Virus record (IMG/VR): IMGVR_UViG_3300042554_001021
Location: 1-31,818 of that record
Strand: one strand, 5' to 3'
From: a virus
Length of the DNA: 31,818 nt
The first letter of the stretch is position 1. Each line of letters opens with the position of its first letter. The notes below the pieces were generated by a model that saw nothing but the letters and a program-made list of their open reading frames with translations, had not been told where the DNA came from and made no database searches. Positions 1 to 31,818 of this stretch are shown here, in pieces. The position numbers and the translations under genes are program-made.

Positions 1-781
1 GCCGATCAGCGACGTTCTCCGCATGCAGAACACCAGAACTGAAAACCAGAATCGATCGTCGGTTCTGGCACTTGTCAGCGATCTCTCGGCAGGCTTCCAA
101 AACCGTGTCATCACCGCCGAAGATGCGTTGAAGGTCTGATTCAACGAACTCTCCCCCGCGCATCTTTGCGGAGCTGGTGTCGATCTGCTGATCTGACGGC
201 TTGTTTGTGATCTCGCAAAGAAAACCTTCTTTGATCAGATCACCCGTCAATGCTTCGAAGCAGATCCGCTGAAAGAGTTTCTTCTTTCCACAGATCGGGC
301 CTTCACCGGTTCTGAATGGTGTCGCAGTCAATCCGACCACTCTGGCCGCCGGATTCTGTTCAATGACCTCGCTGATGAATTGCCCGTACATGGTTTCATC
401 AGACGAACTCACCAGATGAGCTTCGTCGATGATGATCAGCGACCGCTCGCCGATCTGTGCAGCCTGTCGATATACCGACTGGATGCCAGCGCACAGAATC
501 GGCTGCTGAGTCTGCTTCGAGTTTAGCCCGGCTGAATACATTCCGACCGGGATCTCCGGCAACAGAATGCGGATCTTCTCAGCGTTTTGAACGATCAGTT
601 CTTTTCGGTGCTGCAGGACGATCACCTGAGCCCCGAATTCAATCGCCTGTTTCGCCAGCATGGCGATTACCAGCGACTTGCCAGCACCCGTCGGCAAGAC
701 GATCAACGGGTTCCCGGGTTGAGTCGCAAGGTAATGCCATGCTGCGTCATTGGCTGCGGTTTGATACCAGCGAGGGATCAA
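1..781 (-). CDS. DEAD/DEAH-box (ResIII-like) helicase, 3' end cut by window
   Basis: Superfamily 2 nucleic-acid helicase, probably acting in phage DNA replication or recombination. It enters at 781 and runs off the left edge, so about 260 residues are visible. Early in the protein come Walker A (PTGAGKS), then motif Ia-like LQHRKEL, the DEAH motif in LIIIDEAH, and motif III in GLTATPFR; the start of the second RecA-like domain (RRSILVFSS) follows. The start is inferred as TTG at 779-781, overlapping the TGA of the methyltransferase as TTGA, with GAGGAG eight bases upstream; no ATG fits. It is the last visible gene of the early operon. Family is clear from the motifs; the exact substrate is not. 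Confidence 0.88.
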   Translation of the reverse strand, partial: MIPRWYQTAANDAAWHYLATQPGNPLIVLPTGAGKSLVIAMLAKQAIEFGAQVIVLQHRKELIVQNAEKIRILLPEIPVGMYSAGLNSKQTQQPILCAGIQSVYRQAAQIGERSLIIIDEAHLVSSSDETMYGQFISEVIEQNPAARVVGLTATPFRTGEGPICGKKKLFQRICFEALTGDLIKEGFLCEITNKPSDQQIDTSSAKMRGGEFVESDLQRIFGGDDTVLEACREIADKCQNRRSILVFSSGVLHAENVADR

Positions 782-1776
782 GATTCGATCTCCTCGTCAT
801 CAAACGCGAATGATCGTACCGGTGATGGTTTTTTTTCAGCGACGGCTGAAGCTAAGTTTTTAACGGCTTGTCGATAGTAACTCGTCTTTAATTCGCATCC
901 CACACCACGCCGACCCTGAATCACTGGTGCGTATACTTCAGACCCCACCCCCATAAACGGCGTCAAAACAACGTCGCTTGGATTCGTCCACATTTGCACA
1001 GCCCTTGCAATCACATCCAGTTGCAATGGATGTTGGTGCCGCTCGTCGCCTTCGTCCTTTGATTCCTCGTATGGCAAAACGTTTTCAATCCTAATGTCAT
1101 CCCAAAACGAAGACGCATAGTGACGCCAGATCCAATGGCTGTATCTGTTCTCAATCTGGTTTCCTTTCCATCCCTTCAGCTTCAGTAGTTCTTTCGGAAT
1201 TTCACGTTCGCCGTGATACTCGAGCAATCCGTTCGGATGAGTGACTGGCTCTGGATTGACTCCGCGTTTTCTGAAAGGAATCAGGTAGTCGGCTGATGCG
1301 ACATTCGTCAACGTTGCGTCCTCGCAAATCTGCCGATGTGCCAATGCTTTGCTCATTGTGCGATTGCGGACAGCAAGTGGCTCTTTCCAGATGCAAATTC
1401 TTGGCAGCATCTCAAACCCGAGCGACTCATGCAGCCTAATAATGTCGCCCGGAAAATCTGTGTACCCGCAAATGTTGGCCCCTTGCTTTGGTACATCCAT
1501 GCAATGCACTGCCGAAATTCGACCTGGCTTCATCGCTCTGTGAATCTGCTTCACAATAAATCCGTAGTGCTCAAAAAACTCGGCGTATGTCCGTGCGTTA
1601 GACAAGTCGCGAACGCTGCTGCTGTAGTTGTATAAGCACCCTCCGTTCTCCGTCGCAAACGGCGGCGAGTAAATTGACATGCCGACCGACTCGTCTGGTA
1701 TCGACTGCAACACTTCGGCTGAATCGCCGTTGTAAATCGCGTACTGATCGCAAATAACTTGATCCATTACAGCCAT
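778..1776 (-). CDS. DNA methyltransferase, N4-cytosine/N6-adenine class
   Basis: S-adenosylmethionine-dependent amino-methyltransferase acting on DNA. The catalytic motif IV is SPPF at residues 37-40, the form common in N4-cytosine enzymes (N6-adenine enzymes usually have D/N-PP-Y/F). The AdoMet-binding motif I, FMGVGS, lies near residues 274-279, after motif IV, so this is the beta-type motif order. No restriction gene is adjacent, so it is probably an orphan that protects phage DNA from host restriction. It overlaps both neighbours: the helicase before it ends at 1767 and the next begins at 781. A second start, ATG at 1767, forms a TAATG overlap with the upstream stop and is equally plausible. 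The target site cannot be read from the sequence. Confidence 0.88.
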   Translation of the reverse strand: MAVMDQVICDQYAIYNGDSAEVLQSIPDESVGMSIYSPPFATENGGCLYNYSSSVRDLSNARTYAEFFEHYGFIVKQIHRAMKPGRISAVHCMDVPKQGANICGYTDFPGDIIRLHESLGFEMLPRICIWKEPLAVRNRTMSKALAHRQICEDATLTNVASADYLIPFRKRGVNPEPVTHPNGLLEYHGEREIPKELLKLKGWKGNQIENRYSHWIWRHYASSFWDDIRIENVLPYEESKDEGDERHQHPLQLDVIARAVQMWTNPSDVVLTPFMGVGSEVYAPVIQGRRGVGCELKTSYYRQAVKNLASAVAEKKPSPVRSFAFDDEEIES

Positions 1777-3134
1777 GATGGAACGTGCTCCTTCTCTGGA
1801 AAATAATCACTAGTTACTAAGTGCATACTGTCCTGCATGTGAGCGACGAGACTCTGAAACATTCGCTGCACTTGCTGTTTTTTTCGCTCAAGGTTTTCAG
1901 CAATCTTTCTCTCGCCTTCGGTCAATACCATGTCGATGGTTACAGGTTTTTTTTGACCGAACCGATAGCAACGACGAACAACTTGGTAATACTGTTCAAA
2001 TGAGTGACTCGGAAAGATCACCTCATGATTACAGATCTGAAAGTTCAGTCCCCAGGCACCGATTTTCGGTTTGCAAACCAATCGTCTGATCTGGCCCTTT
2101 GCAAACCCGAGCAGGTATTCCTCTTTCTGCTCGTCCGGCATTGACCCTTTAACCTGCACACAATCGTCCAGCATCTTTTCAAGCATGTCGCATTCTGGAT
2201 TCAGTTCACCCCACAGTGCTGTTGATCCATTGTGAGCGTTTGCAAGTTCAACTGCCTTGGCACATCGCTCGTTGATCGTTATGCGACGTTCTTCGCGCTC
2301 CTCTCGCATGTCGTTTGCTGACATCGCAAAAAGATTTCCGGCTCTTGCCTTCGTGCATTCAATGATGTGGGCCTGCTCGGTCAGTGGCGGAAGAATGAAT
2401 CGACTGTCATCGAACCCAAGGTCTGAAGGTTTCTGAATCGAACGAGCCCACGAACAAACCCACGACCAAAAAGGTTCCTCGGCGTGTCCTCGGAAACGGT
2501 ATTTTGTGCGGCCCCATCCGTGATGATCCTTAGACGTTTCCTGCTTAAAAAACTTTGTGATCATGTCACGAAATCCAAGTAAGCCTAATGCCTCGGAAGA
2601 TGTGCCAAGTTCCCAAAAATCATTCGGTGCCGCTGTAGCTGTACAAAGCAAACGAAACTGAATCGTTCGCATGAACTCAACGACAGTTGCTTTTCGCTCG
2701 CTCTTGAAGTCTTTTATCCCGCTCGATTCGTCACAAACGACACCGGCAAACTTAGACGGATCAAACTTATGAAGCTGCTCATAGTTCGTCACGACGCATT
2801 GGCTGGATCCGTCATGTTTGCCATCACGAGACCTGATGGCCTTAATGCCGAATCTGTCCGCCTCCTCCACTGTCTGAGCACCGACAGCCAATGGCGTCAC
2901 GATTAACACTGGCATATTTGTTCGCTCAATTACTTTTTGAGCCCACGCCAGTTGCATCGCAGTTTTTCCCATTCCGCAATCAGCGAAAATTGCGGAACGA
3001 CCCATTTTCAAAGCCCACTGCACGAGATACTGCTGAAAGTCATACAGAAATTCAGGTAGTACATCGCAGTCAAATCCACATGAGTTTAGCCATTGGCTCT
3101 TTGATTGAATGAAGTTGAGATATTCATATGTCAT
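1767..3134 (-). CDS. SNF2-like DEAD-box helicase
   Basis: Phage superfamily 2 helicase/translocase of 455 aa. Walker A is ADCGMGKT at residues 51-58, a DES-type Walker B (VVCDESS) lies near 132-138, and a motif III-like LLCTATAAP near 162-170. The C-terminal domain contains EQYYQVVRRCYRFGQKKPV, the typical arginine-finger motif VI of SNF2-type helicases. The start overlaps the stop of the upstream coiled-coil gene as ATGA. Phage members of this family often sit beside DUF669 and Sak4-like genes, as here, suggesting a part in replication or recombination. Identification rests on motifs and is secure at the family level. Confidence 0.9.
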   Translation of the reverse strand: MTYEYLNFIQSKSQWLNSCGFDCDVLPEFLYDFQQYLVQWALKMGRSAIFADCGMGKTAMQLAWAQKVIERTNMPVLIVTPLAVGAQTVEEADRFGIKAIRSRDGKHDGSSQCVVTNYEQLHKFDPSKFAGVVCDESSGIKDFKSERKATVVEFMRTIQFRLLCTATAAPNDFWELGTSSEALGLLGFRDMITKFFKQETSKDHHGWGRTKYRFRGHAEEPFWSWVCSWARSIQKPSDLGFDDSRFILPPLTEQAHIIECTKARAGNLFAMSANDMREEREERRITINERCAKAVELANAHNGSTALWGELNPECDMLEKMLDDCVQVKGSMPDEQKEEYLLGFAKGQIRRLVCKPKIGAWGLNFQICNHEVIFPSHSFEQYYQVVRRCYRFGQKKPVTIDMVLTEGERKIAENLERKKQQVQRMFQSLVAHMQDSMHLVTSDYFPEKEHVPSWL

Positions 3135-3982
3135 CTTCCAGCCCTCACAATCCGGACGATCTCAGACACACATGCCTGCACTTCCATCAGTGCCCGATCA
3201 CCCCATACTGGGTTCCCCATCCGGGTCAGCTCAACACACGCATCCGTCAGCAGTGCCTCGCCAAACGCTTCGGCCTTTTCGATCTCCGGTTTCAAAGCAT
3301 CCAGCCGAGCCTGTTCCGCTGCTTTCCGTTCGGCTTCTCGTGCTTCGTTTTCGCGTCGATCGTTTTCCTGACGGATACGGTTGATTTCAGCCCGTTCAGT
3401 TTCCAGTTTTTCGCGTTCCGCTCGCAGTGCTTCCGCTTCCGATCGGATTTTCTCCTGCCGTTCCCGCTCTTCCTGCAGTCGCTGCTCTGCTTTTGACTGT
3501 TCCGTTCGAAGCAGTGTTTCAAACCAGTCGTCTTCCATGACTTCAATGGCTGCGATGTCGCAACCGCCGATTCCAATCGCAGCCAGCAGATTCAGTCGGC
3601 TCTGCAGTTTCTCCCGTTTGGCCTGTTCCTTCGCCTGCTTCTCACGCAGTTTTTCCGTTTCGTAGTTGTCTTCTTCTGCGGACAAACGGCCCTCGATCGG
3701 TTCGATTTCGGCAATCAGCCGTTTTGCTTCTGCGTTGATCGCTCGCTGATATTTCAGAGCCCCTTCGTTCAGATCCTTCCGCCGCTTGTCGATCTCCAGC
3801 CGAAGACGTTTAACTGTCTTGCGAGCTTCAGTGACGGCTTTGATTCCAGCCGTTGCAACGGTCAGATTGCCGAACTCTCGAACGTTCGCAATTGCCAGCT
3901 CGTCAGGCCGAAATTCAGCGAGCGTTGACACAATGAGAGCGTCTACAGGTGCCTGCGTTTCTTCGATTGTGATTTCACTCAT
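3131..3982 (-). CDS. long coiled-coil phage protein, unknown function
   Basis: A 283-aa protein. Residues 1-60 look globular (TLAEFRPDELAIANVREFGN). From about 60 to 230 it is dense in Glu, Lys, Arg and Gln (for example REKQAKEQAKREK and AEREKLETERAEI), a very long predicted coiled coil; a short C-terminal globular part follows. Proteins of this build occur in phage early operons beside recombination genes, but I cannot assign a reaction. AAAGGA precedes the ATG, which overlaps the stop of the HD-domain gene (ATGA), so the two are translationally coupled. The strongly biased composition makes several antisense frames look open; those are shadows. Confidence 0.85.
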   Translation of the reverse strand: MSEITIEETQAPVDALIVSTLAEFRPDELAIANVREFGNLTVATAGIKAVTEARKTVKRLRLEIDKRRKDLNEGALKYQRAINAEAKRLIAEIEPIEGRLSAEEDNYETEKLREKQAKEQAKREKLQSRLNLLAAIGIGGCDIAAIEVMEDDWFETLLRTEQSKAEQRLQEERERQEKIRSEAEALRAEREKLETERAEINRIRQENDRRENEAREAERKAAEQARLDALKPEIEKAEAFGEALLTDACVELTRMGNPVWGDRALMEVQACVSEIVRIVRAGR

Positions 3983-4461
3983 TTCAAAAATCCTTTCATG
4001 AGGTTGGTGCGATTTACAAATGCGTCAATCTGGTGAGTCACTCGCATGTCGGACCACATGCTGTGATAGTGCTCCCAGTATTTCCGTTCATGGTCACCCT
4101 GCTTGATGTCCATTCTCAGGACGATCGAATCGATGACGAGAACGCCCAGTTTTTCCTGAAGCAATGCATCACACAGGTTCTGAAAACGTGTGACATCCTC
4201 GTGTTTGAACTTCCGAGGAATATCACTCGTCAGGATCTCGTGAGCGTCGTGATACAGCGCCCAAAGCTTCACGTGAGCCGGGAAGAACGAAACCTTTTCA
4301 AACAGATCCAGACTATGAGCAAGAACGGTTGCTTTCGGATGCTGGCCGCCGAAACGGCCGATTCGCGACAAGCACTCAGCAACCCATTGTGGATCACTCG
4401 CACATCGGTCAGACCACTCTTCCGGATCGTCGATGTAATCAGACCACTGTTTTTCAAGCAT
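3979..4461 (-). CDS. HD-domain phosphohydrolase (YfbR-like)
   Basis: A metal-dependent phosphohydrolase of the HD superfamily, 160 aa, resembling YfbR-type 5'-nucleotidases that act on deoxynucleoside monophosphates. The metal-binding residues visible are His49 (LAHSLDL) and His71-Asp72 in YHDAHE; a later Asp would complete the site. Phage HD proteins of this kind are thought to adjust nucleotide pools during replication. The start at 4461 is chosen because AAAGGAG lies five bases upstream; the frame stays open for 36 more codons, but those cross a terminator hairpin and are unlikely to be translated. It begins a new stretch after the terminator at 4482-4521. Confidence 0.82.
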   Translation of the reverse strand: MLEKQWSDYIDDPEEWSDRCASDPQWVAECLSRIGRFGGQHPKATVLAHSLDLFEKVSFFPAHVKLWALYHDAHEILTSDIPRKFKHEDVTRFQNLCDALLQEKLGVLVIDSIVLRMDIKQGDHERKYWEHYHSMWSDMRVTHQIDAFVNRTNLMKGFLK

Positions 4462-4481
4462 AGCGACTCCTTTCAGGCGAT

Positions 4482-4521
4482 AAAAAGAGCCCGGCAGTGA
4501 GAGCTGTCTACACTGCCGAGC
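4482..4521 (-). terminator. intrinsic terminator inside the early operon
   Basis: On the minus strand an 8-bp perfect stem (CGGCAGTG / CACTGCCG, extended by GC pairs) is followed by GGCTCTTTTT. It lies in the 104-base gap between the DUF669 gene and the HD gene, so it should reduce or condition transcription of the helicase and methyltransferase half of the operon. Confidence 0.75.
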
Positions 4522-4531
4522 CACTCGTGAT

Positions 4532-4553
4532 GCCGCTGCTACACCACAGCGGC
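4532..4553 (-). other. 7-bp perfect hairpin next to terminator
   Basis: GCCGCTG and CAGCGGC pair perfectly around an 8-base loop, directly upstream (in minus-strand sense) of the terminator at 4482-4521. There is no U tract of its own. It may be part of an attenuation or RNA-processing structure; the function is inference. Confidence 0.5.
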
Positions 4554-4565
4554 CGTCGTGGAGAT

Positions 4566-5051
4566 TCACTGCTTGGCGAAAGGATTCGATTTCGCGGCAG
4601 GTGCTGCAGGAGCGTTGAAAGCATCATCGAGCATCTGTGATGCCTGCGTGTTGTTGCTCTCCGTCCGTGACTTGTAACCCTTAATCTCGTTTCGCTGGTT
4701 CCCGTTCTGGTCTTTGCCGATCGCCACCTTAATCGTCAGCGGTCGGTTGTGCAGCTCTTCGCTGTGTTGTGGGTTCTCAACACCAACGGCGACACAGATC
4801 GACTTCAACTGGCTTCGACCGATGTTCTGAGCTTCGGTCGATTTGTTGACGATGTTGATCCAATCAAACACCGTTCGGTTCTGGTACTGACCATTCAGAA
4901 TCTGAAACTTCAACGACAGGCCCTGCCCGCCAGTCTGTGTCGGTTTCTTTTCGCTGCTCACGATCACAGCGGGATACTCGCCCGGCGGGATCGGTTCGAA
5001 CGATCCACCAGGCTGAACGTTTTTCAAATCCAGATCCATCAAACTCGCCAT
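4566..5051 (-). CDS. DUF669 family phage protein (ssDNA-binding-like)
   Basis: A 161-aa protein of the DUF669 type: N-terminal PIPPGEYPAVIVSSEKKPT, then GQGLSLKFQILNGQYQNRTVFDWINI with the beta-strand pattern of a small OB-like domain, and an Ala/Asn/Pro-rich tail ending in NPFAKQ. Family members are found with Sak4/RecA-like ATPases and are believed to bind single-stranded DNA during recombination; the acidic-tail logic of bacterial SSB is only partly seen here. It is transcribed just after the Sak4-like ATPase (4-base gap), which supports joint action. It is followed by an intrinsic terminator. Confidence 0.85.
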   Translation of the reverse strand: MASLMDLDLKNVQPGGSFEPIPPGEYPAVIVSSEKKPTQTGGQGLSLKFQILNGQYQNRTVFDWINIVNKSTEAQNIGRSQLKSICVAVGVENPQHSEELHNRPLTIKVAIGKDQNGNQRNEIKGYKSRTESNNTQASQMLDDAFNAPAAPAAKSNPFAKQ

Positions 5052-5055
5052 TCAA

Positions 5056-5832
5056 CTACCCTGCTTTCTGTACTGAAGAAACTGAAACTTTCTCAACACC
5101 GCTGTCACTCTTTGGAAACCACTTCGCATACTCAGACCATGAAAACCCGATCTCTGCTGGCATGCCTTCAAGTCGGTTCTTTGCGAGACAGGCCGCTGAT
5201 TCCTGAGTCCTCAGGTATCGCTCTGAATTGCCGACCGCAATCCCGCGTTCTTTGTTGAAACCGAGGTCTTCTTTTCGGACAAAGACCCGATACGATGCGA
5301 AAAGCACTTCATCGCACCATTCCTGGAGCATCGCTGAGGCGCTGTCATGCAGTGCCGGCTGATACCGGTCGTAGGAATCAGTTTCCGGATCGCTATGTTT
5401 TTTGATGGCACAGTGAGCCAGCAGAATGACGCCGATTGACTTCTCCTTCCGCAGCCAGTCGAGCTTAAATGTGATCTCATCCCAATACTTCAGCGCGGAT
5501 TTGTACCCGTTGCCGAAGCCGATATCGGCAAAGTCTTTTCCGGCCTTTTTTGCGACTTCAGCGTGAATCAGCCCTTCCAGCCAGTCCGCCGAATCGATGG
5601 CGATGTGCTGGTACTTGTGCTTATCGTTGGCAAGCCAGATCAACGCTTCATTAACTAAATCCAGTGACTGCAGGTGCTCCGTTCGTTCGCAGTCAATGTC
5701 GTCGAGCCCATCTTCCAGATTCAACAACAGGCAATTCGGAGCCTGTGCCGCCCACGTGCTTTTCCCGATGCCATGAACGCCGTACAACAGCGTCCGTCTC
5801 GGTTTGGTTTTCTTTCCACTAACAATCTTCAC
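5056..5832 (-). CDS. Sak4-like / RecA-type recombination ATPase (AAA_24)
   Basis: A 258-aa P-loop ATPase. Walker A is GVHGIGKST at residues 18-26; Walker B is HIAIDSADW with Asp80; KSIGVILLAHCAIKK later in the chain resembles the sensor strand of RecA-fold proteins. The pattern is that of the AAA_24 family, whose phage members (Sak4) are single-strand annealing or strand-exchange ATPases. Its start overlaps the end of the RusA gene (ATGA) and it is followed at once by the DUF669 gene, the usual neighbour. Expected role: phage homologous recombination and replication-fork repair in the cytoplasm. Confidence 0.87.
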   Translation of the reverse strand: MKIVSGKKTKPRRTLLYGVHGIGKSTWAAQAPNCLLLNLEDGLDDIDCERTEHLQSLDLVNEALIWLANDKHKYQHIAIDSADWLEGLIHAEVAKKAGKDFADIGFGNGYKSALKYWDEITFKLDWLRKEKSIGVILLAHCAIKKHSDPETDSYDRYQPALHDSASAMLQEWCDEVLFASYRVFVRKEDLGFNKERGIAVGNSERYLRTQESAACLAKNRLEGMPAEIGFSWSEYAKWFPKSDSGVEKVSVSSVQKAG

Positions 5833-6266
5833 GATTCCATCTCCTCAAAACGGTAAACAAAAATCTCAACACCACTCTCATCACCACCACCTGCAATTCG
5901 CTTTTCGATACTTCCTGAGCAAACTTGACAGTCATCGTGCCAAAAGATTCCTGTCAGTGCGTCAAGGACTGCTTTATCGAGGTTGTCTCGGTCTGGTTTT
6001 TTGACGTGCCAGATCGACGGCATTGGGCGCGTTTTCCATGTGATTGACTTTGGACGTGGAAACACAAATTCGAGATCAACTCGGAACGGTCCTTCCATCC
6101 GCAGTCCAGAAAACTGCTGACGTGCAGCAAACTGAATTGACCGCTTCCACTTCACAACGCCATTGTTTGGTGTGTAATGTCGGCCGCTTGCCGTCGATCG
6201 TGTTCGCGGCTGAGCAATCGGAAGCCCTGGCACAAAAAATCGCCATTCCTGAATCAGATCAATCAC
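5829..6266 (-). CDS. rusA: RusA-family Holliday junction resolvase
   Basis: A 145-aa endonuclease that resolves four-way DNA junctions before packaging. It carries the RusA signature KPDRDNLDKAVLDAL near residues 90-104, with Asp92 and Asp94, and the later HDD at 110-112: the acidic residues that bind magnesium in RusA. The start is GTG at 6264-6266, overlapping the TGA of csrA as GTGA, so the two are translationally coupled. It lies upstream of the Sak4-like ATPase, an expected functional pairing. Confidence 0.92.
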   Translation of the reverse strand: MIDLIQEWRFFVPGLPIAQPRTRSTASGRHYTPNNGVVKWKRSIQFAARQQFSGLRMEGPFRVDLEFVFPRPKSITWKTRPMPSIWHVKKPDRDNLDKAVLDALTGIFWHDDCQVCSGSIEKRIAGGGDESGVEIFVYRFEEMES

Positions 6267-6430
6267 CGCTCTCCCTCCCGGTAATCCCTGATCTCAGACC
6301 GCAGGACCGTCGTTTCCTTTGGAGCGTCAACGCCGATCTTTATCTTGTCGCCCTTGATTTCCAGCACATGAATCAGGATGTCGCCATCAATCCTGATTCC
6401 TTCACCCTCTCGACGAGTCAAAACAAGCAT
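6263..6430 (-). CDS. csrA: CsrA/RsmA translational regulator, phage-encoded (55 aa)
   Basis: A complete CsrA homologue easily missed for its size. It begins MLVLTRREGEG, has the core KIKIGVDAPK and ends in RSEIRDYREGER, matching the family along its whole length. The RNA-binding elements are present: Leu4-Thr5-Arg6 in the first strand and Arg44 in the last. CsrA dimers bind GGA motifs in mRNA leaders and change translation or stability. AAAGGAG lies seven bases before the ATG. The gene overlaps the end of the 94-aa gene before it by 29 bases and the GTG of rusA after it. It may regulate phage early mRNAs or reprogramme the host Csr network. Confidence 0.95.
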   Translation of the reverse strand: MLVLTRREGEGIRIDGDILIHVLEIKGDKIKIGVDAPKETTVLRSEIRDYREGER

Positions 6431-6686
6431 TGCAACTCCTTTCGCTGATCACTCGCAGAAATCGAAAGCTCACAGATTCGCTCACTGCAATCTGCCCACG
6501 TCTTCGCAGAATCGACACCGCTGAAGCAGTGACCTGCGTTCCGTCCTCGAAACGCCAGGATAAAACACGCCCCCACAGCGGATCACAGATCCGGCCGTCT
6601 TGATACAGTGACTGACGACACTGCTGACCAGCTCGCAAACGGTTCAGAACTTCGTCTGCGGTGAGTCCTTTCACGTTTGCGGACAT
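6402..6686 (-). CDS. hypothetical early phage protein, 94 aa
   Basis: First gene of the early operon. The start at 6686 is chosen because AAAGGA lies six bases upstream; an in-frame start 20 codons earlier lacks a ribosome binding site. The N-terminal part (VKGLTADEVLNRLRAGQQ) looks helical and DNA-binding-like; the middle (GRVLSWRFEDGTQVTASAVSIL) looks like beta strands; the C-terminus is Arg/Ser/Cys rich where it overlaps csrA. I do not recognise a family. It follows a 220-base structured leader. Confidence 0.65.
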   Translation of the reverse strand: MSANVKGLTADEVLNRLRAGQQCRQSLYQDGRICDPLWGRVLSWRFEDGTQVTASAVSILRRRGQIAVSESVSFRFLRVISERSCNACFDSSRG

Positions 6687-6906
6687 TGATTTCCTTTCAA
6701 GATTCAAAAACCAGAGGCAGTGGTGTTGACTCCGCACGAATCGCACACTGCTCTCCGGTCGTACCCTGAAACAATCAGGGTCTGCCGGTTACGGCGGCAG
6801 GTTTCATTGTTCGAGTCGTGGCTACCTATCCATGGCATTTAAGAGCGTCTTACGGCTCACCACGATTCCGCTGCCGGGAATCGAACCAGGCGCAGACCAT
6901 CAGCGG
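6687..6906 (-). promoter_or_regulatory. structured leader of the early operon
   Basis: A gene-free stretch between a terminator and the first early gene. On the minus-strand RNA it holds a 7-bp dyad (CGATTCC / GGAATCG, 6864-6884), a 6-bp long-range stem (TCGTGG / CCACGA), a hairpin CTGCCG/CGGCAG (6782-6800) and a hairpin ACCCTGA/TCAGGGT (6763-6781). Several GGA triplets, including the one in the ribosome binding site of the 94-aa gene, are possible CsrA targets, which would allow feedback by the csrA two genes downstream. No convincing promoter was found here; regulation is inference. Confidence 0.45.
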
Positions 6907-6974
6907 AAAAAAACACTGGAAGCGGTCAATCAGAATCTGCGACCCTGATCCCCTAACGCAGACCGCCTCCAGTG
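6907..6974 (-). terminator. intrinsic terminator of the small two-gene unit
   Basis: On the minus strand CACTGGAGGCGGTC pairs with GACCGCTTCCAGTG (13 of 14 pairs) and is followed by seven T. The loop is unusually long (33 bases) and contains a further 6-bp stem (TCTGCG / CGCAGA on the plus strand). It ends transcription from the promoter at 7239-7267. Confidence 0.72.
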
Positions 6975-6989
6975 CGGAGCGTTTCGGGT

Positions 6990-7088
6990 TTAGTCGCGGT
7001 CGTTGCGTCTGAGGTTTTCTTCGGTGATCACCCAGCAGACGATGCCACCGAGCACAGCAAAGAAGATTGCAGCAAGCTCACTGATCAC
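6990..7088 (-). CDS. small single-span membrane protein, 32 aa
   Basis: GTG start at 7086-7088, with GAGGT five bases upstream, overlapping the TGA of the preceding zinc-ribbon gene as GTGA. The product has one hydrophobic segment (LAAIFFAVLGGIVCWVI) and a charged tail (EENLRRNDRD), so it is predicted to sit in the inner membrane with the polar tail in the cytoplasm. Function unknown; small single-span phage proteins can be lysis modulators or exclusion factors. The alternative longer frame starting at 7220 lacks a ribosome binding site in phase and conflicts with the overlapping gene. Confidence 0.55.
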   Translation of the reverse strand: MISELAAIFFAVLGGIVCWVITEENLRRNDRD

Positions 7089-7216
7089 TTTGCACCTCTG
7101 TTTCTGCAGTAGCAACCGCATTGAGAACAGACAGAGGCAGGACCAGAGGACTGTTGATTGACAGCACCGCAAGCAACGCAGCGCCATGCTGAATATAGCA
7201 TTGTTAGAAAAAACAT
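7085..7216 (-). CDS. small zinc-ribbon protein, 43 aa
   Basis: ATG at 7214-7216, preceded by AAGGGAG with a 7-base spacer and, further up, by a good promoter. The product has paired cysteines typical of a zinc ribbon (CVAC near 13-16 and CSQC near 30-33, then two more Cys). It ends at a TGA that overlaps the GTG of the membrane-protein gene. The Cys spacing and the signal at each end argue for a real gene despite the size. Function unknown. Confidence 0.6.
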   Translation of the reverse strand: MFFLTMLYSAWRCVACGAVNQQSSGPASVCSQCGCYCRNRGAK

Positions 7217-7238
7217 TCACTGTCTCCCTTCAGTAAAG

Positions 7239-7267
7239 ACAATAGCGTTCCAAGTTTTGAACGTCAA
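7239..7267 (-). promoter_or_regulatory. promoter of the two-gene small unit
   Basis: Minus strand TTGACG, 17-base spacer, TATTGT, 22 bases before the 43-aa gene. The -35 box begins directly after the stop of the XRE gene. Confidence 0.6.
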
Positions 7268-7476
7268 CGCGTAGGATTGTTTTTTTTCAAAAGTTTTGCA
7301 AGTTCGATTCCAAGAGCGTTTGCAATACGTGTCATGACTCGCTCGCTTGGCGAGTGATGCCCGTGCAAAATCCGCGACAGATAACTGCGGCGCATTCCGG
7401 CGAGATCAGCCAAAGCCTGCACTGATAGATGTTGTTTTTCGAGACGCTGGCGGAGGTTGGAGGAAAAATTATTCAT
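7264..7476 (-). CDS. XRE-family helix-turn-helix repressor
   Basis: A 70-aa Cro/CI-type regulator. The helix-turn-helix is clear: SVQALADLAGMRRSYLSRIL near residues 18-37, followed by HGHHSPSERVMTRIANALGI, the usual third to fifth helices. At this size it has no dimerisation or cleavage domain, so it is Cro-like or a short repressor. It is divergent from the plus-strand genes at 7775 and a strong dyad lies ten bases before its start, which suggests autoregulation and control of the divergent promoter, the usual layout of a phage switch. Confidence 0.9.
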   Translation of the reverse strand: MNNFSSNLRQRLEKQHLSVQALADLAGMRRSYLSRILHGHHSPSERVMTRIANALGIELAKLLKKNNPTR

Positions 7477-7485
7477 GTTGAGATA

Positions 7486-7510
7486 TTGACATGTTTTCGA
7501 AACAAGTCAA
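7486..7510. promoter_or_regulatory. operator dyad upstream of the XRE gene
   Basis: An imperfect 25-bp palindrome: left half TTGACATGTTTT, central C, right half GAAACAAGTCAA, with 10 of 12 symmetric positions. It overlaps the expected promoter of the repressor gene. Likely the binding site of the repressor itself (inference). Confidence 0.65.
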
Positions 7511-7774
7511 GATAACGTTAGAAAAATGAAACATACACCACACGCCAAAGCCGCAGAATCCTGATCATCGATTAAACAAAACGGCCAGAAATTTTACTGA
7601 GGCACGGCATGAGTAAAGCATCGGAAATACTGCGGTCGACAAACAACTTGTTTCCCGTCCTTTTGTGCAGAAAATATTTTTCTGAAAATGTGTGTAGAAT
7701 ATCTTGCAGCGGTCGATAAGGTGTGTATAATAATCACATCACGGCAACGATAATCACAAACAAGGAAACGAAAA
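7511..7774. other. divergent control region without genes
   Basis: Between the operator dyad and the first plus-strand gene. Apart from the promoter at 7704-7731 and the ATAATCACA direct repeats I see no gene. The sequence GTTAGAA at 7518-7524 fits the integron core pattern GTTRRRY, but without a partner site it is not called. Confidence 0.5.
7704..7731 (+). promoter_or_regulatory. rightward promoter ahead of the cassette array
   Basis: TTGCAG, 16-base spacer, perfect TATAAT. It precedes the two small plus-strand genes and then the cassette array with no terminator seen between, so it could transcribe the first cassettes, the role the Pc promoter plays in integrons. Two copies of ATAATCACA (starting at 7729 and 7750) overlap and follow the -10 box and may be a regulator site. 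Confidence 0.7.
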
Positions 7775-7984
7775 ATGTCACTCGCAAAGCAAATCGAAGC
7801 AGCCCGCAAAGTCGTCAACAAGTTCAAGTTCGGAACACAAGAATGGGAATCGGCAATGCAAATCGTTCGCGACCTAGTTGCAAAGCACGATGCACAACAG
7901 CCAGCCGAAGAATTTTGCAGCATCGACAGCGGAGTTCATCCAACACGATTGGTGAACGGTCGCATAATCAAGGCGGCAAAGTAA
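7775..7984 (+). CDS. hypothetical protein, 69 aa
   Basis: First rightward gene opposite the repressor. AAGGAAAC precedes the ATG. The N-terminal half (SLAKQIEAARKVVNKFKFG and EWESAMQIVRDLVAKHD) is strongly helical and basic; the rest is short and polar. No family recognised. By position it corresponds to cro/cII-type genes in lambdoid phages, but no helix-turn-helix is evident. It overlaps the next gene by one base (TAATG), so both are co-translated. Confidence 0.68.
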   Translation: MSLAKQIEAARKVVNKFKFGTQEWESAMQIVRDLVAKHDAQQPAEEFCSIDSGVHPTRLVNGRIIKAAK

Positions 7985-8184
7985 TGGCAAACGAACGACG
8001 CAACACGACACAGCCCACCGACTGGTGGGCAGCGTGGGAGGAAGCGGCGAAATCCGCTGGATTGGATTTGGCGGCGTGGATCGGCAAGCAGTGCAACAAG
8101 GCATTGCCAAAAGAGGTCCGCGACACGTTGAGCGAACGCGCTACCCGTGGCCGTCCGCGAAACGTGGAAGAACCAGATGACTAG
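7984..8184 (+). CDS. hypothetical small protein with AT-hook-like GRPR, 66 aa
   Basis: Starts in the TAATG overlap with the preceding gene. The product is rich in Trp and Ala (TDWWAAWEEAAKSAG) and then has LAAWIGKQCNKALPKEV, helical, followed by ATRGRPRNVEE: GRPR resembles an AT-hook minor-groove motif. Possibly DNA-binding; this is a guess. It ends four bases before the first attC site and so could be either a resident phage gene or a cassette whose 5' boundary has been lost. Confidence 0.68.
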   Translation: MANERRNTTQPTDWWAAWEEAAKSAGLDLAAWIGKQCNKALPKEVRDTLSERATRGRPRNVEEPDD

Positions 8185-8188
8185 GTAC

Positions 8189-8279
8189 GCATAACGCCCG
8201 GCGTTAACCGGACCGCGAGCGGTTGACGCTGATTCTGAAAACGCCTGATTCGCGGTTCCGGTTCAACGCTTTGTTATCT
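8189..8279 (+). repeat. attC1 recombination site
   Basis: Left core GCATAAC, right core GTTATCT (8273-8279). Arms GCGTT-AACCGG-ACCGCGA and TCGCGGT-T-CCGGTT-C-AACGC pair with the two unpaired right-arm bases (T, then six bases on, C) typical of attC. First site of the array. Confidence 0.92.
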
Positions 8280-8289
8280 GGAGTGGTTT

Positions 8290-8532
8290 ATGTGCGATCG
8301 ATGCGGATGCGATGGAAACGAAACTCCCTGTGATGCCTGTAGTTTCATTGAAGCGAGGAGTAAAAAGTTTGCTTCATGGGACCGCAAGAATTTAGAGGAG
8401 TTGGCTGCAGAAATGTTGTCGGCTCTTTTGCGGGCTGTGGCATGGGTTGAAATAGACGAACAAACACACGGAAGGCCATTCGGAACAGGCAATGAACTGC
8501 GGGAAGTGATTGCGAAGGCGTCTTCCAGATAA
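8290..8532 (+). CDS. cassette 1: Cys-rich hypothetical protein, 80 aa
   Basis: TGGAG lies seven bases before the ATG. The N-terminus has five Cys in 15 residues (CDRCGCDGNETPCDAC), a probable zinc knuckle; the remainder is helical (LEELAAEMLSALLRAVAWVE). The stop TAA is part of the left core of attC2 (AGATAAC), whose complement GTTATCT opens the cassette, so the gene fills the cassette from edge to edge. Function unknown. Confidence 0.75.
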   Translation: MCDRCGCDGNETPCDACSFIEARSKKFASWDRKNLEELAAEMLSALLRAVAWVEIDEQTHGRPFGTGNELREVIAKASSR

Positions 8533-8629
8533 CGACCAAGATCACAGGGGCTGTATTGGACAACGCAAAGGAAAGACTTATGAAACAACCAGAAGACGTA
8601 CCAGCCTCCTGTGCATCGCCTTGTTCACC
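8527..8629 (+). repeat. attC2 recombination site, long loop with start codon
   Basis: Left core AGATAAC, right core GTTCACC (8623-8629). Arms GAT-CACAGG-GGCTG and CAGCC-T-CCTGTG-C-ATC pair with the standard two bulges. The loop (about 50 bases) contains GGAAAG and an ATG at 8580 whose frame runs through the right arm into cassette 2. Confidence 0.88.
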
Positions 8630-8825
8630 TGAGTTTCGCTTGATCAGGTACAATCCGCGACGGGCCTTGCGGGGAGCACCAGCGGCAGAAGTTGAAGTGA
8701 ATGGTGAACCGCTTTGGATGTCGCGTTCAGATGTTCGAAATAACATACGTGATTTTGGGTGGCATCCACAGCTTGCAAAAGCACTTGAAGCCTATGACTG
8801 CAATAAGCCTTACTCGTTGTACTGA
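8580..8825 (+). CDS. cassette 2: hypothetical protein started inside attC2, 81 aa
   Basis: The ATG lies in the hairpin loop of attC2 behind AAAGGAAAG, and the frame crosses the recombination point. The first 15 residues are therefore attC-encoded and the rest cassette-encoded. The cassette part (FRLIRYNPRRALRGAPAAEV, then EPLWMSRSDVRNNIRDFGWHPQL) looks like a small folded domain with a DNA-binding-like helix (SRSDVRNNIRDFG). No ATG with a binding site exists within the cassette itself before residue 50, which supports this start. Family not recognised. Confidence 0.7.
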   Translation: MKQPEDVPASCASPCSPEFRLIRYNPRRALRGAPAAEVEVNGEPLWMSRSDVRNNIRDFGWHPQLAKALEAYDCNKPYSLY

Positions 8826-8830
8826 CTTTA

Positions 8831-8920
8831 GGTGAACGACAGCATTCACCGGGTGCCGCAGCCCGGTGTAGATTTCTGAAAACGGATGGTGCGGCACTCC
8901 GGTGGAATGCTTTGTTATGC
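8831..8920 (+). repeat. attC3 recombination site
   Basis: Left core GGTGAAC is the complement of the GTTCACC that opens cassette 2. Right core GTTATGC (8914-8920). Arms GCATTC-ACCGG-GTGCCGCA and TGCGGCAC-T-CCGGT-G-GAATGC pair perfectly with two bulges. Confidence 0.94.
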
Positions 8921-9273
8921 GTGTGATCATTGCTGGTGGACGTGAGGTTGCAGGACTCAGAGCAGACAGCATGGTGCGAGCAGCGATATCAGATAGCGGG
9001 TGGAGTGGTGATATTGTTGAGGTGATCCATGGGGCTGCATCTGGGATCGATTCGGCAGCACACAGGGTGTGTGAAGGTGTTTGGCCGGTAAAGCCAGTGC
9101 CAGCGGATTGGAAAGCTTATGGACGCGCGGCAGGGCCGATTCGCAATCGAGAGATGGCCAGTATGGCTGATGCATTGATTGCTGTTTGGGACGGTAAAAG
9201 TCGAGGAACGAAGAACATGATTGAGACAGCGGAAAAGATGGGCTTGCGAGTGTATGTTCATCGCTACGCATAA
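8917..9273 (+). CDS. cassette 3: DUF2493 (YspA/SLOG-like) protein
   Basis: A 118-aa Rossmann-like protein of the DUF2493/YspA branch of the SLOG superfamily: RVIIAGGREV at the N-terminus, HGAASGID near residues 40-50, GPIRNREM near 77-84 and WDGKSRGTKNMI near 93-104. SLOG proteins bind nucleotides or nucleotide-derived ligands; DUF2493 members are common in phages and mobile elements, with roles in nucleotide signalling or DNA modification suggested. The start ATG lies inside the right core of attC3 (GTTATGC) and the stop TAA inside the left core of attC4 (GCATAAC). An in-frame ATG at 8902 in the attC arm is an alternative. Confidence 0.85.
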   Translation: MRVIIAGGREVAGLRADSMVRAAISDSGWSGDIVEVIHGAASGIDSAAHRVCEGVWPVKPVPADWKAYGRAAGPIRNREMASMADALIAVWDGKSRGTKNMIETAEKMGLRVYVHRYA

Positions 9274-9355
9274 CGACGGCATTCACCGGGTGTGCGCCGG
9301 TGACGTGATTTCTGAAGACGCTGGACGCACACTCCGGTGGAATGCTTTGTTATGC
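9268..9355 (+). repeat. attC4 recombination site
   Basis: Left core GCATAAC, right core GTTATGC (9349-9355). Arms GCATTC-ACCGG-GTGTGCG and CGCACAC-T-CCGGT-G-GAATGC pair. Nearly identical to attC12. Confidence 0.94.
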
Positions 9356-9372
9356 TGTTTTAAGGAGTGTTA

Positions 9373-9600
9373 ATGTCAAGGGTGCAGTACAAATACTGGA
9401 TGGTTCATTCGCGTGAGGGTGGACCGGCTGCAAAAACGTACGACGACTTTGGCACCGCGTTACAGGAGGCTCAACGTCTTGCGTCACAGCAACCGGGCAG
9501 GCGATTCGGCGTCATGGAACTTGTCGAATGCTGGGTAGTAGAGCAGCCAGAACCTCATTCAGTGCGAGTTGAGCACGCACCTCAAGCACAATCGGCATAA
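9373..9600 (+). CDS. cassette 4: small phage-type hypothetical protein, 75 aa
   Basis: AAGGAG lies five bases before the ATG at 9373, inside the cassette. The pattern of an aromatic N-terminus followed by YDDFGTALQEAQRLASQQPGRRFGVMELVE resembles a widespread short phage protein family (alternating F/A..EA.RLA..NPG..F.V.E), function unknown. The stop TAA is part of the left core of attC5. The tail (PHSVRVEHAPQAQSA) is low complexity. Confidence 0.75.
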   Translation: MSRVQYKYWMVHSREGGPAAKTYDDFGTALQEAQRLASQQPGRRFGVMELVECWVVEQPEPHSVRVEHAPQAQSA

Positions 9601-9686
9601 CGACCGGCGTTCACGTGGCCGGAGGAGTAAAACTATGCATTCTGAAAACGCTGAACCGACGGCTCCCGTGCAACGCCTTGTTATCC
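9595..9686 (+). repeat. attC5 recombination site, loop with RBS and ATG
   Basis: Left core GCATAAC, right core GTTATCC (9680-9686). Arms GGCGTT-CACGTG-GCCG and CGGC-T-CCCGTG-C-AACGCC pair with one mismatch. The loop carries GGAGGAGTAAAACTATG, a consensus ribosome binding site and start codon. Confidence 0.9.
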
Positions 9687-9979
9687 GCCTTCCACAGCGG
9701 TTCCAATGGAAAAACCGGATGGATGGTCCGTGGTTAAACGGAATCGTTTTTCCGGTTAGTGGCAGGGAACTGTGGCAAATTCACGCCGGCCTAGGCCACG
9801 CGACGTTTTATGCTGACCCATGGGAAGCTATGGGGATGGTGCTCGGAGACGCGGCTGGGTTCCGGTGGATCGACAATGATTACGAATGGGAACCGAAGGG
9901 CGCGATCTGTTGTGATACGATTTATGAGTCAGCGGAAGACTTTCGCGTTCATTTGTTGGTTGCTCATCAGTGCGGATAA
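9635..9979 (+). CDS. cassette 5: hypothetical protein started inside attC5, 114 aa
   Basis: GGAGGAG and the ATG at 9635 lie in the attC5 loop. The first 16 residues (MHSENAEPTAPVQRLV) are encoded by attC; the cassette adds RLPQRFQWKNRMDGPWLNGIVF onward, a Trp-rich globular protein ending with CDTIYESAEDFRVHLLVAHQ. The distance from ATG to the recombination G (45 bases) keeps the frame. The stop TAA lies in the left core of attC6 (GGATAAC), complement of the GTTATCC that opens the cassette. Function unknown. Confidence 0.75.
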   Translation: MHSENAEPTAPVQRLVIRLPQRFQWKNRMDGPWLNGIVFPVSGRELWQIHAGLGHATFYADPWEAMGMVLGDAAGFRWIDNDYEWEPKGAICCDTIYESAEDFRVHLLVAHQCG

Positions 9980-10064
9980 CGCTCAAAATCACATGGCAGC
10001 GGCCAAACAGGCCAGCCATGTGAGAAACCGTAACCCGCTGCTCATGTGCATTTTGTTGTTGTGC
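9974..10064 (+). repeat. attC6 recombination site
   Basis: Left core GGATAAC, right core GTTGTGC (10058-10064). Arms CAAAAT-CACATG-GCAGCGG and CCGCTGC-T-CATGTG-C-ATTTTG pair perfectly with two bulges. Its stem sequence differs from the other sites while keeping the same architecture. Confidence 0.94.
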
Positions 10065-10096
10065 TGCCTCTTCTGGAAAATTTCAAAAAAGAGTCG

Positions 10097-10124
10097 TTGA
10101 CGCCGTACGAATGTACGATATATT
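10097..10124 (+). promoter_or_regulatory. internal promoter of cassette 6 with operator dyads
   Basis: TTGACG, 16-base spacer, TATATT. The spacer contains the dyad CGTAC-GAAT-GTACG (10104-10117), and GATATA-TT-TATATC (10117-10130) overlaps the -10 box. These are suitable sites for the XRE regulator encoded in the same cassette. Confidence 0.72.
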
Positions 10125-10192
10125 TATATCATCAGACACGAGTTGTGTTTGGTCCGCCTTGACGGGTTTCGAGCCAAGTGAAAGACAGAACA

Positions 10193-10450
10193 ATGACACG
10201 CTACGCGACAATTCGAAATATTGAAGCTGTAAAGCACAACGGATATTTGAGCTTATCGATCCTCAGTAAATCCGCAAATGTGCGGTACACACTGGAGCGA
10301 GACCAAGACAATGATGGCGTCGAATTCACCACTGCTACGCTGAATGCTGAGGACTTGTTAGCCTTGTACGAAATGGATGAGGTATCAATCGGGCGAACGG
10401 AAAAAGACGAGTTTGAATTGTACCTGTGTCAAGTAGCAGAACGGAATTGA
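10193..10450 (+). CDS. cassette 6: hypothetical protein, 85 aa
   Basis: First gene of the large cassette. Start ATG at 10193 chosen; GTG at 10178 is in frame and possible, since neither has a strong binding site. The product looks like a small beta-rich protein (YLSLSILSKSANVRYTLERD, then LLALYEMDEVSIGRTEKDEFELYLCQ). No family recognised. It precedes the methyltransferase by three bases, so the two are one transcription unit. It could be a partner of the methyltransferase or an unrelated passenger. Confidence 0.62.
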   Translation: MTRYATIRNIEAVKHNGYLSLSILSKSANVRYTLERDQDNDGVEFTTATLNAEDLLALYEMDEVSIGRTEKDEFELYLCQVAERN

Positions 10451-10453
10451 TAC

Positions 10454-11143
10454 ATGATTCAAACGCGAATTCCTGTTGAGCCATTTTATGATCAGGATGG
10501 CATCACGATATACAACGCTGACTGCCGAAAGTTGCTTCCGTGGCTAGAAATAGACCGCGTTGTCACTGATCCGCCATACGGCATATCGTTTGCCGGAAAG
10601 CGTCAAGGCACAGATCCTGTGAACGAAACTCCATATGATCAGTATCTAGATTCTGTGGAAAACTTTGCAAAAATAGTTGTTCCTGTGATCGCGCTCAGTT
10701 GCCAAATCGCAAAGACTGTGGCTACGTTTTGCCCAGTGCGACATATCGGCATGATGCCAGTGCCAAGCGATGCTGGAGGAATTTGGCAGGAAAACGGAAA
10801 GGGTTTGTCACCTTTTGGATTTACCAGTTTGCATGCAGTGCTGTACTACGGAGAAGATCCAAAACGGCAGGGACGTGTCGGAGGATCGTGGCCGACAGGT
10901 TTTCGGCATGATGGAAAAGCGACTGTCTGCAAGCAACATCCTTGCAGCAAGCCAGTAGAGTGGATGCGATGGCTGATCAATAGGCTATCAAACGAAGGCG
11001 ACGTTATAGCCGATCTATTTATGGGCGCAGGTACAACGCTACTTGCGGCAAAGCTGGAGGGTCGCAAAGCGATAGGAATTGAGATCAGCAAACCATATTG
11101 CAAAGCGGCAGTTGATAGGCTGAAACAGAAAACGCTATGGTAG
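10454..11143 (+). CDS. cassette 6: N6-adenine DNA methyltransferase
   Basis: A 229-aa AdoMet-dependent DNA amino-methyltransferase. Motif IV is DPPY (39-42, in VVTDPPYG), the N6-adenine type; motif I, FMGAGT (189-194, in IADLFMGAGTTLLAAKLEG), follows it, giving the beta order. The target-recognition region between them is short. No restriction endonuclease gene is adjacent, so it is probably an orphan modification enzyme that protects phage DNA or alters gene expression. It differs from the methyltransferase at 778-1776 in class and sequence. It overlaps the XRE gene by seven bases. Confidence 0.9.
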   Translation: MIQTRIPVEPFYDQDGITIYNADCRKLLPWLEIDRVVTDPPYGISFAGKRQGTDPVNETPYDQYLDSVENFAKIVVPVIALSCQIAKTVATFCPVRHIGMMPVPSDAGGIWQENGKGLSPFGFTSLHAVLYYGEDPKRQGRVGGSWPTGFRHDGKATVCKQHPCSKPVEWMRWLINRLSNEGDVIADLFMGAGTTLLAAKLEGRKAIGIEISKPYCKAAVDRLKQKTLW

Positions 11144-11364
11144 ACCACCTTCAGTCAGTCATCGCAGCCCGAGCGGAATCGCTCGGGCTGTCTTCTTACG
11201 AAATCGCAAAGCGATGCGACGGAAGCCCAAACAGCGAGGCTGTCAGTCGGTACATTCGCGGCAGATGTTCGCTCGGTTCGGCTTACGTATCGAAGATTTG
11301 CGACGTGCTCGGGTTAGAGCTTTGCGCAAAGAAGAAGGGCAGGAAGCCCGATCCATCGAAGTAA
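11137..11364 (+). CDS. cassette 6: XRE-type regulator, 75 aa
   Basis: A helix-turn-helix protein (SSYEIAKRCDGSPNSEAVSRYIRG near residues 19-42, then LGSAYVSKICDVLGL), ending in a basic tail (KKKGRKPDPSK). Its size and its position behind a methyltransferase recall the controller (C) proteins of restriction-modification systems. Likely binds the dyads in the cassette promoter at 10104-10130 (inference). The start ATG overlaps the methyltransferase stop, so it is translated after it. Confidence 0.85.
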   Translation: MVDHLQSVIAARAESLGLSSYEIAKRCDGSPNSEAVSRYIRGRCSLGSAYVSKICDVLGLELCAKKKGRKPDPSK

Positions 11365-11394
11365 GACAGGTAGGCAGGACGCCGTGATCTGTCA

Positions 11395-11484
11395 GCACAA
11401 CGCCGCACTTCACCGGGTGGCAGCCGGTGGATTTTCCATACTTTTCGACTGGGTCTGCCACTCCGGTGAAAGTGCTTGTTATGC
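11395..11484 (+). repeat. attC7 recombination site
   Basis: Left core GCACAAC is the complement of the unusual GTTGTGC that opens cassette 6, so the whole 1.4 kb (10059-11478) is one cassette. Right core GTTATGC (11478-11484). Arms GCACTT-CACCGG-GTGGCAG and CTGCCAC-T-CCGGTG-A-AAGTGC pair. Close relative of attC11. Confidence 0.94.
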
Positions 11485-11774
11485 GGTTTATCGTCACTGT
11501 GCTCAATACTCTGGATGAGATCGATATCGACGGTTTCACGGAGGATGTTCTTGAGGAAGCCAGAGAACTCGAAGAACACTTCACGATTCAGACAGATCAC
11601 AGGTTAATAGCAGGAGATCATTTGACGTTTTATGGCAGCGACGGAAACACGCTGTATGCCTTCGAAGTGGTGCAAGTGCAGTTGTCTGGCGATTTGGTGC
11701 GCAAGAAAGAGGACTTGGAACTTCGCCTGAATGGAGATCACGAACTGCGTGTGAAGTGGGTTTCAATTCGTTGA
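11481..11774 (+). CDS. cassette 7: hypothetical acidic protein, 97 aa
   Basis: ATG lies inside the right core of attC7; a GTG at 11427 in the attC loop is in frame and would add 18 residues. The protein (RFIVTVLNTLDEIDIDGFTEDVLEEARELEEHF, then SGDLVRKKEDLELRLNGDHELRVKWVSI) is acidic and beta/alpha mixed. Its TGA stop lies five bases before the left core of attC8. Family not recognised. Confidence 0.68.
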   Translation: MRFIVTVLNTLDEIDIDGFTEDVLEEARELEEHFTIQTDHRLIAGDHLTFYGSDGNTLYAFEVVQVQLSGDLVRKKEDLELRLNGDHELRVKWVSIR

Positions 11775-11778
11775 GTCC

Positions 11779-11867
11779 GCATAACGCCCGGCGATAACCG
11801 GGCGGGGAGTAAAACATGGAAAAACAAAAGCAGGCTGATACCGCTCCGGTTGATCGCCTTGTTATGC
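11779..11867 (+). repeat. attC8 recombination site, loop with RBS and ATG
   Basis: Left core GCATAAC, right core GTTATGC (11861-11867). Arms GGCGAT-AACCGG-GCGG and CCGC-T-CCGGTT-G-ATCGCC pair perfectly with two bulges. The loop carries GGGGAGTAAAACATG, very like the attC5 loop. Confidence 0.94.
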
Positions 11868-12121
11868 CGCATGTTCACGTGCCAGCCCATGACTCTGGCG
11901 TCACATGGTGTCAAAAGTGCGGGACATTTGACCGTCACTTCTCAAGTGCGGCATGTCGGCAGATAGTTGTCGTGTTCGACCACGGTGATGCGTACGTTTA
12001 CGGACCCGGATCAGACGGGCGGATAGATTATTCGGAACCACGTGACTGGCCCTGCTGGTGGCCCAGTCGCATTACGAGCGATTTCTGTGATAAATATATG
12101 ATTCCGTGGGTGTTGGCATAA
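11816..12121 (+). CDS. cassette 8: hypothetical protein started inside attC8, 101 aa
   Basis: GGGGAG and ATG lie in the attC8 loop; the first 16 residues (MEKQKQADTAPVDRLV) come from attC, then the frame passes an ATG in the right core (11864) that could start the cassette-only form. The cassette part has WCQKCGTFDRHF, a zinc-knuckle-like pair of Cys, and a Trp-rich end (PRDWPCWWPSR). The stop TAA lies in the left core of attC9. Function unknown. The two in-frame starts would give 101- and 85-aa forms. Confidence 0.72.
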   Translation: MEKQKQADTAPVDRLVMPHVHVPAHDSGVTWCQKCGTFDRHFSSAACRQIVVVFDHGDAYVYGPGSDGRIDYSEPRDWPCWWPSRITSDFCDKYMIPWVLA

Positions 12122-12220
12122 CGACAGGCATCACCGGTGCCGACGAAAGACGAGGTATAGAAATGACTGAAGGAACTGAAAATGCGGGTGCATCGGCTCC
12201 GGTGCATGCCTTTGTTCACA
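12116..12220 (+). repeat. attC9 recombination site, loop with ATG
   Basis: Left core GCATAAC, right core GTTCACA (12214-12220). Arms GGCAT-CACCGG-TGCCGA and TCGGC-T-CCGGTG-C-ATGCC pair. The loop holds GAGG and an ATG at 12163. Confidence 0.92.
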
Positions 12221-12549
12221 CGCCCGGTCCGTGGGTGGTGGATTATGAGGGTTCGATCGGACACGTGAAAAGCGTGGCTGAGAGACCAGATTATTTCACG
12301 CCAACAGTGGCGAGATACGACACAGGGGCTGTGTCGATTGGGCCTGACGAGAAACAGGCGAACGCACGGCTGATTGCTGCCGCTCCGGATCTCCTTGAAG
12401 CGTGCAAAGCTGCGCTGGCAGCGATTCGTTCCGCGTGTCAGGACGGATCGATCATCTGGCTGGATCCGCCATATGTTCTGCCCGGTGTGCATGAGTCAGC
12501 AGCAGAACGTCTGCAAAATGTGATTGAGCAGGCTGAGTCAGTCGTGTGA
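12163..12549 (+). CDS. cassette 9: Ead/Ea22-like phage protein started inside attC9
   Basis: ATG in the attC9 loop behind GAGG; 51 bases to the recombination G keep the frame, so residues 1-18 are attC-encoded. The remainder is a very common phage type: TPGPWVVDYEGSIG at the N-terminus and KQANARLIAAAPDLLEACKAAL, the signature repeated in Ead/Ea22-like phage accessory proteins. Their biochemical role is not established. The stop lies in the left core TGTGAAC of attC10, complement of GTTCACA at the cassette start. Confidence 0.8.
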   Translation: MTEGTENAGASAPVHAFVHTPGPWVVDYEGSIGHVKSVAERPDYFTPTVARYDTGAVSIGPDEKQANARLIAAAPDLLEACKAALAAIRSACQDGSIIWLDPPYVLPGVHESAAERLQNVIEQAESVV

Positions 12550-12636
12550 ACGACAGCCATAACCGGGCGGCAAGGTGTCCGGTGTCACTTTAGGATGCGG
12601 CGTCGTTGCCGCTCCGTGTTCATGGCTTTGTTATCT
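12545..12636 (+). repeat. attC10 recombination site
   Basis: Left core TGTGAAC, right core GTTATCT (12630-12636). Outer arm AGCCAT/ATGGCT and inner arm GCGGCAA/TTGCCGC pair perfectly around the T bulge; the middle box is one base longer on the right (CCGTGTT). Confidence 0.88.
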
Positions 12637-12646
12637 GGAGTTTAGT

Positions 12647-12925
12647 ATGGCGTTCGATATTCCACGGGAAGAACCGCAGTACGAAGACGAGTTGGAAGAT
12701 AAATTTCGTGAGTGTATGCAGAACAGCGTGCCCGCTCGCCGTGGCTACGATGCCGCGAAGTCGTTTGGACTGGATGAGGAATCACGATTGAAGGCGGCAA
12801 TCATTCAGTTGACCGAGATGAACAAGCGAGCAATGGCCATCATCACGGATGCGATCATGCACGGGATGCCGATCACGCCAGAAGTTGCTGATGTCAGAAA
12901 TCAGATTGTTGGTTCTTCCAGATAA
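12647..12925 (+). CDS. cassette 10: hypothetical helical protein, 92 aa
   Basis: TGGAG precedes the ATG. The product is acidic then helical (REEPQYEDELEDKFRECMQ, ESRLKAAIIQLTEMNKRAMAIITDAIMHG). No family recognised. The stop TAA is in the left core AGATAAC of attC11, complement of the GTTATCT that opens the cassette. Confidence 0.72.
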   Translation: MAFDIPREEPQYEDELEDKFRECMQNSVPARRGYDAAKSFGLDEESRLKAAIIQLTEMNKRAMAIITDAIMHGMPITPEVADVRNQIVGSSR

Positions 12926-13009
12926 CGCTGCACTTCACCGGGTGGCAGACGGTGGAGTTTCCATTCTTTTCGGCGGGGTCTGCCACTCCGGTGGAAGTGC
13001 TTGTTATGC
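12920..13009 (+). repeat. attC11 recombination site
   Basis: Left core AGATAAC, right core GTTATGC (13003-13009). Arms GCACTT-CACCGG-GTGGCAGAC and GTCTGCCAC-T-CCGGTG-G-AAGTGC pair. Close relative of attC7. Confidence 0.94.
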
Positions 13010-13269
13010 CGCAATATTTGTCGGTCACGATTGTGCGTGAGCAGTTTCAGGAAATCGGCGTAGTGGTTCCTGATGACCTGTCGATTGATCAGGCGAAAGT
13101 TTTCATTCGCAAGCATATCGAAGAAATCGCTGAAGATCTGTGCTACGAGACAGACTGGATGGAGGATTCAATTCAGGCAGAACGCATCATGCCTGTCAGT
13201 CAGGATGTGGCCACCGGCCTTGGACTTCTCACATGGGATGAACTTTCAGAGTGTAATCGGTCGGCATAA
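13006..13269 (+). CDS. cassette 11: hypothetical protein, 87 aa
   Basis: The ATG lies in the right core of attC11 and the TAA in the left core of attC12, so the reading frame fills the cassette. The frame is also open back to a GTG at 12952 in the attC loop. The product (YLSVTIVREQFQEIGVVVPDD, then SIDQAKVFIRKHIEEIAEDLCYETDW) is mixed alpha/beta and acidic. Family not recognised. Confidence 0.7.
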   Translation: MPQYLSVTIVREQFQEIGVVVPDDLSIDQAKVFIRKHIEEIAEDLCYETDWMEDSIQAERIMPVSQDVATGLGLLTWDELSECNRSA

Positions 13270-13352
13270 CGACAGTATTCACCGGGTGTGCGCCGGTGAC
13301 GTGATTTCTGAAATCGCTGGATCGCACACTCCGGTGCAATGCTTTGTTATGC
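13264..13352 (+). repeat. attC12 recombination site
   Basis: Left core GCATAAC, right core GTTATGC (13346-13352). Arms GTATT-CACCGG-GTGTGCG and CGCACAC-T-CCGGTG-C-AATGC pair (one G-U type wobble). Nearly identical to attC4. Confidence 0.93.
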
Positions 13353-13373
13353 CTTTTTTTTCGGAGGGGAATT

Positions 13374-13568
13374 ATGTTGCCACATCAACAGCGAGTCGTT
13401 GACGAAAAGATTGATTTAGACGCGAAAATCGAAAAACTGATGACGTTCCTGACAACGTCTGTTTTCGATGGGTTGGACAACGGGGAAAAATCGAGGTTAC
13501 GCATTCAGTTGGATGCGATGGGGACATATAGCACAGTTTTGGGTGAACGAATCGCTCATTTCGGATAA
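13374..13568 (+). CDS. cassette 12: crAss001_48-like small phage protein, 64 aa
   Basis: GGAGGGG lies five to six bases before the ATG. The sequence (HQQRVVDEKIDLDAKIEKLMTFL, then LDAMGTYSTVLGERIAHF) matches the recurrent small helical phage protein known as crAss001_48-related, found in many unrelated phages; function unknown. The cassette ends with an isolated core GCATAAC at 13570-13576, complement of the opening GTTATGC, but no complete attC follows. Confidence 0.78.
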   Translation: MLPHQQRVVDEKIDLDAKIEKLMTFLTTSVFDGLDNGEKSRLRIQLDAMGTYSTVLGERIAHFG

Positions 13569-13569
13569 G

Positions 13570-13576
13570 GCATAAC
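13570..13576 (+). repeat. terminal attC left core, site incomplete
   Basis: GCATAAC matches the right core that opens cassette 12. Beyond it CTTTGAA pairs with TTCAAAG (7 bp), but the two-bulge stem and right core are missing, so the last attC is degenerate or truncated at the array end. Confidence 0.55.
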
Positions 13577-13649
13577 TTTGAATTATCCGTCGCGTGTTGT
13601 TTTCAAAGTATCACTTTGCGCGTGATATCCCGATATCGCTTCCCCAAAA

Positions 13650-13695
13650 CACAGCGAGCCGGACGGGTTTCCCCGCCGGCTCTCCCGGTGCTGTG
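13650..13695. terminator. nested hairpin between converging units
   Basis: CACAGC / GCTGTG encloses GAGCCGG / CCGGCTC, which encloses CGGG / CCCG. The stem is long and GC rich but lacks a U tract. It stands between the array (plus) and the end of the late operon (minus), so it may block transcription from both sides. Confidence 0.5.
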
Positions 13696-13726
13696 GTGTG
13701 GGCCTGCATGGTGCCAGGGCCGTAGG

Positions 13727-13975
13727 CTATGACGGTCCGGTGCTTTCGAAATGCTCACAAGCTTGACAATCGGCTTCTGTGACGTCCGTTTTGAGCAGTC
13801 TGCAAATATGTAGTTGATCGCAGCATCGACGGCGTGAGCCGCGATGTGTGCATACACTCGTTTTTATTTCTTCACGCAACACACATGCCTCACAGGTTTC
13901 TTGGAGCACGAACAGCATGAACTGTGCCGCAGATTGATGCTGGCAAATAGTGCCAGATAAAAACCTGCACGTCAC
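13727..13975 (-). CDS. Cys-rich small protein at the end of the late operon, 82 aa
   Basis: GTG start at 13973-13975 overlaps the TGA of the preceding gene as GTGA, the same coupling seen at csrA-rusA. The product is Cys rich (CEACVLREEIKTSVCTHRG, then RRRCCDQLHICRLL and DCQACEHFE), with C-HRG and C-x2-C patterns of a metal-binding protein. A longer frame starting at 14011 overlaps the previous gene and has no binding site. Reality is likely but not certain. Confidence 0.55.
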   Translation of the reverse strand: MTCRFLSGTICQHQSAAQFMLFVLQETCEACVLREEIKTSVCTHRGSRRRCCDQLHICRLLKTDVTEADCQACEHFESTGPS

Positions 13976-14922
13976 AGATAATTCAGTGCGATCGTCATCG
14001 TCGATGGACATGTAATGCCTAGAAATGTGTCACGTCGTGGATTGTATGCTGTCGGCTCATGAGTCAATACGATACCACTGCCGTCAAAGTCGTTTGAACA
14101 ATCAACTTCTTTACGATATATGGCAAAGCCACCTCCTGACGGCATTGAAAACGCTCCTCCACCAGGTGGCTTAAAATCAATGCATGCATAAGGAATATCC
14201 GGATATCCAGGCAGTCCAAAACCTGCAGTGTCGGCTGGATCTGTTTCAGAAATACTCCACCAACTACGATTTGTAATTGCTGCCGTAACGAACGTCACGA
14301 ACGCATCCGCTCGCCAATATTTGACTGCCGAAATAGTTTCGATATAGACTCTTATAGCGGTAAAAATAATCTCGGTGCGGCACGTCCATCGTTGCGTGCT
14401 GCCAGTCATCACCAGTGTAGTACATCTGGAATCACTGATCGTCGTTATTACTCGATTCCATGGATCTGACGCGTTCACGGCATTGACTGGCTCGTAAAGC
14501 GTACCAACTTCAAGCTCTGAGTTAACCTGTACTGCCGGGAAATTTTTTGACGCGACACTGTGATACACTGCCGGAATTGCTGTGCAGTCATTCCATAGCC
14601 ACTGGCACGGGTATACATTTACTGTTGTTCCGGTTTGATTTGAACCAAAGCCGTTCGTGATCGTGGCCGCTGGTGCTTGCCACAGTTCCAAGGTTGTTGG
14701 TATGCCGTTCGGTGATTTGAAATATTGCGTTGCTGACCAAGTGATATCTCCCAGAGGCGCGGTGTACACTCCATTGCACGCATTAGTGTCACCATCACTG
14801 TAAGCAAACCCGCTAAAACCACCGTGCGTGACAGTGATTTTTGACCAATCGATTCGGAAACGTTTGTTTGCACATCCAAAGCATGGGTAAGGATCACCGC
14901 AACAGCAAAGACTCATAAACAT
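13972..14922 (-). CDS. tail tip/fibre-like structural protein, 316 aa
   Basis: Late gene. The start ATG forms a TAATG overlap with the previous gene (an ATG at 14916 is also possible). The N-terminus is Cys rich (SLCCCGDPYPCFGCANKRF); the rest is Ser/Thr/Gly and aromatic rich (TVTHGGFSGFAYSDGDTNAC) with a glycine-rich segment near the end (PPGGGAFSMPSGGGFAIY), as in beta-rich adhesins. No family recognised. Position after the tape measure supports a tail-tip, baseplate or receptor-binding role. Confidence 0.7.
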   Translation of the reverse strand: MFMSLCCCGDPYPCFGCANKRFRIDWSKITVTHGGFSGFAYSDGDTNACNGVYTAPLGDITWSATQYFKSPNGIPTTLELWQAPAATITNGFGSNQTGTTVNVYPCQWLWNDCTAIPAVYHSVASKNFPAVQVNSELEVGTLYEPVNAVNASDPWNRVITTISDSRCTTLVMTGSTQRWTCRTEIIFTAIRVYIETISAVKYWRADAFVTFVTAAITNRSWWSISETDPADTAGFGLPGYPDIPYACIDFKPPGGGAFSMPSGGGFAIYRKEVDCSNDFDGSGIVLTHEPTAYNPRRDTFLGITCPSTMTIALNYL

Positions 14923-15296
14923 TATCGAGCCCCCATCGGGCCGCAATCACCCACAAACCACCAGTGCCCGTCAATCCATTCGGCTTTACCAAACGTGTCG
15001 GCTTCGTATGATTGGCTTTCGCTGTGATTCCAGACGGTGATCTGGTCTGTTGTCTCGGTGTATTCCTCGTCCACATCGAACCACGCGAGACGCGTTGCAA
15101 GGCATGATGTCGCGCCGGTTTTGGAATCAGTGGCGACGTCTAGGGCTTCGTCGAGAATGACAGTGATTGGCGGCTGCGTGCCCATTGGTCGCGGACCACG
15201 TGACGTGATGCCAACGTTTGGCGTCGCCTGCCTGCGAAGATAATCTTGCCACAGCAGGCGACCTTGTTCAACAGAGAACGCAGCGAAGTCTGTCAT
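14922..15296 (-). CDS. hypothetical late protein, 124 aa
   Basis: Acidic, Trp-rich small protein (EQGRLLWQDYLRRQAT, DEALDVATDSKTGATSCLATRLAWFDVDEEYTETT, IDGHWWFVGDCGP). It overlaps its neighbours by one base on each side, so it is part of the late operon. The DVATDSKTGATSC region could contact capsid or tail proteins, but no family is recognised. Confidence 0.68.
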   Translation of the reverse strand: MTDFAAFSVEQGRLLWQDYLRRQATPNVGITSRGPRPMGTQPPITVILDEALDVATDSKTGATSCLATRLAWFDVDEEYTETTDQITVWNHSESQSYEADTFGKAEWIDGHWWFVGDCGPMGAR

Positions 15297-15940
15297 CAGC
15301 CTTTAATGTCCATTACGAAATCAATGTTCGCGATCGTCGGAGTTACGGCAGTCACCGTCGCCGCGTCAGTGCAGGCAATCGCAATTCGAACGTCAAGAAT
15401 GTCACCTTTTACCAGTGACGTCGCAGTAATCGTAAACGTTTTGTCAGCAAACGTCAGGCTATTAATTGATTGTGCCGCAGTGGCACACAGATCAGCGCTG
15501 ATGCCGCTGGTTTTGTCGTGTCGATAACATTCGACATCGACCGTACAGGACGTGTCGGCAATTGTCGTTTTCATTCCAGCCGACAAAACAATCGTAAACG
15601 TTTCCGCGTCGTCGTAGCATTCAGGGACGACGAATGAAAAGCGAGCGTAGCGAGTCGTTGCACCAGCCGCCTTCAGATCGCCTGCCTGCACCATCGGTGG
15701 AGCCGTGCCGAACGTGCCGCCAATCAAGGCCAGATCGTCGGTTGCTGCCGTTCCAGGTAGATTGGTGTGGTACGCGTCCCACACTCGCAGAGAGGTTAAA
15801 TTGACTGGAAATTTCTGGTTTGTATCCTGAACCAGAATTGTCGAGCGTGTCTGTGCTGACACACCATTTGATGGAACGGAAAGCGATCCCCGCAGTGTAA
15901 TATTTTCCGAGACGATCAGTGTATCGGTGGTCGATGGCAT
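15296..15940 (-). CDS. hypothetical late structural protein, 214 aa
   Basis: A Thr/Ala/Asp-rich protein (ENITLRGSLSVPSNGVSAQT, TFGTAPPMVQAGDLKAAG, KTFTITATSLVKGDILDVRIAI), with many short beta strands and few charges, typical of tail-associated decoration or fibre proteins. Ten bases separate it from the next upstream gene. No family recognised. Confidence 0.68.
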   Translation of the reverse strand: MPSTTDTLIVSENITLRGSLSVPSNGVSAQTRSTILVQDTNQKFPVNLTSLRVWDAYHTNLPGTAATDDLALIGGTFGTAPPMVQAGDLKAAGATTRYARFSFVVPECYDDAETFTIVLSAGMKTTIADTSCTVDVECYRHDKTSGISADLCATAAQSINSLTFADKTFTITATSLVKGDILDVRIAIACTDAATVTAVTPTIANIDFVMDIKG

Positions 15941-15950
15941 TTTATATCCC

Positions 15951-16805
15951 TCAGACTAACCCTAGTGCGGCATATGGAAGCGAGCCATAAACCTGAGTGT
16001 ATTTGTAAACAGCGTTATCCGGATTGGTTTCTAACGTGCCGTCAGTTTTCAACAGCACAGGTTTTGCGACCTCAACTTTCTGGGAATCTGTGGCACGTTT
16101 TACGATCGACCCTTCCTTGACGTAAAAACCTTCGTGTCGCCATCGCTTGTGCCACGCTTGAGCGTCAGTGGCTCCAGCAAGTCCCTTGCGAAACTGAATT
16201 CGAGCCGTTACGTCCCAACCTTCGTTTACCCCTCCATAGGTGAAAGAGTTCTTAGCACTAAAACCGATCAGACGTGCAGTGCCGGGAGCCCAACCGAGAA
16301 ACGTATCGGAGTTCGTAGCGTGTCGATATTCTGCAATTGCAAACGTGTTAATCGATGAAAACCGCCGTCTAATCACGCACATCTGGTCAGCGAGGTCCAT
16401 CGTTAGACCCTCGACCTTTTCGCCATTTGCCGTGACGATCGCTCGTCCGTTGTAGTCTCGATCGATTGCTTCTGCTGCCGCTGTGTCACCCCATTCCACC
16501 TCGACAGATTCCGCCTCGTAATCTGGTGACTGAACGCCTTCATAGCCTACGGTCACTACCCAGAGTGTAGGACCGAGTGCATTGACGGTGTAGTTTTTTG
16601 CGTAGCTGTAAGCCCCGCTTGGATGCTGTTCACCGAGTGCGGGAATCCCGACCGCAGAGACTGCGACTGTCGCATCGTCGCCGATTTCGCAGAGCACCTG
16701 CCACGCTTCTGTGAATTGATACTTTGCGGAAAACGGTGAAAAGTTTTCAGACGAAAACTGTCCGCCGCGTTTTGACCACATTTGAGTGACGTCGATTACG
16801 CTCAT
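15951..16805 (-). CDS. hypothetical tail-associated protein, 284 aa
   Basis: Follows the tape measure gene with an ATGA overlap. Sequence such as KYQFTEAWQVLCEIGDDATV, VEVEWGDTAAAEAIDRDYNG and RHATNSDTFLGWAPGTARLI is beta rich. By position it may be a distal tail or tail-tip protein. No family recognised. Confidence 0.68.
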   Translation of the reverse strand: MSVIDVTQMWSKRGGQFSSENFSPFSAKYQFTEAWQVLCEIGDDATVAVSAVGIPALGEQHPSGAYSYAKNYTVNALGPTLWVVTVGYEGVQSPDYEAESVEVEWGDTAAAEAIDRDYNGRAIVTANGEKVEGLTMDLADQMCVIRRRFSSINTFAIAEYRHATNSDTFLGWAPGTARLIGFSAKNSFTYGGVNEGWDVTARIQFRKGLAGATDAQAWHKRWRHEGFYVKEGSIVKRATDSQKVEVAKPVLLKTDGTLETNPDNAVYKYTQVYGSLPYAALGLV

Positions 16806-18406
16806 GCGACTGGCACCAATACAGAGCCTTTAGCGGTGTTCTCTGCAATCTTGCGCTGTGCATCTAGACTTTGAGCCTGAAGAGCGTTTTGCTTTGCTAT
16901 CTCAGACTTGACGCCATCAAATGATTGCTTCAGTTTGTCAAGCGGTCCACTGCCTTCACCACGCGTCAGCAGGCGTGATTCGCTGGCCTGCAGTGGTCCT
17001 GTTTCGGATTTCTTATCCGGCTCTACCTTCTTTCCGTCCTGCTCTTCCTGTTTCTTCTGCTGCAGCAGATCCAGCGATGCTTCCTCTGCTGCGATAGCTT
17101 TCGCCGTCGCTTCGTCAACACCTTGATTGATTAGTGACTGAACTTTCGCTGCCTCTTTACCGCGTTCGAGTTCGATCCGTCGCAACTCCAAACGTTCCGC
17201 TTCTGACTTCACTAGGTCATCGAGACGTTGCTTTTCCTGTTCTGCTTGCTGCAATGCCAATTCCGCAGCCTTCTGTTCTTCGTCGCGAATTCGTTTTCGT
17301 TCCTCTTCGAGTTCCTTTTCCGCTTCCATCTTCGCATGAATTGCGTCGCGTTCTCGCAGCAACTGTTCCGCCTCGCCACGATCTTCAGCAGTTGTGTTTT
17401 TCGCTGCCTCAATTTGCAGTTGCTCTTCCTTCGATGCCTTGAGCAACTGCACTTCTTCGCGCAATGTAGCGAGATACTTCTCTGATGCGTCTTTGGCTTC
17501 ATTAGCAGCAGCCAATGCCTGCCGTTCCTGCTCTCGCACAGACACCAGCATTTGGATCTCTTGGCGCTGCTCTCGCAATGTCGCGAGACGTTCTTTGTCA
17601 GATTTCAGCAGCTCCTGAGCTTCGACAGCTGAAGCTTTTCGTTCTCCCGTTATCTGCCACGCCTCAGCCCATTTTTCAACGGCTTTTTCGGATTCATTCA
17701 CGTTCATGGTGACGGTGGCGAGATCCTTATCAAGCTTGACGAGCAACGCTTCGTAAGCCGCTTTTTTCTTCTCAGGATCGCGGATCAGCTCGATGTCAGT
17801 CTTCTGGCTGTCCATCATGCCGGCACGCAGACTGCGAAGCCTGTCATCTAGTTCAGAAGCAGCATCTCTCGCCCGCTGCATCTCTCGCTCAAACTTCTTC
17901 GTTTGAAAGATAAAGTCACCGAGAGCCTTGCCGATCGCCCCGCCGATCGTGGCCGCGAGACCGACGAGCCCAATTCGCATTGCAATAACACCGCCGGCTC
18001 CGGAATCGGTTGCCTCGCGAAATGCCATGAATTTTCCAGTGGCATTTGACACCTGCGAAGCAATCTTTCCGACTTCTCCCGCACCGTTAATATTTGCGAG
18101 TGTACCAACCAGTTCAACTATGCTTTTCGTAGCGTTGCCGGTTTCTCGCACAGTGCTGGAGGCATCTTCAAGCTTTTCTTTGATTGCCTCCTGTGCTTGT
18201 GCGTACTTTTCGGAGCTGATCACGCCCTTTTCGTGCATCTCATCAAGATCGACGAGCATCTGTTTATAGCGGTCTGCTGGTGATTCCAGATCCGACAGGA
18301 CTGATTCGACGCGTTTCATTGCCGCAGTCATGTTGGCGGAAGATTCAGCGAATTTCTGCGACGCCTGATCGTCGGCCTTAATCAGAATTTCGACTGCTTC
18401 GCTCAT
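16802..18406 (-). CDS. tape measure protein (short)
   Basis: A 534-aa protein with an N-terminal helical region (AVEILIKADDQASQKFAESS), a short hydrophobic stretch near residues 145-165 (GGVIAMRIGLVGLAATIGGAIG) and a very long coiled coil from about 165 to 450 (REMQRARDAASELDDRLRSL, AELALQQAEQEKQRL). Tape measure proteins scaffold the tail tube and set its length; 534 residues predicts a tail of roughly 80 nm by the usual rule of about 0.15 nm per residue. It follows the tail chaperone genes, as expected. The start overlaps the preceding ORF by 29 bases. Confidence 0.82.
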   Translation of the reverse strand: MSEAVEILIKADDQASQKFAESSANMTAAMKRVESVLSDLESPADRYKQMLVDLDEMHEKGVISSEKYAQAQEAIKEKLEDASSTVRETGNATKSIVELVGTLANINGAGEVGKIASQVSNATGKFMAFREATDSGAGGVIAMRIGLVGLAATIGGAIGKALGDFIFQTKKFEREMQRARDAASELDDRLRSLRAGMMDSQKTDIELIRDPEKKKAAYEALLVKLDKDLATVTMNVNESEKAVEKWAEAWQITGERKASAVEAQELLKSDKERLATLREQRQEIQMLVSVREQERQALAAANEAKDASEKYLATLREEVQLLKASKEEQLQIEAAKNTTAEDRGEAEQLLRERDAIHAKMEAEKELEEERKRIRDEEQKAAELALQQAEQEKQRLDDLVKSEAERLELRRIELERGKEAAKVQSLINQGVDEATAKAIAAEEASLDLLQQKKQEEQDGKKVEPDKKSETGPLQASESRLLTRGEGSGPLDKLKQSFDGVKSEIAKQNALQAQSLDAQRKIAENTAKGSVLVPVA

Positions 18407-18736
18407 TGCGGACTTTTCTTTCTTCGGATTCGAAGAACGCGACGGCCTGAATAAAACTTACTGACTGATCGAGCGTGCCACCAGAAATTGGCGGAAGCCC
18501 TTTGCCGAACAGGTCAATCAGATCGATCAACGTCACCATTTTTCCGCAGTATGAATTCGGGCATCCATCCAGCGAAAACACACCTTCCACACAATGACTG
18601 CAACCAGTTCCATCACACACAGGACATTCAATGTCTATCCGATGCTCTTCCGTGCTCAGGCTATAACACTTTCCCGGAGTACATGACCGGCACAGCATGC
18701 CGCCACGTATCAAGGCTGCTGTTCTAAGCTTTTTTT
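18378..18736 (-). CDS. tail chaperone T-like extension with DnaJ-type zinc finger, probable -1 frameshift product
   Basis: This frame lies directly after the tail chaperone ORF in the -1 frame. A run of nine A (18730-18738) in the minus strand, containing A-AAA-AAA, lies eight codons before the stop of the upstream ORF; slipping back one base joins the frames and gives EEKKKLRTAALIRGG. The extension has CRSCTPGKC, then CPVCDGTGCSHCVEGV and CPNSYCG, a DnaJ-like zinc finger. This G/GT arrangement before the tape measure is the standard phage tail-assembly pattern. Independent translation from TTG at 18713 (TTGA overlap) is the alternative. Confidence 0.68.
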
Positions 18737-19078
18737 TTCCTCTGGTGTGACGTGCTGGTTGTACATGACTTTTCGAAGTAACTCACGAGCCTCCTGGAAC
18801 GTCAGTACATCCCGCAACGCTTCAGCCGAATACTCGATTCCACCCATGTTGGCCCAGCCAAGAATCACGTTACTGAGCACAGCAACTGTCGCGTCAAACA
18901 ACTGAGCTAAGGTGAGCTTGTCGTTTTCTGCCCACATGTCGAGGACTTCGCCAACTTTCTGCTGTCCTCGCATTGATTGCGACTTGGCATAAAAAGTTGG
19001 GCGAGTTGCTTCAGGCTTATCCTGATCACAATCCAATACCACCGGATACTTCTGGCCCGGCTCGAGTGAAATCGGCAT
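18710..19078 (-). CDS. tail assembly chaperone (G-like)
   Basis: A 122-aa protein between the tail tube and tape measure genes, the position of lambda gpG. It has an N-terminal strand (ISLEPGQKYPVVLDCDQDK) and helices (GEVLDMWAENDKLTLAQLFD, AEALRDVLTFQEARELLRKV). It binds the tape measure during tail assembly. The slippery A9 at its 3' end fits the programmed frameshift of this family. Assignment rests on context and on the frameshift signal more than on sequence. Confidence 0.72.
   Translation of the reverse strand: MPISLEPGQKYPVVLDCDQDKPEATRPTFYAKSQSMRGQQKVGEVLDMWAENDKLTLAQLFDATVAVLSNVILGWANMGGIEYSAEALRDVLTFQEARELLRKVMYNQHVTPEEKKSLEQQP
18730..18738 (-). promoter_or_regulatory. slippery sequence for -1 ribosomal frameshift
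   Basis: Nine consecutive A on the coding strand, with in-frame A-AAA-AAA, eight codons before the stop. Frames before and after are open in exactly the -1 relation. Confidence 0.62.
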
Positions 19079-19086
19079 AAACTCTT

Positions 19087-20013
19087 TCAGTCAAACGTGA
19101 TTGTCAGTTCGGTGTCAGCACTGCTACCCTGAGTCGCCAGCCAAGTGAGGTTGTCGACCATCATGTCTGATCGGTTGCCTTGCTGCTTGTTTTCCAACTG
19201 TGCTTTTGGTGCTGCGATGGTGATGGAAGAACCAGACGCCCCGACCTGAATCGACAACGCCTGTGCAGACGAGGTCAACCACAGTGCGTCTCGGTCCTGT
19301 GTCGCGACCAGTTCAGATTCTGGATCTGCGGTGATGACTGGTGCTCGGTTAGTGACCAGAGCGGAAACGTATCCGGAGCGATCACTGGCGTTGACACATT
19401 CCCGCATGATGACGCTGTTGCCTGCGTCTACCTCAAGCGTTGATGTGCAGAGTGCAACGCTGTTCCACGTCAAGGCACCCTGAGCAAACCGCAGCGGTGA
19501 AACCGTCGGATATGTCGGTGTGATGAGTGCCGTGTCGGTTTCGTTGCTGCTGTATTTCCCAGTGAACGTGAACTCGATGTACGCCACCTTGCCAGTCGGA
19601 CAAACAATTTTCCAGGTGCCCATTGCGCCGGTGAGCAAGGAACGCTTGCCGTCTTTGTAGTGGCCGATGGTCAATGTCTTGACGTTACTTCCGGGACCTT
19701 CAGACTTCGGTGAAAAGACGGAACCGGCCGCCACCCATCCACAGGCCGGAAGCAGCACGCTCGCCCAGTTCGGAACGTCCGTTCCGTTGTACGTGAGATC
19801 GTGAACGATCGTGCATGTGCCTGTCATGCCTTCGGCAATGCTGGTCAGGTAGTTAAACCCGCCCTGACCTTCACGGCGAGTAAATGCGACGTTGGGCTGA
19901 ATCATGAAATCTCGAGCGTTGTAAACGCCTTCAGCACCGGTCAATGATTCGGCTGTTCCAATCGTCGTTTCCGTCTTTGCAGCGAATACCGCGCGACGTC
20001 GTAGCAATGGCAT
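19087..20013 (-). CDS. major tail tube protein
   Basis: A 308-aa protein: FAAKTETTIGTAESLTGAEG at the N-terminus, LTYNGTDVPNWASVLLPACGW in the middle and IEFTFTGKYSSNETD later, the alternating beta-strand style of siphovirus tail tube proteins (lambda gpV fold). Such proteins stack as hexamers to form the tube. Its place directly before the tail chaperone supports this. The start ATG has a weak but usable AAGGGAA upstream. Confidence 0.78.
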   Translation of the reverse strand: MPLLRRRAVFAAKTETTIGTAESLTGAEGVYNARDFMIQPNVAFTRREGQGGFNYLTSIAEGMTGTCTIVHDLTYNGTDVPNWASVLLPACGWVAAGSVFSPKSEGPGSNVKTLTIGHYKDGKRSLLTGAMGTWKIVCPTGKVAYIEFTFTGKYSSNETDTALITPTYPTVSPLRFAQGALTWNSVALCTSTLEVDAGNSVIMRECVNASDRSGYVSALVTNRAPVITADPESELVATQDRDALWLTSSAQALSIQVGASGSSITIAAPKAQLENKQQGNRSDMMVDNLTWLATQGSSADTELTITFD

Positions 20014-20025
20014 GAGTTCTTTCCC

Positions 20026-20646
20026 TTATGTTTTGACGAGACCACTTGCTTTAAGCAGGTTTAGGTTGATACGACGATCGATTTGATATCTCAGTTCCGC
20101 TTCGACAACTTTTGCTTGTGGTGCCGCTAAACTGTTTTTGACGTATGCGCCCCAGGCTGACACGCCCCGCTTCTGTACAATCGGCTGTCTCATGCGTCCG
20201 CGATGGCGACCCTTAGTCATTTTGACCGCCGCCCCTTCACGCATGAAAACATTCCCTTTCCAACTGACTTTTATAACACCGGGCTTTGGTCCCATAAACG
20301 CCCCGTTGAGACGTTTTCGCCCGCCAGTTTTGCTGATTTTGTAACCTACGCCGCGTTTATCCTGCTTCGCTCCAAAGTGCCGCAGCCCCAGTCGTGGTGT
20401 TTTTTTCAGAGACACGACAGCCGACAGGTTTTGCTCCGTCGCACTCGCTCGAATACTCAACGGCTTTTCTGATTCCTCTTTTTTCAAGTTAACCGTAGCC
20501 CGAATGCCGCGACCCATTTCCAGCTTCGTTTTTTTGCTTACCTGATTGATTGCTGCAGCCAGTTCCTTCTTCATCTTCTTGCCAACGCTAGCCGATGCCG
20601 TCGCGAGCTTCTGCAATTGGTTCTGATCGATTTCAATTGCCAGCAT
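20026..20646 (-). CDS. minor tail protein Z-like (tail completion)
   Basis: A 206-aa basic protein. MKKELAAAINQVSKKTKLEMGRGI (helical N-terminus), LGLRHFGAKQDKRGVGYKI, AFMGPKPGVIKVSWKGNVFMREG and the C-terminal helical part resemble the phage gpZ family, which completes the tail before joining to the head. The gene lies between the tail terminator-like gene and the tube gene. Start ATG overlaps the end of the preceding gene by one base. Confidence 0.75.
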   Translation of the reverse strand: MLAIEIDQNQLQKLATASASVGKKMKKELAAAINQVSKKTKLEMGRGIRATVNLKKEESEKPLSIRASATEQNLSAVVSLKKTPRLGLRHFGAKQDKRGVGYKISKTGGRKRLNGAFMGPKPGVIKVSWKGNVFMREGAAVKMTKGRHRGRMRQPIVQKRGVSAWGAYVKNSLAAPQAKVVEAELRYQIDRRINLNLLKASGLVKT

Positions 20647-21143
20647 TAGTTGCGTACCGTGTACGGATCACCCTCGGACACTCGAAACGTCACAATTACT
20701 GGAACTGCAATACCCTCATATCCACCATCAGACGTTGCTGTGATCTGTGGCCCGAAGTCTGCATTGATCGCATTGCCGTCGAACGTGTGCCAAGTGCCTG
20801 ATGTTCTGATTGCTTTGTGAATCGCAGCCTCTGCGACGTCTTCGTACAACTCAATCGGAGTAGAATCTTTTTCGCTCGGAGCGATATGAACACGCACAAG
20901 AAACGTTTGCTGATATGCGATCGCTGGGGGATTGCCCGGACAATCGAGGTTTTCAACTCGTGTCACTTCTCCACGTGTCAACACGATCAGACCATGAGCC
21001 GGTGTGTATGCTGCAAGCTTTGTTGGACGCACCACATCAACAAATGTAAACGCGTCGTTCGGTTCAGTGATCAGCGTTTCGAGACGTGCGAAAATCTCGT
21101 CAGAGATTTTTGTCACAACTGGCTTTTCAATAATCACCGACAT
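20646..21143 (-). CDS. tail terminator-like protein
   Basis: A 165-aa protein (EIFARLETLITEPNDAFTFV, AYQQTFLVRVHIAPSEKDST, ELYEDVAEAAIHKAIRTSG). The alternating beta/alpha pattern with the strand VRVHIAPS and a following long helix is that of lambda gpU-like terminators, which cap the tail tube. Order and size fit; the family link is by pattern only. Confidence 0.6.
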   Translation of the reverse strand: MSVIIEKPVVTKISDEIFARLETLITEPNDAFTFVDVVRPTKLAAYTPAHGLIVLTRGEVTRVENLDCPGNPPAIAYQQTFLVRVHIAPSEKDSTPIELYEDVAEAAIHKAIRTSGTWHTFDGNAINADFGPQITATSDGGYEGIAVPVIVTFRVSEGDPYTVRN

Positions 21144-21496
21144 ATCAACACCAACATTCCCTCGTCATGTTCCGTCAGCAACTGCACAGAGACCTTCCGA
21201 GCCGTTTCACCGATTCGAGGTGCCAGACTGATCTGATCGCCTCCCGTGTCGAGTTCGTCGCTACTGATTCCAGTCGTTGCGCTGTTCGCAACACGCACTT
21301 CAAATTCCGTCAGAATCTGCTCGTCCGGATTGAACGTAGCCACCTGATTGCGGGTGACGACAGCTTTGATTTCTCGCGGCTGTCGCACCGCATCAGTATG
21401 GAATCGATGCGGGTAGTATGTCACCGTTTCAGCGAAATGATCGCTGTTGAGAAACACTGTTCCCGCATCAGTTACAATCCGTCCTGCGAGACTCAT
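21134..21496 (-). CDS. head-tail connector (FII-like) protein
   Basis: A 120-aa protein (MSLAGRIVTDAGTVFLNSDHF, REIKAVVTRNQVATFNPDEQ, VSVQLLTEHDEGMLVLICR). The small, beta-rich composition and its place between decoration and tail-completion genes match the lambda gpFII group, which joins the head to the tail. The open frame continues upstream to 21688, but that part lies antisense-style over the preceding gene and is not used; the ATG at 21496 follows that gene's stop by one base. Confidence 0.6.
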   Translation of the reverse strand: MSLAGRIVTDAGTVFLNSDHFAETVTYYPHRFHTDAVRQPREIKAVVTRNQVATFNPDEQILTEFEVRVANSATTGISSDELDTGGDQISLAPRIGETARKVSVQLLTEHDEGMLVLICR

Positions 21497-21497
21497 A

Positions 21498-22166
21498 TCA
21501 ATTTCGCTTCGAAACGATCTTGATATAGTCGACAGAAAACGCATCGGTGTTGTTGTCCGACGTTTTCTGAATCTGGAAGTATGGCTGAAACCCTGCGGTG
21601 TAATTCGCCATCGTGAAAGTCGTAGACGCTGCCACTCGCACACCGTCGATATAAAATTTGACGTCTGACTTCCCGCCCGTGAAATCAATCACGAACTTGC
21701 GATAAACGCCGCTGACGAAACTGACTCCGGTGGCGACGTCGTCTCGGTCGGTGACCGCGTCATCTGTTTCGCAGACGATCGCGTTGCTGCCGATAATGCG
21801 AAACAACGCATGCGAAGCAATGTTATCAATTGCGTCGGCGCGGGCACTGGCCAAACCAAACGCGATCGAAGTTGTTGAGTCGCATGTACCACCCGTCTGA
21901 GCAGTAAACTTGACGCGAAATTCAGCCCGCTGAATCAGGTCAATGTCATAGTTCAGAATGTCGCTCGTGAAGACGCAACAATTCTGCACTTCCGTAGCTG
22001 ACGAGTTTGCAAGCGTCAGTTCACCATTGATTCCGCCGACTGTTGCGGTTGGTGTCGTCCCTGTAAGGACCAAATCCCACTGATCGCTTCCAACTGGCGA
22101 CGCGAGCACTGTTTGTGGCCCAAGAAAATCGTCATACCATTCCACGAAATCCTGAATACCAGCCAT
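21498..22166 (-). CDS. LamG/ConA-like fold protein, probable capsid decoration
   Basis: A 222-aa protein. The start at 22166 is chosen for AAAGGTGA five bases upstream; three codons earlier is a GTG. The C-terminal half (RKFVIDFTGGKSDVKFYIDG, FQPYFQIQKTSDNNTDAFSV, DYIKIV) shows the strand order of concanavalin/LamG jelly-roll domains, often used for sugar or surface binding. Placed just after the capsid gene, it is a candidate head decoration protein. It follows a hairpin that may lower its expression relative to the capsid gene. Confidence 0.62.
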   Translation of the reverse strand: MAGIQDFVEWYDDFLGPQTVLASPVGSDQWDLVLTGTTPTATVGGINGELTLANSSATEVQNCCVFTSDILNYDIDLIQRAEFRVKFTAQTGGTCDSTTSIAFGLASARADAIDNIASHALFRIIGSNAIVCETDDAVTDRDDVATGVSFVSGVYRKFVIDFTGGKSDVKFYIDGVRVAASTTFTMANYTAGFQPYFQIQKTSDNNTDAFSVDYIKIVSKRN

Positions 22167-22229
22167 AGTCTTCACCTTTCAAAACAACGGTCATCGCATT
22201 CCGCTACGTTGTGGAGATGCTTTCATAAA

Positions 22230-22255
22230 GCCGGCTGGCCGCACGACCAGCCGGC
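22230..22255 (-). terminator. hairpin after the capsid gene
   Basis: A perfect 9-bp stem, GCCGGCTGG / CCAGCCGGC, with an 8-base loop, followed on the minus strand by TTTAT. A partial terminator here would lower expression of the genes after the capsid gene, as capsid copies are needed in excess. Confidence 0.6.
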
Positions 22256-22276
22256 GGAGATCACGTCACAAGAGCA

Positions 22277-24484
22277 TTACGCTCCGTTGTGCTTGTACAG
22301 GCCGCGATAGTCGATCGGAGCAACTCCGAATGTCTGTCGCACCTTGTATTTGTACACGTCCTTGTCGAAGTCCCATTCGTTTTCGAGAACTGGGGATTGC
22401 TCACCTTCAAGGAAGGTGATTTCGACGGTGTCCACCTGACTATTGTTTGCAGCCAGATACCAAGCCGTTGAACTATTGGCGTCGAGCAGTGGCTCGACGA
22501 TCACCTTCAACGGTCGGTCTCCGTTCGGCCCGTAGATGTTTTTGGTGTTGCTGTTACCTGCAACGTTGCCACCCACTGACGGATCTGCAAATGAAGCCAT
22601 CAACTGTAATGCTGTTGCACTGAGTGCCGCAGGAACGATCAGGAAGGCCGGCTGAATGTTCAGAATTACGTCCGAACGCAGCCCCTTTTTCGTCATCATG
22701 CTGATGTATGCGGTGTTCAGAGTGGTGACACTCGGAGCACCTGCACCCGTCGCGAGATTTGCGTGTCCGCCGGCTGTCGTCTGTGCTGTCGCGTTAAACA
22801 AAGCTCCAGTGTCAGCCATTGTCGCATTGCTTGTCAGAACGCCATAGACGGCCTGATTCTGCATACGTCGACACGCTGCACCCTGCATTGCAGGAATGCG
22901 GCTGATTGCGTCAAGATCATCATTGACGACCGTTTCCCAAGTGATTGTGAACATGTTGCCGTACTTGTTGACCTTGTACGTTTCGCGAGCGTCGTTCATT
23001 GGTGCATCAGGATACGGATTGCCTTCTGGAACCATTTCTGGCGTCCCCATTTCGCTGAACCGGATGCGATTCAGGTTCTTGAAGTCCGCAGTTGTGCCGG
23101 CGTCACGAGCCCACATTGACCACGTGAACGGAGCTTCTTCGTACCCCGCGAGGAGGGTTTTGTTTGCTGCGTCCAGAAGCAGGTTCGAGAAACTGCCTGT
23201 GGTGTGGTACGCGTCACGCTGCACGCGATATCGATTGAGCGTTCCAGGGTGGCCCATCGCAACGAGTGCGATATCTTTTGGAGCCATTCGCCGAACGTCG
23301 CAGCCGAGCTTTTCAACGTACATTTCAGCAACTCGGCCCAACTTCATGTTCACGAAATCTTCGTGACCTGCAGCCAGTTTTGCAGACGCCTGACTGCGAA
23401 TGCCGCCCTGACGGAAGGTACGGACAACGAGACCGTCTCGCATTGCTGCGAACATCTTGTCATCAGCGGATTCTGTCACAGTTGCGGACATGCCGGCGGT
23501 CTGGCCGATTGGTTTGGTTGCCATTCTTTCGAGAATCCTTGTACGAGCGGTGTTGAGATCAACGCCGCCATCACAGAGCTGGTCGGCAAAGGAACGTTCG
23601 ATTTTGTGAGTCGTGCAAAGTGCGTGGATCTCTTTCCGTCGCTGCGAATCCTTATTGAGCGCCCGGACGATTGCTTCTTCCACTTTCTTTGCTTCCTCTT
23701 CCTTCGTTGCGCCGTCCATGTTTTCGACGATGTCTTCTTTCTCTTTCTCAGGCTCAGTCATGCCTTCCATCTTCTTGATTGGTTCTTCTGGTTTCGGCTT
23801 TTCACCCGGATTCATCTTGCCGACAACCCACGCCAAAACCTGATTTGGATCCGTCATTCCGTCTGGGAGCCCCATTGCTGTGAGCTGGCCCAATAGCGCC
23901 TCGTCCATTCTGGTTACCTTTCTTTCGAGGTCTGTATAGGACCTGCGTACAGTTGAAAGCTCGTCTGCACCTGTGGTGCAAATCGAAGCGTTATGAGGCT
24001 GCCATCTCACATGGATGACAGCAGGACCTTCTACAGTCACACCGCGTTTTGTGGTGTATGACTGCCCGTGTGGGACAAACATTGATTCAAGTGGCTCAGC
24101 GGTGATTGAAAAATCAGTGATGTGGCCTTCATTCATTCGCGTACAGATCGCTTGCGATTCTGCGTCTGACGCAAAGTACGGCTTGCCGTGAAGTTCGCCG
24201 TCTCGGATTTCAAGATCACGAATGCTGCCGAAAATGTTTCTGACAGTGCGATCGTCGTGAGAATCGACAATAGGAAACTGCTGCTGTCCCTTTCGCAGAA
24301 CCATGCCTTCCATCAGCAACACTTCATTAATGACATAGCCGCGATCTTCGTCGTATCGCCGAACGGGTGTTTCCGTGGCGACGACAACGTCGGACACACC
24401 GCTATTCATGCCGACGGATCGCATGACGACGCGTTCGTGTTTGGATGGTGGCAGTTTTCCTTTTTTACGTGTCATCGTCGTCAT
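22277..24484 (-). CDS. prohead protease-major capsid protein fusion
   Basis: A 735-aa fusion. Residues 1-200 are an HK97-type S78 serine protease: FPIVDSHDDRTVRNIFGSI with the catalytic His near 76, and EGHITDFSITAEP with the catalytic Ser near 126. Residues 200-330 are an acidic, Glu/Lys-rich scaffold-like segment. From about 370 on is the major capsid protein (YVEKLGCDVRRMAPKDIAL, FTITWETVVNDDLDAISRIP, KVIVEPLLDANSSTAWYLAA). The protease removes the scaffold and releases the capsid part. The start is taken as ATG 24484, overlapping the portal end; 24475 is possible. Confidence 0.85.
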   Translation of the reverse strand: MTTMTRKKGKLPPSKHERVVMRSVGMNSGVSDVVVATETPVRRYDEDRGYVINEVLLMEGMVLRKGQQQFPIVDSHDDRTVRNIFGSIRDLEIRDGELHGKPYFASDAESQAICTRMNEGHITDFSITAEPLESMFVPHGQSYTTKRGVTVEGPAVIHVRWQPHNASICTTGADELSTVRRSYTDLERKVTRMDEALLGQLTAMGLPDGMTDPNQVLAWVVGKMNPGEKPKPEEPIKKMEGMTEPEKEKEDIVENMDGATKEEEAKKVEEAIVRALNKDSQRRKEIHALCTTHKIERSFADQLCDGGVDLNTARTRILERMATKPIGQTAGMSATVTESADDKMFAAMRDGLVVRTFRQGGIRSQASAKLAAGHEDFVNMKLGRVAEMYVEKLGCDVRRMAPKDIALVAMGHPGTLNRYRVQRDAYHTTGSFSNLLLDAANKTLLAGYEEAPFTWSMWARDAGTTADFKNLNRIRFSEMGTPEMVPEGNPYPDAPMNDARETYKVNKYGNMFTITWETVVNDDLDAISRIPAMQGAACRRMQNQAVYGVLTSNATMADTGALFNATAQTTAGGHANLATGAGAPSVTTLNTAYISMMTKKGLRSDVILNIQPAFLIVPAALSATALQLMASFADPSVGGNVAGNSNTKNIYGPNGDRPLKVIVEPLLDANSSTAWYLAANNSQVDTVEITFLEGEQSPVLENEWDFDKDVYKYKVRQTFGVAPIDYRGLYKHNGA

Positions 24485-27041
24485 CCGTCTTGGCAGCACT
24501 CTCCTCAGCCGCTTTTGCCTTTGCGTCTTTTGCGTCACGTGACGCAATTAACTTTGCCAGTTTTTCTGCACGCTTTTGCAGAACACGCTTTGCCTGTGCT
24601 TCGTTTTTGAATTCGCCTGCTTTTGGCTTGGACATGAAATCCGGCTCGTCCAAACTTATTGGCCCGTCATCCATGTAATGCGTCAGACCGTCGCTATCAG
24701 TGACATTCAATTGCCCATGGAACCCACCGAAACCATCGTGATAAATTTCAACGCCTACTTCTTTTCCGTGTGCAGAAATGGTGTCTGTATCAGACAGTTT
24801 TCCGAGATTTTTTGCGTTGCCTGAGATGGTCGATACGATGCGATCAGCTTCGCGTTCAGCGGCGGCTGTGGAATTAACCTTAGTTTCCTTGACTACCTCA
24901 CCATTTACTCTGACTTCAAATTGAACGGCGTCATCGATGACTTTGCCGTGTTGCTCTCCGAAATCCACTTCCTTGTCTTCTGACTTCTTAACAACAACGG
25001 TGACGTCACCGATTTCCGTTTTTGTCTTGTTGACGACTTCTCCTACTTTTGGACGTCCGGGAAATCGTCTGTCCTCAACCTTGGCGCTTTTTTTTTCACC
25101 GTTCGACGCGTTAGACGTTTTGTCAGCGTCTATCGTCTTTCCTTCGGGGCCTGTCTTGGCAACGCCGTCTTCAATGTATAACGGTGATCCATCTTCTGTG
25201 GACACCCACTTGCCACGGCGTAGCAGTGACCGCTTAATCGCTTGGATTTCGGGTGTTTGATCCAAATCTGTGTCAACAGAGCCATCAGCAGCATCGGTAA
25301 TGAGCATCTGTGCTGTGGCTTCCGTTAGCCCAAGCGACTGCAGGAATACTTTTGTTTTGGTTTCACTGGCTGTGCCTGCAATGAATTCGGCAAGAATATC
25401 TTCGATGGCTTTTCGGTTTCGCTGCCACTGCATGCGGGACATGTCCGACATTTCACCCGCTGGCGCTGGTTGCCCATTTGGCATTGCAGACTGTGCTGCC
25501 AGTTGCTGACCTTCAGCCTGAGTTGCGTCGACTTGAGCCATATCAGCAGTCACGAGTCCTAACTGTCGTTTCAGTTTTTCTTCTTTGGCTCGCTGATAAA
25601 ACACGTTCCGCCAGTTCTTACCACGCTGACCGAGCTCGTCTTGATATGTACTCTGGAAGGAGGTCAAAGCAGCGTCAGACGCAGCCTGCTCACTCTGCGG
25701 GTCAACCCATTCCCATGCTGGAGTCTGCCACTCGACAGCGGTTGCGGCTCTACGATCTTCAAGCACTTCGGACATTGACGAAAACCCATCAACGCCAGCG
25801 GTTGCCGCCTGCTCACAAAACCGATCCCAGATAGGTTGGCAGCAATGCTGCACCATGTATTTTTGCCATCGACGGAACCGGCGACGGTCTTCGAGCATGC
25901 TGGTACGACTGCTACTGTAACTCGTGCCGCTGTAATTTCTGGAAACAACTTCGTAACTCAGGCCAGTGCCTACTGAGATTCCGCGAAGCATCAGGTTGAT
26001 CCACGGCTCTGACGCTGAGTTTGGACGACCCGGATTGATTGATTCAACGGATTCGCCAGGTTGAAGCCGAACGACCATTGCAGGTTCGAGATACTCAAAC
26101 TGATTGCCGTTAGTGTCCGTCGTTTCATCATCTGTCGACGGCATTAGCCCGGAACCAGCTCTGCCGGTTGTTGTGATTGCCACTCCGAAACATGACGCCA
26201 CAGCAGACGCCTGAATCTCATTGTCGACGTAAACGCCAAGGTCCCGCAGCCACGACATCACAGGCGCGAACCACGACACGCCACGGCTCTGGCCGATACG
26301 ATCCATGCGATACAGGTGCAGGATGTTTTTTGCGTCGACTCGTACCGGTTCCTGTCGACCCTGTGAATAAGGTCCGTTTGGATGCTCCGGATAGATCCAA
26401 TACGCAAGAGGTTTTCCGAGTTCGTCGAGTTCGACGCCGCGTGTAATGCGGTTGCCGTCAGTGCTACGAACCTTGTACGTGTCTTTTTCGTTGGCGAGCC
26501 GATCGGCTTCGATCAGTTCAATAGCGAGCGGGACGGGCCGATAGATTCCGCGATACTTTTCGGACGGTGTATTCACAAGGTGAATCAGCACCTCACCGGC
26601 TTCGACCATTTCCCGCTGTGCAAGCTGCTGGATTTCAGCAAAGCTCAAACGCCCGTTGACATCGCAGACTTCGCACCATTCCAACCACACTTTATCTCGG
26701 AGTTCGTTGACGTCCTCAATGTCCGTGCCTTCAGGCGTTTCCACCTGACTCTGAGCGGTGATTCCGCTACCTACAACGGAACTGACAATTGTGTCAACGA
26801 CGCCCCATGCATAGGCGTTGTCTCGCACGAGAGCCCGTGACCATGCCCGAAGAGCATCAGCCCCGAATGGGCCAAGCAGCTCGCTGTCAGCAGATTGGTT
26901 TTTCGGCTTTTTGTTATTGGTGAGCCGATTCGCCTCAGCGCCCGAGTACATACGCTCAAGGGTTCGGCGTTGCTGAGTTCGTCGCACACCAGCGGCCGGT
27001 GAAAACATTCCGACAATCCGGTCGATTGCAGAGCCGATCAT
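24465..27041 (-). CDS. portal protein (lambda family) with C-terminal extension
   Basis: An 858-aa protein. Residues 1-500 are a lambda-type portal: AWSRALVRDNAYAWGVVDTI, KVWLEWCEVCDVNGRLSFAE, KNILHLYRMDRIGQSRGVSW, a dodecamer at the head vertex through which DNA enters. The remainder to residue 858 is unusual: repeated charged segments (KTKTEIGDVTVVVKKSEDKE, EVKETKVNSTAAAEREADR) and a TM-free helical tail (AKAKAAEESAAKTDDDDDT). The usual portal length is about 500-550 aa, so about 300 residues are extra. The ATG overlaps the gpW-like gene. Confidence 0.85.
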   Translation of the reverse strand: MIGSAIDRIVGMFSPAAGVRRTQQRRTLERMYSGAEANRLTNNKKPKNQSADSELLGPFGADALRAWSRALVRDNAYAWGVVDTIVSSVVGSGITAQSQVETPEGTDIEDVNELRDKVWLEWCEVCDVNGRLSFAEIQQLAQREMVEAGEVLIHLVNTPSEKYRGIYRPVPLAIELIEADRLANEKDTYKVRSTDGNRITRGVELDELGKPLAYWIYPEHPNGPYSQGRQEPVRVDAKNILHLYRMDRIGQSRGVSWFAPVMSWLRDLGVYVDNEIQASAVASCFGVAITTTGRAGSGLMPSTDDETTDTNGNQFEYLEPAMVVRLQPGESVESINPGRPNSASEPWINLMLRGISVGTGLSYEVVSRNYSGTSYSSSRTSMLEDRRRFRRWQKYMVQHCCQPIWDRFCEQAATAGVDGFSSMSEVLEDRRAATAVEWQTPAWEWVDPQSEQAASDAALTSFQSTYQDELGQRGKNWRNVFYQRAKEEKLKRQLGLVTADMAQVDATQAEGQQLAAQSAMPNGQPAPAGEMSDMSRMQWQRNRKAIEDILAEFIAGTASETKTKVFLQSLGLTEATAQMLITDAADGSVDTDLDQTPEIQAIKRSLLRRGKWVSTEDGSPLYIEDGVAKTGPEGKTIDADKTSNASNGEKKSAKVEDRRFPGRPKVGEVVNKTKTEIGDVTVVVKKSEDKEVDFGEQHGKVIDDAVQFEVRVNGEVVKETKVNSTAAAEREADRIVSTISGNAKNLGKLSDTDTISAHGKEVGVEIYHDGFGGFHGQLNVTDSDGLTHYMDDGPISLDEPDFMSKPKAGEFKNEAQAKRVLQKRAEKLAKLIASRDAKDAKAKAAEESAAKTDDDDDT

Positions 27042-27253
27042 CGACTGGTCCTCTGCATTTTGGCGAGTCGAAACATCCCGCCGCCAGATTCACGGTCGAC
27101 CTGCGTTTGCAACATGTTTCGCTGCTCGAACAGCGTGTTGAGATCCAACGCTGTGACTGTGCGAGACCCGATTGAGTACGACGACGCCCCGCCGGTGAGC
27201 AGTGCTTCTATCGCTGCGTCGATCTGTGCCAGTAGTGAAGACGCTGTTGCCAT
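27038..27253 (-). CDS. gpW-like head-tail joining protein, 71 aa
   Basis: Small helical-strand-helical protein (SLLAQIDAAIEALLTGGASS, YSIGSRTVTALDLNTLFEQR), the length and order of lambda gpW, which joins portal and tail. Located directly before the portal gene, as in lambda. It begins after an inverted repeat (CACACAG/CTGTGTG, 27255-27278) that may end transcription or bind a regulator. Confidence 0.75.
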   Translation of the reverse strand: MATASSLLAQIDAAIEALLTGGASSYSIGSRTVTALDLNTLFEQRNMLQTQVDRESGGGMFRLAKMQRTSR

Positions 27254-27254
27254 G

Positions 27255-27278
27255 TCACACAGTTTCGCGTCTGTGTGA
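27255..27278. other. 7-bp inverted repeat in the gpW-moron intergenic region
   Basis: CACACAG and CTGTGTG face each other around TTTCGCGT, just upstream of both the gpW-like gene (minus) and the moron promoter (plus). It could serve as operator or as a transcript-end hairpin; function is inference. Confidence 0.4.
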
Positions 27279-27283
27279 TCCGT

Positions 27284-27312
27284 TTGGCAAAACTCAACGT
27301 TCTACGTATGCT
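27284..27312 (+). promoter_or_regulatory. moron promoter
   Basis: TTGGCA, 17-base spacer, TATGCT, 39 bases before the moron start. CTACG / CGTAG flank the -10 box as a short dyad. Confidence 0.7.
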
Positions 27313-27350
27313 ATGGCGTAGCAATGCACATTTTTCAGGAGCTCACTGCA

Positions 27351-27560
27351 ATGTCAAAGACAGTCGCGGGATTTATGGTCACGTTCGGGCCGCTGCTTGC
27401 ATGGTTTGGTGGAGAGTTTTCAGCAAAGGCGAACAACGCCGCCTCGACACCAGATACAGACTGGTATTACTCAATCAAGAATGGAATCGGCGTGATTCTG
27501 ATTTTGATTGGTTTGGGGATGTTCTTTTTTGGGGCAAAGCGGTTTGCAAGCGGAAAATAA
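27351..27560 (+). CDS. two-span membrane protein on the opposite strand (moron)
   Basis: A 69-aa protein transcribed against the late operon. The ATG at 27351 has AGGAG upstream (spacer nine); an ATG at 27324 lies in frame but without binding site. Two hydrophobic segments: FMVTFGPLLAWFGGEF (about residues 7-22) and IGVILILIGLGMFFFGAKRF (about 46-65), with a basic end, so two membrane spans are likely. It has its own promoter and a strong terminator, the definition of a moron. It may be a holin or a superinfection-exclusion protein; no direct evidence for either. Confidence 0.78.
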   Translation: MSKTVAGFMVTFGPLLAWFGGEFSAKANNAASTPDTDWYYSIKNGIGVILILIGLGMFFFGAKRFASGK

Positions 27561-27592
27561 AAAAGGCGACTGATGTGAGTCAGTCGCCTTTT
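27561..27592. terminator. bidirectional intrinsic terminator
   Basis: AAAAGGCGACTGA / TCAGTCGCCTTTT with a six-base loop: perfect 13-bp stem with T tract on the plus strand and, read on the minus strand, also T rich. It ends the moron transcript and would also stop minus-strand transcripts from the two genes to the right. Confidence 0.88.
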
Positions 27593-27599
27593 ATTGTGT

Positions 27600-27668
27600 T
27601 GTCAAGTCTTGCCTGGTCTCATCCTGTCATGTCCGGTCATGTTCCGTCGAGTCGTGTCTGGTCCAGTT
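27600..27668. repeat. pentanucleotide GTCNN repeat, block A
   Basis: About 14 consecutive five-base units, most of them GTCNN (GTCAA GTCTT ... GTCGA GTCGT GTCTG), directly 3' of the 161-aa gene. Degenerate in the last two bases of each unit. See block B. Confidence 0.75.
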
Positions 27669-27672
27669 ATTT

Positions 27673-28158
27673 TCACCCGCCAAACAGTTTCAACGTCTCG
27701 CCGATTGCCATCTGATGTGAAACGTCTTTGACTGCGGTTTCGATTTTCTTCGTTGCCTTCGTTGTGCTGAACAACTCGACCGCACCGAGTTGTGCAGACA
27801 TCGTCAGATGTTTCTTCTTTCCCTCGTCAGTCAGCCGGTCAAAAGGGATATGTTGCAGATGCACCAGCCCGCGACGTGCAGCCTTCTTTGCCCGTGTTCG
27901 ATAGTGTTCGGAGGCGTTGACGGCCTGCTCTGAATCAAGCCGTAGATATCCCTGATTTGCCACGCAGTCAAAGAAAATAGATTCCCTGACGAGCGTGTGC
28001 CGTGCTGAATTTACGTTGCTTCGGCAGAACTCGATAACGTTCCGGCCCAGAAGTTTCGACAGCTCATCGTATGTCACCAACTCACCGACTTGAGTATTCC
28101 TCAAACGGTTTTCAATGATCGCTGTATCCGCTGATTTTGCAAATCTTCCGTTTTCCAT
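27673..28158 (-). CDS. hypothetical protein, 161 aa (winged-helix-like start)
   Basis: Between two pentamer-repeat blocks and two terminators. The N-terminal part (VGELVTYDELSKLLGRNV, then VNSARHTLVRESIFFDCVAN) resembles a winged helix or small helical domain, and a Lys-rich C-terminus follows (KKKHLTMSAQLGAVELFSTT, KATKKIETAVKDV). No family recognised. It is transcribed after the 188-aa gene. The gene may be phage-related accessory cargo. Confidence 0.65.
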   Translation of the reverse strand: MENGRFAKSADTAIIENRLRNTQVGELVTYDELSKLLGRNVIEFCRSNVNSARHTLVRESIFFDCVANQGYLRLDSEQAVNASEHYRTRAKKAARRGLVHLQHIPFDRLTDEGKKKHLTMSAQLGAVELFSTTKATKKIETAVKDVSHQMAIGETLKLFGG

Positions 28159-28192
28159 ATTGAGTGATCTCCGTTGAGTAAGTAAATAAGTT

Positions 28193-28378
28193 ACGTCGAG
28201 TCGTGTCGAATAGCGTCAAATAGCGTCGAATCGAGTCGTGTCGCGTCGCGTCGTGATATCCCGCGTGCCACCAATTGAAAAGTCTTGTCTTGTCATGTCC
28301 AGTCCAGTCCAGTCCGGTCAAGTCGAGTCGTGTCAATTCCTGTCCAGTCCAGTCCAGTCCGGTCAAGTCGCGTCTCGT
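28193..28378. repeat. pentanucleotide GTCNN repeat, block B
   Basis: Two stretches of five-base units (28193-28252 and 28280-28376) with GTC every fifth base. A 29-base unit occurs twice exactly, at 28297-28325 and 28342-28370, 45 bases apart (nine pentamers). No gene is called within it; the open frames across it are artefacts of the repeat. Confidence 0.85.
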
Positions 28379-28945
28379 TTACTCCACAACAGAAAACCGA
28401 CCTGCAACGCCACCGTTTTCGACTCGCATTGAACCGAACCCGATGAACTTGCCAGCTTCTTCCAAGTGCTTCCGCACCACATCCTCAGTCAGGCGATTAT
28501 CAAAACACAGAATCTCCACAGTCGTGAACCACTTCGACAGCTGCGGAAAAATCCGCATCACTCGTTTTCCGCTTCCACGTTTGCCGTCCGATGGAACGAA
28601 CATCGAAATCGGTTTAACGTCCGCAATGGTGATTGCACCGCCGGAAGCGTTTGTCAGCAGCAGGTTGTCATTGATCATGATTCCCTGACGGAACAGTTTC
28701 GTGTAGGTGGCCTTGCCCGTCAGTTTCATGTTCAACCGACTGCCCGCAGCCTCCAGTGCGTTTTTCAGCGCGAACGGCTGAACGAACACCTGACCATCAT
28801 CAGCCTGATGCACTTTCAGTTGCCATGTTCGCTCCTCGAACTGTTCATGTGTTTCGTCGCTGTTCTTCTTTTCGAAGACAGGCTTGCCAAAAAAAATCGG
28901 GGCAGCAGACTCCAGCCGAAAACTCAAATTTGTGACACTTGACAT
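28379..28945 (-). CDS. hypothetical protein, 188 aa
   Basis: GGAG precedes the ATG at 28945. It has a strand-rich start (NLSFRLESAAPIFFGKPVFEK), then VFVQPFALKNALEAAGSRLN, a strand-helix middle and a C-terminus KFIGFGSMRVENGGVAGRFSV that recurs in phage proteins I remember without a name. No catalytic motif seen. It lies directly after a leader that contains a terminator hairpin, so its expression may be conditional. Confidence 0.7.
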   Translation of the reverse strand: MSSVTNLSFRLESAAPIFFGKPVFEKKNSDETHEQFEERTWQLKVHQADDGQVFVQPFALKNALEAAGSRLNMKLTGKATYTKLFRQGIMINDNLLLTNASGGAITIADVKPISMFVPSDGKRGSGKRVMRIFPQLSKWFTTVEILCFDNRLTEDVVRKHLEEAGKFIGFGSMRVENGGVAGRFSVVE

Positions 28946-28965
28946 ATCTGACACTCCACGAAAAA

Positions 28966-29004
28966 ACCCGCAGTCAAACGCTGCTAGACGTCTGACGCGG
29001 GCTG
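28966..29004 (-). terminator. terminator hairpin in the leader of the 188-aa gene
   Basis: On the minus strand CCCGCGTCA pairs with TGACTGCGGG (one A bulge), then TTTTTT. The loop holds CTAGCAG, complementary to CTGCTAG earlier in the leader (29046-29052), so an antiterminator pairing is possible. A UUCG-type hairpin (GAGCTTCGGCTC) lies between. Confidence 0.72.
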
Positions 29005-29068
29005 ATCAATGAGCCGAAGCTCATAAAATCCAAGTTGTGACGACAGCTAGCAGACTGCCGGTGCGGGA

Positions 29069-29096
29069 AGTCTACAGGCGTTTTTTAGACTGTCAA
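29069..29096 (-). promoter_or_regulatory. promoter of the leader/attenuator unit
   Basis: Minus strand TTGACA, 16-base spacer, TAGACT, directly behind the stop of the zinc-ribbon gene. It would start a leader of about 120 bases that includes the terminator hairpin. Confidence 0.6.
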
Positions 29097-29098
29097 CA

Positions 29099-29398
29099 TC
29101 ATTCAACCTCTTTCCATGTGTGCCCGCAGTACCCGCACTTGCAATACCGCGTCCGGCCTTGAGTGCTGTAGACACGTGAATATGAATTTCCTTCAGTGGC
29201 TGGATCCAGCTCACGCAGCCGCTGGCATGCCGTGCAGTTCTGCGGCACAAATGATGTCACTCGTGGTTTCGGCTGCTGCACAACGACGGCAGAAGCCTTA
29301 ACGTTTTCTGAGACTGTTGACCCATCCTCCTGGCCGTCTTTTGGGAACTCCATGACGTTGGGCCGCTGGCTTTCCTGCCGGTTGTTTCGCTTGCTCAT
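29099..29398 (-). CDS. zinc-ribbon protein, 99 aa
   Basis: Start ATG at 29398; a longer open frame upstream overlaps the large terminase. The C-terminus has CTACQRLRELDPATE and then YCKCGYCGHTWKEVE, four cysteines in the C-x2-C ... C-x-C-x2-C pattern of a zinc ribbon, reminiscent of Ogr/Delta-like transcription activators and other phage zinc-ribbon proteins. The N-terminus is basic and polar. It overlaps the terminase end by about 100 bases. Function unknown; DNA binding is plausible. Confidence 0.7.
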   Translation of the reverse strand: MSKRNNRQESQRPNVMEFPKDGQEDGSTVSENVKASAVVVQQPKPRVTSFVPQNCTACQRLRELDPATEGNSYSRVYSTQGRTRYCKCGYCGHTWKEVE

Positions 29399-31400
29399 TG
29401 GAGGCTTTCTGTCGAGGAGTGACACTGGGGCCATTCGGATTCTCTTTAGTTGGTGACAGTAAATAAATGCCGCGAGCACCAGCCGCAGCCGCTGACATGC
29501 ACATTGCATCCAGCCAATGATTGTTTTCGCTAACGACGTTCCAGTACGTTTTCAGCCCTTTGCCTTCCTTGAACTCGCTCACCAATTCTTCGGCGACAAC
29601 ATGCTGAGCAAAGCTCGTGTGCTTTCGGTCATTCGGTTGCACGAACAGCGACAACGCACCGCGACGCAGAAAGTTCTGATCGTCGAACGTCGGTGTCAGA
29701 AATCGTTCATGCACGAATTGTTTCCAATAGTCTGTGTCCAGCTCGTAAAGCCAAAGGTGCTGAGCTTCCTGATATGCTGCGTGAAAGTGATTACCCGGCT
29801 TGATGTTGTCGGTTTCAACCGTTTTGTCACGATACCGCCCGATCCCCTTTGACACATAAAATGGCGACCCGCCGACGTTCCGCACGAATTCATAGGCTGC
29901 ATCGGTGAAGGTTCCTGAGTCAACGAAGATCGCATCAACCTTGCGTTCAGATCCTGCCGCGTCGACATACGTTTTCTGAAGCAATTCGTCACGCCATTGA
30001 AGCAACGCTCTGTAAATCTGCGGCTCACTAGCTTCGTTATCCATGGCTCTGTCAGTGCCAGCGACTTCCGCCCTGCCGTAATCGATCACGCAACCGCCGG
30101 CACCTTTCCACCACGCGACAACAACCCAGTGACAGAGATACTTGCCGAGGTCAATCGCTGCCGTAATACAAGACGCATTCGCTGGCAACTGTCCACGATC
30201 AAGCCCACTCAGGCGACTCGCTACAATCTGCCACGTCAACCCGCTTCCCTGTGGTCCGACTTCCTCCGGAGGATCGTTGTCGATTTCTGTGGCTACGGCC
30301 TTTTCGCCTAGGTCCGCCACTTTGTTGTAGTACGACTGGATCGCAGATAACTCAAGCGGCTCACCGTCCTCATGCAGTTTTTTGCTGTAGGATGACGGAT
30401 TGCTGATGACACAATCACGTTCGATTTCGTCTCGATTATCTCGCCAGAATCTAAACGCAACGCGTGCGTCAGGGTCTGTGTCTTCTCGCTCGATTCTCAG
30501 ACGCAGATACTCTTGCACCAAATCCATGCGGTCTGGTGCTTTGATCATCTTTCGATATCGTTTGCCCTTCCACGACGGTTTCTGTTTTGGATCCGTGAAC
30601 TTGTACGCCACACACTTACGGTTTTGGATTGTGCAGAGAAACACGCGGGCAACACGTTCTGCAGACGATGCCAGCCCGCCGATATCCTGCTCAATAATCT
30701 CTTCATTTTTTGCAATCAGTGCATCAGATTCAGCTGCCTGCCGGTCTTCGATATCGTCGATGATTGCAATATCTGGCCGCACGTCTCGATAGTTGGTTCC
30801 TCGAATACCTCCATCGATACCAATCGACGCGAGAATCTGACCACGCGAAACTGGCTCAATGTCCTCAGGCCAGTCATCGGGTAACTGGTGCCTGCCGATC
30901 GTCGGATAAATGATGTGATCCGCGGCTATCTTTAGGTTTGAATATTCCCCTTTAACCGTCTGCATCCGTGCTCGTGATGACCAGCCGCCAACGGCCTGAA
31001 ACGGTATGCACAACTCTGGAAAGTCCTGCAGCAACAACTCAGACTGTTGCAGTTTTTCGCGTACCGTTCTCAGTTCCGCTTCGCTTTTTCGTTGATTCTT
31101 GCCAATCACAATCGGAAATCGACTCAGACCCTTAAGCGTCAGAAACAACGCCGTATAAATCGCAAGCTTCGTTTTGCCTTCACCTCGCGTGCCTGCTATT
31201 GCCTGATCGCCGCCATACATTGCAGCCCTCACAATTGACTCGTGCATATCACGACGGTCGGCAGTAAAGTCTTCGAAAAACACGTCTGGGAAGTAGGTCC
31301 GCAGAAACAACTCTCCGTCTTGAAGCGTATCCAGTCTGCGCTGTGGTTCCTTCGGGCAAGCAATTTTCAGGTCACGTTCGGAAGCGCGTTTTGTGGCCAT
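29298..31400 (-). CDS. terminase large subunit
   Basis: ATP-driven DNA packaging motor and nuclease, 700 aa from the chosen start. Walker A is GTRGEGKT at residues 70-77; Walker B is IAIIDDIED near 211-219. The nuclease domain starts with AAIDLGKYLCHWVVVAWW, has DAIFVDSGTFTD, and ends with NHWLDAMCMSAAAA, giving the three acidic residues of the RNase H fold. The open frame reaches 31550, but that part overlaps the small terminase in another frame and no binding site supports it, so ATG 31400 is preferred. Tail is basic (PKRRPGGWVNSLRKR). It resembles lambda gpA-type terminases in layout. Confidence 0.9.
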   Translation of the reverse strand: MATKRASERDLKIACPKEPQRRLDTLQDGELFLRTYFPDVFFEDFTADRRDMHESIVRAAMYGGDQAIAGTRGEGKTKLAIYTALFLTLKGLSRFPIVIGKNQRKSEAELRTVREKLQQSELLLQDFPELCIPFQAVGGWSSRARMQTVKGEYSNLKIAADHIIYPTIGRHQLPDDWPEDIEPVSRGQILASIGIDGGIRGTNYRDVRPDIAIIDDIEDRQAAESDALIAKNEEIIEQDIGGLASSAERVARVFLCTIQNRKCVAYKFTDPKQKPSWKGKRYRKMIKAPDRMDLVQEYLRLRIEREDTDPDARVAFRFWRDNRDEIERDCVISNPSSYSKKLHEDGEPLELSAIQSYYNKVADLGEKAVATEIDNDPPEEVGPQGSGLTWQIVASRLSGLDRGQLPANASCITAAIDLGKYLCHWVVVAWWKGAGGCVIDYGRAEVAGTDRAMDNEASEPQIYRALLQWRDELLQKTYVDAAGSERKVDAIFVDSGTFTDAAYEFVRNVGGSPFYVSKGIGRYRDKTVETDNIKPGNHFHAAYQEAQHLWLYELDTDYWKQFVHERFLTPTFDDQNFLRRGALSLFVQPNDRKHTSFAQHVVAEELVSEFKEGKGLKTYWNVVSENNHWLDAMCMSAAAAGARGIYLLSPTKENPNGPSVTPRQKASNEQAKQPAGKPAAQRHGVPKRRPGGWVNSLRKR

Positions 31401-31428
31401 CCGCTCGCGTTGTTTTGTCCGCTCATCC

Positions 31429-31749
31429 TCACGCAGCAGATTCCGCGTCACCGGATGCGAGCTTAGCAAGCTCTCCAGGCGGGAGGTGCTTAAGGAGTTC
31501 AAGTAATCTAAGGCGTCTTGCGTCATCAACTTCCTGTTTTTTGATTGCAATTTCTTCGCGCTTCAAATCTGCCAAGTCCGCACGAGTCAAAGCTTGAAAC
31601 GCTTTGACTTTCATTTCGTCATCGCCTGACTTGACCACTTCAAACATCGCGTTCACTGCATCGCGTTTCTTCGTTTTGCAGTTATCAAGCCATCCGCTCG
31701 TGAGTGCTCGCCCAACTAGTTTCACATCAGCGAGCGTGTTCAGTTGCAT
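31429..31749 (-). CDS. terminase small subunit
   Basis: A 106-aa protein directly before the large subunit. AAAGGGG precedes the ATG at 31749; the in-frame start six codons earlier is not favoured. The sequence is helical (LADVKLVGRALTSGWLDNCK, EMKVKAFQALTRADLADLKR, IKKQEVDDARRLRLLELLKH), with an N-terminal helix-turn-helix-like part and a C-terminal coiled coil, as in small terminases that bind the packaging site and form a ring. Assignment is mainly by position and build. Confidence 0.72.
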   Translation of the reverse strand: MQLNTLADVKLVGRALTSGWLDNCKTKKRDAVNAMFEVVKSGDDEMKVKAFQALTRADLADLKREEIAIKKQEVDDARRLRLLELLKHLPPGELAKLASGDAESAA

Positions 31750-31818
31750 TCGAACCCCTTTCCCCACAACGACTTAGAACGCACTAACTTTCTTTCAAGA
31801 ATTTTGGGCTTTCCTGAC

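Follow-up and report, generated by a model that had tools for sequence, protein, structure and literature searches.

Inverted arrays of integron-type cassettes at an attI-like site in a phage lineage

Integrons are bacterial gene-capture platforms, and phages that bear attC sites have been viewed as carriers of bacterial cassettes. Are the 12 attC sites found in one array on the viral contig IMGVR_UViG_3300042554_001021 (31.8 kb; its whole stretch of 31,818 nucleotides is called the window below) a passively carried collection of this kind, or part of a platform that belongs to the phage? The comparison with related phages and with planctomycete chromosomes suggests that phages have put the integron's gene-swapping machinery to use on their own genes.

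attC sites and cassettes within a phage genome

The array shares its contig with late genes for terminase, portal, capsid and tail, which identify a tailed phage. The original prediction placed an integron-type array of 12 attC sites and 12 cassettes at 8189-13576, inside a phage genome. The sites, the cassettes and the phage setting are borne out by a covariance model, by the pairing of the cores and by related phages. However, the start of the array has to be moved to about 7648 and the number of cassettes raised to 13, because the promoter-like region and the genes 7775-7984 and 7984-8184 found here make up a cassette in a related phage (L131) as well. With this promoter-bearing unit, the array spans 7648-13576 and terminates at an attI-like site at 13574-13587. 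The features are as follows.

2..7476, minus strand: early phage genes (helicases, a Sak4-like protein, a DNA methyltransferase, an XRE-type regulator)
7648..8195, plus strand: cassette c0, promoter-like region (TATAAT near 7727), genes 7775-7984 and 7984-8184; GTTTCCC opens, GCATAAC closes
8189..8279, minus strand: attC1, 82 bits
8273..8533, plus strand: cassette c1, ORF 8290-8532; cores GTTATCT/AGATAAC
8527..8629, minus strand: attC2, 60 bits; Shine-Dalgarno (SD)-like sequence and ATG (8580) opening the c2 frame
8623..8837, plus strand: cassette c2, cores GTTCACC/GGTGAAC
8831..8920, minus strand: attC3, 79 bits
8914..9274, plus strand: cassette c3, weak DprA/SLOG-like match; possible ATG within the core (8917)
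9268..9355, minus strand: attC4, 82 bits
9349..9601, plus strand: cassette c4, 98.8% identical to c5 of phage G005
9595..9686, minus strand: attC5, 84 bits; SD-like sequence, ATG at 9635
9680..9980, plus strand: cassette c5, 99.3% identical to c5 of phage G007
9974..10064, minus strand: attC6, 70 bits
10058..11401, plus strand: cassette c6, three ORFs; 99.7% identical to c4 of L131
11395..11484, minus strand: attC7, 79 bits
11478..11785, plus strand: cassette c7
11779..11867, minus strand: attC8, 73 bits; SD-like sequence, ATG at 11816
11861..12122, plus strand: cassette c8
12116..12220, minus strand: attC9, 64 bits; SD-like sequence, ATG at 12163
12214..12551, plus strand: cassette c9; a 99.7% identical cassette abuts the attI-like site in L131 and L132
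12545..12636, minus strand: attC10, 61 bits
12630..12926, plus strand: cassette c10
12920..13009, minus strand: attC11, 76 bits
13003..13270, plus strand: cassette c11
13264..13352, minus strand: attC12, 85 bits
13346..13576, plus strand: cassette c12 (last), crAss001_48-like protein; GTTATGC opens, GCATAAC closes directly at the attI-like site
13574..13587, minus strand: attI-like site, minus-strand GATAATTCAAAG|TT; conserved phage backbone beyond it to about 13747; present at the array end in related phages
13972..31767, minus strand: late phage genes (tail, capsid/protease fusion, portal, terminase)

All 12 sites lie where they had been predicted, are 88-105 nt long, and have left cores of the form NNNNAAC and right cores of the form GTTNNNN, with the paired cores, the stem with unpaired bases on one arm and the variable loop of integron attC sites. 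Covariation is stronger evidence for their reality than the model scores on the window: 11 inner-helix pairs change on both sides among the 12 sites, and the whole structure yields 44 two-sided cells, whereas shuffling gives 16.7 on average and a shift of the partner by 1-3 columns leaves 5-8. The covariance model was built from the window's own 12 attC sites, in place of an IntegronFinder or HattCI + Infernal model call; it gives each array site 60-85 bits and the best match elsewhere in the window 12 bits, scores that express internal consistency only, because these sites are its training set. The covariance-model search suggested with the original prediction thus recovers the sites, though with a model made from them; the same model also detects arrays elsewhere, both in further phages and on planctomycete chromosomes. 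At the gathering threshold, Rfam has no matches in the window.

The predicted complementarity of the cores that open and close each cassette holds in 12/12 cassettes of the window, versus only 3/12 matches between the two cores of one linear site. Over eight arrays, the cores match in 58 of 61 cassettes (within-array permutation mean 13.6, maximum 27 in 20,000).

Cassette turnover and the attI-like site

Related IMG/VR phages hold different cassette arrays at the same locus, which answers the call of the original prediction for a search of relatives. Some gene units are common to these viruses in a different order, and certain cassettes reach 99-100% identity between phages that differ far more in the backbone (about 68-80% identical). 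The unit c0 of the window is 97% identical to c1 of L131, where it has attC on both sides, and the homology starts at the core. In two cases, a cassette that adjoins the attI-like site in one phage occupies an internal position in another. As far as can be read from the sequences, which demonstrate modularity and turnover between phages, the cassettes appear to have been moved in and out by site-specific recombination. All these sequences are metagenomic contigs, several of which end within or near the array. A custom attC scan found no sites in G006 and G012 and only isolated low-scoring matches in G011, G013, G023, G034 and G035; G017, with few weak attC-like sites, was excluded from the counts. 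The tail protein adjoining the array, used as a query for related phages, returned only one near-identical contig.

The attI-like site (TAATTCAAAG|TT) is located at the 3' end of the phage cassette genes and matches a planctomycete attI: its TAATTCAAAGTT is identical over 12 nt to the attI adjoining intI in one MAG. One end of the array is occupied by a conserved terminal site that resembles, and may correspond to, planctomycete attI. At 13570, the terminal GCATAAC leads into this site and not into an attC stem. A broken thirteenth attC was considered for it and ruled out, because conserved backbone comes after the terminal GCATAAC in several phages. An exact-pattern scan for the attI-like site found nine contigs, none with an empty attI: eight have attC model matches, and L085, the ninth, breaks off within the last cassette.

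Polarity of the cassette genes

In the usual reading, implied by the original prediction, the bottom strand is recombinogenic and attC lies 3' of the gene; here the polarity is reversed. Genes that run away from attI, with attC at their 3' end, are the rule in the chromosomal cassettes (mostly planctomycete), which are oriented the usual way 50:4, whereas the phage cassettes are oriented the opposite way 35:4 (Fisher p = 1e-16; counts of callable cassettes, with 23 of ambiguous ORF direction, 14 phage and 9 chromosomal). Where an ORF is shared between phages, the upstream attC stems are 84-100% identical in 6 of 7 pairs (63% in the remaining one), versus 55-71% for the downstream stems; the background identity of attC stems has a median of 65% and a 95th percentile of 82%. 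A Wilcoxon test on five upstream/downstream stem pairs, a small sample, gives p = 0.03. By these sequence comparisons the upstream attC travels with its ORF, so that the mobile unit would be attC plus the downstream ORF, and the phage arrays are inverted relative to chromosomal integrons, with the putative attI at the 3' end of the array. The asymmetry of attC, the position of attI and the two natural junctions place the probable recombination point at the left core.

A related arrangement has been made in the laboratory: in attC sites, including VCR, whose extrahelical bases have been inverted, recombination takes place on the top strand and at the R'' box instead (Bouvier et al. 2009, PMC2727003). 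Like the phage sites, these mutants have, seen from the gene, R'' as the point of recombination and their unpaired bases on the opposite arm; the phage arrangement, in contrast, is natural and kept across a phage lineage.

A phage-borne platform and its alternatives

Neither the window nor any array-bearing phage record yields a TIGR02249 match above the family cut-off, although these records may be incomplete, and none has an intI gene beside the attI-like site, as a complete integron would. With two or more attC sites but no neighbouring intI, the array qualifies as a CALIN. The original view that cassette arrays in phages are hardly described is only half right: Qi et al. 2023 (PMC9892861) have already published 17 CALINs in phages, and IntI1 recombined five of the six phage attC sites that they assayed. 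Those CALINs are likewise integrase-less attC clusters in phage genomes with DNA methyltransferase cassettes, but the arrays described here have up to 12 attC sites each, a shared attI-like site, turnover across relatives, and genes inverted with respect to attC and attI, whereas the cassettes of TJE1 and PH101 were called typically oriented (PMC9892861). In the literature searched, we found no phage lineage described in which inverted cassettes are shuffled and attI lies at the far end of the array.

We consider it very probable that the arrays are a phage-borne integron platform, with a fixed attI-like site, inverted attC-ORF cassettes exchanged between phages, and an integrase supplied in trans, most likely by the host planctomycete. 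This proposal draws on what the sequences display, namely the structure and covariation of attC, the modularity and turnover of the cassettes, the junction positions, the similarity to attI and the inverted polarity. We infer the enzyme, the strand used, the exchange route, the expression from the left end and the host. The 13 cassettes would enter and leave by site-specific recombination at the fixed site 13574-13587 on the minus strand. The site polarity (attI, then cassettes leftward on the minus strand) is that of planctomycete chromosomal integrons, with the genes within the cassettes reversed relative to the sites; therefore, reading of the array would start at its far left and proceed toward attI. 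In the mobile unit, attC followed by ORF, attC would join the 5' leader and often supply a Shine-Dalgarno-like sequence and start codon. Folding and recombination would involve the gene-coding strand, which an integron integrase acting in trans, most likely from the infected planctomycete, would cut at the left core (approximately RYYYAA|C), and the cassettes would pass between phages.

Viruses that carry the inverted arrays probably infect planctomycetes, an assignment based on attC and attI similarity. Planctomycetota chromosomal integrons fit the same attC model and have the same attC polarity away from attI, and one MAG shares the 12-nt attI identity. They differ in having ORFs that run away from attI with attC downstream, and intI beside attI, in contrast to the phage cassettes, which run toward attI and lack intI. 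The IntI of a related phage, G012, has IntI4 as its best PDB match (2a3v, E = 4e-48); G012 has no model-detected attC, and only phage kinship ties it to the arrays. A scan of IMG/VR for relatives of this IntI returned only its own record, IMGVR_UViG_3300037070_001164.

It is possible, albeit unlikely, that the system is a dedicated integron of a planctomycete phage lineage, with a fixed attI, a phage-only pool of inverted attC-ORF cassettes, attC as translation start and leader, and a phage-encoded tyrosine recombinase; accessory genes would then be exchanged from virus to virus without recourse to chromosomal cassettes. Rather doubtful, too, is a reading in which the same platform is driven by the phages' own tyrosine recombinase (about 300 aa) instead of host IntI. 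This protein conserves the R, K, R, H and Y positions, its predicted model (from 13 sequences) matches lambda integrase, IntI4 and Xer proteins, and in G007 and G039 its gene precedes the array by 100-120 nt. On the other hand, it lies 9 kb from the array in G005 and about 7 kb in L256/L257, and is absent from the possibly incomplete window; for most of the homologues found, the fetched flank of the contig has no attC, the TM-scores are low, and the protein may be an ordinary lysogeny integrase.

The junctions and polarity disfavour an ordinary CALIN, in which host cassettes caught by chance would sit passively in the phage, in the usual orientation and with attC 3' of each gene. The window has no integrase, such CALINs are published (PMC9892861), and 4/54 chromosomal cassettes also have reversed ORFs. 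Nonetheless, we regard this reading as improbable, given the opposite ORF direction in 35/39 callable phage cassettes, the upstream attC that moves with its ORF, the many relatives that share the attI-like site and turnover at one locus, and a tblastn search of cassette proteins against the fetched host loci, which returned methyltransferase similarity only. Homologous recombination at similar attC stems, instead of site-specific exchange, could draw on the lineage's stem identity (about 65%, sometimes >82%), the unlike upstream stems of the c10 pair (window_c10/G001_c3), the c0 unit that is homologous in L131 only from the core onward, and the two mismatched core pairs of G003. It appears very improbable, because alone it would predict neither core matching in 58/61 cassettes nor joins exactly at the core beside an attI-like site without an attC stem. 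Finally, fusion of a bacterial array to a phage contig during assembly, conceivable with metagenomic contigs that end in or near the array, can be practically dismissed: the contiguity that the original prediction wanted confirmed by long reads is borne out at the level of assembled contigs, in that the array, the attI-like site and the related backbone are contiguous at the same position in independent contigs from several metagenomes, and L131 and L132, from different samples, share the same attC series.

A phage lineage that seemingly uses such a platform for its own small genes would achieve site-specific, modular shuffling of accessory genes. Reversed genes with unchanged site polarity also offer a natural case in which to test whether attC asymmetry serves to orient cassettes for expression, and the direction rule becomes directly testable with natural sites.

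With respect to expression and cassette content, a consensus promoter scan found 7 promoters, little in excess of the shuffle mean of 5.9; the promoter-like TATAAT near 7727 was read by eye and is absent from that list. In cassette c6, ORF 11137-11364 encodes a small protein whose match to HTH_3 is weak and falls short of the curated cut-off, and ORF 10454-11143 encodes an N6/N4 DNA methyltransferase, which may have a role in anti-restriction.

The attC sites and cassettes of the phage array

The contig is that of a tailed phage, with genes for the terminase, the portal, a capsid/protease fusion, a tail protein, a helicase and a Sak4-like protein. The following features of the window are relevant here:

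778-1776, N6/N4 DNA methyltransferase gene of the early module
7648-8195, cassette c0, with a promoter-like region (by eye) and two small genes
8189-13352, 12 attC-like sites
10454-11143, a different N6/N4 DNA methyltransferase gene, in cassette c6
13574-13587, minus strand, attI-like site directly at the array end
13972-14946, gene of the tail-end protein beside the attI-like site

The original prediction of 12 integron-type sites is borne out by their cores, folds and covariation. Each site has a left core NNNNAAC and a right core GTTNNNN, and most exhibit the attC architecture when the minus strand is folded, i.e. outer core pairing, an unpaired spacer, a stem and a variable loop. The stem carries two unpaired bases on one arm, with six bases between them. 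Among the 12 sites, the inner helix has changed on both sides at 11 pairs, and in the covariation test the true structure stood far above all slid versions. A home-made covariance model, which was trained on these same 12 sites and yields only rough E-values, scored them at 60-85 bits versus 12 bits for the best hit elsewhere in the window; on the opposite strand, five of the 12 reached 14-22 bits.

The complementary cassette ends predicted for 12 cassettes were confirmed without exception: in 12/12 the core that opens the cassette is the reverse complement of the one that closes it, and the two cores within one linear site match in 3/12 only. Across eight arrays of the window and of relatives, which (here and in the polarity counts below) were found partly with the home-made attC model, 58/61 cassettes have matching cores, compared to a mean of 13.6 and a maximum of 27 in 20,000 within-array permutations. 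In the array of the related phage G003 (L107), two cassettes are mismatched, c6 and c8, and the opening GTTCGCT of c6 pairs with the closing AGCGAAC of c8, as if an insertion had occurred within a cassette. Region 7648-8195 is 97% identical to a unit of the array-bearing phage L131, which is flanked by attC on both sides, and the homology begins at the core; we therefore regard it as a thirteenth cassette.

The cassette proteins are short and match few families: DNA methyltransferase (three), crAss001_48-like (one), DUF7736 (one) and, weakly, SLOG-like (one). In tblastn searches against the fetched host loci, they exhibited similarity only for the methyltransferase.

Cassette turnover among related phages

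Relatives identified via the large terminase and the terminal site have up to 12 attC per array, and further arrays came from recombinase and attC-pattern searches. Where relatives were aligned to the window, their array likewise adjoins the tail genes, and the search of relatives revealed the same locus with different content and order. Backbone identity to the window is about 68-80% in G003, G005 and G007. Some cassettes are far closer: window c4 shares 98.8% identity with one of G005, c5 99.3% with one of G007, and c6 and c9 99.7% with their L131 counterparts; G007 c4 equals G001 c8. As order and neighbours differ between phages, the cassettes turn over; site types, junctions and turnover are all read directly from the sequence. 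The data are metagenomic assemblies throughout for the phages and almost throughout for the hosts; array and phage genes adjoin in contigs of several metagenomes, evidence against a chimera. The similarity of attC and attI suggests a planctomycete host.

The tail-end protein was found by pattern search in only one other IMG/VR contig, and thus looks highly variable among relatives. In the more distant phage G017 (L116 8500-12500), small genes are separated by a repeated spacer, AACAACAATTACCCCAAATAACAACCGCATCGGCGGC, and a few weak attC-like sites occur.

Orientation of the array

Four lines of evidence, namely the terminal site, the junctions, the travel of attC and the polarity, point to inversion of the array with respect to its genes. 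First, TTTGAATTATC follows the core of the last cassette itself wherever the array end was identified, and phage backbone comes next in the aligned phages; the last cassettes differ between phages sharing this terminal TTTGAATTATC. Its reverse complement contains TAATTCAAAG|TT, which agrees over 12 nt with a site in a planctomycete chromosomal integron, located between intI and a first cassette that has matching cores. Second, window c9 is internal in the window and abuts the attI-like site in two array-bearing phages (L131 and L132), and G007 c4 is internal in G007 and terminal in G001; in both cases the junction lies at the left core, at about RYYYAA|C. Third, for 6/7 ORFs that phages share the upstream attC stems are 84-100% identical (the exception being the most diverged pair), and the downstream stems 55-71% (five pairs with one), against a background with a median of 65% and a 95th percentile of 82%. 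Fourth, with the same attC model, the ORF lies on the model strand in 50/54 callable chromosomal cassettes (mainly of planctomycete MAGs, with a few of other phyla), as opposed to the opposite strand in 35/39 callable phage cassettes (Fisher p = 1e-16), nine further chromosomal and 14 further phage cassettes being ambiguous in ORF direction, as is often the case in short cassettes. In 10/10 host loci carrying both intI and attC, the attC polarity is away from intI.

In canonical attC the unpaired bases are on the L'' arm, and inverting these extrahelical bases moves recombination to the top strand and the R'' box (Bouvier et al. 2009, PMC2727003); the phage junctions would call for just this. 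An integron integrase would fold and cut the gene-coding strand of attC, and cassettes would enter at attI, where the unit, read from the left, has its 3' end. With attC ahead of each gene, the site falls within the 5' leader. An ATG lies within the attC body, with the frame open through the core into the cassette, in 21/61 cassettes, 14 of which also have an SD-like sequence; six further cassettes have the ATG in the core. Some of these may not be real starts. The recurring leader peptides TAPVDRLV and SCASPCSP are encoded, in frame with the next ORF, in the loops of window attC2, attC5, attC8 and attC9 and of similar sites in relatives.

The original prediction regarded phage cassette arrays as hardly described. 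This does not hold for the arrays as such, as phage CALINs (attC clusters lacking an integrase), methyltransferase cassettes in phages and activity of phage attC with IntI1 have been reported (Qi et al. 2023, PMC9892861). We found no description of inverted cassettes whose attI lies 3' of the genes, or of cassette turnover across a phage lineage, in the literature searched, which covered few subscription journals and no preprints.

Candidate recombinases

None of the array-bearing records searched passed the cut-off for the integron integrase IntI. Host IntI was detected in 49/294 planctomycete genomes, and we favor a host enzyme, probably acting in trans, over the other candidates. One of these, a phage tyrosine recombinase of ~300 aa, occurs in 19 contigs of IMG/VR. 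It has conserved R, K, R, H and Y, and among the matches of its predicted model are lambda integrase, IntI4 and Xer proteins (E about 1e-5 to 1e-4, low TM-scores). Its loci are:

L251:1498-2394, ~300-aa tyrosine recombinase
L252:1492-2451, the same
L253:1492-2367, the same
loci L254-L272, the same

In two phages its gene is found 100-120 nt upstream of the array; elsewhere it is far from the array or has no detectable attC, and attC is absent from the fetched flank of most contigs. The other candidate is a full IntI in the phage G012 (IMGVR_UViG_3300037070_001164; L113:9374-10594; TIGR02249 E = 1e-97; best PDB match IntI4, 4e-48), whose terminase is related (82%) and in which the model detected no attC. 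The G012 IntI adjoins a peptidase-like operon, the position occupied by the tyrosine recombinase in G005.
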